Of a stretch of DNA of 64,000 nt, positions 1 to 64,000 are shown in pieces (the first letter of the stretch is position 1; the number at the start of each line of letters is the position of its first letter). Origin of the DNA: Crambe crambe (Eukaryota > Porifera > Demospongiae > Poecilosclerida > Crambeidae); NCBI GenBank assembly GCA_963924555.1, contig OZ004586.1, forward strand, positions 4,174,501-4,238,500, written 5' to 3'. The notes under the pieces are model-generated. The model was given only the letters and a program-made list of their open reading frames with translations, ran no database searches and was not told where the DNA came from. Made by a program: the position numbers and the translations under genes.

Positions 1-331
1 AGCTGGATATAGAGCAGCTGGAAAGTGAGGTGGATGCACTACATGGGGAGGGTGGAGCTGGTGACAGGAGAAGTGGAGCTAGAATGCTCTTCAAGGAGGG
101 CGGAGTTTGAATCTATAGTTGCTGACTGAATAGCTTTTCCTCATAGTCTGGACATGCCATGCTAGCTTCTTTACAAATATCCCAGGAGCTGCACCAGGGT
201 TCCTGGCTTACCACAGAATACGCTGGGGTTGTTGAGTTCATCTGTGACTACGTTGTTCTTCAGCATTTTGAAGCGCTACAGCTAAGCTTACCTCCTTGGA
301 AACGGTTAGTGCGTTGCTAAGTTCTAAATCA
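1..331. other. gene-less flank
   Basis: I see no supported coding region, RNA gene or clear transposon end here. The stretch is ordinary AT-leaning spacer leading into the foldback element at 332. Confidence 0.5.
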
Positions 332-464
332 GTTAGACACCTCGACCAATGGGGTCTACGACACCCTCAGGCCCTTAGCAGTACCCTCGCTGTGCTCGGG
401 ATGCTATAGCCCAGGGCCTTTAGGTTGTCTAAATACAGTAGACCCCTTGGTCTCGGTGTCTAAC
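332..464. mobile_element. foldback MITE-like element
   Basis: The ends are inverted repeats of about 27 bp: the left begins GTTAGACACC and carries GGGGTCTAC, and the right is its near-perfect reverse complement ending GGTGTCTAAC. The interior (CAGGCCCT...AGGGCC) is also partly self-complementary, so the whole 133 bp can fold. There is no ORF and I could not fix a target-site duplication. It is a non-autonomous DNA element of unassigned family. Confidence 0.55.
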
Positions 465-473
465 TATTATTAT

Positions 474-910
474 GACTCTTTCAAGGATCAACGAGTAGAA
501 AAGATCATAGCTGGTATAATTTGGAGTGGATTTATCCAGAAATACTTGCTATAGCTTGAGTGGTTCGTGAGATATCGTTGTCTAAGAAGAACAATCGTAT
601 TTCTGAAACGGTAAACTCCCTGATCCTGAAACTTGGTCTGCACTTTGTAGTAGGCTCTACACTGTGAAAAGAAATGTGTACCCATTTTTAGGTTATCTAA
701 GTTCCAATTTGCAACTCAGATAACCTAAAAATGGGTTGTTTTTACACATTTTGCTTTTACAGTGTAGTAGGCTGATAATCATTCACAGTATAGCTTTTGT
801 TAAGTTTAAGGGGAACTAGAATTTCACTTTTTGTAGTCTATATGCATGCAGCACGCGCCCCCGTCCGTGTCATCCCGTAGTACATAGAGAGAGCTACCAC
901 TCTCTCTGAT
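474..910. repeat. dispersed repeat, copy 1 (interrupted)
   Basis: This stretch matches 34835-35122 over most of its length, in the same order: CTCTTTC(A/G)AGGAT, the ATTTCTGAAA...GTAAGCTC-type block, CTGCACTTTGTAGTAGGCT, GCTTTTGTTAAGT, and CATAGAGAGAGCTACC. A diverged inverted copy lies at 35165-35459. Copy 1 is interrupted by the small element at 657-764. No coding capacity is supported; the apparent minus-strand ORF at 488-685 spans both the repeat and the insertion. Confidence 0.65.
657..764. mobile_element. short TIR transposon (MITE) inside dispersed repeat
   Basis: The terminal inverted repeats are CTACACTGTGAAAAG and the complement of CTTTTACAGTG(TAG). The inner arms also pair (CCCATTTTTAGGTTATCT against AGATAACCTAAAAATGGG), so nearly all of the element is a hairpin. 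TAGTAGGCT stands on both sides (648-656 and 765-773). The paralogous repeat at about 35010 has a single TAGTAGGCT and no insert, an empty-site control. Exact ends are ambiguous by 3 bp because the TIR and the duplication share TAG. Confidence 0.75.
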
Positions 911-1144
911 AATTCAACATGTTATTTGACTATCTCCCCACTATTCATTTATTATCTATCTTATAGACCTCCCGGTTATGGCTGGCAGTATGATTGATTT
1001 TGTTCAGTAATGATTACCACTTTTTGCTTGTATCACCCTCCCCATTGCCTATTTCGATAGAATACCTATCTAGGGGTTAGAAATAGCAGGTCATTATCAT
1101 TATGCATTTATATGTATATTTAATATACAGCTGTACCTCTTGCT

Positions 1145-1290
1145 TCAGCTTCCTCACTGAGCCATGCCTCGCACTGTGGATTCATTTTCTTCACCTTGCG
1201 CTATAAGAGAGTTCCAGTGCCCCATCCAATTTCCATAACTCCAAATCTTACAGGCTTTCCAGCTGAGCAGCCAGATGCAACGTCCGAATA
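1145..1290 (-). pseudogene. decayed Death-domain exon relic
   Basis: The minus strand resembles the Death-domain exon of gene A (29593-29847) at DNA and protein level. One frame gives DLELWKLDGALELSYS, against KLRELGGALGLSYQ in gene A. After a frame change another gives KKMNPQCEAWLSEE, against KKMDPLCDEMVAAWLNEE. A stop before the first segment and the frameshift between them mean it cannot code. It indicates that the Death exon belongs to a larger dispersed family, or that a copy of gene A's 5' end was deposited here. No flanking exons are recognisable. Confidence 0.65.
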
Positions 1291-1480
1291 ATGATAGCGC
1301 GCAGTTTACTGTTATGGTTTTGTGGTGTGAACGTGGGTGTAAATTGCAACGACCGACCAGACCCCTTCCGCGTGCGGATGATGTAATACATCCGTGCTGC
1401 GGTTCGTGAAAACTGAAAAGCATAGTGCATAGATACTTAGCCTCGCGCCAGGCTCTCAGGAAAAGAGAGCCTGGCTTAGA

Positions 1481-2453
1481 GACATGCAAATTTTATGCCT
1501 TCTTTTCTTCTATGCTCCAATGCCAGAACCCCTGCCCTATTATGCTCAACAAAAATGCCTATTATGCTTTTAAAAATTGGTAAGAAAATTGTATGCCAGC
1601 CGTATTTTTCACGCGCGAAGAGGGGGCCGAGGGGGAAAGGAAGAAAAATACGTCTGGTCAGACTGGCCAGGTTTTTGTGAACTCCGCCAGAATCTTGACG
1701 GAGCCAATCAGATCAAAGTAGTCATGTGATGTTCAATAAATCATGTGACATGATGACGTATTGCTACTTTTTCTAGCTCGCGCGTGAAAATGAACCGAAG
1801 CAGTAGAGAAGAGAACCCACAGTGAAGAGGAGGTAGGCGCAGTTATGGACGAGGCAACCAAAAGGCTTGGGTAGTCTAGCTTTAGAGAAAACCAAAGGCG
1901 CATCATAGCCAGTTTTTGCAAGTGGCCGAAGTGATGTCTTCGCTAGCATGCCTACTGGCAGTGGCAATCACTTTTAGTAACTGCATTTTGCCAACTTTAT
2001 TTGACTAACAGACGCCTCCATTGCCAAATTCAAATTAGTCATGTGATTTTAATGTGACTTGACCGCGCGACTAAAATTAATTGCATTCCTTTTGTTCACA
2101 AAATCCTGGCGAGTCTGACCAGACTGTATATGGAATATTCAGGCTGGCTCGCGAGACTAAGAAAATTGGTTTATTGCAGCCTCTTTTAGTCATCCATCAT
2201 AATTTTATCAGCAGCAAGTTAGTTTGCTGGAACATTATTAGTAAAGAAAACAGCAGCAGAAGACAGTTGTAATAGTTTTTTTATATATATATTTTTTATT
2301 ACCACCACCAATTATATAGGTGGCTACTCTAATTCAGCGGTTTATACAAAGGAACTCAAGAGTTGACATCAATATCTATATCTCCTGGAAGTAAAAATCC
2401 CCTATTATGCTGGCATTAAGATCAACCCATTATGCCAGCATAATTTGCATGTC
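1481..2453. mobile_element. candidate non-autonomous element with short inverted ends
   Basis: GACATGCAAATT starts at 1481 and its reverse complement ends at 2453. Just inside each end are inverted tracts rich in TATTATGC and TGCCAGCATAAT motifs. The 973-bp interior has no convincing ORF. A hairpin (GCCAGGCTCTC/GAGAGCCTGGC, 1447-1475) abuts the left end. A related TATTATGCCAGCAT motif occurs at 34245-34320. No target duplication was found, so boundaries are tentative. Confidence 0.35.
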
Positions 2454-2464
2454 CCGGCCCTGAC

Positions 2465-2945
2465 TGAAGTAGAAATTTTTAGACATATTTATAGTCTGTC
2501 GGGTATGATACATTTTCCCAGAAGATCCTGATCTAGTGGAACAATCAGAAAACTGATATAGTTTAGAATGTCAAAGTGCTCCATTGGAGATTTCAGGCAA
2601 CTGAGACAGAACATGAGATCACTCAATTCCAGTTCATACATCAGTGGTAGTAAACCTATAATGACAGTAATCTGGCTCTATAGTTGATAGGTGGATAACC
2701 AAGAATGTACTTGGTAGCTTGATGCTGTATCTCCTCCAGCTTATCAATATCCTTTAGGAGGTGTGAACGCCACACTGGTGAACAGTACAGCAACTGTGAG
2801 CGCACCAGGGAAATGTACATCACTTTCTTTCCATTCGCTGAGTTACCTAAGCTGAATGTCCTGCGTAGTAGCCCTAACACGATAGGCTCGCTGGGCAATC
2901 ATGGACATGTGCCCGAAATGTCAAGTCGGCTGATACCATGATACC
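2465..2945 (-). pseudogene. non-LTR retrotransposon 3' fragment (RT C-terminus)
   Basis: The minus-strand translation carries the C-terminal landmarks of a LINE ORF2: KVMYISLVRSQLLYCSPVW, then LLKDIDKLEEIQHQATKYIL, then about 60 residues continuing past a stop at 2656 (LMYELELSDLMFCLSCLK). The RT catalytic core is missing. The family looks CR1/Jockey-like. The fragment is defective, with at least one internal stop. It sits tail-out next to the oppositely oriented endonuclease piece at 3060-4447 and is probably the same insertion. Confidence 0.7.
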
Positions 2946-3059
2946 TAGCCTAGCTACTGAGATAAGGCAAGCAGGCAGCTCATAACTTCAAGTGGTACAT
3001 CGACATCTGACTCCGATTCCCAATGTCTAGTCCCTGCAACAGTCAATCCCAGGATTGAC

Positions 3060-4447
3060 TATCACTGACAACACGTTGTTTGAGTATCTTTTATATCAAC
3101 ACACGAAGTTTAGTGAACAAGCTGTCTTCTTTACATGCTCTTTTATACTCATCTAGGTACTCTATTTATTGTTTCTCAGAGACCTGGCTTTCAGATCACA
3201 TTTTAGACAAGGAAATAATTCCAAGTAACTTTACTTTGTATAGAAAAGATAGATCTACTAGAGGTGGAGGGGTTTTAATCGCAGTTAGAGAATCTATAAC
3301 CTCAACTTTTGTCAACACGGGACGACTTGGAAGTACTCGCAGTAAGACTAGGACCACCTTGCAACCTCATCTTGTGCACTGTTTATATACCTCCAGCAGA
3401 ATCAGCAAACTATCATGGTACTCTTACAGACTTTCTGGGATCGCTATGCTCTACCCATGAGTTATTATTGGAGACTTCAATTACCCAGACATATGTTGGT
3501 CTACGCTAACAGCAACTACACTTCATTCCAACCAATTTTGCGACTTTACGTTCAAGTATAACTTGCTGCAACTTATTGATTGCCCTACTCATGTTAGAGG
3601 TAACATCCTAGACTTAGTCCTTGTCAACAACAGTGACTTGGTGAATGGAATAACAATTTGTAAGGATGACGAGTGTCTTATACAATCGGATCACTTCCCA
3701 ATACATCTAAACTTAAATATAAAGACGAAACAGGAATGCAGTAAGAAGCCTACCCTTGTGTATGATTATCAGAAAGCTGACTGGAGAGGCCTCTGTGATT
3801 ACCTAATGGATGAGGACTTTAGTGCTTGTTTTGAGTCGGAAGATGTAGAATTAATCTGGGCAATATTTAAGCTAATAACTACATCAGCTATGGAGAAGTT
3901 TATACCTAGAGTGAGACTGAAGAATCACCAATTCCCGAAATGGTTTGATGCCGATCTGAGGCATAGGTCCAATTGCCTTAATACATTGCGGAGAAAATGT
4001 CCTGTGAACAAAAATGAGACAGCTAAAGACAAGTTTATACGGACCGAAAAATGCTTCGAAGAAGACTGTCGAATGGCAAAAACAGCATATGAGAAAAGGC
4101 TTATTGACAAAGTGGCAAATTCTGGGAGTAGAGATCTATTCAAGCACATTGCGTACTTGAAAGAAGGAGGAGTGATCCCAAAGACAGTCTACTTGAATTC
4201 TGAGACAGCATCCAATGATGAGGAGAGAGCTTCACTTTTCAACAAGTATTTCAATTCTGTATTTACAGTGAGCTCCTACACCTTGCCACCCGATGAAAAT
4301 CTCCCAATAGGCGATCCTGACTGTGCAGATTTGGAGATACTGGAAGAGGATGTGTTAGAAATCCTCTCTTGCCTTGATCCAGGAAAAGCCATGGGACTAG
4401 ATGGCATTGGGCCAAGTTTTCTCAAGCACTCATGCGAAGAATTGGAT
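3060..4447 (+). pseudogene. non-LTR retrotransposon 5' fragment (endonuclease to RT start)
   Basis: This is an apurinic-endonuclease-like (EEP) region. It shows INTRSLVNKL, then FSETWL, then RGGGVLIA, then after a frameshift TVYIPPA, then in a third frame IIGDFNYPDICW, followed by DLVLVNN and QSDHFPI. It continues through a spacer to the start of an RT domain (GKAMGLDGIGPSFLK), where similarity stops at about 4447. At least two frameshifts, near 3335 and 3460, make it dead; the last open stretch runs 3563-4516. Together with the minus-strand 3' piece it has the geometry of one LINE copy with an inverted 5' segment and an internal deletion. Confidence 0.78.
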
Positions 4448-4669
4448 CCCCAGTGCAGTGGAGGTGGATGCCACCCTCAAATAGGTATGTACTTATCTAA
4501 AATGTTTTTTGTGTAACTGGTCAACTGGTGGTTACAGATTGGAGACTGTGAAGATGATGAGGCCCTGACTGCCCTCACGGCAGAGGATGAATACTGTGTG
4601 GAGCTCCTGCAATGGTCTGGGTAATTTTCAATGCCAACAGTATGTTTGCATCATTAATAATTATAGAGT
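4448..4669. other. unassigned spacer between LINE fragment and LTR element
   Basis: The interval holds a GTATGT...TTACAG intron-like segment (about 4483-4537) followed by a short open frame ending in a stop near 4622. I could not join these into a credible coding exon, because the upstream frames do not match. It may be a host relic or captured sequence. Confidence 0.3.
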
Positions 4670-4674
4670 CTATA

Positions 4675-5057
4675 TGTGATGGACTCATTGACAGTTTGTA
4701 TGTGTGTAAGTGTGAGTTAAATTCATTATTCTGTAGTGTGGTTTAATTAGTTGTGCATGTCTAAACCTGTTCTGTATTCTGCTGTCCTGTCATCTGTGTG
4801 GTTATAATTTGTGTGCGAGATTTTTCCTGTTTTTCTGTATCAATGCGTGTTTTTTCCTGTTAGTTGAGTTTTGTATAAAAGTAGGTAACAGATACAGTTC
4901 TAGAGTTTTTTGAGAGTTGCCAGAGTTTATTTGTCAGAGTTTTTGTTGAGTTTTCAGAGTGTCTTAGAGTTGAGTTTTGTTAGATTTGATTAAAATAGTT
5001 ACTAACTGATTCAGGGTAGTCTAGATCTCTAGTTGGTAGCATACTCGGTCTACTACA
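4675..5057 (+). repeat. 5' long terminal repeat
   Basis: It starts TGTGATGGACTC and ends GTCTACTACA. It appears identical to the 3' LTR at 9642-10024. It contains a TATA-like box at 4874-4880. Confidence 0.93.
4874..4880 (+). promoter_or_regulatory. putative LTR TATA box
   Basis: TATAAAA stands in the middle of the LTR, about 180 bp before its end, the expected place for a U3 core promoter. The same motif recurs at 9841-9847 in the 3' LTR. Function is inferred from motif and position only. Confidence 0.45.
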
Positions 5058-5059
5058 CT

Positions 5060-5077
5060 TGGTGGCAGCGGTGGGAT
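5060..5077 (+). other. putative primer-binding site
   Basis: TGGTGGCAGCGGTGGGAT begins two bases after the LTR end, the standard position and TGG start for a tRNA-primed minus-strand start site. I do not name the tRNA without comparison to the host's tRNA set. Confidence 0.7.
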
Positions 5078-5130
5078 ACATCGACGACTAGTTTGGGTCA
5101 GGATCCCGCAAAAGAAATCTACGAGATTGG

Positions 5131-8100
5131 ATGACTACAAGATCAGGAAGAGGCTACAGACCAGAGACAATGGCAAACGAAGAAAGTGGATCGATGGACA
5201 TGGCTCAGATGGTGCGAGTCCTGCTGGAGGATCGGCAGAAGCGTGACCAAGAGCTAGCTGAACAACGCAGGCTCAGAGAAGAGGAAAATGCTAAACGCGA
5301 GGAGGAGATTCGTGAAGAACGCCGACGACGTGAAGAAGAAACGGCTAAACGTGAGGAGGAGATTCGCGAAGAACGCCGACGACGTGAAGAAGAAACGGCT
5401 AAACGTGAGGAGGAGATCCGTGAAGAACGTCGAAGACGTGACGAAGAAGCGGTTAAGCGGGAAGAAGAGGCTCGAATGCAAATGGAGCTACTTCGAGGTC
5501 TTCTAGAAGGAGTGCAGAGACAAGGAGAAGCCGCAATGACAAGAGCTGAGCGGGAAAAGGACGTCAAACTTACGAAATTGACAGAAGATGACGATATCGA
5601 GGCGTACCTTACGACCTTCGAGAGGTTAATGAGGGCCTACGAAGTGCCTGAAGTACGCTGGGCCTTCAAACTCGCCCCACAGTTGGTGGGAAAAGCTCAG
5701 CGAGCATATGCTGCTCTAGCTGTAGCTGATGCTGGTGACTACAAGAGAGTCAAAGCTGCAATATTGAAACGTTACGACATAACAGATGATAGTTATCGTC
5801 GAAGATTTCGAGCTGCGACACTGAAGCCAAAGGAAACGTACAAAGAGTTACATGTGAGAATGGAGGACCTGGTAACAAAGTGGCTGAAGACGTATGAGAC
5901 TGTAGAGAAGATCAAGGATCAGATCATTCTTGAGCAACTTTTGAATACCTTTGCTGAAGACACCCGAGTGTTCGTGAAAGAGCGGAAACCAAAAACAAGT
6001 GAGGAAGCATGTAAACTAGCAGATGATTTCATGACTGCAAGAGAAGAACTTAAGAAGGAGAGAGGCCGGGAGAGTGACAAGAAGCCTCAAGGAGACAGGC
6101 AATCTATTCGATGCAACAAATGTAAGAAACTGGGACACATTGCACGAGACTGTCGACAGATGCCCAATGGAAAGCCAGAGGTAAAGAAAGAGAGAGAAGA
6201 CGCTGAGAAATCCCTGAAGCCGAAACGAGATCTGAAGGATATCGAGTGTTACAATTGTCATCAAAAGGGCCATTATTCATCCAACTGCCCGAAGAATGCT
6301 CTGTTTTGTCATGATCCGCTCAATCGGAGAAAAATCTTGCAGACTTGTCTGGAGAAAGCTGGATCTATTGAAGGGAAGCAGGCTGACAACATCCTACTGG
6401 ATACTGGCTGTGGCAGATCCATGGTTCGACAGGACCTAGTACCAGAAGAGAAAATTTTGGAGGGGGAAGCCGTTGCTATACGATGTGCTCATGGTGATAC
6501 TGTCCTTTATCCTTTAGCACAGGTTGAAGTCACTGTGGATGACCAGACCATTGGGATCAAAGCAGCGGTAGCTGGTTCTCTACCAATGGATGTCTTGCTG
6601 GGGACAGATGTACCAGAGCTGGGAGAACTACTGGGTCTTAATCTACAGCCATCCAATGTCCTTGCTACTACTACCCGTTCACAGGCAAAGAAGCAGATGG
6701 AGCAAGAGCTGGACTTACAACAGAAGGATGAACTCTCTGGAGCCAAGCTAACCAGTTTGGGAGCCACCTGCGATGCAGAAGAGGAGCCATTTCAAAACTT
6801 GGACGACGAGCTCTTTGGAACCAGTCGAGAGAAGGTGTACCAAACTCGGAGCAAGAAGAGACATGACAGACACAAGCACTGGGAACCTGTTCAGGAGCCT
6901 GAAGCGGAGCAACTGGAGGAAGAATTGATGCCCCATGCTATGGATATAGCTACTGGTGAGATGAAAATTTTACAAGAGTCTGATACCTCTCTAGATGCAG
7001 TGAGAGAAGCTGCCAAGAACCAACCATGTGGATCTGGAGTAGGATTTTTTGAGAGAGACGGACTACTCTATCGTCAGTGGATTCCAGCAGGCCGAGACAA
7101 AGAATGTATGGCAGTGGATCAACTGGTGGTTCCAACACAGTGTAGGAAAACTATACTTAATCTTGCTCACAGCATTCCCCTTTCAGGACACCTGGGAAAG
7201 GAGAAAACCACCAGACGGATCCTTCAACGTTTCTACTGGCCCACCCTCTACCGAGATGTAGCAGAATATTGTCGATCCTGTGGAGCTTGCCAGAAGACAT
7301 CACATCGCCGACCACCGAAGGCACCGCTAGTCCCTCTACCTATCATCGATGAACCGTTTAGTCGGATTGCAATGGACATTGTGGGTCCGTTACCAAGAAG
7401 TCGATCTGGAAACAAGTACGTTTTAGTGCTATGTGACTATGCCACACGGTACCCTGAGGCCATTCCTTTGAAAAGCATTGATGCTAGTCATGTAGCTGAG
7501 GAATTGGTAAAGCTATTTGCCAGGGTTGGAATCCCGGAGGAGATACTGACGGACCAGGGGACAAACTTCACCTCGCAACTCTTGACAGAAATCTACCACC
7601 TACTGCATATCCACCCCATCCGGACCACCCCCTATCATCCGCAGACGGACGGATTAGTGGAGCGCTTTAACCAAACTCTCAAAGGAATGCTCCGGGAAGT
7701 CCCTCAATCTTCAACTGGTTTCTCACCTTTCGAACTCCTATATGGCCGGACAGTCCGAGGACCACTAGACATTCTCCGAGAATCATGGGTAGCGGATAAG
7801 AAGAGCGATGAGAGTGTGGTATCTCATGTACTTGCAATACGGGAGAAGATGGAGAAAATGACAGAGATCGTGAAGGAGAAGCTCACTTCATCCCAACGTG
7901 TGCAGAAGCAATGGTATGATCAAAATTCCAGGGACCGGACATTTGATCCAGGTGACCAGGTTCTAATTCTACTACCGACTTCAAGCAATAAGTTGCTGGC
8001 CCAATGGCAAGGTCCCTACGAGATAATCAAGAAGATGGGGAAAGTTGACTACATGGTCAAGCTTCATGACAGAAGAAAGAAATTCAAGGTTTATCATGTT

Positions 8101-9612
8101 AACATGTTACGAAAATGGCATGTTCCAATTGCTACAGCTTGTTACTCTGAAGAGCTATCAGAGGATCATGAGGATATACCTACTTGGGAGGAGATCAATC
8201 CAGTTGGGGTTGGCAATGTCAAACTGGGGGAGAAGTTAACTGACAAACAAGCAGAGCAGATACAGAAGCTGCTAGGAGAGTACTCAAGAGTATTTCAGGC
8301 TAAACCTGGATGTACACACCTTGCAGAACATCATATCCGAACAAAAGATGCAGTTCCAATCAAACTCCCACCATATCGTCTCCCACATGCGTATCGCGAA
8401 ACCGTGAAAACTGAACTAGACGAGATGTTGAAGGATGGCATCATAGAACCCTCTCGAAGTGAATGGAGTTTTCCACTTGTAATCGTGAAGAAGTCAGATG
8501 GATCATTGAGACTCTGTGTGGATTACAGACGACTTAACCAGATATCTGAATTTGATGCATATCCAATGCCCAGAGTTGAGGATATAATCGATCGAATAGG
8601 AAGATCCCAGTTTATCTCTACCATGGACCTGACTAGAGGATATTGGCAGGTGCCTGTGGCTGTGGAGGACAAGCCGAAAACTGCTTTTGTGACTCCTTTT
8701 GGGCTCTTTCAGTACAACATGATGCCATTTGGATTGAAGGGAGCTCCAGCGACCTTTCAAAGGTTAATGGATCAAGTGCTACATGGACTGGAGTTTGCAG
8801 GAGTCTACATTGACGATCTGATTATATTCAGTGAAACTTTGGAAGAACACCTCACCCATCTCAAGACCGTATTGGACAAGCTCAAAGAAGCTGGGCTCAC
8901 TGCCAAAGCGACGAAGTGTACATTTGGCGCTTCACACTGTACGTATCTTGGACATATTGTTGGAAGTGGATTCGTAAAACCAATCGAATCGAAGACAGCA
9001 GCTATTGAATCTTTCAAAGTCCCTCAAACGAAGAAAGACCTCCGAACATTTCTGGGAATGGCGGGTTACTATCGGCGTTTCATTCATGACTATTCAGCGA
9101 TAGCAGCACCCCTCACTGATCTGACCAAGAAATCTCAGCCAAGCAAAATTTCCTGGACTCCAGAATGCGACACAGCATTCAAAGAGCTAAAGAAGCTTCT
9201 TTCTTCATCTCCTATCCTGAGAAGTCCAGACTTCAACGCACCCTTTGTGCTACAGACAGATGCGTCTGATCTTGGGATCGGGGCAGTATTGAGTCAGAAA
9301 ACTGAGAATGGAGAAGAGCACCCAATTGCCTATTGGAGCAGGAAACTTCTACCTCGGGAAAGGCGTTACTCTACCATCGAGAAAGAGTGCTTAGCAATCA
9401 AGTTAGCCGTACAAGCCTTCCGTGTGTATTTATTGGGAAAACAGTTTACCATTGAAACTGACCATCATGCATTGGTCTGGATGGACAGACTAAAGACTTC
9501 GAACAATCGTTTGGCTCGATGGAGCATTGCACTCCAACCCTTTGATTTCACAGTGGTACACAGATCTGGCAAGAAAAATGCCAATGCTGATTCACTATCC
9601 CGTATGCAATAA
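5131..9612 (+). CDS. gag-pol: Gag-Pol polyprotein, Gmr1-like domain order
   Basis: The 1493-residue polyprotein makes the capsid-like and enzymatic proteins of the retrotransposon. In order: a charged coiled coil with a 54-bp tandem repeat (about residues 54-115); a Gag region; two CCHC knuckles (CNKCKKLGHIARDC and CYNCHQKGHYSSNC, about 327-390); an aspartic protease motif (LLDTGCGRSMV, about 423); an HHCC zinc site and integrase core with D749, D808 and E844 (a D35E spacing); an SH3-like tail (KFKVYHVNMLRKW); then RT with YIDD (Y1226) and RNase H (QTDASDLGIGAVLS). A second ATG lies 13 codons in. About 25 residues normally between MLR and EVPQSSTGFSPFE of the integrase are absent, so integrase function is doubtful although the catalytic triad remains. 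There is no stop or frameshift between gag and pol, so one translation product is expected. Confidence 0.93.
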   Translation: MTTRSGRGYRPETMANEESGSMDMAQMVRVLLEDRQKRDQELAEQRRLREEENAKREEEIREERRRREEETAKREEEIREERRRREEETAKREEEIREERRRRDEEAVKREEEARMQMELLRGLLEGVQRQGEAAMTRAEREKDVKLTKLTEDDDIEAYLTTFERLMRAYEVPEVRWAFKLAPQLVGKAQRAYAALAVADAGDYKRVKAAILKRYDITDDSYRRRFRAATLKPKETYKELHVRMEDLVTKWLKTYETVEKIKDQIILEQLLNTFAEDTRVFVKERKPKTSEEACKLADDFMTAREELKKERGRESDKKPQGDRQSIRCNKCKKLGHIARDCRQMPNGKPEVKKEREDAEKSLKPKRDLKDIECYNCHQKGHYSSNCPKNALFCHDPLNRRKILQTCLEKAGSIEGKQADNILLDTGCGRSMVRQDLVPEEKILEGEAVAIRCAHGDTVLYPLAQVEVTVDDQTIGIKAAVAGSLPMDVLLGTDVPELGELLGLNLQPSNVLATTTRSQAKKQMEQELDLQQKDELSGAKLTSLGATCDAEEEPFQNLDDELFGTSREKVYQTRSKKRHDRHKHWEPVQEPEAEQLEEELMPHAMDIATGEMKILQESDTSLDAVREAAKNQPCGSGVGFFERDGLLYRQWIPAGRDKECMAVDQLVVPTQCRKTILNLAHSIPLSGHLGKEKTTRRILQRFYWPTLYRDVAEYCRSCGACQKTSHRRPPKAPLVPLPIIDEPFSRIAMDIVGPLPRSRSGNKYVLVLCDYATRYPEAIPLKSIDASHVAEELVKLFARVGIPEEILTDQGTNFTSQLLTEIYHLLHIHPIRTTPYHPQTDGLVERFNQTLKGMLREVPQSSTGFSPFELLYGRTVRGPLDILRESWVADKKSDESVVSHVLAIREKMEKMTEIVKEKLTSSQRVQKQWYDQNSRDRTFDPGDQVLILLPTSSNKLLAQWQGPYEIIKKMGKVDYMVKLHDRRKKFKVYHVNMLRKWHVPIATACYSEELSEDHEDIPTWEEINPVGVGNVKLGEKLTDKQAEQIQKLLGEYSRVFQAKPGCTHLAEHHIRTKDAVPIKLPPYRLPHAYRETVKTELDEMLKDGIIEPSRSEWSFPLVIVKKSDGSLRLCVDYRRLNQISEFDAYPMPRVEDIIDRIGRSQFISTMDLTRGYWQVPVAVEDKPKTAFVTPFGLFQYNMMPFGLKGAPATFQRLMDQVLHGLEFAGVYIDDLIIFSETLEEHLTHLKTVLDKLKEAGLTAKATKCTFGASHCTYLGHIVGSGFVKPIESKTAAIESFKVPQTKKDLRTFLGMAGYYRRFIHDYSAIAAPLTDLTKKSQPSKISWTPECDTAFKELKKLLSSSPILRSPDFNAPFVLQTDASDLGIGAVLSQKTENGEEHPIAYWSRKLLPRERRYSTIEKECLAIKLAVQAFRVYLLGKQFTIETDHHALVWMDRLKTSNNRLARWSIALQPFDFTVVHRSGKKNANADSLSRMQ
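5290..5460 (+). repeat. 54-bp tandem repeat in gag
   Basis: Units begin at 5290, 5344, 5398 and 5452 (last partial). Each encodes an 18-residue K/E/R-rich helix segment (REEEIREERRRREEE), expanding a coiled coil near the Gag N-terminus. Confidence 0.9.
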
Positions 9613-9627
9613 ACAAGTTTATTGTCT

Positions 9628-9641
9628 AAAGGGGGGAGGAG
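9628..9641 (+). other. polypurine tract
   Basis: AAAGGGGGGAGGAG lies directly before the 3' LTR, 15 bases after the stop codon, as expected for the plus-strand primer of an LTR retrotransposon. Confidence 0.85.
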
Positions 9642-10024
9642 TGTGATGGACTCATTGACAGTTTGTATGTGTGTAAGTGTGAGTTAAATTCATTATTCTG
9701 TAGTGTGGTTTAATTAGTTGTGCATGTCTAAACCTGTTCTGTATTCTGCTGTCCTGTCATCTGTGTGGTTATAATTTGTGTGCGAGATTTTTCCTGTTTT
9801 TCTGTATCAATGCGTGTTTTTTCCTGTTAGTTGAGTTTTGTATAAAAGTAGGTAACAGATACAGTTCTAGAGTTTTTTGAGAGTTGCCAGAGTTTATTTG
9901 TCAGAGTTTTTGTTGAGTTTTCAGAGTGTCTTAGAGTTGAGTTTTGTTAGATTTGATTAAAATAGTTACTAACTGATTCAGGGTAGTCTAGATCTCTAGT
10001 TGGTAGCATACTCGGTCTACTACA
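9642..10024 (+). repeat. 3' long terminal repeat
   Basis: It is 383 bp and apparently identical to the 5' LTR, followed by the CTATA duplication at 10025-10029. Confidence 0.93.
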
Positions 10025-10029
10025 CTATA

Positions 10030-11310
10030 GTATTGTCTATTTTGCTGTACTCTATAATAGGTCAATAACAGGAACATGAATGTTTTAATCAGTGAAATTT
10101 TAATGCGACAAAAACCTCATTCATTACTGGACTCAAGGCTGCATGGATTTTTAGACCTAGTAAAAGCCTTTAAGAAACAAATGGAGGTGATCTTTGTTAA
10201 ACAGACATCCTCCTCCTACTGCGCCTTGATCCTAATCATCCCGCCCCATTGGAAGCACATTTACAGTACTTTGACTTGCTTACTATTTGACTCTCTTTTT
10301 GTGTTGTCCAATGATTGAATTGTTGCCCATTACTATCATTGATTCCCAGGTCAACAATCCATACCCATTTCTCACCCTCCATATTATTTATTCTCGATTC
10401 AATCCATATGGAGATTTGATAATAATATTATTACAGAAGGGAATATAATAGGCCTTTAATTAATTAATAATATATGAATCGAGTGCATTCCACTGAATGA
10501 ATTGCATGCACACACTCCACTGCATGATTAGGTTCACTGTACTGCAGTGAATTGGCTACTGAATGAGTTGAGTGCACTCCACTGCCATAGGCGGTGGAAC
10601 AGGTCAGGCCAGTCAGGCTCAGGCCTGACCAATATTTGGGGGAAAACAAGGTTATTAAGTAGCTATCAATCAAAAACAAAAGAAAGATGCTCAAATATAG
10701 AGCTTCAGTAATCTGTAGATTCGGGCCTGACCAATCGAATCTTGTTTCCAACACCTCTGACTGCAGTTAATTGGGTGCGCTCCCCTGCAGTGAATTGGGT
10801 GCGCTCCACTGCAGTGAATTGGGTGCGCTCCACTGACACAAAAACCGCACTGATTGTGAAGGAATTGCAATGGAATTAGCATGAAATTCATATGGCATTT
10901 TGACACTAATTCTGCTCCATAGCCATGACTAAAAGTCAACAGTTTTCAATGAGCTATCTTCTGATACCTAAATTGTAGGTACTGCATGGTATAAACCAGA
11001 TGCTAGAAAAAATGTCCAAGTAATTGGATCAGTCTGATAATTGATTATTTATTCAATATAGACATTGATAGCCTAATAGGTATGTAGGTCAGCCATGAAG
11101 CAGTGTATATTCATAGCTACACACACTGAATAAATTTATGGGGCTATAATGTAACAAAAACCAGAAAAGAATACAGTATGTATAAAACAGCTACATTGAG
11201 AAAAACAAATAAAACTATATAGCTATTGATAAATATTATTGCAAGTGTATGAGTGTGTGTATAGGTAGGTAGCTAGTAAACAAATTATTAATCATGTACT
11301 AATGTATGCA
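10030..11310. other. gene-less spacer 3' of gene A
   Basis: No coding region is supported. The interval contains degenerate GAGTGCACTCCACTG-type units (10490-10590) and a possible inverted-end repeat bracketed by CAGGCCTGACC and GGGCCTGACC motifs (10586-10760). It also has the tandem array at 10761 and a minus-strand AATAAA (plus 11048-11053) that could end the gene A transcript about 260 bp after its stop. Confidence 0.45.
10761..10832. repeat. 24-bp tandem repeat, three copies
   Basis: Three 24-bp units of the form CTGCAG-TGAATTGGGTGCGCTCCA start at 10761, 10785 and 10809; the second and third are identical. Diverged related units lie upstream at about 10490-10590. Confidence 0.9.
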
Positions 11311-11678
11311 TTAATGCATCATTATCTCCACAATATCCAGAACAGCCTTGGCGTGATCTTTAGCTTCACTGGCTTGCTCATGTGTGTAGTGGTCTGAGGG
11401 AATATCAGCATACCCTGGCCAGCGATTAGGATATCGTGTGTCCAAGTAATAGTTCTCAAGTGGGATACAATGCTGAGCGAGATTTTGAGATTCTGGGGGA
11501 ACATTCTGTAGGGCCTGCAGGGCATAAGCATGTCTTGTCAGGCTATGATCCATCAGACCACGTCCATCCAATCCACAGAGGGCATACACACCTCCTTTCA
11601 GTGCCTTCTCCACCACTTGGTGAGCCATGAAGCACACGTGACCATAACCAGAGTTAATTTGTGCCTCGTTGTAGATAC
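11311..11678 (-). CDS. gene A last exon: HEPN domain
   Basis: This exon encodes most of a HEPN domain, the C-terminal nucleotide-binding/dimerisation fold of sacsin. Residues such as GYGHVCFMAHQVVEKALKGG and YYLDTRYPNRW are shared with gene B's C-terminus. The acceptor (ATAATAG before GTATCTACAAC) joins at phase 1 to the donor ACTG/GTATGT at 11907, giving VLTG-IYNEAQ. The 228-bp intron has no counterpart in gene B. The stop is TAA at 11311-11313. Confidence 0.85.
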
Positions 11679-14600
11679 CTATTATAGTGATCATGATAAG
11701 TGATGTCAATATTGTATCTAGCTATCATGAAAGTGATGTGTTGGTTAGATACAAAAAGTCTTTGGAGGAGGGGAAAACATGAGTGTAGCTACTGCATTTA
11801 ATTATAGCATTCTGTTAATCACATCAGATTCTAGTGTAGTACGTACAGTGCTAGTGGGTCCCTAAACATATCATTGTTTGGCTGGGGAGAACAGCTACAT
11901 ACATACCAGTAAGGACTTCATAATCAATTACAGCTTGTTTCACCCAACGTCCTCCTTCTTCTGGGTTTCTTTGATCAATAATTTCATCAAATGGAGATGA
12001 GTCTTTATTAGAATCTGCACGTGTTTGTTCATTTATGTAAGCTGCATTGATATCGGATGCAGTACGATTCCAGTGATCAAAATCAGATTGCATCTTCGAA
12101 CGACTACATGTTGGCAGAGTTGATGGTTGCTCCATTTCTGGTTTCTTCATCTCTTCAGAGGGATCATCAAGGGGCTCCCCATTGTCAAGGTGCTCTATTT
12201 GCCGCGTAAGAAATAAGAAAACCTTTTTGGCTTTTGCTGGATCATCAAGGTTTTTATCTGGATGCCACTTGAGGTACAAGCGTCGCACAGCTTTTCTCCT
12301 CAGTTCAGGAGTGAGTTCCCACACTTCCTTCAGTTCTTTACATATGGAATTCAATACATCAACTAGATTTCCTTCATACATAGCCTTCCTTAAATCGACT
12401 AAGTCATCATCAGCATCACATGGAACCAAAGCTGCTCTGTCACCTTCTGGCACAAGTGGAGTTACTCTCTCCTTCCTGTGACCTATAAGAAACTTGTAGA
12501 GATCAAGAATACTCACATCCCTACTATCCATATCATCTTGGCCGGTGCTGATCTTGAACTTTTTGTGGAGCCTGTGATCCACTTCTCCTTGCACGGCAGG
12601 GTGCAGAATTTGAGCTAATATGATGTTACCTTCCATTTTCACATATCCAACATATTCCATGGGCCTAAAGATATTATGGAGGTCCTGATCAAGTTGATAG
12701 TGGTAACACTTCGGTATTTCCTCTCCAACCTTTGCTGTAAAATCACCAGCACTTCTACTATTAATTGATAAGCTATATCTGGAAAGTAGGCGTTCTCTCT
12801 GCTTTGATGTGTCTGCTTTCAAGTATCGAGCTAAAAATTGTATAAATTCATCTTTTGAATCAGACACCACTTGTTGGAAAAATGTCTTGTACAAATAATC
12901 AGCGATGTAAATAGTGACTTCATCAGGATCATCACATTCAGAGTCAAGATAGAGACAAGGTTCACTACCATCACTATCAAGGAATACTTCAGTTATGATA
13001 TTTCCAATCAGCACGTCAGATTCTACCAGTTTAATATCAGTTTTTAAATTTCTTACACTTACAATGCTGAGAGATGATAGAAATGTGGAAATAATGGAAA
13101 GCAGACCATCTCTATCAGTTCCTGCTATATTATGCTTTTTTGCAACTTTTACAATTACAAAAGGCTGACTTTCATGCTGAATTGATTCCCCTAGTCGTTC
13201 AGCAAGGTCTGACTCTTCCACTATGTTGCTATCTTCATTAAGTACTTGTTTACACACTAATGACATCCCTAGTGGTCTGACATTTTCTGGTAACAAATAA
13301 CAAAGCTCTGAAGAAGTAATACCATACACTTCTTCTGCAATATCAAAGAAAGAGTATGGAGTATTAGTCAGGTTGAGTTTCATGTGACCAAAATAGTTGC
13401 AAGAGTCAACATAAAGGAAGTCCGTTGATACTTTTAGCCTGCCTTCGGTGTCAGGTAGGTATAATGGAGATGGAATAGCAGTTGATTTATGTTCTTGTTC
13501 ATTTCTTTGCAAGAGACTCTTGAGGTCTTTTATAGCTTCCATAACACTTGCTTTAGTATTTGGATCAGGCCTTAACCCTTGGGAACTTATGAATGCATTT
13601 TCCAAAACGATCTGTAGGTGATTCAAATCCACTTCGTTCTTGATATCAAGTTTCTCCATTAAGCCGGATACTCTTAACAACTCTTCAGGAATTTTATGAA
13701 GGAATGGATGATATCTTTCAATATCACCATACTTGAGAACATGACTGGATTTTATGAGTACCACCTGCCTGTTGTCTTTCTTGAGTGGGTCACTATGCAC
13801 TGGGATACATGGAAGCATGGCAAGAGTTGAAATGGGAACGTTTGATGAATCATCATTAAGAAATATCAGATTATTCAGCATAACTAACACTAAATTTATC
13901 GACACTCCAGTAGGTGGAGACAAGTCACTTGGGTAATTGCTAAAGAGTGCCTCATTAGCATACAGACTCTTTGTACTGATATTCCTGATGTTTGATATAA
14001 CATCATCAATGCTAGCTTTAACAACAATTTTCAGATTACTTAGAAGGCATTTCATCTCCTCATCAGGATAATATGATGTACACATCAGTGGAAGTTTAAC
14101 AATGGGCCTTACTGTCCATAAGAGGTTCTTCAGTTCATCAGAGGCAGCACCATTCAAACTCACCAATGAAGCCTCTTGACAAACACCAGGATGTATCCAC
14201 TCTAAATTAGACAGATTTTCAGTGCAAGCAAATGCAATATTAGAAACTTGACTTAAGAAAGAATAGTCATGGCACCATTTTTTACTAATCTCTTCAGAAA
14301 ATATGTACTCGATTAAAGTAGCTGAGCACTTACAGATGTCTGCATTTACTTTTCTCTGAGCAGTCTTGTTGCATATGCTCAAATATTCAGTTTTGGTTAA
14401 ATCAACCTTGATCCCAAGCTCTTTAAAGAATGTCAGCCACTTTTCAGATTGCAATTGCTTTGGTAAAACTTGGAAATCACAAGAGAAGACGTTGAATATT
14501 TCTATTGTGTGATCACAGAAAGAACTGATAGGTTGAAGGCAGGAACTGTCAGAGCCTATGCATTTCAAGTTGGTCAAAAATCCAATAAACTTTTTTGCTT

Positions 14601-15366
14601 CAAAGATTCTGTTTACAGTTGACTCTTTCTGGTTATGTGTGTCGAGATCATTATAGCGTTGACAAATAGAGTACATAGTATCTCTAATATCCTCCAAATG
14701 GTTATACCTCTCATCTTCATCTAACTCAGTGAAATTGGGGAATATAAATTTTATATATAACTGTTCTTTATTGATAATCGTCATTGATAACTGCTGATAA
14801 GAGCCTAATTCCTGCCATTTTGCATTATCTTTGATAAAAATGCTGTTTGAACCTTTTGACCATGATTTGTAACCAGCAGCTGATGCATCCTGAGGCCAGA
14901 TGAATGCTTCTCTGCCAATTATAGGTTGATACTGTGCCAAAACATCTTCAAAGAAAGGAAGTGACTGTACAAGGGTTAGCCACTTCCTATCTGCAGGCTT
15001 CGGACTTCGAGAGAAATATTGTATCATTATATCAATTTCCTGTGCCTTCAATGTAGAGATCAAAGGGGTGATATTATTAACTTGAAAAACATTGTATAAA
15101 ATACGATTCCTGTCATTCAATTTTGGACAATCAACTTGGGCCTCGACAACGGAAGAATCCAGAAATGGCATTTTCAATTTCTGCATTACGGTACACATGT
15201 TCTCGATTGTGAGATCAGGTGTTTCAGGAAGACACGTTGGCACTACTTCAGGAAGATACATTGGCAATACTTCAGAGCTCAAGGAGAATAAGTGATCATC
15301 AACTGTTAATAACAAAGCCCAATTCTTTAGAAACTCACTTAGATGTTTTGAAAAAATACCATCACG

Positions 15367-15373
15367 AAAAAAA
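15367..15373 (-). other. gene A lesion: frameshift in a 7-base homopolymer
   Basis: A run of seven T on the minus strand shifts the frame by one. Before it the sense frame reads KTILDMFF and after it DGIFSKHLSEFLKNWALL, both aligning with gene B. Six T would keep the frame. Homopolymer length is error-prone in assemblies, so this one needs reads. Confidence 0.75.
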
Positions 15374-15421
15374 CATGTCCAGTATTGTTTTAGTGTGTCT
15401 TTTCTGATCAGAGCTGAATAG

Positions 15422-15424
15422 TTA
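15422..15424 (-). other. gene A lesion: in-frame TAA
   Basis: The stop falls between QKCVTN and LFSSDQ, a poorly conserved linker where gene B reads through with VAEVSNATEV. It is not a homopolymer, so sequencing error is less likely. Confidence 0.8.
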
Positions 15425-16672
15425 GTTGGTCACACACTTTTGAGACTTCAACTTCAGGTGGAAGGTATTGTCAAAAATATTGAGAATAACTTTCAATATT
15501 CTTTCTTGGTCAGCATCTTCAGGATCAATAAAATATGAGGAATCAAATTGTATAGTTGTCAACTCTGGATGTAGGAACTTATCATGATGCTGACTTGGAA
15601 AGAGATGTGAAAAACGAGAATTAAAAATCTTATTCTCTGCATCAAATTTCCTCAGAACTCCATCAGCTGATAGCAAGAGAAAGTGTGAAAAAGGTTCTTC
15701 TGGAAACCTATAAGGGGGTTCGGGTGTTGCGCTGATACTCACCGTCTCGCTTGTACTAGTTCCGTTCATATTCTCAACTATTTCAATCTCAAGTAAATAT
15801 TTGATGAAGGCCAAGAACGTTTCAGTATTGTGGAAAACAGTTTCTGATATTCGATATGGCTCCATAGTGCCACTTGATGCAAAACTGTTATGCTTTGTAT
15901 AATAATCAAAAGCTGACTGTGGAGAGAGAGAAGGAATTTTATGGCTTGTGGATACTGTACTTGATGAAGTGAGAACCACCTCTTGAGGGTTAGAATGAGT
16001 TGCATATTTTTGTTGGGGTTTGGTTGGAACAAGAGCCACTTCCTTTTGGTCAGAGGATCGGGTTACACTTTCTTGTTCAGGTTTGGATATTACAGCATTA
16101 AAGCACTCCATCACTCTGGGTGGAGCAGAAGTTAGTTTCATTCCCATGGATGAGAGGATAGGATGAATGACTTTTCGTTCTGCACCAGTTATTTTGTATG
16201 TCCAAAAGTAGACTTGATCAGATTGTGCCTGGGAGATCAGTGGATGCCAAGTTGCAATAATTTTTTGTCCACTACTAGTTGAAGCATCAGATTCGAATAT
16301 GCACAAAATTTGGGCATTATCTTTCAATAATATTTTGTAAATAATGCAGTTCAATTTATCCCACTGTTTGGCAACACTGACTATACTAAATCTTGGGAAC
16401 AAGCTATAATAATTGTACAAGGCATTCAAAGCAAGTGTCCATCCTTTGTATTTGGAATCAATATAATAATCCTTGGTATTAGTAAGGAAGTTGGCATATG
16501 AAGATGCTATTGCTTTGAACAGATTATCATTCCATCTCGATCTGTTATCTTGGACATCTGGATCAGTGCTCTTCCATAAATTTCTTCTATTTGAATCCAA
16601 AATGAAGTGACCATTCACATGAACAGGTAGGCCGCTTTTCACAGGAAGTGGCAAGAAGCAAAATAATTGTCC

Positions 16673-16675
16673 CTA
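16673..16675 (-). other. gene A lesion: in-frame TAG
   Basis: TAG stands between SNTERS and GQLFCFLPLP. The downstream block is conserved in gene B (GQVFCFLPLP), so the frame is right and the stop is genuine in this sequence. Confidence 0.85.
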
Positions 16676-19600
16676 TGATCTCTCAGTATTAGAATGGGGA
16701 AGGCTCAAAGGTGCAGCAATTCCATGTCTTGGCTTAACTGTTCTCACATACTGCCACATTTGAGACTCATTGTTGATGTCACCAACACCTTGTTGGATCA
16801 GCCATTTTTCCTGTATATCTTTACCTCCATTTTCTAGACAGTTGATGTCAGTTACTGTCAGAGGATAGCGAATAACAAGAGTCTTACAATTCATCTCATT
16901 CTTGAAAGCTGAGAGAGTTTCATGAAACTTTTGTGATTCATCTTTGAAAGCAGCTGATTGTGGAATCTCTGTTTCAAAGTGGAACTTTGTGTCCAACTTG
17001 ATGCCCTCTTCCTCTATCACCATGAATTTGATTTCTTTCACGTTATTAAGAAAAAACATGGCCTGTTTCATTTGAGGCATCCACTTATGCATAAGGTCAT
17101 ATAGATCCTCAGCAGTGAGAGGTGAAGATATTTGATCCTGATGATCCACAATTCGAGAAGACTTAATCATGTCATGGGAATGACGTATAGGAAACCGAAA
17201 AAGAGTACCGTTTAAAACTCCAGGTGGGACATCACTTAAGCCAGTTTGAAGATAAGCTGAACTCATATCTGGGAATTTTTTCCAAAAACCTTTATGCAAG
17301 TCATCATATCTTCTCCCAGGATGCAGTTGATCAGCTTCTTTGATGTACTTGCAATGAGGGTCCATGATGCAAAGTGTTTCACCACCTGTTATCAAACTTG
17401 GGCAGTCAGTGAGATGGTATACCACATTGAAACCAATACCATACTGACCAATCATCTCTACATCTGAACGTTTGCTGCCAAGGCCCAGTTCTTGGATGCC
17501 TTTCAGATCTTTTTCAGTGAATGTGCTGTCATTCCAAACCAAAAGAGCTGGTCCTTGTAGTTCACACCAACTTCGAGATATCACGCTATTTGTGCCATGG
17601 GTACGTTTATCAAGAATGAAGTACATCTTTTTAGCTTTTGCATCATCAGCATTTTGTAGTAATTCTTTGAGAATGGTAATATCAAAGGGACAGTCTCTGA
17701 TAATGTTCTGAATTCTCCTGGTAAGTTTTTCATGTTGACCGAATTCAACTCCTTCAAAATATGTATCTTTCTTGGACATGAACTGCTGTAGCATCCTAGA
17801 TCTTACCAGTCTCACACCCAAATCTTCAGCTAGATTTCGAGGGAATATTTCATGTACATAGTCATATTCATCATCAGAGGCAGCCCATGGGGCATCATTG
17901 TATGCTAGATCAATTGCCTTCTGAAGGACAAGCTTCCTATTCGGTAGATATACACTTAAACCTCTGAACTTCTCTTGAGGAGATTCCACTTTCTGAAAGA
18001 TTGATATCAACTCAATTATGAGATTTTTACATGATTCAGTAACAGGTTTATCTCTGAAATCTGCTTTCATCTTTCCCAAAGCTTTCTGGGCATCATGATG
18101 GGAGAACTCTTTTTTTACCTTCAGAGTTGATAACAGCTTTTGTTTTGATGCTATAGATGGTGGTACCACATATAAGTATGGACCTTCCTTCAACTTCCAA
18201 TCTAAAGCAACTGTGTCAAGGCTTAAAAATTTCTGCCCATTCCAGATACATGGAATACATTCCAATCCATGCAAATTAAGTCCAGAATCACCTGATTCAA
18301 TGAGGGCTGATTCTATGAAAGCATAAATCTCAGAACAAGTATAATTGATCCACTGGAAGTCAATAGTAGACGATGAGTCAATTACCATCTTCAAGTGTGC
18401 TATCACTTCATCACAACTAGGAGAAGATCTCAGATGCAATAATCCTCTCATTCCTCTTTTTATAAAGCCACACCCACCATCTTTAGGTAGGGCTTCATTG
18501 ATAAATGCAACTTGAGATCCTGCTATTCTCGTATTGGTCAAATCTGGGATATACGAAAATGCTCCAGATAGCATTAACTGATTCCCACAGAGCAACTGGT
18601 GCTTATCTCCATACCATTGAAGTGGGTATTCATTGGGTTTTTTCATGACAGGGAGAAAGGGAATCTTGTCTATTGTGGCACTACCACTCAGTGGATTACC
18701 AGATATGGGAGTGGGATCAGATATCGTCTCGAGAATGAGCTTCACACGATTGAGTGCTTTCAGATGATCGACTTCAATGAGAGTTGCTACAGTTCCGGCT
18801 CTTTCCAACACAAGAGTCCAAGATATGGATTGGTACATCATTCCCAAGTGTTGCAGAGCTGTGCTAGCTAGGTGTCTAGTGACAAGTACCCCAAGAGGAA
18901 ACCTGTTTTCAGACTCATCAAATAAACTAGCAAAAGAGGCACTTGGATGAATCACTTCAGTACATTTCCTGAGCACATCTCCAGCTTTACCACATGGGAT
19001 GCAAGCATGGCTATCAAAATACTGCTTGAGTAGCCTACTTATAGTTGATTGGCTATCACATTGCGAAGTGTAAACTTCAAGCATGTAGCGTATAACTTCA
19101 TTCCTACTACTTTTGATTCCAGCAAGGCTTGGTAAACTCTCAAAAAACAAATGTGTGAAGACTTCCTCGGTTATGGTGAGTCCTGTGAGATCAAGTTGGA
19201 ATCTATATGAAGAGGGCAGGTCAACTATAGGAAGAGACAGTTGATGTACGACATCAAACACACATGATGGTGTACCAAACTGGCAAAGGATATTTGATTC
19301 AAGGAATTTACTTTGCTGAACAGTCAACCATTTTTCGATCGACTCTGAGTGAAACAACTTTTGTGATGCTAAGATTTTGTAAAATGCATTGAGACAGTGT
19401 TCCCATGGATATTTCAGTTTAAGTTCAGACTTTAATGGCCATAAAGAATAAAATATGTAATTTTGTAGCATATTGTTCACATGCAATCTTTGAAGGTTAC
19501 TGAGAAGTCCAATATAAGCCTGAGGGATTAACTTTGTCATCAAAAACATATTCCACTGAACCTCAGTATCAGATCGTGAAGTGGATTCATCAGAAGTCCA

Positions 19601-19683
19601 TATTCCTCGCCGGTTATTAAAAACAGCAAAGTTACAGCTCACATGGACAGGAAGGCCAGTGGTCTGTGAGAGAGGGAGGAAAT

Positions 19684-19688
19684 AAAAA
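19684..19688 (-). other. gene A lesion: frameshift in a 5-base homopolymer
   Basis: One extra T, relative to the frame used on each side, separates GEIF from YFLPLSQTTGLPVHVSCN; gene B has GEVFCYLPLSLFSGLPVHVSCN. Two reading frames overlap here by about 85 bases. Confidence 0.8.
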
Positions 19689-21608
19689 GATTTCTCCTTG
19701 AATGTCAGTATCTGCATTATAAGTGCTCCCGCCTCCTCTAATGGTGTTTAACATGCATGCTACATGAGCTATTCCACTCTTCCTTCCATGAAGGGACTCA
19801 TGCTTTGAAACCAGCCAGTTATTACTTGACTTTGTCTTCTCTCTTACTTGATTTGATTCCACACAAATGACTGAAGCACAGTTGAGAGTGATCGGAAATT
19901 GTGAAGTTGTTTTACAGATTTTGTATAGAAGTGTAGGTTTGGTCTGACCAGTCACGATCTGTTGGATGGTGATGCGTTTTATATGTTGCAGGAACAGCAA
20001 AAGTCTATCACCACATTGTTGAATGGATTGAATGAGCTCCCCTATTGCTGCTTGGGAGTAACATTTACCACCAAGTTCACTCGCTGAAGTTCGAAAAGGT
20101 AGTCTGAATATCGTACCATCATATTGAGTATTACAATCGAACCCAAAGAGTCCAGCATATGGCTGAAGCTGCTGAGATTTCCTGATGAGTTGGGACAAAT
20201 ATTTGACCCTTTTTCCAGGTTGTGCTCGATTTTTAACCACAGTGCTAAGATGTTTAAGTGTTGGATCGAATATGTACAGTCTATCTCGACTGATGAAGGA
20301 AGGCACATCAGTGATGTGATAGACTGAACAGAATCCTATGCCAAATTTCCCAATTTTCAAGTGCTTTTCCTGTTTAGTAGCACCTGCTAACTTCTGGATA
20401 TTGTCAAAGTCCTCATCACTAAATGTGCTGTTATTGTGGACTACCAAAGCTGGACCATGTGACTCAACCATGTCTGGAAAGAATAGCTTCTTACGATTGA
20501 TATCATGAGTCCGAGCATCAAAGCAAATATTGATTTCAGTGGCTTCTGCATCATCTGCATTTTGAATCAGCTCCTTGACGATTGTCAAGCCATCCTTGTA
20601 ATCTCGTAAAATGTTTTTCAGTTGCACAATCAAAGGCTCTTGTTGACCAGCATTTCTGAAAGTATCCTCAGTAATGTCAAGTTCTTCACTGAGGGGCCTG
20701 ATTTGAAGACATTTGGCCAGGCTGGAACTGATACGATCGTTGACAAAAATTAGTGGTTTATCTGAGTCAATGGATGACATGGCAAAGTCCAAATCCTTGA
20801 AAAAATCGTTATCTGTGTAGATCAGCTCGCTTGATTGTCTTAAATCTGGATATCTTGAGTCCGATTCAGCTGGAACGAGAATAGAATTGTGAAATATTTC
20901 CTCTGTTCCATTATTTGTTAACCAGTTGAGAATGGCCATAACTGTACTCCATGCTTCTCCAGGATTTACAGAATTACAATTACTATTGATCTCATTCTTG
21001 ATGACACTCAATATTGACACAATCTGTGTTTTGGAAAGAGTCTTATTCATCCCGAATGAAGTGAAAAGAGTAGAAAAACTGGAGATACTGTCTGGGAGTA
21101 TGTGCAAGTAAGGTTCTATGTTATGACGGAACCCAGGATTCTGCTGCAATGCTACAGCATTCACACCAACAAATCTGTCATACTTCTTTATGTATATCCA
21201 TTCATTCATGGATCTAAGATCATTGAGTTGACCTTTAGAATCCTGGTTCACCAGCTGTAACATTTTGGAGTAAATGCAGTGAACAATTGATGACATTTGA
21301 TCAGATGAGATGGAATTCTTATAGGCTATTACTTGAGTGAAATGTGGGACGAGATGCACTGTGGGTTCTTCAGAGGCCAGAAGAGCAAAAACATTGGCAT
21401 TCACACCTTCTACATCTGGAGCAGTGAAATACACTTGTGAACCATACAGTAAGGGAAGAGAAGGTGAACCCGAACAAGATACACAAGCAGAGCCATTCAG
21501 AGCTATGAAACGTGATGTAAAGCCATCTCCTTTCCATGGTAGAGAACTGGGGTAGTTTTTGGGTTTTTCTGAAAGAACAGGAAGCCAACTCCTGTTATTA
21601 GAGAGATA

Positions 21609-21611
21609 TTA
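21609..21611 (-). other. gene A lesion: in-frame TAA
   Basis: TAA replaces the residue aligned with D in gene B's FTTALDFLSSNR; gene A reads FDTAV-stop-YLSNNRSWLPVL. It is the first lesion in transcript order. A transcript stopping here would encode about 1642 residues: 2A, Death, module and SIRPT1. Confidence 0.88.
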
Positions 21612-24373
21612 CACAGCGGTATCAAATGGAAGATATCCTGGGTTATCTTTGATAGTAAAGCTGCCTGAGGTTTGATTTTTAAAACTTGTATTTCCAATGT
21701 ACTTCAGGATAGCCTTAGCACGATTAAGTTTGGTTGAATTGACTTGCTGTGGATGGCTACTCGATCCTGTGCTTATGCTGTATATGACATCAAGAACTTC
21801 CTGAGGGCTGACTGATGTTTTCATGCCACAAGATCTAAGTACGTTTAAGTACTTGTCATATGGTGCATGTGGAAAGACATCTTCACCTAAGTATATTTGA
21901 CTGGTGACATCATTTGGATCATACAGTTCATTTGGATATTTCCTGTAACCTGATGCTATCTTGACAAATCTCAGCTGCTGTGTGGAGTTAGTTATGCTGT
22001 AATTTTTGAACTGTAAAGATTGATAAGCCTCAAGCACTCGAGTCATGATTTTGTCAATATCATCCCCAGTAATAGTGCCATTCTGAATGTAAGGGAAAAT
22101 GTAGCTTGTTACAAAGTTAACGTCATTTGGTGCCTGGATGGAAAGTTTCTTCAGCAATTCATTTTGATAGTAATCACTGCTGGAGAATAAAACTATCGAC
22201 TGAGGGAAGACAGAGATGTCAACCACTGGATTGGAAGGCTCAGATAAAGCCTGTCTAAGAATTGACTGAGAAGAAGCTTCAGATATGGAGCAAAGCCTTC
22301 CTGAAGTATTTGAAGAAGTAGTGAACATCTTTAAATTCGTAATGATCTGCCGGTAGTTTGAAATACTCGCCATGTTAAAGAATTGTGTTTTTAAAGTGGT
22401 TGCTTCTTGTGGAGTCAGTGAAACATTATAGTAATAGCTATTCTTGGATATAGCTTTCAGCAGACTCTCAGGGGAAAAAGGTGTGAGATATAGTGATATC
22501 TGCCTGTGTGTGAGATAAGGAAAGCTGCTCTGTTTCACATAGAGAATGCTGAACTTGCTCAATATGGTGATCATCTCATCACCGAGAGAAACATGGGATG
22601 GAAAATAGAGGTTTTGATTGGATAATGTGGCAACATTGAATTTCACTGTTGGATGATACCCAGAAACTTCAATTGGGACAATGAACTTGCCATGAAAACT
22701 TCCCAGATTCTTGTTTTGTACCCAATCCCAAAACTTCTTGAACCAATCAACTGGAAACTGCGAACTTGTAAATGAAACTTCTTCCATCCTACTACTCCAC
22801 TGTGAAGGCATGGCTTCATCCAACAGGGAAGCCACAGTGGCCACATTTAACAATTTGAGCTGCGTCTGGTTTGAACTGGCAACTTGTGTTAGGAGATGTT
22901 GCAAAGTTGGATCACTTGAAACATCAACGAGTTTTGAATTGAGATTAGGGAGTAGATACCTTGGGCTTTCTGGTGTGCATAGGTATATGGGTGGATTGAA
23001 TAAAAAACTGCTAGTCAGAAAGGCAGCAAAAGTGCCATTGGCTAGTGGGAGTAGTTTCAAATTGGCCAATTCATTGTAGTTAGAAATGCCATCAGATAGA
23101 CAGTATTTCAGCAGCTCACATTTCCCTATAGCATCAATAGATGTGTAGCTATTTGGATATGTACGGAGTTTATCACGTAAAAATTTTGGGCTAATCAAAG
23201 TCACAGAGATTCTCACATAAGAGAAAGCATCCCATACACATGTGGGAACATCTGCTAGCTTCACACCACAAGAAGTAAGGGTGCGTTCAACAATCGATAT
23301 CAATTTCTGTGACTTGGGGACATAGACAGCATTGGTTGGTAAAACCCACTCACCTGATTGCTTGAGTGGTGCGGACCAGATCACACTGTTTCTCAGTAGA
23401 GTTTGAAATAGTGAAGTTAAAACATCTTCCCAGTGTGATCCTCTGAGCCTATTGACATCAGGCCAAGCTTTGTAGAAAACGCTACTGTCATGCATGCTAA
23501 GATGATTCTTAGCTTCAAGCAAGAGATCGACATAACAGGATGGTATGACTTCTTTTACCAGGAGCTTGTTCCAATTTGCCGTGGGATCATTTCTCCTCTC
23601 CACAGCAGGCCACTTCAGACTCCTACGGTCGTCAGTCAACCCAAATGTCCCATTGATATGAACAGGAAGATTAGAAGCAGCCTCTATGGGCATTGGAAGG
23701 AAACAAAATATCCTGCCATTACCAGGGTTATCCAATTCCAAAGCTGTTCCAACCCAGGGGAAAACTTTCTGCTTGACAGATGCTACCCTAATAGTAGAAT
23801 TTGAGGAACCAACTTGATTGGCCACAAGCCAGTGGCTGGTAAGGGTCTGCCTAGTACTGGCATCGTACACACTGACATCGAATTTGGCAGTAAATTTGAT
23901 TATGTTGGAGAAATTGTATTTATAAGATGTGTGGATACGTCTGAGATCATCCAGCAGTGATCTTCGTTTCTTGGTAAGTTTACGCACAAAAGCATCAGAA
24001 ACCTTGGCCTGAAAGGAGAGAGTATGCTGCCCATGTACATTTATGTTATAAACTTCGATGGTTGTTATGGAATGAAGAAACAGAAGTAGAAGCTTTGCTT
24101 CAGATTTCAGTGCATTTATAAGCTCATTAACTTTCTCAATGGAGTAGATATTCTCCGATAAATCGGACACTGCATTGCGCAGAGGAAAACGAAACAAAGT
24201 TTTATTGTAGCTGGTAATCATTGGACTGAAACCAGCTATGCCGTAATATGGTGTAAGGTGGTCAGTACCAGCTACTTCAGATAACTGGTAAGATCTTCCT
24301 GACTCTCCTTTCCATAATTCTTCTTGAGGTTCAAGATAAGCAATTTTGTTACCACTAATGATAGTGGGAATAT

Positions 24374-25132
24374 CTGGTAAAAATAAAGTTAAAAAAGATT
24401 ATGCCTGTCAGATATTAAAATGCTGGAAGCATTATAAAATCATAAGTGTATTAAGGAGTAATGAGATGGTTTTACCCACCTGCTCATCACTCGGGAGGTT
24501 TTGAACTACCTTATGTTCTAATATTATGTATGAGACAATAATAAAATACCACCACATAATAATTCAATGAGCAGGCGTACAGCTTTTGTATACAATATGT
24601 AATCTGGCAGACGTAGAATGCATGTCATCAGCCTTACAAGTAAAAATTATAAGATGGTAAAAATAAGGATCATCCAGCAAATGAGCACAGCAAGTGAGCT
24701 GACTCTCAGATCATGCATGGCCCATTGCAAGTGAAGCGAGCCACTAGGGAGTCAGATGCGGGGCATTACTGCTGGTTTGTAATCATAATAATATTTCTTC
24801 CGGTGGGATACAGTGATGCCATCGGCTAAAGCTTTGCTTGCCACAGACCACTGTGTGTGCATAATGCTGCATGCTCACATCACCATAATTACATACCATG
24901 TGATTATTACATGCATATGAATGTTATCTTCCCTTCATAACAGGTGAGGATGACTCCTTAGGGGGTCTCTGCGAGAACATCTGTTTGTGTGTGTATCATG
25001 TAGCTGTTACAGACCCACCCACAAGTAGGTACAATTAATGGGATTTCTGGTAGGAATTTGACAGAAGTATGTAGAGCCAGCTTATATAGCTAACAGCTTC
25101 TCCAACTGTTGGCATGAAACAAGGTACCTTAC
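24374..25132 (-). other. gene A intron 8
   Basis: The intron is 759 bp. Its donor is ACTG/GTAAGG and its acceptor TTTTTACCAG, both phase 1, at the same place as gene B's intron 2. I see no gene inside it. Confidence 0.8.
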
Positions 25133-25391
25133 CAGTTAGATGGTAGACAGAATTGAAGCCAAGTCCAAATCTTCCCACTTTGAAAGGATCTTCAGCCTTG
25201 ATGCTTTGCTGGAGGTTCTGTATTCCCTCCCAGTCCTCGTCAGAAAATATGGCGTCATTGGCTGAGATGAGAGCAGGACCTTGATAAGGGGCAAGACCAG
25301 GATGAAGCAGGGATGAAGTCTCATGTTGTCGGCAGTCCACATAGAACTGGACTTCAGTTGCTCCAGCATCATCAGCATTCTGGATCATTTC
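25133..25391 (-). CDS. gene A exon 8: first GHKL-ATPase core
   Basis: The exon is 259 bp, the same length as gene B exon 2 and in the same phases (0 to 1). It encodes the N-box MIQNADDAGATEVQFY and the G-box VGRFGLGFNSVYHLT of the first sacsin ATPase-like domain. The family is Hsp90/GHKL-like and binds or hydrolyses ATP. DNA similarity to gene B exon 2 is visibly higher than elsewhere between the paralogues. The acceptor is TGTGTATAG. Confidence 0.9.
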
Positions 25392-25833
25392 CTATACACA
25401 CAAAGAATAAATTATTCCAGCCTTCCAAAGTAAATATATCTAAGGAGAATTGTTTCTGGTCTTAAGAACTTCATTTATAAGTGCTAAACATCTTCTATTT
25501 CTCAGCCATTGCTCAGAAAACACAGATAGTTCAGTGAGACTAGCAGGATGCCATTTATTTCTTAATACATGTTTGACTGTAAGGTCAAGGTCACATGCAT
25601 GTGTTTGCGCATGCTACTAATAGGACGTATGTACCACGCATAGTCGCCTCCAGCACTGCACCTTGGCACTTCGGTGTCGAGGCAAAAAATTTCTGTATAC
25701 AGCCCTAGTTGGGTAATATGGGTGTGTGGTTATCGAAGTTAAGATAGGTAGGGCTCTTTTATTCATGAACTGTTTTGAACTTTACATACACAGCCATTCC
25801 TACTTGTCTGTTATTTACCTCATCTTTACTTAC
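25392..25833 (-). other. gene A intron 7
   Basis: The intron is 442 bp with a GTAAGT donor. No recognisable gene lies inside. Confidence 0.75.
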
Positions 25834-25943
25834 CTTGAATATCTGGCCATCTGGATACCTATCCAGGATCTGCTTGATAATCACAGAGAGTGGTGGCCTT
25901 CTCTGCCCAAACTGTTCTCGAAAATGGTCTTTCTTATGTGCAA
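25834..25943 (-). CDS. gene A exon 7: SIRPT1 lead-in
   Basis: It encodes FREQFGQRRPPLSVIIKQIL then DRYPDGQIFK, the short conserved lead-in of the first sacsin repeat, ending at donor AAG/GTAAGT (phase 0). Gene B's first exon has the same segment preceded by an ATG. Here no in-frame ATG precedes it before an upstream stop, so the exon should be spliced from upstream. Several AG acceptors in the right phase exist within 25 bp (I use 25943); the pyrimidine tract is weak, so the exact 5' edge is uncertain. Confidence 0.7.
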
Positions 25944-26642
25944 CTATACCATAAAGTTTGTATACTACTATATTGACATGCTCAGTATATACACATCACA
26001 TAAATTCTGAAGTGGCAGTTTATAAAGTTCTGGTTGCATTCATTATACACATGATCTTATCATTTTGCAATGAGGCCATAGGCTCTTAACTACGGCAATG
26101 TGCAATATTAATTTTGACAGCGAGTGAGCAGGCAAGTATTCTTTAATTTAGTGCTTCAATTAAGATTTTGTTGAGTTTATATGTTATAAAGTACTTAGAT
26201 AAGCCTAGAGCCTCTACAACTACTACTATAGTAATATGCAGCATTTGACAGTGAACAAGTGAGTAATTAAAGTAGTTGATAGGTTCCAATGCTTGATATT
26301 GCTGTCAGAGACAAGAGTCATGTTAGTGGTGGTTCCAACCAGGAAGCTCCATACATAGAAAGCTGTAAATGCTTACAAGCACTTAGCTAGTTAAGCCAAG
26401 TGCCACAATCCACTTAGATAAGCCTAGCGCCTCTATGATAAAAGGCTGTAGAAAGCAGTCTACCTCATTACAATTGGAGCGCACACACGTGCAGCGTATG
26501 ATGTATGTGGCATTTTGGAGCATAGACCTAGATATATATATATTTACAATTTCAATGAGTCATGACCTGAGAGTCAGCTCACTTGCTGAATTATTAGAGG
26601 TAGCCAGGCTTTTAGCTATGTGTGCTACTTAAAAACACTCAC
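25944..26642 (-). other. gene A intron 6 (junction least certain)
   Basis: The intron is 699 bp. Donor ATGA/GTGAGT is strong and the acceptor is weak. Short direct repeats of TTAGATAAGCCTAG(A/C)GCCTCTA occur near 26197 and 26418. If it is not spliced, the upstream frame stops in TAA about 13 bases beyond the donor. Confidence 0.5.
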
Positions 26643-27077
26643 TCATTTTGACATCAAAATTGTATCCATGAACATGTTCCCTGACTACATTTTTGGGACT
26701 TTCGAATGCAAGATGAAACTCATAAGTTTCACAGTCCAGCAATTGTACTCCAATTCCAAGCAGCTTTCTCTCTTGTTCATAACTCAGTGGAAATATATTT
26801 GGTTCACATTCACAAGGATATTTGAATTCATACAGACTATCCTTTTCCTTGTGAAAGTTCAGAGCAGATAAATCTAATACACTTGATAAGTCCCTTAAGA
26901 GAGTTTTCATTGAACTTGAAGCTATACGATTAACTCTCAAAAATAAGGACGAGTAAGCTTCTGTAGTGCTGGCATAGTCTGATGGTGCTGGTGACAATGG
27001 AGATTGTGGTGATGGTGAAGGATCAAGTAATGAGGCAGTTGAAAGCAGTGGTATTCCCATAGATGGTGAAATACTAC
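26643..27077 (-). CDS. gene A exon 6: Pro/Ser linker plus small beta-like module
   Basis: The exon is 145 codons, phase 1 at both ends. It begins with a Ser/Pro-rich linker (SPSPQSPLSPAPSD), then a segment with PLSYEQERKLLGIGVQLLD. That pattern echoes PLKKEQIDQLKGIGILKLF at the end of exon 5, so the two exons may carry related units. I recognise no named family. Acceptor AAACCACAG is good. Confidence 0.6.
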
Positions 27078-27168
27078 CTGTGGTTTAGCATAAAAATACA
27101 CACATTTAAGTTTGTCATCGACCATTACACCTAGAGTAACTACTAGCACATGAATCTGGATTTCATAC

Positions 27169-27840
27169 CTTTTGACTTAGAATAGAATAATTTTAATATT
27201 CCAATTCCTTTTAGCTGATCAATTTGTTCCTTTTTCAAAGGAAATATTGTGTCCAAGTCATGAAAAGTACAGAAGATGAGTGTAATGGATCCACGTTTCA
27301 CTCCACGTAGGTATACAGTGACTCCCAATATGACTTTCAACTTAGATTCTAGCTCGTAAACTTCTTTTGCTGGAACATCAAAAACTTCATCAGTCTCAAT
27401 GTAGATCTTTGTTTTATTTTGCATAGAGGAATCTTTTGTGTCAATAGGTACTTCACAAAGTCTGCGTTTACAATAAACTTTGAATCTTGACTCATATTCA
27501 GTCAATCTCTCCTTGTCATCACTTGTGCCAAAGTTACTAACAACACACTTCAAAATTCCGAAACTGAAGAAGGAACAGTGCTTCTTAAAAGCTTCTGAAA
27601 GCAACTCGTTGACCTTATCACCACATTCATTTATTCCTGGTATTTTGAGAAATTCAAGTGACATTTTCAGACTTGAAATATCCGTACAGGTCCTAGATAC
27701 AGACTTGACAGTTTCAACAGCCACATGAATAAAATCATATCGGATTTCTTTGCTCTCCATTTCTAATCTTCCTATAAGCCTTTTCTTCTCTTCTTCGTCC
27801 AAATGCTCAACTTTTAAAAAAGGAAACTTTTTACTGCCAC
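27169..27840 (-). CDS. gene A exon 5: unnamed conserved module
   Basis: This is a 224-codon exon, phase 1 to phase 1. Its predicted alpha-helical first half (EEEKKRLIGRLEMESKEIRY, then FIHVAVETVKSVSRT) is followed by a Cys/Lys-rich middle (FSFGILKCVVSNFG, ESRFKVYCKRRLCEVP) and a beta-type C-terminal part (VYLRGVKRGSITLIFCTF). It resembles a module I associate with cnidarian, sponge and mollusc multidomain proteins bearing Death or NACHT domains, but I cannot name it or verify that. Its place after a Death domain suggests an adaptor or sensor role (inference). The flanking introns are 91 bp and 37 bp. Confidence 0.65.
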
Positions 27841-27877
27841 CTAGCGGACACAAATTTTCTCATAATTTTAAGCCCAC
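27841..27877 (-). other. very short (37-bp) candidate intron
   Basis: The sequence starts GTGGGC and ends CCGCTAG. Its removal restores the frame (DDEG-GSKKFPF), whereas reading through gives a stop. The alternative is a one-base frameshift plus chance stop. Confidence 0.55.
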
Positions 27878-27982
27878 CTTCATCATCTGAAGAAACAGTG
27901 CTATTTCGAGGGAGATCACATCTTTCTGGTTCAGAATTTACATTCTCACAACCATTGCTATCATGACTTGACACTGAGGTAA
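27878..27982 (-). CDS. gene A exon 4: Ser/Asp-rich linker
   Basis: 35 codons, phase 1 to phase 1, encoding a disordered acidic linker (TSVSSHDSNGC...RNSTVSSDDEG). Acceptor is TTTAATAG and donor GAAG/GTGGGC. It has no domain of its own. Confidence 0.65.
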
Positions 27983-28238
27983 CTATTAAAGGAGAGGTGT
28001 TGAAAATGATTATAGAATAATACTTCAGAAGGGGGCTAGGAAAAATGAGTTTGCATGTGACAAAGGATTCTTCAAAATTGAAGCAAATACTGATTGAGTC
28101 CTGTGTAGTCCCCCAAAATGTATACAGCCCAACAGATTCTTTTCCCACACATCGATTGATAATCATGAATCACACCACAAGGTATAGTTACGACTTTGCT
28201 AGGGAGCCATGCACCTTTGAGCTAGCTAACGAATTTAC

Positions 28239-28373
28239 CTTCATCTGTGCCAACTTTGGGCATTAGTTCAGAATGGCTCTCAGAGCATGATTGAGAGGTA
28301 GTGCTTGCTGATGTTAGAGTTTCTACATTACCCACAGATGCAGTTACAGGAGTTGCAAGATCCAAAGGTGAGT
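28239..28373 (-). CDS. gene A exon 3: Ser/Thr-rich linker
   Basis: 45 codons, phase 1 to phase 1, disordered (TASVGNVETLTSASTTSQS). Acceptor is TTTTGTATAG and donor GAAG/GTAAAT. It continues in frame from the Death exon and into exon 4. Confidence 0.65.
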
Positions 28374-29592
28374 CTATACAAAATTATGTCATCCTACCAA
28401 ACTGAGACAAAATATTAAGTCTAAAAATGACATAATTTATGAGTGGCTCTTAATGTGGCTCTTACAGTCTCTACTACAGTGAGAGAAGTATAGAATGCAT
28501 GCTATGGTGCTAGCCTTGTCCCCAGGCTCTATTGAAAATAGAGCCTGGTATCAATTGTTTGTGCATGCGTGTAGTATACAGGCAATAACCTGAAAGTTTA
28601 CTGAGTGAGATTCCTTTCTCCTTTTCTTTACTGTTTTTGTCCAGTTTTTCCATACCTTTCACTACTGCAGTACTTATGCTCAACAAGACTGTCTTTAGGC
28701 TGGTTTTATTGTTTGGTCCTCAGATCATTTTTTCATGAATAAACATCCATTTATGTGCACAAGGAATATACAGAAGCTTCAGAATTCCAAGGCTAACATG
28801 TACAACTGATACCAGGCTCTCTTTTAGACAGGTCACAAAAGAGTGCCTGGGGCCAAGGCTAGCTATGGTGCCAAAGCACTGTTCAGAAGAAATAGCTAGC
28901 TATTATTGCAAACTAGTTTGTTTCTAAAGAAAATTTTCATATAGTGATGCTACACTACCCTCGGTATGAAGTATGTATGTGCATATATCCCACCTAATTT
29001 CATAGGATTTTTTACTGGAGAGGTGAAACAATCTGAGTGGAAATTTGCATAACCTCACCCACTCATGCCAAACAGTCTGGCTGCACATGATAAACTATGG
29101 CTAGGTGAAAACAACATCACTCAAGTGAAAGCACAACAAAAGACAATGCAACTGGCTGAGCTTCTAATTCTGTCGCCAAAGCATTCCCTGGAAAGATTTA
29201 CTCCAGTTGTCATGGTCTCCTCTACACTAGGAGGGACTCATTAATAGCTGGGTGTGGTGGGCATGGGAGGAGTTTGGCAGATTCACAAAATGGTTGAGAA
29301 CTTCTGCACTAAGGCTCTGTAGAGTTGAAACAGTGCCTGGACAACCACATCCCGAGGTGTAGGCTATCCATGGCTAGATAGCTATGGCAGAAGTTGTTTT
29401 TTTTTCTTTCTAAGGAGCTGGAGTAGCTAAATAACTACAGACTGACCAATGGAATTCCTGTGCCCTGGGGATAAGTTAGTATGATAGTTCTAGTGATTAT
29501 GGCCACCAAATCCAAGGGTGCAGAATACCGTGTTCTAGATTATTGTGGGGATCGGAAGGCATTACAATCATGCATATAATGTACAGCTGTAC
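28374..29592 (-). other. gene A intron 2
   Basis: The intron is 1219 bp with a GTACAG donor and TATAG acceptor. It hosts the TIR element at 28511-28861. The rest holds nothing I recognise. Confidence 0.65.
28511..28861. mobile_element. TIR element with 10-bp target duplication
   Basis: The ends TAGCCTTG-CCCCAGGC and GCCTGGGG-CAAGGCTA are inverted repeats of about 20 bp with two mismatches. The direct repeat GCTATGGTGC flanks it exactly (28501-28510 and 28862-28871). A subterminal hairpin (CCAGGCTCTATTG/AGAGCCTGG) is present. At 351 bp with no ORF it is non-autonomous. The 9-10 bp duplication suggests a Mutator-like (MULE) transposase, which is inference. A related CCAGGCTCTC hairpin occurs at 1447. 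Confidence 0.75.
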
Positions 29593-29847
29593 CTTCCGTG
29601 ATAGAATTAGCAAGTCCTGTCTGATCAATCTTTTTAAGTGCTGTCTTTAAACGCTCCCAGCTGGGTTTACCAGGGACATAGTCTTCCTCATTGAGCCATG
29701 CAGCAACCATTTCGTCGCACAGTGGGTCCATTTTTTTCAGCTTTTGGTAAGAGAGTCCAAGTGCCCCACCCAATTCCCTCAACTTGTTTATATCCAAATT
29801 TTTCAGAAATTGAACTATTTCAAAATGGTCTTTCATTGTTAATATTT
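29593..29847 (-). CDS. gene A exon 2: Death domain
   Basis: The exon encodes one Death-fold domain (FEIVQFLKNLDINKLRELGG, then ALGLSYQKLKKMDPLCDEMV, AAWLNEE, SWERLKTALKKI, LANSI). It has the six-helix spacing and the two typical Trp positions of this homotypic interaction family. Death domains recruit partners in apoptosis and innate-immune signalling. The acceptor is very strong (TTTTTTTGTAG). The donor GAAG/GTACAG leaves phase 1. An internal ATG (29836) lies 4 codons into the exon, so translation could also begin here without the 2A peptide. A decayed relative lies at 1145-1290. Confidence 0.85.
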
Positions 29848-29923
29848 CTACAAAAAAACAACAACAACAACAATAAAGTTATAATTCTTCTGGATACTGT
29901 AGCTAGGTAACTAATATTCTTAC

Positions 29924-30116
29924 CAGGTCCTGGATTTACTTCAATATCACCAGCCAGTATCAGCAACAAGGAGATGACTACTTGACTGTTAGTACAATGG
30001 ACACCATAGCCTTCTCCTCTTTGTAGATACTTCCAACACTCTTTCAGTGATGGGACATTATTAAGATCAATTTGGAGGAAATAGAAGTAGAAGCAACACA
30101 AACAATCTTTAAACAT
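29924..30116 (-). CDS. gene A exon 1: N-terminal 2A-like peptide
   Basis: From the ATG at 30116 this exon encodes 64 residues ending VVISLLLILAGDIEVNPGP. GDIEVNPGP is the 2A consensus D-(V/I)-E-x-N-P-G-P, at which the ribosome skips the last Gly-Pro bond. The donor CCTG/GTAAGA is phase 1 and joins to the Death exon after the final Pro, so skipping would release a 63-residue leader and a Death-containing product starting with Pro. A hydrophobic run precedes the motif, as in 2A-like sequences reported at the N-termini of some sea-urchin and sponge NLR-type proteins. A T-rich tract ending TTTTGTAG directly precedes AATG, so a 5' UTR exon may lie upstream. Confidence 0.8.
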
Positions 30117-31959
30117 TCTACAAAACAACAACAAAAAACAATAACAAAAACAAGTGTCTTAGAAACTATGTCCCTAAGATACATAGACTAACTACCTAGA
30201 TTGTTTACTAATCAAAAAGTAGTACTTTCACTTTCAACTGTCTCATGATCAGTCAACAGACAGAGTGAGACTAAGTGAATAGTTCCTTCTCAGTCCTTTT
30301 GACAAATTATTGTCAAGAGATTCAAGCTAAATCTCCCTATCTGCTTGTGCATGACCTCATCAAGTGAATAATGGGGCAACTGAAGCAAGCCCTGGGTCAC
30401 TTCATTCATCACAACCGTGGGTAAACTGAGCATGTGTGCTCACCCTACAAAGCTAAATGATTTGGTAGAACTTAGAGAGAGAGAGAGTAGCTTCTGATCC
30501 CTCAGAGAGTGTTTAGTTATGTATGTTGGGTACCCTCCAGGGGTGGATACAGGGAGGGCTGGGGGGCGGTAGTGCACCCCCCTCTCATTTCATAAAAAAT
30601 TGCTAGCACTGAGGCATATAACTGAATTATCCTGTTTTTGCTTCTCAAATTGCACCAGGTGCAATCTAAGAGGATCAAAAACTCAAAATTTTCCCAGGGG
30701 AGCATACCCCCAGATCCCCCTAGATGGTGTGCTTTGTGCACTGTGTAGCCTACCTTGAAGTTTCTACCCAAAATTATGGAACCCTGGCAGTGGTCTTACA
30801 ATGCACATGGGCATGTGTCCCCTCTTTTCCAATTCCTGGATCCACCCCCTGCCCTCCTAGCAATTTGGTGGGTGGGGGCACGAATTTTCACCACCTCTAG
30901 TCTATAGTTAGGCTAACCTCTGACAGCTATGACTTACATTATTGCCAAACTTGCTTTGTGTACTATCGCTTCCAATTCCTCCAGTAGGTGTAGTATTCGG
31001 TTCGGTAAACCGCAGCTATCGGTAACCGGAAATATGTTGAGCATGCGCATTACAACAGCATGCAATCCACCGGAAGTCTGTTGCCAGAATACAAAATTAC
31101 TGCAAACTCAGCATAAAGAATTGCAGCTGTTTTACATTTCATTTGATTTTTTTTTGTGAATTGATAGTGTTGAGATGTATCATTTCTGCCTGCAAATTTT
31201 GTTTATTCTGAGAATTTTCTTGTGTATTTAGCTAATGTGATGCAAATTCCTACTTTTTTCATGTCATTTCATAGCAAGAAGACATTTCCCCCCATGGAAA
31301 GAGTACTACAACATTCGATCTTTCCCATGTGATATATTTCTACAGACTCAACTATTTGATGAACAGCTGACATAATTATACTAACACAGTATGGCAGCAA
31401 AGAAGTCAGAAATTGTGTTTGATCAATGCATACACACACATTATTATAACAAGTTTGATTTTTGATATAAGATAATATCTATTAAGTCAATACATGTCTT
31501 ACACTGAAGAGAAGTGATTTTTGACCGCAATTAGCTATAGTGTTTTTATCAGCCATGATTTCATGCACTGAGAATTTATTCTAGTAAAGTGTTAGCTATT
31601 TATCAAGAGGAGGGTGAAGAAGTTGTTAAAATTTCCAGAAGTCATGATAGCCATAAGTGCATGGAGAGTAACCAGCAAGGAACCTTGTTGCTTTGAGACA
31701 GCTCACACATAATAATTAGCTATGTAACTTCACAGTACTAATCCCTATAACCAGACCACTCTAAATTCTATAACTACCTAGAAGTTATGCATAGGCTACC
31801 GGTAGCTAAAAACTACAGTGTAGCAAAAAACCACCTCCTTAATTAAGTAGATTATCCTGCTTGGCTAATCCATTTCCGGTAGCAGCCTACATAACTAGCT
31901 ATATAATTAATGTTCGACTCTATACTCGTTTCCTGATAGCTGTAGTAGTTTGCTTCGGT
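30117..31959. other. divergent intergenic region between genes A and B
   Basis: About 1.8 kb between the two start codons would have to hold both promoters. It contains the TIR element at 30538-30851 and no supported ORF. I see no unambiguous TATA box in a convincing position. Confidence 0.5.
30538..30851. mobile_element. MITE with CAGGGGTGGAT ends
   Basis: The left end CAGGGGTGGATACAGG is matched by the right end CCTGGATCCACCCCCTG as an inverted repeat. CCCTC flanks both sides (30533-30537 and 30852-30856). Length is 314 bp. The minus-strand ORF overlapping it (30517-30771) is fortuitous. The end sequence looks hAT-like, but an 8-bp duplication is not evident. Confidence 0.6.
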
Positions 31960-32058
31960 ATGACTGATCAGGGAAAGCAGTTCGGCCAGAGAAGGCCACC
32001 ACTCTATGTCACTATAAAACAAATCCTGGAGAGATATCCGGATGGCCAGATTTTCAAG
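31960..32058 (+). CDS. gene B exon 1
   Basis: 33 codons, MTDQGKQFGQRRPPL...DGQIFK, ending at AAG/GTAGGT in phase 0. It corresponds to gene A exon 7, but here begins with its own ATG, with no 2A/Death exons upstream on this strand. Confidence 0.85.
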
Positions 32059-35000
32059 GTAGGTAGCTACATGTGCATGAAGCTAGCTAGCTACGTGATT
32101 AGCTAGCTACAGTACAAGCATGGATCATATGATCCATGGTACAAGTGACAAGAGACAGAAAAGAGTTATATAGTTACGGATGCTCTCCAAGATTGGAGCC
32201 AGGTACTATAGCTACAAGGTTTGATCTTCTTTTCTTTTTTTTAAAATCAGCCCAGCATGAAGCTTGCTATATAGTCGGTCCTGTGTATTTTGAGATAATT
32301 ATATAAGAAAGATTTTTTTGTGTGTGTACTATTATGTCAACACTTGAGTGCATACGAATTATAGTACAATAGCTGCATAGGTACTTGCAGTTTCTGAATA
32401 CATTGGAATATCCGAATAATGGACACACTTGGGATCCATTCTTTTGTCCTAGCTATAGAGGTTGCTTTCTTTTGGAAGTTCTTTTGTATAGAGTGTATAT
32501 AGCTACAGCTGTACTTGTTCTTTACTGAGAGGTTTAATTGTCCTCCTCTTTTGGAGTGGTCCTTTGTTGGAGGTTCTGCATGCATGCATGCATGCTACAA
32601 TACCATGGCTCCATCATAATGATTTCTCTCATGTGCATCTTAATAGCTAATAAAGTGTGCTATTTCCTAAGCTAAGCACTAACTGCATGCTATTCAAAAA
32701 AAATTAGGAAGTTCTTCAGAATGCTGATGATGCTGGAGCAACCAAAGTCGAATTCTATGTGGACTGCAGACAACATGGATCTTCATCCCTACTTCACCCT
32801 GGTCTTGCCCCTTACCAAGGACCTGCTCTCATCTCAGCCAATGATGCCATGTTCTCTGACGAGGACTGGGAGGGAATACAGAAACTTCAGCAAAGCATCA
32901 AGGCTGAGGATCCCTTCAAAGTGGGAAGATTTGGAATCGGCTTCAACTCTGTCTACCATCTCACTGGTGAGTGTACTGTGTGAAGTGCATAGGGATGACA
33001 AGTCAAATGTAAAATGTACTATTGGTCCCCAATGTTAACACTGAAGCAGGTTATAGTTCAGCTGAACTATACTGTTCTTGAATATTACTCTCTTTGGTTG
33101 TGTGCCCAGCGTGGTTACTCCATAGTTTGTGGAATTGTTAGTTTCATGGAAATAGCTAGCTAGTAGCTACTCCAGAATCAGATTCTAGCTAAGTTTCCTG
33201 TGAATATGGATTCTGGAAAAGTCAGACTGATGTGTCTAGAGATAAGATGCTAATAGTTTGGATAGTATTCACAGAAATCTATGAATAATTGTTATTGGCC
33301 TTCACAGCATTACCGCATGTGATATCTCCACAATAGCATGTGATATCTCAACCTTGCCACATAATATATCTCCCTTTATCACCCTTACCGCATAATATAT
33401 CGCATATCTCGCATGCCTTTATACTTTATCACAAATGAGATACTGCATACATCTCCCTTACCTCAAATTTCCCTTATCATAGATATCTCCCAGGGACCCC
33501 TTTACCGCAACCATTATGCATCCAATTCATCCATACAGAAAAGAGCATTATTTAGGGAAGTGTTGAATTTCTATAAAGAAGCTATCAGGGTTAGGAATTT
33601 GGAATCTATCCCATAGTTGATATGCAGGGGATAGGAAGATAACTAAATGTGGGTTGGGGTGCATTAGGATTGTATCATGCTGTACGTGAAGCATATGCCA
33701 GATCTGGTGGCATGCTTCTCCAGGAAAGTTTTAGATTTTAGGGTCAGTTAGATGGGGTAATTGGCTGTAATTAGAATGGGCATCAATTGGAATACCAGTC
33801 TGTGTCATCTTTCGTCACCATCGGCATAGTTGGAGCTAGCTAGCTATAAACATCTCATCCATTACTGTGTAAGCCCAAGATATTAAAGCTTTTGGCTGCT
33901 TAGTTCGGTACAAGTTCACTATAAAGCAGGCACATTCCTGTACACATAATTGAGGTTAAGTCAATCTTTTGTCTAGTTATTGATTAACAGGTATGAATAG
34001 TAATCTTGAGTAATGAGATGAATAGCTTTTTTGCTTCCATATTATTTTATTCTTTAATTCCAGCTGTATAAAGTCTTTTTACTGACCTATTATTCTTTAA
34101 TTAGCTATGTTCATAGTGATGTCATATGTATTGAAAGGCTACATAAATAGCTATTTGCTTTCTCACTAGCAGACAAGTTTGTCAAGCTAGGCTAGCTAGT
34201 GATAAATACATTCAAGCCGATCAACCTGTTCACTTTCAATGGCCTATTATGCCAGCATTATGCTTCCTGCTTTGATAGACCTATTATTCACAAATCTATG
34301 CTGGCAGAATGTGCCAGTCCCTAGAGATGAATAGCTACTTCATAAAAAGTAGGGATCCACCAGTATACGGAGCCTTACTACCTTCCTGATAACTATAGCT
34401 ATTATGTGAGACTCAAATAATATCCAGCTCCAATTTGCTGTTCAGACTGCTAAATAGCTACTGGGAAAAAGTCATTTAGATAACAGCTAAACCAATGTTA
34501 TGATAAAAACATTTCAGTGAAATGAAAAAAAATGTAGGGATGACCATTGCTCGAAAAAAAATATAAGGAAACAAGGGTAATCAATCTTTGTATGTTATTT
34601 CCCTTAGCTACTTATTCATGGTGTTTTTTTTGTTTTTTTTTGTCTTTATGGTTTTATGTATGTATGTATGCATAATGCAAGAGTTCATTCTTCTATGACA
34701 AAAGTTTCTTGAGATGTATAGTTCTCCAATTATAGCTTAGCAGCCCAATGATTATTTAGAGGTCGAGGATGCAGATGAATTATTGGCTAAGTTAGTCGAG
34801 TACTGTGCTTCGTAGCGTCTCCTTTTAGCTACATCGACTCTTTCGAGGATTGACGAGTACAAAAGATTGTAGCTGGTAGAGTGGTTCAAGAGATATGTCT
34901 AAGAAGAATAATAATAATAGAGAAGAAGAAGAATCCAGTGATTTACCTGCTTGTCATATTTCTGAAATAGTAAGCTCCCCGGTCCTGAAACTTGATCTGC

Positions 35001-38000
35001 ACTTTGTAGTAGGCTGGATAATCAGCTTTTGTTAAGTCTAAGTGGGGGAACTACTCTTGTATGCGGCGCGTGCAGCCATCCACGTCATCCCTACATAGAG
35101 AGAGCTACCGCTCTCTTGTCTGAGGCAGAGGGGACCAAATATCTGCTGTTGCAGACAAAAATCATTTAGATAACAGCCAAACCAATATTATGATATTAGC
35201 TAGTCTGAGATGGAGCGGAAGCTCTCTGGATGATGCAGACACTGCATATAGACTAATACAAAAGTGAAATTCCAGTTCCCCCCACTTGGACCTACAGTGA
35301 TGCCTACTAGAGCCTATACTACCAAGTGCAGAACAAATGTCATGACCAGAGCTTACCGTTTCAGAAATACAGCAAGCAGGTAGCAAAGTCACTGGATCCT
35401 TCTTCTCTATTATCTTATACTTCCAGTCTTGACTCGCTAATCATCATTGGGCTGCTAAAGTTATTGCTACGCCATGGAGCTGGCCTATTATAATAGATAC
35501 TAAGGAACTTTTTATCTGTCCTGCATGCACATGGAAGAATGAACTCGTGCATTTAATGTATACAAACATAAAACCATTTACTAAGGAGAAGGAGAGGAAA
35601 AAAGACCTAGAACAATTAGGGGGAAAAAACATTGAAAAAAAAATGTAGGGATGCATGACCAGCAAGCAATAAAAATCGGGTCAATCTTGGATCTGTATAT
35701 CCAGCCAACAATGTCACACAAAGGACAGAACTTTCTATGACCTGGCATTGTGCATGTTATCTTCTTTCAGCTAAGCCATTCAAACCCCCCCCCCCCCCCC
35801 CTTTCCCCCCTTTTCAATCACCATACTACCATAGGCTATCCTTACCTTAGTCAGTTTATGACCCAGCTAAAGCTGATTTATAATGTCTTGGCTTTGCCCC
35901 AATAGACCTATTCACACTCTATATTTACAATAGATTTACCCTCCATCATCAGTGGATCAAAAATAGCCTATCTTGAGCCTCAAGAAGAATTATGGCGAGG
36001 AGAGTCTGGTCGATCATTTAGCTTGTCAGAAGTCATCAACACAGATCATCTAATACCATTAAATGGCATAGCTGGTTTTGATTCAAAACGTTCAGCCTAT
36101 GAACACACTTTGTTTCACTTTCCCTTGCGCAGCACTGGGTCCAAATTATCTGAGAATATATATACTATTGAAAAGGTTAACGAGCTGATAGATGCTTTGA
36201 AATCTGAAGCAAACCTACTGCTTTTATTTCTTCGCTCCATAACAACAATTGAAGTCTACAGCATAGATGAAGGTGGAAACCAAACTCTTTCATTCCAGAC
36301 TAAGATAGCTGATGCCTTTGTGAGTGAGCTCTCACAAAAACGTAGATCTCTATTAGCTGATCTAAAGCGTATTCACAATTCTCATCAGTACAATTTTCCC
36401 GACGTGTTGAAGTTTACTGCCAGGTTTGATGTCTGTGTGTACAATATCAATACTGGATTAACCACCACTAGTCATTGGCTAGTGGCCAATCAAATTGGTT
36501 CCTCTGACTCCTCTGTTAGAAAAGCATCTGTCAAGCAAATGGTGTTTCCCTGGGCTGGAACAGCTTTGGAATTGGGTAACACTTCAGCTAATAATGGCAG
36601 GATATTTTGTTTCCTTCCAATGCCCATAGAGGCTGCTTCTAATCTTCCCATTCATGTCAATGGGACATTTGGGTTGACTGACGACCGTAGAAGTCTGAAG
36701 TGGCCTGGTGTGGATAGAAAAAATGATCCCACAGCAAATTGGAATGAACTCCTTGTAAAGGAAGTCATACCATCCTGTTACGTCGATCTCTTGCTTGAAG
36801 CTAAGAATCATCTTAGCATGCATGACAATAACATCTTCTACAAAGCTTGGCCTGATGTTAATAGGATCAGAGGATCACACTGGGAAGATCTGTTAAGTCC
36901 AGTATATGATTCTCTTCTTATGAATAGTGTCCTCTGGTCTGCACCACTAAGGCAGTCTGGTGAATGGGTTACACCCAGTGTTGCAGTATTCATACCTGAA
37001 TCACAAAAGTTGAAATCAATTGTCGAACGTAGTCTCGTCAACTGTGATGTAAAACTGGTGGACGTCCCCACTAATGTATGGAGTGCTCTCAAGTTGGCAA
37101 ACATCTCTGTCACTCGAGTAGCTCCAGCATTCACAAGGAACAAGCTTCGAGCATGTCCTTCCAGTTATAATAGCATTGACCCAATTGGTAAACGTGAGCT
37201 GCTGAAGTATTGCTTATCTGATGGAGTGTATCATGATATAGTTGGTTTAGCTCTATTGCCTCTATCAAACAGTACTTTTGTCACATACGAAGGCCAATTG
37301 TCACACTCAAGCAATGTGTATCTTTGTACACCAGAATGTCCTAGATATCTTTTGCCAAACCTAGATGAAATGCTTGTTGATGTTTCTGAGGATTCTGAAT
37401 TGCAATGTTTGCTGAGTAGTGTAGCGCAGTGCAAATGCACTCAATTAAAGCAGTTGAATGTTATGGATGTTGCTTCTTTAATGGATAAGTTGGTTCCGAC
37501 CGCATGGCTGAAGTCAAACAAAGTGTCCTTCCCCAATTCTTCTGGAATTTCCTTGGAGTGGTTCGAAAAATTCTGGAAATGGGTTCAGGATAAGAATATA
37601 AAAATCTTTGCAAGTAAACTTATATTGCCAACTTTATCAAGTGATCAGCAGTCCAGTACACAATTTGACGTCATCCGGCTGAATGAGCTCAAAAATGTTA
37701 TATTTATACCACAACAATGCGATCGATCTTTTCTCCCAATGTTGTACAAATTCAAAATCTTGTGCTGCGTTCAAAAGGACTTCCCTTATGTAAAGCACAA
37801 CAGCTTGAATGCATATTTGAAATTTCTTGAGCCTAATGGGCTGATAGATGCTTTATCTCATAGTCCTGGCCACAGTGATGTTATCCTATCTTCATCTGAA
37901 GCAGAGAGCTTAAGGAAGTTTCTTCAGGACTTGAATTTCTTACCAAAGGTGAAAGAGGTACTCAATGATTTGTGTATATTCATTGCTTCTCCAAATTCAC

Positions 38001-41000
38001 CACTTAATCAGCTCTATTCTGTTAAGAGTCTTTGCCAACATTCTCGTCTGCAAGAACCAGTAGTGGTAGATACGTCATCCAACATCTTCAATTTCTCTCT
38101 CCTTCCATCAGATATTTTAGTATTTTCATCCACTGACTACTATCAAAAGCAACTGCTGAGTAAGCTGCAAATCCATACTATAAATGAGTCTTCTTTCTTT
38201 ATTTACCACATCTTTTCCCTTATTCGTAATCGGTCCATCCAGGACGACTATATCGATTCCATAATGCTTGAAGTACTTTCAAGAATGCAGTTATTTGCCA
38301 GTAAAGAAAACACTTTCATGAAAGAGATACAGAGCCTCCCTTTCATCAAGATCAGATCTGGTATGAGGAAGAGGCCTGAAGATCTCTTTGATCCTAAGAG
38401 TAGTGAAATGAGTGCAATTTTGGCTGGCGAAGATGTTTTTCCATGTGAACCTTATAACACAGATAAAAGCCTTGTGGTTCTCAGGTCTTGTGGTTTGCGT
38501 TCTTCAATAACCCCCCAAGAAGTCCTCGACACAATACATTCCATTAGCCTGCCAAGTAGCTCCAACCCCCAGAAAGTGGACAGACAGAAATTCACTCGTG
38601 CCCAAGCACTTTTGAAGCATGTTGGAAGAAAGGAGTTCGAGAGATCAGCAAAGGGAAGCTATAAATTGGGAAGTTTGCACTATGGATACCTGCCCTTTAC
38701 CACTGCCTTGGACTTCCTTTCAAGCAACAGGTGTTGGTTACCAATACTCTGTGACAGACCTTCAGAGTATCCATCAGTTCTTCCATGGAAAGGCAAAGGA
38801 TTTTCTTCTCATCTATGCACTCTGAATGAAACACTCTCCATAGCAACTGTTTCCAAGCCATCAAATTCCTTATTGTATGGCTCACAGTTGTTTTTCATAG
38901 ACTCTGTGTTGCAGTCTGATGTTCTGACATCAAAGGAGTCACCAAGCAACCTGATTGCTCATTTCGAGCAAGTTATATTGCTCAAAAACTCTATCGAACC
39001 TAACCAGATGCTTGATGTCTTACATAAAATCTATTCTGCTATGCTGGCTATATTGAGGAAAGGCTCGAAATCTGATTTGAATACTCTTCAATCATTGAAG
39101 GAATGGGTGTACATTAAAGAGTGCAATAGATTTGTTAGTCCTGATATCGTAGCACTAGAGTGGAATCCGACCTTCCGACATAATCTTGAGCCCTATGTAT
39201 ACAAACTCCCTGACAGCATTTCCAATTACTCTGATCTTTTTGTTGCTTTTGGCGTGAACAAAGTCGTCTCTCATGAGCAAATCGTGTCCATTATGGACAC
39301 AATCAAAACAGAGATCACAAACAGCAAAGTATCTGTATCTGTTAAAGAATCGTGGAGTTTGATAATGGCTATCCTCAACTGGTTGACAGAAAATGGAACA
39401 AAATCTCTACCTGAGTGTGACAAAATCGTTTATGTACCTGTAGAATCGGAGTCTGAATGGCCTGATTTGAGAGCAACTAGTGAAGTCATTTATACTGATA
39501 ATGAATTCCTGAAAAGGTTTACCATTGCATCAGAAACAGACAAGACTCTTCTTTTCATCCACAAGTGCATTAGTCTCAAAATGGCTGAATGTCTCTCTCT
39601 CACTCCTCTGAGTAGAGAATTGGACATCTCTGATGATGCTTTCGAAGACACAGGTCAGTATGAACCACTAACAACAAGATTGAGGAATATCTTGCGAGAT
39701 TATAAAGACGGTATCACCATTATTAAGGAGCTCATTCAGAATGCTGATGATGCAGAAGCTACTGAAGTAAATATATGTTTTGATGCAAGGAATCATACCA
39801 AGGATGAAGACAAGCTTTTCTTCCCTGGAATGTCAGAGTCTCATGGTCCAGCTTTAGTTGTGCACAACAATCAAACATTCAGTGAAGAAGACTTTGAAAA
39901 TATTACCAAATTAGCAGGTGCTACGAAGCAAAGGAAACGCTTGAAAATTGGTAAGTTTGGCATAGGATTTTGCTCAGTATACCACGTAACAGATGTTCCA
40001 TCTTTCATAAGTCGAGACCGAGTCTATATATTTGATCCAACCCTCAAGCATCTTGGAAATGAAGTCAAAAATCCAGCTTTGCCTGGAAAAAGGCTAAGGT
40101 ACATGTCCAGGATAATTCAAAATTCAAAACAGCTTGAGCCTTATGAGAATCTCTTTGGCTTCAATCGAAGTAAGGAGTATGAAGGCACAATGTTTAGGTT
40201 GCCCTTTCGTGCTCATTCAAGTGAATTAAGTGGTACTTGCTATTCGGAATCATCCACTATGCAGTTACTGGAGGATATTCACAAGCATAGTGATAATCTC
40301 ATACTCTTCCTTCAGCACGTACGTACCATCACATGCCAACGTATCAATGACGGTGAGAATAGTCCAACTACACTCTTCAAAATTCACAGAAAAGAAATCC
40401 CACTCTCACTATCTCAAACGCTTGAATGCACTTCAGCTCTTTCAGTTGAAAGTGTAAAAGGTGATAAGAGTGAGAGTAATGATTGGTTGGTTTCAAATTG
40501 CACTGAGCTCAATGGAGATCATGAAGCTGTATCTTCTGTGGCATGCTTGCTAGATGTTGAGGTGAAAGAAGGTGGCGTGTTTTACAATGTGAAGACGTCA
40601 CTCAAAGGTGAAGTGTTCTGCTATCTCCCTCTGTCACTATTCTCTGGACTCCCCGTTCATGTCAGCTGCAATTTCGCTGTCAATAATAATCGCCGAGATA
40701 TTTGGAAGTCTGGTGACCCATCCTCTTCCGACTCAGACGAAGACGTCTCGTGGAACAAATTTTTGATGGAAAATGTTATCCCAACTGCTTACTTCCAACT
40801 ATTGAAAAGTTTAAAGTGTATGCACGAGAATGGAATATTATCATATTACGAATTTCATAGTTTATGGCCTCTAGAATCTAAGCTCTATCAACGAGATCCA
40901 TGGCCCCTATTTGTTAAAGCTTTATATCGAGAGCTAGAGTCCAGTTCCTTGTTCTATTCTGACATGCAAAGTAAATGGTTGACTATGAGAGCCAGTAAAT

Positions 41001-44000
41001 TCTTGGTGCCAAACATTCTGAACAAATCAGCGACTCCATGCATATTAGAGGTCCTGAAGCACCTGAATCTCCCACTTGTAGACCTCCCAATGAAATTCAG
41101 ACCTTCTTTTGATTTGGGAGATACTCTACTTGATGAAAAGCAATTCATTCACCTCTTCTTCTCTCAATTACCATCTTTGAGTAATTTATGCTCAAGCAGA
41201 AATAAAGTTATACAGTACATGCTAGAGGCACTTGCATCTGGATGTGATAATCGGTCTGAAATCAGCAAGGTCTTACAAAACTATTTGACGAATCATGCTT
41301 GCATCCCTTGCAGTCCTAATGGATATGAGTTGAAGAAGTGTTGTGAACTGATACATCGTTCTGCTAAGTTTTCCAAACTATATGAAGCTGACGAAGGCAT
41401 GTTCCCACATGAAGATCTCATTGCTAGGGATCTGGCTGGGCTGGCAATGAAACGAGTCGGCATAATCAGTGAAAATATTCCGTGGAGTTATATTGTTGAA
41501 CGTGCACACACAATAACCGAGCTCAGGAACTCTGATGAGCTTCGAGCTAATGAGCGAGTTCAATTATTAATTGAATCAATGACTTCATATGCACGTGGCA
41601 ATCCACCAAGTGATATCCATACCATTAAATTTCTTCCTGTTATGAAGAGGCCTGAAGAATACCCTCTCAATTTAAAGTGGTTTGCAGAGGGACAGCAGCT
41701 TAGCTGTGGTGACATGCTCATGTTATCAGGTCCCAGGGATGAATCAGCAAGACTAGCTGGAACTCAAGTTGCTTTTGTATGCCAGGCAACACCCAAAGAT
41801 GGAGGCTGTGGCCAAATCAGTGCAAAAGCACAAAATATCTTGCATCTTAAACGATCGCCTGTAATTTCACAAGTTATCAAACACTTTGAAATGATGATCA
41901 TTAATAGCTTCAAAAATATTCCTCCTCAGTGGATTCATGTTTCATGCAAAATAATATATGGATTCTTCCATTCTGCCCTGGAAAACAAGGATATCACTGA
42001 AGATGCTTTGGCGTCTTTGAAGGAACAACCATGCATTTGGATAGATGACACTTTTGTATATTCTGATATGGTATCCTTCAACTGGTCACGAGATGGTCCC
42101 TACTTATATAAAGTGCCACCAAATTTATCAGAAATGAAGTCACTGTGTTCAGCTCTTGACATTAAGGAAAGATTTTCCTTTCAAGATATCCAGAAAGCCT
42201 TGGAAAAAATGAAGAATGACTATGGTGATGAAGCAGTTGATGAGTCATGCAAAGCTGTGTTGTCTGAACTTATATCTCTATTTAGCCATCACAGTGAGAA
42301 GAATCATATTGATAAAAAATGTCATATCTTGATTCCTGATGAAAACCTTGTCCTCCGTTGCTCAACTGATTTGGCCTACAATGATGCCCATTGGCTTCAA
42401 CGAGATGATACATACACTTATGTTCACGAGATGATACCAAGAAAACTAGCAGAAGACCTTGGAGTCAAACCAGTGAGGTCAAAGTTGCTTGATAAACATT
42501 CATCAAAATATGGTTTTCGTAGAGGCCATGAATTTGGGCAACGTGAAAATCTCACCAGAAGAATCAGGAATATTATCAGAGACTACCCCTATGATATCAC
42601 CATCCTGAAGGAACTGTTGCAAAATGCTGATGATGCTAAGGCAAAAAAAATGTACGTCATTCTGGACAAGCGTTTCCACAGATCCAACAGTGTGCTTTCT
42701 GAAAAATGGCAAGATCTTCAAGGTCCTGCCTTGCTGATTTGGAATGACAGTGTATTCAGTGAGAAAGATTTAGAAGGCATTCAAGAACTGGGTCTTGGTA
42801 GTAAGCGCTCGGAAGCAGAAAGCATAGGTCAATATGGGATAGGCTTCAACGTTGTCTACCACCTCACTGATTGCCCAAGTTTCATAACTGATGATGCTAC
42901 ACTTTGCATCATGGATCCACACTGTCGGTACGTCCCTGGAGCAGATGTACTCAGTCCTGGAAGAAGATTTGATCTTTCACAAGATTTTTGGAAGGATTTT
43001 CCTGACCTGAAGTCAGCTTATCTACATGATGGTCTAAGTGATGTATCTTCAGAGATATCTGGAGGATCTCTCTTTCGATTTCCGATTCGGCATTCAGAGA
43101 AGATAGCAAGAGCTTCTGAAGTCATTGAAAGCAGTGAAGGCAGTGTAGGGTCTCTTGATACTGAGAAGTTGTACAGTGATCTTACTAAATGGATGCCTAA
43201 AATGAAAGATGCTATGTTCTTTCTGAATAATGTGACCGAAATCAAGTTCTTTGTGATTGAGAAAGATAGTGATGTTATGAAGGCAATGTTTCACTTCAGA
43301 ACTCAGATACCAGAATCGGCATCAGCTGATCGAATCAAACTTCGTGATATGCTTTCTGCCTTCAAGACCGAAGCAAAATCCAAGACAGGTGTTATCACTT
43401 ATCCATTAACTCTTACAGAGTATAAGAGTGGAGGAGGGGTACGTAATAAAATTGAGCAAAAGTGGTTAATCCAGCAGGGAGTAGGTGACATTGATAATCC
43501 TGATCGAGTATGGAAGTATGTCCAAACCGTCAAACCAAGGCATGGGATGGCTGCTCTCATGTCACGTTCTCGAAGGTCTCAAAAAGACCAAAAAGTTAAC
43601 GGACAGGTCTTCTGTTTTTTGCCCCTTCCAATTAGCAGTAATCTTCCTGTTCATGTTAATGGTCACTTTATTTTGAACTCTACAAGAAGGGAATTATGGA
43701 AGTCAACTGACCCTAACACTCAAGATGAAAGATCACTGTGGAATGATAACATTATCAGAGCCATAGCTTCATCATATACCCACTTTTTTCTTCAAGCTCA
43801 ACAACACTTCCTGAATCCAGAGTACAAAGATATTCACACTCTATTGAGTCAGATTGAAAGATATTTTGGTTTATTTCCAAGATTCAGTGGAGCAAAATCT
43901 CAGGGTGATCGCTGGCAGGATTTAGCCCGTGATGTATACAAGTTAATCCTGGAGCATAATGTTAAAATTCTCTGTGTAGTTGGATCAACTGATACATCAG

Positions 44001-47000
44001 CTGAGAATCAGAACCCAAAATACCAAGCTGAATGGTACCCTCCTAAAAGTGTCACGTCAGCATCTCACGTGTATTTCTATCCTCATTCTTCTTTCCACAG
44101 GGATGATATCTATCCGGTTCTCAAAGCAATTGGAATGAAAATGACACCAGCTCCAATAGAAGTCATGGAATGCTTCAATCTAATAATCTCCCAGCTGAAA
44201 CTCCCTCAGCCTGCCACTAGATTTTGCTCCGTGTCACCACATTCTGTTTTTGATTATTTCACCCAAAAAAGCACTTTCTCATCAGGTGTTACGAAACAAC
44301 CCATTGCTATTTCAGATAGCTCATTTCGAACCATCGAATCTTTTCTGGCTTTTACAAAGTATCTTTTGTCTAGTGAGGAAACACAAGATCAACCTAGTCT
44401 GTTTGGTTTGTCTCCCAGATCTCCCAGATCTCGTGCTCATAGAACAAAATATGTATTTCCACATACACCGTTTGGGCACTACTTATTGGTTACTGCCGAT
44501 GGAATTATGAGAAAATTTGATGAGAAAAACAAAATCATTGTGTCGCCTTATTTGACATTATTCCCTAACAGTCTTGACTGTTTCCTCCATCAGAATTTAT
44601 TAGTTGCTAACTACAGCAACTCTTACTTCATTCAGCCCAGTGATCGAGACTCCGATAGGATTATACAATTCATCCGCAAGATTTTCGATGACAATCTGCC
44701 TCAGGGCTTGAAATCAGTAGCAGAAGTCAGTAATGCTACTGAAGTCCTGCCTCGTGAGAAGATGTACCAATACTGGGATTGTTTCTCCAATGATAGACTT
44801 CTCAAATGCTACATAGAGAGAGTTCTGGAGAATTGGGCTCTGTTGTTCACTATTGATAACAGAGCATTCTCAGCCAGAAGCAACATCCTTCCAGTGGTGC
44901 ACTCATTGAAAAGAATAGGTGAAGTTTTGAAGAAGCTAAGGATGCCATTTCTTGATACAAGTGTTGTAAAGGTCACATTATCATGCTGCCCTAGTGTTTC
45001 TGACCATCATGAACGAATATTGAGCAACATTTATCACATTAATCAAGCAAATTCAATTAACTTGGTACTTAGCAAAGAAGAAATAGATGTGATAATTGGC
45101 TATTTGGCAAATAACATCAAGCTGAATCCAGAAGCACTTAAGCATTTAAAATCTCTTCCACTCTTTATGAATATTGATGGAAGCTACACATCCATTTTGA
45201 ATAAAGCTGCTTTTATTTGGCCAAGTGAAGCATGTTCTGAGGCTTATCAAAAGTGGCTGGAGGGACATGATGCTGTCTTTATCAAAGCAAACACCAAATG
45301 GTCCTCCCTTGGGTCTTCAGAGCAGTTTTTAATAACAACGATAAGTGCAGAAAAGTTATACATCCAATTCATTTTCCCACATTTTCATAAAATGAATCCA
45401 AAGGAGCGATATGTGCACTTACAATTTATCAGAGATCGTTTTTATAATAATATCGAATACTTAAGTAAAATTACTGACAAGAAAGGATTGCATTCGGATT
45501 TTTGCTGTAAAATAAGTGAAGCTTGTGAGTTTAAATCTGCTATGAAAACACTGCCTTGTATTGGTGAAAGCAATTTACATCCTGTTTCTACCTTTTGTGA
45601 TCACACCGTTAAAATTTTCCAAACCTTTCCTAGCCATTTCATGTTCTTACCTGATGAATATAGAGATGAGTGTAGAGAAGAGAAAGAATGGCTATCCTTC
45701 TTCAGAAAACTGGGACTAATACAGTGTGTGACTAAAGAAGAATTTATACAATTCTGCCAAAAGACAGCTGATGGAAAAGTTAAAGATATCAGAGCTTGTT
45801 CTACTGTGCTTTTAGACCACATGTTTTCCTATAAAGTGAGGAAAGACTGGGAAAATGATCGGCATTTCTTAAACAGGGTCTCAGAGATTGCATTTGTACT
45901 ACCAGAGCATGTGCCGGAATTGAACTCTGTGGTTCCTTGTGTCTGCCCAGTTAATCAAGCTATTAAACTGAAAGGCTCAGCTTCATCATCATTAGCCTCT
46001 CTGCTTTGGACAGTCAAACCACTTATTGACCTTCCAAAGTCATGTAGTACTGGTAGCTCTTCAATGACTAATTCACTTGACATAACTATAAATCCTAGCA
46101 CATCTGAAGTGATTGCAAATATACAAAATATATGTGAAAAGAGCCAATATGCCGATCAAAGTTTATTTGAAAACTATCCCGAGCACATGATCTGTTCACA
46201 TGGCCACAACCGATGTAATATGCTTGATATTATGTGTGAAAACTTACGCTATCTCCAAGCAGAAAAGGGATTTATTAGTAGCATTGCTAAAGTACAAAGT
46301 CTCCCCTGCATACCAGTTAGTGCTGAAAAGGCTTCAGTTAGAAAAGCTTCAAACACTGTCACTTCACAGAAGATAGAAATGAAAGTGGTACTGGTAAAGC
46401 CTTGTTGTGTTGTGATTGCAGAAGATGTATCAGATTATCATCCTTACCTCCATAAGTTGCCTACTAAGCTTCAGGGTCTCCGTATCCTAGAAAGAATTGG
46501 TGTGAAAGAGAAGCTTGGAATGAGCCACATGCAGATAGTACTGGAAGCCATATACTCAGCTTCTGAAGGAGCTGAACTCAACCCCAATACAAGCGAGTGT
46601 GTTGCTGAGTCTCTAAAACTTCTTAACAAATTCCTCAAATTGAAACAAGAGACAAATATTCTTGAATATGAGTGTTATCTTACACCACTTTACCTCCCTG
46701 ATATTGATGACATAATGAGGCCTTCAAAATCATTGCTCTATGCTGACAGTAGTAGCTACTTGGGTGTATTTGAACTCAATCTAATAACGGTAGAGCATTA
46801 TTTCCATTTCAATCTAAGTAAGGAAGACTACAAATTTGACACTCATCATTTCTGCAAATTGCTTCCTAAATCAGTTCGGCCGGTGGGTCTTTCAGAAGCA
46901 TGTACACAGCGAAAGCAGAAGGAATGTAAACATGTGAAAGAATCCAAAATAGCATCTCAGCTCATGAAAGTATTACAAATGAAAGAAATCCCAGAAGCTA

Positions 47001-48754
47001 TTATTCGGGTCATCATTCGGCAAAGTATTGCAGAACAAGAAAATGAAGATGACCTAAAGGAGAGGATAACCTTATTTTTAACTGGCATTAAAATTTTAAC
47101 TGCTGAAAATCTGTGTTCAGAAATCATTTTAAAAGAGGGTTCTGTCTGTATAGGAACACAGGAGACTGACTACTTCTTTGAACCAGGAGAATCTGAATCG
47201 TGCTTGTACCTGGATGACCAATTAAAACCTAGTTCAGACCAAATTGATGATGCTTGTGCTGAAATAGCCTCTTACCTTTACTACAATGTCGTAAGTAAAG
47301 TCATCCATAAAGAAAAAGCAGTACAAGGATTAAGTACTTCCTATGAGGAAAAACAAGTTATTAAATGTATTGAATTATGCTTAAAGGCCACCGAATGGAG
47401 TGAACTTCAAGGTCAGCTAAAGAAAAAGTATGGGATTGATTTCAATGGTGGAGGAGGAATGCGCAGTTTTAAAAAGAAACTGGGAGAGAAAATTCCTCAA
47501 TGCTGGCACCATCGGCTTGATCAAGACATCGACAATGTTTTCAACTCAATGGATTATGTTGGTTATGAGGACGAGGAAAATGACATAATTTTGGCTCAGA
47601 TTGTCCACCGAATAGATTTAAAACCTGGTGAACACAGATTGGCACAAAGGTATAAAATTTACACCAGTGGGCACGACCGTGATGGTAAAGATGTCAACAT
47701 TCTGACATTGTACAAGTTTCTGGTTGGTCTGAAGAAACGCAAGGTTGAACCTAAACCAGCAGGCAATGATGATCTTGCTTTAGTGGAATTCAATGAAGAT
47801 GATGACGTCCCAAAATTGAGAGCAACTCTGATTCATGACAATCTAGTTGACATCAAGAGAAAAATATGTGAGCAACTGAAAGAAATTTGGAAATTGGATG
47901 AAGAATTGAGGAAGAAAGCAATTAGACGCATGTTCCTTAGGTGGCATCCAGATAAGAACCCTGATAAAACTGAAGTGGCTGAAGAAATTTTCAAATTCAT
48001 GCTAAAGCAGATTGAACATCTCGAAAAAGGAGAGCCAATGGATGACCCAAAAACTTCGGAGGGACAAAGTTTCAGTTCTCCTACTTACCACAGGCGAAAT
48101 TACAGACGAAGAAGTTATTATTATTCTGGTTGGAGTCGTAATTCTGGTTGGGGACGAAACTTTTATCGTTGGGATAATACAGCAAACCAACATCATTCAT
48201 CATGGGAGTATGAGGATGAGTACTTCTCTTGTGGAGGTGGTTCGGCGTCATTTAGTTCACATTCACATACAAACAGGTCAGATTTTTTCCCTTTTGATGA
48301 GAAGAAGGATGAGAAGAAACCAGAAGAAGGAAGGCGTTGGGTGAAGCAAGCAGAAGTTGAATATGGTGTGCTTTGTGTTGTTCATGATAAGGTCAGTGCC
48401 TGCTGTGGTTATAGCTATGTGTGTTTCATGGCTCACCAAGTAGTGGAGAAGGCTTTGAAAGGAGCTGTGTACGCTCTGTGTGGGATGGATGGGAGGGACG
48501 TAACCGATAACAACCTCTCAAAGCATGCCCATGCTGTTCAAACAACTAAGCCTGAACAAGCCGAAGGACTCGTGTTTCATTGTCTCCCATTGGAGAGTTA
48601 CTACTTGGACACAAGGTACCCTAATCGGTGGGAGGGGTACACAGATGCCCCCTCAGATCACTACACACTTGAACAAGCCAACAAAGCAAAGGAGCATGCC
48701 AAGGCTGTTCTAGATATTGTGAAGACAGTCATGCCAAAGCAGCAGCTTTTTTGA
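31960..48754 (+). CDS. gene B: intact sacsin-like co-chaperone (SIRPT x3, DnaJ, HEPN)
   Basis: Three exons (31960-32058, 32708-32966, 35934-48754) encode about 4392 residues; human sacsin is about 4580. Three SIRPT repeats each carry a GHKL ATPase-like domain. N-boxes NADDA are at about residues 39, 1389 and 2350; G-boxes are GRFGIGFNSVYH, GKFGIGFCSVYH and GQYGIGFNVVYH. Then a J domain with intact HPD (H4124), which would stimulate HSP70, a Ser/Arg/Tyr/Gly-rich linker, and a HEPN domain (about 4254-4385). The N-terminal ubiquitin-like domain of vertebrate sacsin is absent. The start is the ATG in exon 1; upstream in-frame codons are in the leader. The main exon of 12.8 kb has no internal stop. 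Likely role: cytosolic protein quality control. It is head-to-head with broken gene A, so it is probably the working copy. Splice sites AAG/GTAGGT, ACTG/GTGAGT, ATTAG and ACAATAG all match the phases. Confidence 0.93.
32059..32707 (+). other. gene B intron 1
   Basis: 649 bp, GTAGGT donor and AAATTAG acceptor. It contains a short (GCAT)n tract at about 32578-32595 and nothing else I recognise. Confidence 0.8.
32708..32966 (+). CDS. gene B exon 2: first GHKL-ATPase core
   Basis: 259 bp encoding EVLQNADDAGATKVEFYVD to GRFGIGFNSVYHLT, phase 0 to phase 1. It is collinear with gene A exon 8 and, by eye, about 90% identical to it in DNA, including many silent positions. Confidence 0.92.
34738..35459. 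repeat. inverted pair of dispersed repeats
   Basis: The left arm starts AGCAGCCCAATGAT and the right arm ends with its complement ATCATTGGGCTGCT. Between them, blocks such as AGAGAAGAAG-ATCCAGTGA, ATTTCTGAAA-GTAAGCTC and TCTGCACTT-GTAGTA recur inverted with divergence. The left arm is the same family as 474-910. An ATTTAGATAACAG(C/T) block is duplicated directly at 34472 and 35164. It is likely two nested insertions in opposite orientation, and could form a large hairpin in pre-mRNA. Confidence 0.65.
35785..35817. repeat. poly-C tract
   Basis: 17 consecutive C, then TTT, CCCCCC and TTTT. The complementary strand is G-rich and could form quadruplex structures. It lies about 120 bp before gene B exon 3, so may act as an extended pyrimidine stretch. 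Confidence 0.85.
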
Positions 48755-48773
48755 TTAACCATGGACATGTTCT

Positions 48774-48779
48774 AATAAA
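48774..48779 (+). terminator. polyadenylation signal of gene B
   Basis: AATAAA lies 20 bases after the TGA stop, followed by a T/G-rich stretch (CTTGTTTTTGTAG), implying a very short 3' UTR. Confidence 0.65.
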
Positions 48780-48945
48780 CTTGTTTTTGTAGTTATTTTA
48801 GTTTTAAATTAATAACTTATGTGCATTAATTTTATTGAGTTTTTTGAGACTTTTGTATCAGGCTAGTTTCTTTTTTAAGCTAATCTTGCTTATATTGCAT
48901 CAAAATTGATATTGAGTTTGTGTGTGTTTATTGAATCTTTTCTTT

Positions 48946-48996
48946 TTTTCTTTTCTTTTTTTTTTTGGGGGGGGGGGGGGGGGGAGGGAGGGGGGT
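48946..48996. repeat. T-run followed by 18-base poly-G
   Basis: A T/C stretch changes into 18 G followed by AGGGAGGGGGG. It is a potential G-quadruplex and a likely weak point in the assembly. Confidence 0.85.
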
Positions 48997-49906
48997 GGCT
49001 ATTTTCTTGCTTATCAGAATTTTGTTGTATATAATTATAATTGTTGAAGGTTTGATATTCAATTTTTTAACTACTAGCTAACCAGTAACCATTACAAGTT
49101 GGTCATCAACAGGTGACAATAAAAGCAGTCAGCTAATCATAAAAACTATCTAGTATCTAGCTAAGGATAAGTTAGATAGACATAAAATATATAGCTATAA
49201 AATTATAAAACTAAAAAATAGTGTTTATGACTTCAGGTACTGGCATGCTATAACATAATATCCATAGGCGTTTGCATGTGCTTTGTCTAGATAACGAGCG
49301 TAGTATAAGGACGTTTCTGTGTGCAATTTTTGTATCACCCTGATGAAGGCTAGAGTATTCTGGTCGAAACGGTGGTTTGTTTCATAAGCTAATTTTATGA
49401 GAACTAATTCTATTAAAAAATAACCAGAGTTTGTAGCTATTATTGTACATTTGGAACTCTTAAAACTTCTGTGCAACAGAAACAAAAACTCTCAGTCTGA
49501 AGAGAAGGTAATTAGCTATCTTCTATTATGAAGACAAAATTGACAAAAGAGCATGTCTTTAAGTTTTCACTATGAAAAATAGGAGATATCCTACATAGCC
49601 TGCAACCTGAAGGAAACTTCATATATATAATAAGGAAGGAAATTCATAGGATGCACAAGGGCATGGCATACGTATGTCTGTATTTTCTATTAATGCTGTG
49701 CCCTTGCAAAAAAAAAAACAACAAAATACATTTTATTTGTTTCAAATTTCTCTTGAAAATACAGGGGAATCTCTTACTTTTCATAGTGTTTGACCAATCT
49801 TTTATTCAGATGTTTAACTGTATATATAGCAGTTGGTTTTCATGAACCCAAAGAGAACATTCATTACTGCGCTATGCGCTATTACATGCAAGCGGCACCA
49901 CATTAA

Positions 49907-49912
49907 TTTATT
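49907..49912 (-). terminator. putative polyadenylation signal of the giant gene
   Basis: On the minus strand AATAAA reads here, about 145 bases past the stop at 50058. Assignment is by motif and distance only. Confidence 0.5.
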
Positions 49913-50057
49913 GTTATAATTGTAATAATAATGGCATAAGAATAATCAGAAATATCGAAAGGGTTATACATTTCTCAAAAGGCTAGCTAATACCAATGTC
50001 CACAAGAGTTCTAAGCACTATACAATATAAAGTTTGTTCAATATAAAAATAGAAAAG

Positions 50058-53000
50058 TTATGGGAGCTCATCAATTCGGAAATACGCAATTCCATTGGTC
50101 AGAACATTCCAGTCGGCCACACACACATGGCTGACTACTTGACAAAGAGCCTTGATTCGCAGCACAGCTGTGCTGTTTGTTATCTCAGCTTCACCGTGCA
50201 AAGGTGTAACTTCATTGATGAGGAGGTTGATATCCACATCATGTTCTTCACCTCGTCGAAGGGTCACGGGCGAGAAATCTCGATAGGTGATTTGTATCTG
50301 GAAAATAGCTCGATTTTCCGTCGATTCGATGTACATCGTCTGATTACTTGCTACGAAGTGGCTTCCAGTTATTGCCGTGCCATCAAAGGCTTGAATGGAT
50401 ACATTGACAGGACTGGCAAAAGGAGGTGCATTGGTTCGCACGACACTCACGTTGGCCAGATACTCACTCTCAGACACAGAAAAGTTGGATCTTTCAAATG
50501 AAAAGGAGCCAGGATCATCATAATGAATAAATGTGGTGTTTGTTGGGATCGAATCAGTCCTGTCCACAGTAATTACAATAGTGGATGGCCCAAGGTTAGG
50601 CTGAATAAGACAAGAAATGACAGTATCTTCTATGAGGACGACCGGGTCAGAACATTCAGTGGTATTGAACTGAGATACTAGTCTCACTTGCACAGGATTA
50701 GCATCTCGTGAGTCTGTTGTTGGACCAAAGTTGCTTCCAGTGATGTTAACATACACCGGTGTACTCCTGAATGAAGAGTCTGGGAAGATATCAGTAACTG
50801 TTGGAGGTTCGATGGATGAAAAGGCTTCGATTGAAGTGTTTGAAACGTTGTCAACAGTGACAGTGATATCATGTCTACCGACGTCAAGAGATGCTGTTAG
50901 ACATGTCAGTACTGTATCATTGAAGACAGTTACATTAGCACAAGATGTGTCAGATATGTTCACAGTGACGACAGGTCCACCCAATCCACTTGCAGGACCA
51001 AAGTTCCTGCCATATATGGTCACCGGAGTACCACCAAACTGAGAGCCAACAATGGGGAAGACCCGAGTAATCACTGGAGGTGGAAGATAAGTGAATGCAT
51101 CAGTGATATTGACCATCAAGGCGCTGTTATCGATGGTGATCGTCAGGGTAAGGGGAACACCTGAAGGTGTGTCCGGTCCTCTAGGTGGCGTAAAACCATC
51201 CACGCTGACATTGAACTCAAGAATGGCAATATCTCGTACTTCCAAAGAGTCAATGAACAGATCCACTTCTCTCTCGCCGGGCTCGTTGAAGAAGTTACCG
51301 AAATTCCCACCGGTCACTACAATCAAAGTACCACCACTTTCTCTGCCAGCAATAGGTCGGATTGAAGTAAAGATTGGTGGGTTGTAGTATGTAAACGTTG
51401 CTGCCTGTGTTGCATTGTGTCCACTGATGACTGGAATTATTGGGTTAGGAACAGTTGCGAGGTCAAAGAATGCATCACTTGGGAAGGAAATGAAAGTGTC
51501 TGATACTGACGTGGTTAAGCTTGGATGTGACTTGAAGAAGCTGATATCCACATCATTGAAAGCAATGATGAGCGTTAGGCTTTTGTTAAAAGCTGTGGCA
51601 TTACCTCCAGTTAGGGCGTACGAGTCATTGGGATTAACACTATCTTGCAATATGATAGAGGAGAAGTTTATCAGGGAGACGTTCATAGGCTCGTTAAAGT
51701 TGAGTGTCATTTCTTCCACGATGAAATCAAGATGGTATTCAATTAGTACAGGTCGAATTGTATCCGGTGTGAAGGCACTTGCTCTCTGAGCCTGACCATC
51801 AAGAATGGCTTCGACTGGATTACTGTTCATATCAAAGATGGCATCTTCAGTAATCACTATCCAAGTGTCAGCTGTACTGAGGCCAAACATCTCAGTGTGC
51901 TTGATGAAGTTGAGGTCACAAGCTCCCAGCTCAATACTGATAACTGGGGAATTATACACCATCTCAATTCTTGAGAATGACGAGAGCTGTCGTACTCTAT
52001 TCATTTGGTTCATCCGTCCACCCTGAAGTGTTATTTGAGTAACATTCAAACTGCTTGCATTGACGGTTTCAGTGAAAGTCAAATGCAGAATGCCCAGATT
52101 CATATCCAAGTGGAATCGCAAGAGTGTTGGTCGGATGAAATCTTCGTAGAAGTTAGTGACTTGAATGCCACGTCCATCAATGATATCCACCACTTGGTTA
52201 CCACTCATATCAGTGACAAGACTGGACGTTATTGTGAGGTAAGTGTCATCCCGAGATGTAGCAATACGTTCTAACTGCTTGAGTTGATTGAGGTCATCGA
52301 TACTGAGTTGGACATTGATAACATTGTCATTCAAACTCGACCCATTTCCTCCAGTCAACATGTGTCTAGATATGATCATGACAGTATGAGTAAGAGCGCT
52401 CTCTTGGATAGTGATGGATTCAACCTGAAAGGAGCTTGCATTAACAACTTCATCGAATGTAAGAGAGAGTACCTCCGAAGTCAGATTAAGATCAAAGAAG
52501 AGAAGGCGTGGCATTGTATCATCGGAAATGAATTGGGTGGCCTCTTGTGCATTATTCTGGGGCACTTCAACCACTGGGTTCTTGTTCATATCGGATATTG
52601 CTTCTGGTATCAGTGATAGGAAAGTGTTGGATCTCTCTGTAGCTGTGTCCGTAAGGCGTTTCAGCTCATTGAGATCTGTGGAACCAAGCTGAATAACCAA
52701 GATGGGATGGTCCAGGCTATTGGTGAAGGAATGGTAAGGAGAAAAGACATCAATCTGAGGAACTGTAGCATTCACTGTTTCATTGGTAGAAGGCATCGCA
52801 GTAGGTTGATTGCTTCCAGACCCTATTCCTGATGCTGAACCAAATCCAGATCCCATTCCAGAGGAAGTGATATTTGATGAGCCATTTGGTGCCAATTCCA
52901 TTCCAGAACCAATTATCGTGGGTCCCATTGGAGATCCACTATCAATCATTATCATGGTGTTATTAGGAATCACTGGAGGAGTCAATTGCCAGAAGGTGCT

Positions 53001-56000
53001 GGTGCCGTCCCGAGTAGATTGGATACGAATATTCTCGACTCTGAGGGAACTTGCATTCACTGTCTCAGAAAAGGTTAGAACTAGCTCACCGACATCAAGA
53101 TCAAAGTAAAACGACTGTAGTTCAGGACGAATGCGATCATCAAATAGATCTCTGATTGGTAGAGCATTGCTGGCAGGGATGGGGACTATGGGATTTCTAC
53201 TCACGTCATCAACCAGTTCGGAAGTGATTGAAATGAACGTGTTTACCAAATTGGTGGCTAAATTGGCTAAAGATTTGATGATGTTGGTGTCATTTTGTCC
53301 CAGATTCACCACCAGGATGTGAAAGTCTTCCATATTTGAGAGTTCACTAAATAACGGAGGGTCTCCCATTTGTAGAGTGAGGTTTTGCAGTCCTGTTGCA
53401 GCACCACTTGCATCCCTGGAGTTCTGCAGAGTAATCTTACTGATATTCAAACTCCTTGCAAGAACAGTCTCAGAGAAGTAAACAGTCAGTTGCTCAGATG
53501 TAAGGTTAAGACTAAAACCTTGTAACTCTGGTCTGATGGTATCAGGATAGAAGACATTAGTAACTAGACCTTCACTAAGTTCGTTAGTGTCAAGTATAGG
53601 AACTACAGGATTGGGAACAGTGGCTAAGTCGTGAATGGCATACTCCGTGATCGTCAACCATGAGCTGAAGCGATTGACAAAAATGTCCATGTTCTTCTTG
53701 ATAGCATTCAAATCGTCCAAGTCAAACATGAATTGTATGACTGTATCATCATTACTCAATAGTGTACCATTTGTCAGAGTGTAACTTGAAGTAGCTTGGA
53801 AGAAATCTTGGAGGGTGAAGGCAGTGAAGTTGATACTGGAAGCGTCTACCGTTTCATTAAAAGTCAGAGAGATGATTTCTGATGTCAAGTTTGTCTCAAA
53901 TCTGATCAGAGCAGGTCTGTTGGTATCGGGTATGTATTCCCCAACTTGTAGAGCTGAATCATTGAAGTTGCCAATGCTCTGTATTGAATTATTAACCATA
54001 TCAAAGATGGCTTCAGATTCAAGTGAGAAGAAACAGCTATCCACGTCACGACACAACATAAGTCTCTTTATTTCATTCAAATCTTGCACGTTGATATAGA
54101 TGGTTATCAATGTACTGTCTTGCTCAGAGCTTCGCCCAAAGCCAGAGAGAGGAAACGTGATGGATTGTTCAAAATCTTCATCTTGGAATGATATCAAGTT
54201 ACGTAGCAGAGAAGCTGCCATTACTGTTTCATCGAATGTCAGGATCACTTGCCCCAAGTTCATATCCATTGTGAAGTTTGTTATCACAGGAGAAGTCGTA
54301 TCAGGCATAAACTCAACAGTCTGTTGAGCAAAACCATCACTGATAGCTGTTACTAAGTTGTTGCTCATATCTGCGATAGCTCTCATGGTGACTGTGATGT
54401 AGGTGGTCTCGTTACTCACAGCTAGATTAGTACGCTTCTTAATTTCATTTCTATCCGTTGGACCGAGATTTATCACAATGATGTAACCATTATCACTCGA
54501 GGTCGATGTTTCACCTGGTGTCAGGGAGCGAGGTGATGAGTGGTAATCAGAAGATGATAACTGATTATGCTGAATGGTAATTTGATCAACATTGAGTGAA
54601 GAAGCATTTACAGTTTCATTAAAGGTCAGTATCAATGTAGTTGAGTCCATATCGAGAGTGAAATTCACAAGAATTGGATTGCTAGCATCTGTTGTCAAGA
54701 TCCGAACAGGTATCACAACAGGTTCTACTGGATTTCCTGCATGATCTGTTACAGTGCTATCAGTGATGGAGATATAAGTGTTACTTACTACCGTTGCAAG
54801 TCCTGGTCTGTACTTAATGGCATTAAGGTCACTGAATCCAAGCATAATGGTGACAACCCTGTTGTCAGGGTCATTTGAGCTTGATCTGAATGGACCACTC
54901 CTCGTCAGGGTGTACATCAAGAGTGAGTCGTTCGTATAGTTGAGGGTGGATTGGAAAATGATTTGACTAACATCAAGTGAATCAACAATCTGAACCGTTT
55001 CCGAGAAAGTTAGTATCAGTCGTCCATCGTTGAGATCAAGATCAAAGCTACTAAGTATGGGTTGAGTGGTATCATGGATGAAATTTCTGACTCGAGGGGC
55101 ATTGCATGAAGACCGAGGAATGACTCGATTATTGGCATTATCACGAACAGCATATTCCGTCAGATAGAGCAGAGAATCACTGCGACCTGAAAAGAGGTCT
55201 CTCAAATTCTTGATTGCATCCAAGTCCTCATGACCTATTCTTATGGTCACTTCTGGCCAGTCTGCTCCAAATGCTGCGGATGTGTTGGGGTAAGGAGGTG
55301 TCGATCTGAGAGTGTAGCCAGTTCCAGTGCAGACTGAATTGATTAAAAGTACTTGCGTGACATCGAGTGAAGTGACATTAATCGTCTCGGTGAAAGTCAG
55401 CGTCAGGTTGCCAACATTGAGATCAAAGCTAAAACCTCTCAAAATTGGAGAAGTGGAGTCAGGCGTGTAGTTGGCCACCTGAAAAGGCTGTGAACCATTG
55501 ATCCTGGTCACATAATTCCCCACCATATCTCTGATAGTAGTATTGGTCAGGATCAGGTAGGTGTTAGAGTCATCCGATGCCAGATCAGTGAGAGCTTTGA
55601 TGGTGTTAAGATCAAAGTGACTGAAGTAGAGTTTGACCACAGGAGAGTTGAAACTGGACAGGGACTGGAACCTAGTCATGTCGATCCCGAGTCTGGGACT
55701 GGAACCGGAACCACTTCCATTGCCTGAAGCAATTGAGCTGGAATCATTGGAATCTGAGGTTCCACCAAATCGAGAGAGACCACTACCAGTTGAATTGAGA
55801 TCACCACTTCCCATGGCACCACTGGAAGCTAGTGAGTCGTTCCCTGGACCGTCGATCAAGAGCATTGGAGGTCTGTACACTGAAGATGATGTTAATGTAT
55901 GGGATTCGGTGGAGATTTCCTCACTGGGTGCATTTATGAGAGCAATCTGACAGACATCCAGTGTGGCCACGTTTACAGTCTCAGAGAAAAAGAGAGTGAT

Positions 56001-59000
56001 AGTTCCCTCGTTTAAGGACACATGGTAGCTCTCAAGTTCAGGAGAAGTGGTATCTGATGTGTAGTTTGTGACTTGTAAGGCATTGATTCCATTCATCAGA
56101 GGTAAGACTGGTTGCAAGTTATTATCGGTGAGACCACTGCTCTCCAATGTCAGCCAAGTGGTGTCCTCGGAAGTAGCGATCCTCTTTCGCTTGATCTCGT
56201 TCAAATCATTGAGTGAGATCGTCACTATCACAATTCTGTTGTCGAGCATGTTTATGACATCAGATGTATTAGCAACTGTTTGTTCAGAGAAAGTGTGGAA
56301 AGACATTGGATCAGAGTACGATACATTGGAGTCCAATTGGATTGTAAATGATGGCAGATTGAAAGAAGAAACATCAACAGTTTCAGAGAAGGTAAGGAAG
56401 AGTCGACCGATGTTCATGTCTATGCTGTATTCTATCAAATAAGGATCTCCAGTGTCATTTGTGAACAAACTTATGGGAAATCCTTCAACAGGAGCAGACG
56501 GATTGAAAGCCATGTCTTGGATTGCACCTCTAGTCAAGGTAAGAAAGCTCGTGCTTTCACTCGTGAAGAGGCCAGTCATCGACTTGATCACATTTAAGTC
56601 CCGATTGGTCAAGCGGAAGCGAACTTGTTTCCCATTCATTGTCAAAGGCATACCTCCCCTTAGCCTGTACGAATCGGTGTGGTTAGAATATGGAGTATTC
56701 TGGAGGTAAATGAACGTCCATTTGATGGTCAGAGGACGAACAGGTTCATCAAAGTTCAGTGTTACGATACCGCTTGTTAGATTGACTGAATAAGACACAA
56801 GGTTGGGAGGAAGATCTTCGATGGGATCTTGGAAAGTTTGGAGCACTAATTCATTCAATGGATTCATCATAGTCCAATCATAAACAGCTCCTTCTTCGAC
56901 ATATAACCAGGTATCATTCATACTTGTCCACAAACGTTCCGTTACTTTTATTGCGCAGACATCAGTGTCAATCAACCCTAGTGTAAGGACGTGAGTATAT
57001 GGAAGGTCAACACTGCCATTAGTAAGAGTGAAATTGATAGAACCAACTTCATCAGAGAATGCGTGGAACTTGGTGAAGTCAATAGTCTCGGAGGATACAG
57101 TTTCATCGAAGAACAGCGTCACTGTAAAGTTGTCAAGATTGACACTGAAGTTGAGAAGAGTCGTATTAGTTTCATCAAAGAAATATTGAGCAGCTCCGAT
57201 TGCCAATCCATCTCCAATAGAAACCAGGTAGTTCCCATTCATGTCCAGCACTGTGAAGTTACTGATGCTGAGATAAGAGTCATTTTCGGAGTTGTAGAGG
57301 TTAGTTAGAGCAGTCAAGAGGTTGCTATCGGATGTGCTGAGCTGGACAGGTATCAGGTGGCTGTCCAATCCTAAGGGATATGAAGGTGGTGATAAGGTGA
57401 CACTGGGACCCATAGCCATTGAATCATCTTGCAGAGTGATTCCCTCGACATTGAAACTTGTGATGTTGACCGTCTCAGAGAAGAAGATGTACAGGATTCG
57501 GTCGTCCATGTCCACTGTGAATCGCTCCACTTCTGGTTGAGTTGTATCTTCTGTGTAGTTGGTTACAGATAGTGGAATATCTACTTCTACCAATGGATTG
57601 GAGTTCATATCAGTGATCGCATCACTGCCCATCAAAAGGTAAGTGTCATTTTCACTTGTGGCCAAATCTGTCAGCACCTTGATTCCATTTGAGTCAAACC
57701 TGCTCAACTTGATGGGCACAATCGGGTCATCCTGTCTGTCCGACAACACTCCACTAGTTGCTATGGTGAAACGTGAGGACACATTACTAGCAGTCTCTGC
57801 ATTTACAAGTGTCACAAAGCTGGTGTTAAGTGACGAAAGTAGCATGGTTTCACTGAAAGTGAGCCACAAAATGTCGGAATCCAGGTCAAGATCGAAGGAC
57901 ACAAGTATGGGATCGGTTTCATCAGCTGTGAAGTTCTCAGCCTGCAGAGCTGCACCGGGTAAAATCTCTCGAACTTGATTTCCATTCATGTCATCAACAC
58001 CTGTGCTCATGATGGTGAGGTACGTATCGTTCAAACTTGTAGCCAAGTTTGAGATTCGCTTGATGTTGTTCAAATCTAAAGTTGGTATGTAAAGTGTGAT
58101 CTCTGGCTGATTTGGATCACGTGTTACACCACCCATCAATGTATAGTTGACAGCATTAGAATCATTTACATTCTGCAGTGAGATGTTTTGTGGCTGAAGA
58201 GAAGCTGCACGAACGGTTTCAGAGAATGTCAAGTGCAACAATCCTAGATTCATGTCCAGGTGGTATGAAGACAAAACTGGTGGAACACGGTCCTCAAGGA
58301 ATAAGTTGGCTTGCATTTGTTCTACAGGTGTTACGTAGTTATTCTTCATATCCACCAGAAGACTGTTGTTGAATCGTATGAAGCTGTTGCTGAATACCGT
58401 TGCAATTGCTTCATTTTTCTTCACTTCATTGAGATCAAAAGTTGTCAGGGTTAAAATGAAGGAGGTGGTGTTCTCTTCAGCCATAATCTCACCACCAGTT
58501 AGTGTGTAGGTAGCGTTGCTATCATTGCCTATGAGAGACAGCACTGCTACATCGAAAGAGTTGACATTGACTGTCTCATCAAAGACAAATCTTATCTCTT
58601 CCATCGTCAGATCGAGTTGGAAAGACACCAAGTTAGGGCTGGTTGTATCAGCAGTGAAATTCGTGACTTGAAGTGAGTCATCCATTGGAATTGAAATGAC
58701 GGGATTGTCATTTTTGTCAGTGATTGTTGCATTACTGATCGATATATAAGTGTTGTTCTGATTGGTAGCAAGATTGACATATCTCTTGATATAATTTGTG
58801 TCATTCGCTTGAAGCAAAATCACAACCACAGGGTCATCATTGAAAATCAGAAGTTCTCCTCCTTCTAATGATCTAATCATGCTAGGATTGGTGACATTGA
58901 CCACATCAGCTTCTTGGATAGATATCTCTCTCACATTCAAAGAGCTCACTTCAACAGTTTCATTGAAGGTCAAGGTCAGTAGATTTGCATCCAGATCGAG

Positions 59001-62000
59001 CTCAAATGCCACAAGGATTGGATATATTGTGTCATCAGTGAACATCCTGACTGATAAAGGTCGAGGAAATGAAAGTGGATTTCGATTCATATCCAGAATA
59101 GCAGATGGTGTCAGAGATATCAAAATGCTTGAATTAGACACTGCTATATAGTCATTTCTCTTGATGCTGTTGACGTCATCAATATCCAGTTGTATCACAA
59201 TGATGTAGTCATCTTCTGAAGGAGTACTACCTCCAGTTAAAGTATAGTTGGCTGTGATGGGACTACCCAGGAGTGTAAACTCTGTTAGCATCAATGTAGT
59301 TGTATCAACTGTCTCACTGAAGGTTAAAATCAATTGTTCTGTGTCAAGGTTGAGATCAAATGCAATCAACTCGGGTTCTGTGGTGTCTAGTGTGATATTT
59401 CGAACAACTTTAGCATTGTTTGTGCTAAGTCCAACCAGTGGATTGAAATTCATGTCCTCAATAGCATCTGGTGTTAATGAAATATACGTATTTGGCTCCA
59501 TAGATAATGAAGAATCAATTCCACTTCCAGAAGCATTTCCAGAACCAGAATCTGCACTGCTATCTGTCAAAGCTATGCTTGCTAAATCACGCATTTTCTT
59601 GATCTGATTGAGATCGAAGAAAGAGAGGGTTATTATGATGACTGTAGAGTCATTTAAGCTTCCCTGACTGTCAGTTAGTGTGAATGGGCTGTTGGAGGAA
59701 TTCGATGCCATGTTCTGAAGAGTTATCTGAGTCACATTTAGACTTCCAGCATTCACTGTCTCATCAAACTCAAGAGTCAGAAGACCAGTGTTAAGATCAA
59801 TGTCAAAATTGAGCAAAGTAGGTCTGATCGTATCGCTCCTGAACATGAAAGCTTGCAAAGCATTATCGATAGGTATTTCTTCCGAAGAATTCTCAAAGGT
59901 GTCCAGGATTCCTCCAAATTGAACCGAGAGCCAAGTATTATCAATGGATGTGGCCAGATCTCTCAGCCTCTTGATCAGGTTAGACTCAGATTTCAAGAGA
60001 GGTATGACAAGTATATCACTGAATAGAGGGTCTACTGGTGTATCTTCTAGAATGACATAAGTAGAGCTGGAATTGGAACTGTTCTGGAGTCTAAAACTTG
60101 TTCTCATTATAGTGTCTGCAATTACTGTCTCAGAAAAGCTGAATATGAAGTGTTCTTGTGTCAAATCTAGGACAAAAGAGTGAAGGACAGGGTTAGTGGT
60201 ATCACAAGTGAAACTTCTCGTCCTGATGGCCTGAGATGGTGAAATGGCAACTACTTCATTTCCATTCATATCAAGAACCAGATCATTCGTGATACTGATG
60301 AAAGTTGTGGACGGGCTAACTGCAAGCTGCTGGACTTGTTTGATCCTATTCAAATCCTCTAAACTCAATGAGATCTGTACAATGGGACCATTTGAGCTAT
60401 TAGTGTAGCTTGTGGAGTTCAGTGTGTGCATGAGCTCGAGGTTTCCAGGAACCATGTGGAGTGTAATTTGAGTCACATCAAAGGATGACACGTTGACAGA
60501 CTCTGAGAAGAATAAAGTGAGCAAGCCGTTGCCATCCATGTCCAGATCAAAGTAATCTAGATAGGGGTCCACTCTATCCTCGATGAAATTGGACACTGGT
60601 AATGGATCTGATGTTGTAATTGGCATGTTCCAATTCGCATTCATGTCTTGTATTGTCATCCCAGTAGCTGTGATGTATGTGTTATTTTGTTCTGTGGCAA
60701 CACTGGTGCGAATTTTGATCTCGTTAAGATCAATTGTGTCGAGCTGAATGACCACGATAGTACTGTCATTGGAGAGAATACTTCCTCTGGTCAAAGTTCT
60801 ATAAAACTCTGGGGAACTAGAAACCATATCTTGGATGGTAATTTGATCAATGTTGATTGTTTCAACTCTAACAGTCTCAGAGAATGTCAACGTTAGCAGC
60901 TCAGAGGTCAAATTTAGGTCAAATTCTACGATTCTTGGTGGTGTCATGTCTCTGATATAACTAGACACAGGAAGAGCAATTGATGTTTCTCTTGGGATGA
61001 CCGGGTTGGAATTTGCATCACGAACCAATTCCTCATTGAATGAAATATAAGTATTGGAAGTATTTGTGGCTAAACCTCTTTGACGTTTGATCTCATTGAG
61101 GTCTGACTCAAGAATGGGTATTGTGATAACAGTGGAAAAGTTACTTGTTATAAACTGAGGACCGTTTAACATGTGTTGGAAGTCAGATTCATTCGAACGG
61201 AGACCAAGAAGCAGGATTTCACTGGACATCAGCGAAGATCCATTCACAGTCTCATCAAAAGTGAGAGTAAGAGTTCCAGTGTTCAAGTCCATATCAAAAC
61301 TCAGAACCCTTGGTGATGCGAAGTCATTATAGAAGACACCAGGACGTTGCGGGGTTTGTTGCAGTAGCGTATTACCACTCATATCAAGAATTCCACCACT
61401 TGCAATCTCCAAAAATACAGAGGTCATACTAACAGCTAGATTGGTGAGTTCCTTGATGGTGTTCAAGTCAGTTGTCCCAAGAACAATTGTGATGATGGTT
61501 GAATCTAATCCTACAGGATTTCCACCTTCAATGCTAGAGTTGAGAGTGAGAGAGAATGAGCTGCTTCCTGGTCCAAGTGTCTCATTGCTGAGGAGCAGGA
61601 ATGATGGAATCATCAGAGAGGAAGCATTAACAGTTTCGGAGAATGTCAAAACTAGCAGCTCCGATGTCAAATTCAGTGTATAATCAACAATCATTGGTAA
61701 TATCTGATCTGGAATGACATCCCTTGCTTGTAACGCTGTCATCACCCCGATTTCGACTACTTCATTACCAAAAACATCGTCAATAGCTCCAGTCTGCACT
61801 GTGATGAATGTATTATTGATTTCAGTTGCTAAAAGGAAGAGTCTCTTGATTTCATCGAGATCATTCTTAGAGAGACTCACTCTCTGCATTGGCAAATCGT
61901 AGGCAAAGTTTTGCGATTCTGAACTCAGGGTGAAGTAAGTGTCTGGGTCCGTGCTTCTTGTGACTGCATTTTGTAGAGCGATCAGAGACGAATTGAATGA

Positions 62001-64000
62001 ATCTGCCTCCACTGTTTCAGAAAATGTCAACCAGAGAATACCATTTCCATCAAGGTCTAGCACAAAACTAGTGAGTCGAGGTGGAGTGATATCGAGAGTA
62101 TACCTGCTTACGGGAATGGCAACTCCATTGGGTATTGCAAGCAAAGATTGTCCTGCCTGGTCGAGAATGGCTCCTTCATCAATGGTTAGCCATGCAGAGA
62201 CGTTATTGACTGCAATCTTTAGTGTCTTGAGTTGGTTGACGTCAGGTGTGGTCAGATTGATCATAATTGTCACATTATCCATTGGACTGATTATTCCCCC
62301 AGTGAGCTGATGTGTGTCATTCATACCTGTAGCATTAAAGTCTCGCTGTAATCGTATGAACGTCAGATTGAGAGTCATATAATCCACGGTTTCTCTGAAA
62401 TGCAGAGTTAGTACCTCAGCATTCATATCCAAGTCAAACCTCAGCAGTGATGGTCGTGTCGTATCTTCAGTAAAATCACTCGCAGGCAAAGCTTCTGTTA
62501 CATTCAGTCGTCCAACCATCGGGTTCCCAGCCATATCGCGCACAACATCATAGTCAAACCTCAGATAAGAAGTCGCTTGAGCATCGAACAGATTCTCCAA
62601 TCTTTTGATTTCGTTGAGGTCATCGTCTGTGATGTTTACAACCAAATATCTACCATTGATGCTGTTCGTACTGCCGCCTGTGAGTCGATACATCAGAGCT
62701 CCAGCAGTGTTGCTAGATAGTAATATAAACCGATCAAAATTGACACTACTAGTATTGACTGGTTCATTGAAGAAGAGAGACAGGGAACCAAAATTGATAT
62801 TGGCAGTGAAAGACATCAGCTGAGGTGGAGTAGTGTCGGGTGTGAAATTGGAAGCACCGAGAGGGAAGTTCAAAGCATTGATGGGGTTGACACCAGGTAG
62901 GGCCATGTCACTGATTGTTCCCATATCAAACAAGAGGTATGTATTGTTTATGGATGAGGCCAGTTCTGGAATCAGCTTTATGGCATTGATATCGGCAAAA
63001 TCCAGGCTGTAGATGGGTCGCGGATCATCGCCAGTCAGTATCACTCCATCACTTGTCAGGTTGTAAAACTCACCAAGTAGTATGGAATATGTCATGTTCC
63101 TATTGGATAGGAAATCAAGCTCAGTGAATATGAGGGTGTCAACATCAACTGTTTCATCAAATGTGAAATAAATGTTTCCTTCGTCCATGTCCAAGTGATA
63201 TGCAAGGAGGTTGGGATTGGTCTGATCAGCTGTGAAGTTTGTGACTTGGAATGGTGAAGAATCAAGTATAGGGTTTACTGTGTTATTGTTCATGTCTAAT
63301 ATAGCAGTCGCTGTGAAAGAGATGAAGGTGTTGCTTCGATCTTGAGCTAATTGTTGATTGCGTTTGATGTTATTCAAATCCGTCGTTAGGTCAATCATGA
63401 CCATGATGATGTAGTCGTCATCAGACAATGTAAAACTCAAATCTGAAAGTGTTGAAAATTCCTCTCCACCATCTGAAGCATTTCGCAGTGAGATTGAAGG
63501 AGTGGAGAGAGAATTTGCTCTGACGGTTTCATCAAAAGTGAGAAATAGAAAGCCTTCATCCATATCCAGATCGAAACGTACAAGGGTAGGTGATGTCATA
63601 TCTTCAGTAAAGACTCGCACACGAGTAGCATTGTCCGTGGTTATTGGTACAACACTATTACCATTCATATCCTCAATGGTGGTATTACTGAAGGCAATGT
63701 AGGTGTTGAAGTTGCTGACAGCCAAATCAGTGAAGCGCTTGATGTCATTCCTATCCTCAAATCCCAAACTTATCACAATGACTGTATTATCGTTTTGGGA
63801 GGATGAGGTTCTTGTTCCGAGTCTTTCTCTTGTAGTTATTCGAAACTGCCTTGTGATATTCGGAGTATATTCCATGTTACTCTGCAGAAGGATTTCCGTG
63901 AAGTCAAGAGTTGATGCTCTAACTGTCTCATCGAATGTCAGAATGATCTCTTCTCTATCTAAATTTAAATCAAAGTCCACCAAGAATGGGTCTGTCGTGT
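50058..64000 (-). CDS. giant repeat protein: 32+ Ig-like repeats, 3 IPT/TIG, Calx-beta (5' partial)
   Basis: An open frame of at least 4641 codons with no intron, stopping at 50058; the N-terminus is beyond the window. It begins with at least 32 copies of a roughly 130-residue repeat. Each has a start like D-TT-P-L--F-LD, a core L-LTFSETVNASSL, an LTGG turn, a D-LN-IK helix, and DMNGN-V near its end. Three IPT/TIG domains (about 51388-50520) and one Calx-beta domain (about 50514-50140) follow. N-glycosylation sequons are dense, and three Ser/Gly-rich loops interrupt repeats. The repeats resemble bacterial and algal surface-protein Ig-like repeats; the acidic loops could bind calcium. A secreted or cell-surface adhesion role is inferred. 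I see no membrane helix at the C-terminus. The last about 30 residues after VLRIK look unlike a domain, so another 3' exon is possible. Confidence 0.88.
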   Translation of the reverse strand, partial: TTDPFLVDFDLNLDREEIILTFDETVRASTLDFTEILLQSNMEYTPNITRQFRITTRERLGTRTSSSQNDNTVIVISLGFEDRNDIKRFTDLAVSNFNTYIAFSNTTIEDMNGNSVVPITTDNATRVRVFTEDMTSPTLVRFDLDMDEGFLFLTFDETVRANSLSTPSISLRNASDGGEEFSTLSDLSFTLSDDDYIIMVMIDLTTDLNNIKRNQQLAQDRSNTFISFTATAILDMNNNTVNPILDSSPFQVTNFTADQTNPNLLAYHLDMDEGNIYFTFDETVDVDTLIFTELDFLSNRNMTYSILLGEFYNLTSDGVILTGDDPRPIYSLDFADINAIKLIPELASSINNTYLLFDMGTISDMALPGVNPINALNFPLGASNFTPDTTPPQLMSFTANINFGSLSLFFNEPVNTSSVNFDRFILLSSNTAGALMYRLTGGSTNSINGRYLVVNITDDDLNEIKRLENLFDAQATSYLRFDYDVVRDMAGNPMVGRLNVTEALPASDFTEDTTRPSLLRFDLDMNAEVLTLHFRETVDYMTLNLTFIRLQRDFNATGMNDTHQLTGGIISPMDNVTIMINLTTPDVNQLKTLKIAVNNVSAWLTIDEGAILDQAGQSLLAIPNGVAIPVSRYTLDITPPRLTSFVLDLDGNGILWLTFSETVEADSFNSSLIALQNAVTRSTDPDTYFTLSSESQNFAYDLPMQRVSLSKNDLDEIKRLFLLATEINNTFITVQTGAIDDVFGNEVVEIGVMTALQARDVIPDQILPMIVDYTLNLTSELLVLTFSETVNASSLMIPSFLLLSNETLGPGSSSFSLTLNSSIEGGNPVGLDSTIITIVLGTTDLNTIKELTNLAVSMTSVFLEIASGGILDMSGNTLLQQTPQRPGVFYNDFASPRVLSFDMDLNTGTLTLTFDETVNGSSLMSSEILLLGLRSNESDFQHMLNGPQFITSNFSTVITIPILESDLNEIKRQRGLATNTSNTYISFNEELVRDANSNPVIPRETSIALPVSSYIRDMTPPRIVEFDLNLTSELLTLTFSETVRVETINIDQITIQDMVSSSPEFYRTLTRGSILSNDSTIVVIQLDTIDLNEIKIRTSVATEQNNTYITATGMTIQDMNANWNMPITTSDPLPVSNFIEDRVDPYLDYFDLDMDGNGLLTLFFSESVNVSSFDVTQITLHMVPGNLELMHTLNSTSYTNSSNGPIVQISLSLEDLNRIKQVQQLAVSPSTTFISITNDLVLDMNGNEVVAISPSQAIRTRSFTCDTTNPVLHSFVLDLTQEHFIFSFSETVIADTIMRTSFRLQNSSNSSSTYVILEDTPVDPLFSDILVIPLLKSESNLIKRLRDLATSIDNTWLSVQFGGILDTFENSSEEIPIDNALQAFMFRSDTIRPTLLNFDIDLNTGLLTLEFDETVNAGSLNVTQITLQNMASNSSNSPFTLTDSQGSLNDSTVIIITLSFFDLNQIKKMRDLASIALTDSSADSGSGNASGSGIDSSLSMEPNTYISLTPDAIEDMNFNPLVGLSTNNAKVVRNITLDTTEPELIAFDLNLDTEQLILTFSETVDTTTLMLTEFTLLGSPITANYTLTGGSTPSEDDYIIVIQLDIDDVNSIKRNDYIAVSNSSILISLTPSAILDMNRNPLSFPRPLSVRMFTDDTIYPILVAFELDLDANLLTLTFNETVEVSSLNVREISIQEADVVNVTNPSMIRSLEGGELLIFNDDPVVVILLQANDTNYIKRYVNLATNQNNTYISISNATITDKNDNPVISIPMDDSLQVTNFTADTTSPNLVSFQLDLTMEEIRFVFDETVNVNSFDVAVLSLIGNDSNATYTLTGGEIMAEENTTSFILTLTTFDLNEVKKNEAIATVFSNSFIRFNNSLLVDMKNNYVTPVEQMQANLFLEDRVPPVLSSYHLDMNLGLLHLTFSETVRAASLQPQNISLQNVNDSNAVNYTLMGGVTRDPNQPEITLYIPTLDLNNIKRISNLATSLNDTYLTIMSTGVDDMNGNQVREILPGAALQAENFTADETDPILVSFDLDLDSDILWLTFSETMLLSSLNTSFVTLVNAETASNVSSRFTIATSGVLSDRQDDPIVPIKLSRFDSNGIKVLTDLATSENDTYLLMGSDAITDMNSNPLVEVDIPLSVTNYTEDTTQPEVERFTVDMDDRILYIFFSETVNITSFNVEGITLQDDSMAMGPSVTLSPPSYPLGLDSHLIPVQLSTSDSNLLTALTNLYNSENDSYLSISNFTVLDMNGNYLVSIGDGLAIGAAQYFFDETNTTLLNFSVNLDNFTVTLFFDETVSSETIDFTKFHAFSDEVGSINFTLTNGSVDLPYTHVLTLGLIDTDVCAIKVTERLWTSMNDTWLYVEEGAVYDWTMMNPLNELVLQTFQDPIEDLPPNLVSYSVNLTSGIVTLNFDEPVRPLTIKWTFIYLQNTPYSNHTDSYRLRGGMPLTMNGKQVRFRLTNRDLNVIKSMTGLFTSESTSFLTLTRGAIQDMAFNPSAPVEGFPISLFTNDTGDPYLIEYSIDMNIGRLFLTFSETVDVSSFNLPSFTIQLDSNVSYSDPMSFHTFSEQTVANTSDVINMLDNRIVIVTISLNDLNEIKRKRIATSEDTTWLTLESSGLTDNNLQPVLPLMNGINALQVTNYTSDTTSPELESYHVSLNEGTITLFFSETVNVATLDVCQIALINAPSEEISTESHTLTSSSVYRPPMLLIDGPGNDSLASSGAMGSGDLNSTGSGLSRFGGTSDSNDSSSIASGNGSGSGSSPRLGIDMTRFQSLSSFNSPVVKLYFSHFDLNTIKALTDLASDDSNTYLILTNTTIRDMVGNYVTRINGSQPFQVANYTPDSTSPILRGFSFDLNVGNLTLTFTETINVTSLDVTQVLLINSVCTGTGYTLRSTPPYPNTSAAFGADWPEVTIRIGHEDLDAIKNLRDLFSGRSDSLLYLTEYAVRDNANNRVIPRSSCNAPRVRNFIHDTTQPILSSFDLDLNDGRLILTFSETVQIVDSLDVSQIIFQSTLNYTNDSLLMYTLTRSGPFRSSSNDPDNRVVTIMLGFSDLNAIKYRPGLATVVSNTYISITDSTVTDHAGNPVEPVVIPVRILTTDASNPILVNFTLDMDSTTLILTFNETVNASSLNVDQITIQHNQLSSSDYHSSPRSLTPGETSTSSDNGYIIVINLGPTDRNEIKKRTNLAVSNETTYITVTMRAIADMSNNLVTAISDGFAQQTVEFMPDTTSPVITNFTMDMNLGQVILTFDETVMAASLLRNLISFQDEDFEQSITFPLSGFGRSSEQDSTLITIYINVQDLNEIKRLMLCRDVDSCFFSLESEAIFDMVNNSIQSIGNFNDSALQVGEYIPDTNRPALIRFETNLTSEIISLTFNETVDASSINFTAFTLQDFFQATSSYTLTNGTLLSNDDTVIQFMFDLDDLNAIKKNMDIFVNRFSSWLTITEYAIHDLATVPNPVVPILDTNELSEGLVTNVFYPDTIRPELQGFSLNLTSEQLTVYFSETVLARSLNISKITLQNSRDASGAATGLQNLTLQMGDPPLFSELSNMEDFHILVVNLGQNDTNIIKSLANLATNLVNTFISITSELVDDVSRNPIVPIPASNALPIRDLFDDRIRPELQSFYFDLDVGELVLTFSETVNASSLRVENIRIQSTRDGTSTFWQLTPPVIPNNTMIMIDSGSPMGPTIIGSGMELAPNGSSNITSSGMGSGFGSASGIGSGSNQPTAMPSTNETVNATVPQIDVFSPYHSFTNSLDHPILVIQLGSTDLNELKRLTDTATERSNTFLSLIPEAISDMNKNPVVEVPQNNAQEATQFISDDTMPRLLFFDLNLTSEVLSLTFDEVVNASSFQVESITIQESALTHTVMIISRHMLTGGNGSSLNDNVINVQLSIDDLNQLKQLERIATSRDDTYLTITSSLVTDMSGNQVVDIIDGRGIQVTNFYEDFIRPTLLRFHLDMNLGILHLTFTETVNASSLNVTQITLQGGRMNQMNRVRQLSSFSRIEMVYNSPVISIELGACDLNFIKHTEMFGLSTADTWIVITEDAIFDMNSNPVEAILDGQAQRASAFTPDTIRPVLIEYHLDFIVEEMTLNFNEPMNVSLINFSSIILQDSVNPNDSYALTGGNATAFNKSLTLIIAFNDVDISFFKSHPSLTTSVSDTFISFPSDAFFDLATVPNPIIPVISGHNATQAATFTYYNPPIFTSIRPIAGRESGGTLIVVTGGNFGNFFNEPGEREVDLFIDSLEVRDIAILEFNVSVDGFTPPRGPDTPSGVPLTLTITIDNSALMVNITDAFTYLPPPVITRVFPIVGSQFGGTPVTIYGRNFGPASGLGGPVVTVNISDTSCANVTVFNDTVLTCLTASLDVGRHDITVTVDNVSNTSIEAFSSIEPPTVTDIFPDSSFRSTPVYVNITGSNFGPTTDSRDANPVQVRLVSQFNTTECSDPVVLIEDTVISCLIQPNLGPSTIVITVDRTDSIPTNTTFIHYDDPGSFSFERSNFSVSESEYLANVSVVRTNAPPFASPVNVSIQAFDGTAITGSHFVASNQTMYIESTENRAIFQIQITYRDFSPVTLRRGEEHDVDINLLINEVTPLHGEAEITNSTAVLRIKALCQVVSHVCVADWNVLTNGIAYFRIDELP
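50140..50514 (-). other. Calx-beta domain segment
   Basis: FSFERSNFSVSESEYLANVS, then RTNAPPFASPVNVSIQAFDG, TAITGSHF and RGEEHDVDINLLI match the Calx-beta pattern (V-E--G---V-V-R, then G-A--G-DY). This is a calcium-binding beta-sandwich also found in Na/Ca exchangers, integrin beta-4 and sponge aggregation factors. Confidence 0.75.
50515..51388 (-). other. three IPT/TIG domain segments
   Basis: Three consecutive units begin PPIFTSIRPIAGRESGGT, PPVITRVFPIVGSQFGGTP and PPTVTDIFPDSSFRSTP. Each has the G-N-FG motif (VTGGNFGN, IYGRNFGPA, ITGSNFGPT) typical of IPT/TIG immunoglobulin-like domains. Confidence 0.88.
52770..52930 (-). other. Ser/Gly-rich insert in repeat
   Basis: A loop of about 50 residues (NGSSNITSSGMGSGFGSASG then IGSGSNQP) interrupts one repeat before its D-LN-(I/L)K helix. 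Repeated Ser-Gly pairs are possible O-glycan or glycosaminoglycan sites. Confidence 0.7.
55680..55860 (-). other. Ser/Gly-rich insert in repeat
   Basis: A loop of about 57 residues (SSGAMGSGDLNSTGSG, then ASGNGSGSGSSPRLG) sits at the equivalent position to the insert at 52770, before D-LN-IK. Confidence 0.7.
59500..59570 (-). other. Ser/Gly-rich insert in repeat
   Basis: A shorter insert (SADSGSGNASGSGIDSS) sits after, not before, the D-LN-IK helix of its repeat, so it arose separately from the other two. Confidence 0.65.

What the first reader, a model, noticed from the sequence alone, without database searches (positions are those of the whole stretch)
29593..30116. 2A ribosome-skipping peptide directly in front of a Death domain
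Exon 1 encodes a 64-residue leader ending GDIEVNPGP, and its phase-1 splice places the Death exon right after the final Pro. If skipping works, one mRNA gives a 63-residue leader plus a Death-containing protein; read-through or use of the internal ATG would give others. 2A-like sequences are known from viruses, non-LTR retrotransposons and some invertebrate NLR-type proteins. One in front of a sacsin-type gene is, to my knowledge, not described.
Basis: partly seen in the sequence, partly recalled or inferred. Interest (0 to 1): 0.88.

Follow-up and report, generated by a model that had tools for sequence, protein, structure and literature searches.

The report
2A leader exon before Death domains
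A sponge gene begins with a short peptide of the kind that makes ribosomes release one protein and carry on with a second, placed right before a cell-death signalling domain, and the same arrangement recurs across the genome, which suggests that this sponge uses a trick best known from viruses as a common front end for immune-type receptors.

Summary
On the minus strand, 30116-29924 encodes a 64-residue leader ending LLILAGDIEVNPGP; a phase-1 junction (29924/29847) puts P-E-ILTM-Death directly after it. It is not a one-off. The genome (very probably the demosponge Crambe crambe) holds 208 exact D(V/I/M)ExNPGP-encoding sites; the reversed control gives 0. In 44 of 50 2A loci read, the first GTRAR donor after NPGP is in phase 1. 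Of 181 2A places compared, 49 have a listed Death row within 1.5 kb downstream on the same strand, 0 upstream, 0 antisense (shifted control: mean 4). Against a sister gene, coding exons are 82-84% identical and the intron 56%, supporting the splice without RNA. NACHT, STAND and ankyrin exons also lie downstream of such leaders. Two corrections: the sacsin part of this very copy is broken (at least two stops, two frame changes), and the leader exon probably follows a 5' UTR intron. Most likely it is an active L-rich-class StopGo leader giving a 63-residue peptide plus a Pro-initiated Death receptor; activity is inferred, not shown. Sea urchin NLRs are the known precedent (Roulston 2016). Rao 2025, a eukaryotic and viral 2A survey, could not be read, so priority is open.

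The parts
30117..30140 (-). probable 3' splice acceptor (pyrimidine tract, AG^A) one base before the ATG: a likely 5' UTR intron
   Evidence: the same pyrimidine-AG-A-ATG arrangement in L010-L015 and L057. No RNA evidence.
29924..30116 (-). first coding exon: 64-residue leader plus one base (phase 1)
   Evidence: 83.7% identical to the sister gene (144 of 172 aligned bases, 21 gapped) against 40.9% and 64.7% in the flanks and 56.0% in the intron
29925..29948 (-). 2A/StopGo core octapeptide DIEVNPGP (predicted skip between Gly and Pro), preceded by LLILAG
   Evidence: pattern at 29926-29948, 0 in 100 shuffles; core definition from PMC12846837
29848..29923 (-). intron 1, 76 bases, GT...AG, phase 1
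   Evidence: (12 of 12 window-type loci have an in-phase AG within 40 bases before the Death start)
29593..29847 (-). Death-domain exon, symmetric phase 1-1; internal Met at LTM-KDHF
   Evidence: 81.5% identical to the sister (207 of 254)
28222..28383 (-). probable low-complexity linker exon (SPLDLATP...); boundaries not fixed
   Evidence: open frame; similar peptides at L014 and L016
27146..27859 (-). conserved exon: helical part followed by a TRADD-N-like segment (my assignment, unproven)
   Evidence: 76.4% identical to the sister over 27988-27164; peptide family also at L014 and L016; no Pfam match on its own above chance and none relevant for the segment family in Pfam or PDB
26629..26976 (-). 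second TRADD-N-like exon (my assignment, unproven)
   Evidence: 80.1% identical to the sister over 26976-26699
11506..25432 (-). sacsin-like region, broken in this copy: at least two in-frame stops (21609-21611 and 16673-16675) and two frame changes (near 19.7 kb and 15.4 kb)
   Evidence: Pfam SACS 1.6e-36, 8.4e-17, 3e-77, 6.2e-73 on four pieces; frames; sister row C9:4128517 lies in a 4320-aa open frame

Best explanation
The exon encodes an L-rich-class 2A (StopGo) leader. During translation the nascent chain LLILAGDIEVNPG blocks peptide bond formation to the next Pro. The 63-residue leader ending in Gly is released, and the ribosome continues with a Pro-initiated protein, P-E-ILTM-Death-..., that is the receptor proper. 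A minority of read-through would give a fused protein whose hydrophobic leader could send it into the secretory pathway, as shown for sea urchin NLRs. In this genome the leader exon behaves as a copied cassette (probably an intron, then ATG...NPGP with a tail of 0-9 codons, then a phase-1 donor) joined to phase-1 Death exons of many receptor-type genes. SHOWN from sequence: core motif, exon phase, recurrence, strand and order of the Death exon, synonymous codon variation under a constant core. INFERRED: splicing, skipping activity, products, dual targeting, immune role. This copy's own C-terminal part is probably decayed.
For: Core fits the published active consensus (D/G/C/N)(V/I)ExNPGP, and LLILAG fits the L-rich (A/S/C)G class with p12 = D, of which a motif 6 example was active in lysate (PMC12846837). 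208 exact sites against 0 reversed. 58 of 60 leaders found by similarity alone, in the contig range that one search printed in full, carry the exact core. p11 = G and p10 = A/S/C in 41 of 42 distinct leaders; core pN 0.11 against pS 0.67 (the extraction required the core, so its invariance there is built in). Donor one base after the Pro in 30 of 30 loci L009-L038, the window's own included, and at 78 sites genome-wide (control 0); in 14 of the 20 loci L039-L058 the first GTRAR is also in phase 1. Death row downstream <=1500 nt for 49 of 181 places, upstream 0, antisense 0, shifted control mean 3.96, maximum 9. Exon/intron identity contrast with the sister.
Against: No RNA or translation data. 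dN/dS against the sister is only 0.63 for 43 leader codons and 0.47 for Death, on few changes. 19 of 50 loci show no Death-like frame within 1 kb. Six of 50 loci have no GTRAR donor near NPGP: L043-L046 only a weak GTATTA/GTATCA in phase 1, L039 only a possible GC donor, L057 none. A Met just inside the Death exon, kept in 11 of the 12 aligned exons, would allow an independent start. The sacsin part of this copy is broken. Full 2A activity in FMDV needs >30 residues of native context (PMC12846837), which cannot be judged here from sequence.
Confidence: 0.7

Rival explanations
1. The leader is a signal or membrane-anchor sequence whose NPGP end is not active in skipping; Death proteins are made as fusions.
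For: The 14 residues before the core are hydrophobic (mean Kyte-Doolittle 1.63 over 50 loci, lowest -1.42 at L058); sea urchin 2A leaders also act as signal sequences (PMC4981915, passages).
Against: 58 of 60 leaders found by similarity keep the exact core, and p11 G is kept in 41 of 42, while synonymous sites vary; a plain signal peptide needs none of NPGP.
Confidence: 0.15
2. The 2A comes from, or still belongs to, a non-LTR retrotransposon or a virus inserted near Death genes.
For: 2A is known from non-LTR elements (PMC11512398, passage seen); an endonuclease fragment of such an element lies at 3059-4513.
Against: That fragment is about 25 kb away on the other strand; phase-1 donors and Death exons recur in the same strand and order; no relative confirmed in viral contigs (39 pattern matches, none confirmed; records near this genome may be left out there). 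An ancient origin by capture is not excluded.
Confidence: 0.05
3. This particular gene is a decaying copy, so its 2A-Death front end no longer makes a useful product, whatever the family does.
For: At least two in-frame stops and two frame changes in the minus-strand sacsin region, while the plus-strand paralogue has 4282 aa open and the sister row lies in 4320 aa.
Against: Leader, splice sites and Death exon are intact and diverge less than intron and flanks; a shortened Death protein could still be made.
Confidence: 0.5
4. The Death exon is normally started from its own Met (LTM-KDHF) by another promoter or first exon, and the leader is an optional alternative first coding exon.
For: Met is kept in 11 of 12 aligned Death exons; most of the 300 Death rows have no listed leader just upstream (only 49 of 181 2A places pair with one).
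Against: An in-phase AG joins the leader frame to the Death frame in 12 of 12 window-type loci.
Confidence: 0.2

Closest known systems
N-terminal 2A signal sequences of Strongylocentrotus purpuratus NLR proteins (Roulston 2016, PMC4981915; passages seen)
   Same: 2A core at or near the very N-terminus of innate-immune proteins with a death-fold domain; hydrophobic stretch before the core; many paralogues (85 of 241 by their count; 14 of 87 NCBI entries with a 26-residue N-terminal 2A).
   Different: Sea urchin leader 26 residues; here 64 in the window, and of varied and uncertain length elsewhere (start Met not fixed); here it is one exon with a phase-1 junction just after NPGP; here it fronts Death exons of several receptor kinds in a sponge. 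Activity was shown in the sea urchin case, not here.
L-rich StopGo classes (motifs 2 and 6 of Li 2026, PMC12846837; abstract, introduction and sections 10 and 14 read)
   Same: (L-rich)(A/S/C)G followed by D(V/I)ExNPGP.
   Different: Those were defined on viral sequences; here cellular and N-terminal.
Sponge Death-like/TRADD-N expansion (Amphimedon, 357 proteins; Kaur 2021, PMC8195603; section 10 and passages read)
   Same: N-terminal Death-like unit, then (by my unproven reading) TRADD-N, then a variable C-terminus.
   Different: The terms '2A peptide', 'NPGP' and 'recoding' occur 0 times in its main text. Its sacsin fusions are listed under the DEDD2/TRADD-like clade, not the NCOA6 clade of the sponge expansion.
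2A at the N-terminus of non-LTR retrotransposon ORFs (Odon 2013; title and citations only, paper not held)
   Same: cellular-genome 2A
   Different: I saw no retroelement frame in the downstream frames printed for L009-L058

Membership tests
2A/StopGo sequence | core (D/G/C/N)(V/I)ExNPGP | tested here: met
   DIEVNPGP
2A/StopGo sequence | upstream hexapeptide of a known class | tested here: met
   LLILAG: L-rich with AG before D; 41 of 42 distinct leaders have p11 G; class described. Compared by eye, not by their FIMO motifs.
2A/StopGo sequence | separate products on translation | not testable with these tools
   needs an in vitro or cell assay
Death domain (PF00531) | Pfam gathering score on the window exon alone | tested here: not met
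   12.8 bits against 22.6; 7 of 12 family members match weakly, best E 0.0071
Death domain superfamily | profile homology to proven death domains | tested here: met
   A1 against A3 hhalign 96.9%, E 1.7e-10; A3 against PDB death domains E 4e-7; three exons used in A3 reach the Pfam cut-off. Direct: A1 against PDB finds none.
Death domain superfamily | six-helix fold | not tested
   structure prediction answered busy in 19 tries
Sacsin-like protein | SACS domain PF25794 | tested here: met
   but the frame is broken in this copy
TRADD-N domain | profile match or RRM-like fold | tested here: inconclusive
   no relevant Pfam or PDB match; a GS pair in the first copy recalls the uS turn described in PMC8195603
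Sea urchin-type NLR 2A | 2A at the N-terminus of a Death/NACHT protein | tested here: inconclusive
   for the window gene no NACHT; in the genome 2A, Death-like and NACHT frames lie in a row at C12:673951 (L056), and NACHT rows lie 0.9-5 kb downstream on the same strand at C12:668102, C16:2088615, C9:8373101 and C21:1489880; that they are one gene is inferred from position
Non-LTR retrotransposon 2A | 2A in frame with a retroelement ORF | tested here: not met
   the window leader joins a Death frame; no retroelement frame seen by eye in the downstream frames printed for L009-L058

The most novel reading that the evidence does not exclude
StopGo is a standard, heritable front end of animal innate receptors: in a sponge, a phase-1 2A-leader cassette has been spread over a hundred or more Death-type receptor genes of unrelated C-termini, so that translation of a whole receptor repertoire passes through a ribosome-skipping checkpoint that could switch products between cytosol and secretory route, possibly with stress. 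Together with sea urchin NLRs this would be either an ancestral animal device or a striking convergence.
Probability: 0.45. Interest if true: 0.85.

Novelty: new variant of a known kind. Interest (0 to 1): 0.74.

Why it matters
A 2026 paper still calls natural StopGo largely confined to viral decoding and used only rarely in cellular genes (PMC12846837). One sponge genome with 208 2A cores, many of them standing before Death exons with the same splice phase, would make cellular recoding of immune-type receptors a broad phenomenon in an early animal lineage. It offers natural paralogue series in which skipping efficiency, leader function and dual targeting can be tested directly. It would also mean that gene annotation and structure prediction for such receptors should treat the leader as a separate product.

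Tried and rejected
Chance motif: rejected. Retroelement or viral remnant: disfavoured. Unique to sacsin: rejected. Window Death exon directly by Pfam or PDB: not significant; taken as Death through its family profile. TRADD-N by Pfam or PDB: nothing relevant, left as an unproven reading. Structure prediction: no job was ever accepted, so no fold search was made. Literature: searches showed me no paper on 2A in sponges in the held library (listings; in the two papers that looked possible, PMC5890393 and PMC5009743, the passages were unrelated). Rao 2025 and Odon 2013 are not held, so priority over them is unknown.

Rows dropped: one search used 94 of the 150 Death rows; it is replaced, which used all 150 plus the 150. 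The 181 places merge the 137 with 57 rows typed (44 of them new); one search printed only 100 of its 208. The Death lists hold 150 of 327 and 150 of 965 candidates, so 49 is a lower bound; within 3 kb there are still 49 downstream and 2 upstream. In one search, 21 of the 50 loci had supplied the profiles (20 of these hit); of the other 29, 11 hit within 1 kb; antisense 0 of 50; upstream 1 of 30 (L031, E 0.003). One search accepted any in-phase AG within 40 bases, so single cases could be chance. NACHT neighbours were read by eye (103 scored of 232 candidates), and so was the rough number of sacsin-like genes.

Full report
WHAT IS THERE. Reading the minus strand, an ATG at 30116 opens 64 codons, MFKDCLCC...QVVISLLLILAGDIEVNPGP, followed by G and a GTAAGA donor. 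A 76-base intron ends in a pyrimidine tract and TAG, and the next exon (29847-29593) continues in phase 1 as E-ILTMKDHFEIVQFLKNLD...PSWERLKTALKKIDQTGLANSITE. That exon ends again in phase 1 at a GT. Unspliced, the frame would stop after 34 more codons. Directly before the ATG there is a pyrimidine tract and AG-A, and the same pyrimidine-AG-A-ATG arrangement stands at the ATG in L010-L015 and L057. The leader exon is therefore probably preceded by a 5' UTR intron; if coding began in an earlier exon the leader would be longer.

MORE THAN CHANCE. The codon pattern for D(V/I/M)ExNPGP occurs once in the window and in none of 100 shuffles. In the window's own genome it occurs 208 times, the reversed pattern 0 times. 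Searching with the leader as a protein gave 137 places, the window's own included. In the contig range that one search printed completely, 58 of 60 such places have the exact core. In 30 of 30 loci read first (L009-L038, the window's own included) the donor lies one base after the last Pro; 78 sites genome-wide have core plus one base plus GTRAR, control 0. Of the 20 loci chosen from other clusters (L039-L058), 14 have their first GTRAR in phase 1, 0 to 3 codons after NPGP; L043-L046 have only a weak GTATTA or GTATCA in phase 1, 8-9 codons on; L039 has a possible GC donor in phase 1; L057 has none.

WHAT FOLLOWS THE LEADER. I merged 181 2A places and compared them with 300 Death rows: 42 have a Death row within 200 bases downstream on the same strand and 49 within 1500; none has one upstream or on the other strand within 1500 (2 upstream within 3000); shifting the places by 5-50 kb gives 3.96 on average, 9 at most. 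Both Death lists are capped, so this is a lower bound. In the 50 loci read in detail, 31 have a Death-like frame within 1 kb (21 loci had supplied the profiles, and 11 of the other 29 hit). At 12 of 12 window-type loci an in-phase acceptor joins leader and Death. Three of the next exons reach the Pfam Death cut-off (7.1e-5, 1.1e-8, 5.1e-6). Further on come NACHT (L056; four more by position), a STAND-type NTPase (L022) and, without a Death-like frame found in between, ankyrin repeats (L010; L049). That these lie in the same genes is inferred from position and strand. 19 of 50 loci show no Death-like frame within 1 kb; L018, L019 and L028 have frames I read as Death-like slightly later; the C5 group (L024-L027, L029, L037, L043-L045) shows none in what I fetched.

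IS THE WINDOW EXON A DEATH DOMAIN? On its own it misses the Pfam cut-off (12.8 against 22.6 bits), and its family profile finds no death domain in the PDB. But the 12-member family aligns with the other 2A-next exons by profile comparison (96.9%, E 1.7e-10), and the profile of these matches RIPK1 (4e-7), PIDD, FADD and Fas death domains. I accept it as a divergent Death domain. No structure could be predicted (tool busy each time).

THE REST OF THE GENE. A sister gene 61 kb away (C9:4143704-) has the same order: leader, Death, two exons that I read as TRADD-N-like, and sacsin. Against it the coding exons are 83.7% and 81.5% identical, the intron 56.0%, the flanks 40.9% and 64.7%. This contrast is the best evidence for the splice available without RNA. 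dN/dS is 0.63 for 43 leader codons (11.5 and 5.5 changes) and 0.47 for Death: mild constraint only. The TRADD-N reading rests on the described architecture of Amphimedon proteins (PMC8195603, section 10 and passages) and on a GS pair; Pfam and PDB give nothing relevant. The sacsin part of the window's minus strand carries SACS domains but is split by at least two stops and two frame changes, while the plus-strand neighbour has an open 4282-aa exon and the sister row lies in 4320 aa. This copy is probably decaying. Of roughly 25 sacsin-like genes (estimated), only these two have a leader hit just upstream.

WHICH ORGANISM. Of ten contig lengths shown, nine round to chromosome lengths of Crambe crambe in Table 2 of PMC12166358 (passages seen): 9.57, 9.68, 9.49, 9.08, 8.84, 8.73, 7.63, 6.57, 6.34; one differs by 0.01 (9.17 against 9.18). 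Total 143.14 against 143.20 Mb. This is an inference.

HOW IT PROBABLY WORKS. The core and the preceding LLILAG match the L-rich StopGo class, whose motif 6 example was active in lysate (PMC12846837). I expect release of the 63-residue leader and continued synthesis of a Death protein beginning with Pro. The hydrophobic stretch before the core (mean hydropathy 1.63 over 50 loci) resembles the sea urchin NLR leaders, where failed skipping sends the protein to the secretory route (PMC4981915, passages seen). Dual targeting here is by analogy only. Leader similarity extends well upstream of the core, which fits the need for >30 residues of context but could also mean that the leader peptide has a job of its own.

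KNOWN AND NEW. N-terminal 2A on Death/NACHT proteins is known from the sea urchin. New, as far as my searches of the held library show (with passages checked in 9, 41, 42, 66, 67, 111, 112), are the phylum, the exon cassette with its phase, the spread over several receptor kinds, and the scale. Rao 2025 (Cell Rep 44:115822) identified eukaryotic and viral 2A sequences systematically; it is not held and I know it only as a reference and one passage in PMC12846837. If it lists sponge 2A-Death proteins, the novelty falls to a new member of a known kind.

Noticed in passing
window 5092-9609 (+): Retroelement frame with gypsy-type domains in the order zinc knuckle/protease, integrase, then reverse transcriptase and RNase H, i.e. 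integrase before RT (an order I recall from Gmr1-like elements); a SCAN match near the start.
   Followed up: partly
window 35906-48751 (+): Intact 4282-aa sacsin-like exon divergent from the broken minus-strand copy; no leader or Death row just upstream of it (capped lists).
   Followed up: partly
window 50064-63998 (-): Open frame of 4645 aa or more reaching the window edge, with TIG and Calx-beta matches near its C end.
   Followed up: no
G000 C9:3.92-4.22 Mb, C6, C18, C53, C9:7.58-7.65 Mb: Arrays of sacsin-like genes (103 SACS rows), a large expansion in one sponge genome.
   Followed up: no
G000 C1:3553873-3988082 (+): Nine DVELNPGP sites in one cluster; the one read (L039) has a possible GC donor and no Death-like frame, so another gene type may use the same kind of leader.
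   Followed up: no
L058 (C20:1572361): A leader that keeps DIEVNPGP but lacks the hydrophobic stretch (EKAMAD before the core) in front of a Death exon: a natural candidate for an inactive 2A.
   Followed up: no
L057 and the C18:2.03-2.17 Mb group: Four DIEVNPGP places; the one read has no phase-1 donor after NPGP and an in-frame stop three codons on: possibly a leader-only or decayed group.
   Followed up: no
window 3059-4513 (+): Two pieces of a non-LTR element endonuclease, unrelated in place and strand to the 2A exon.
   Followed up: partly
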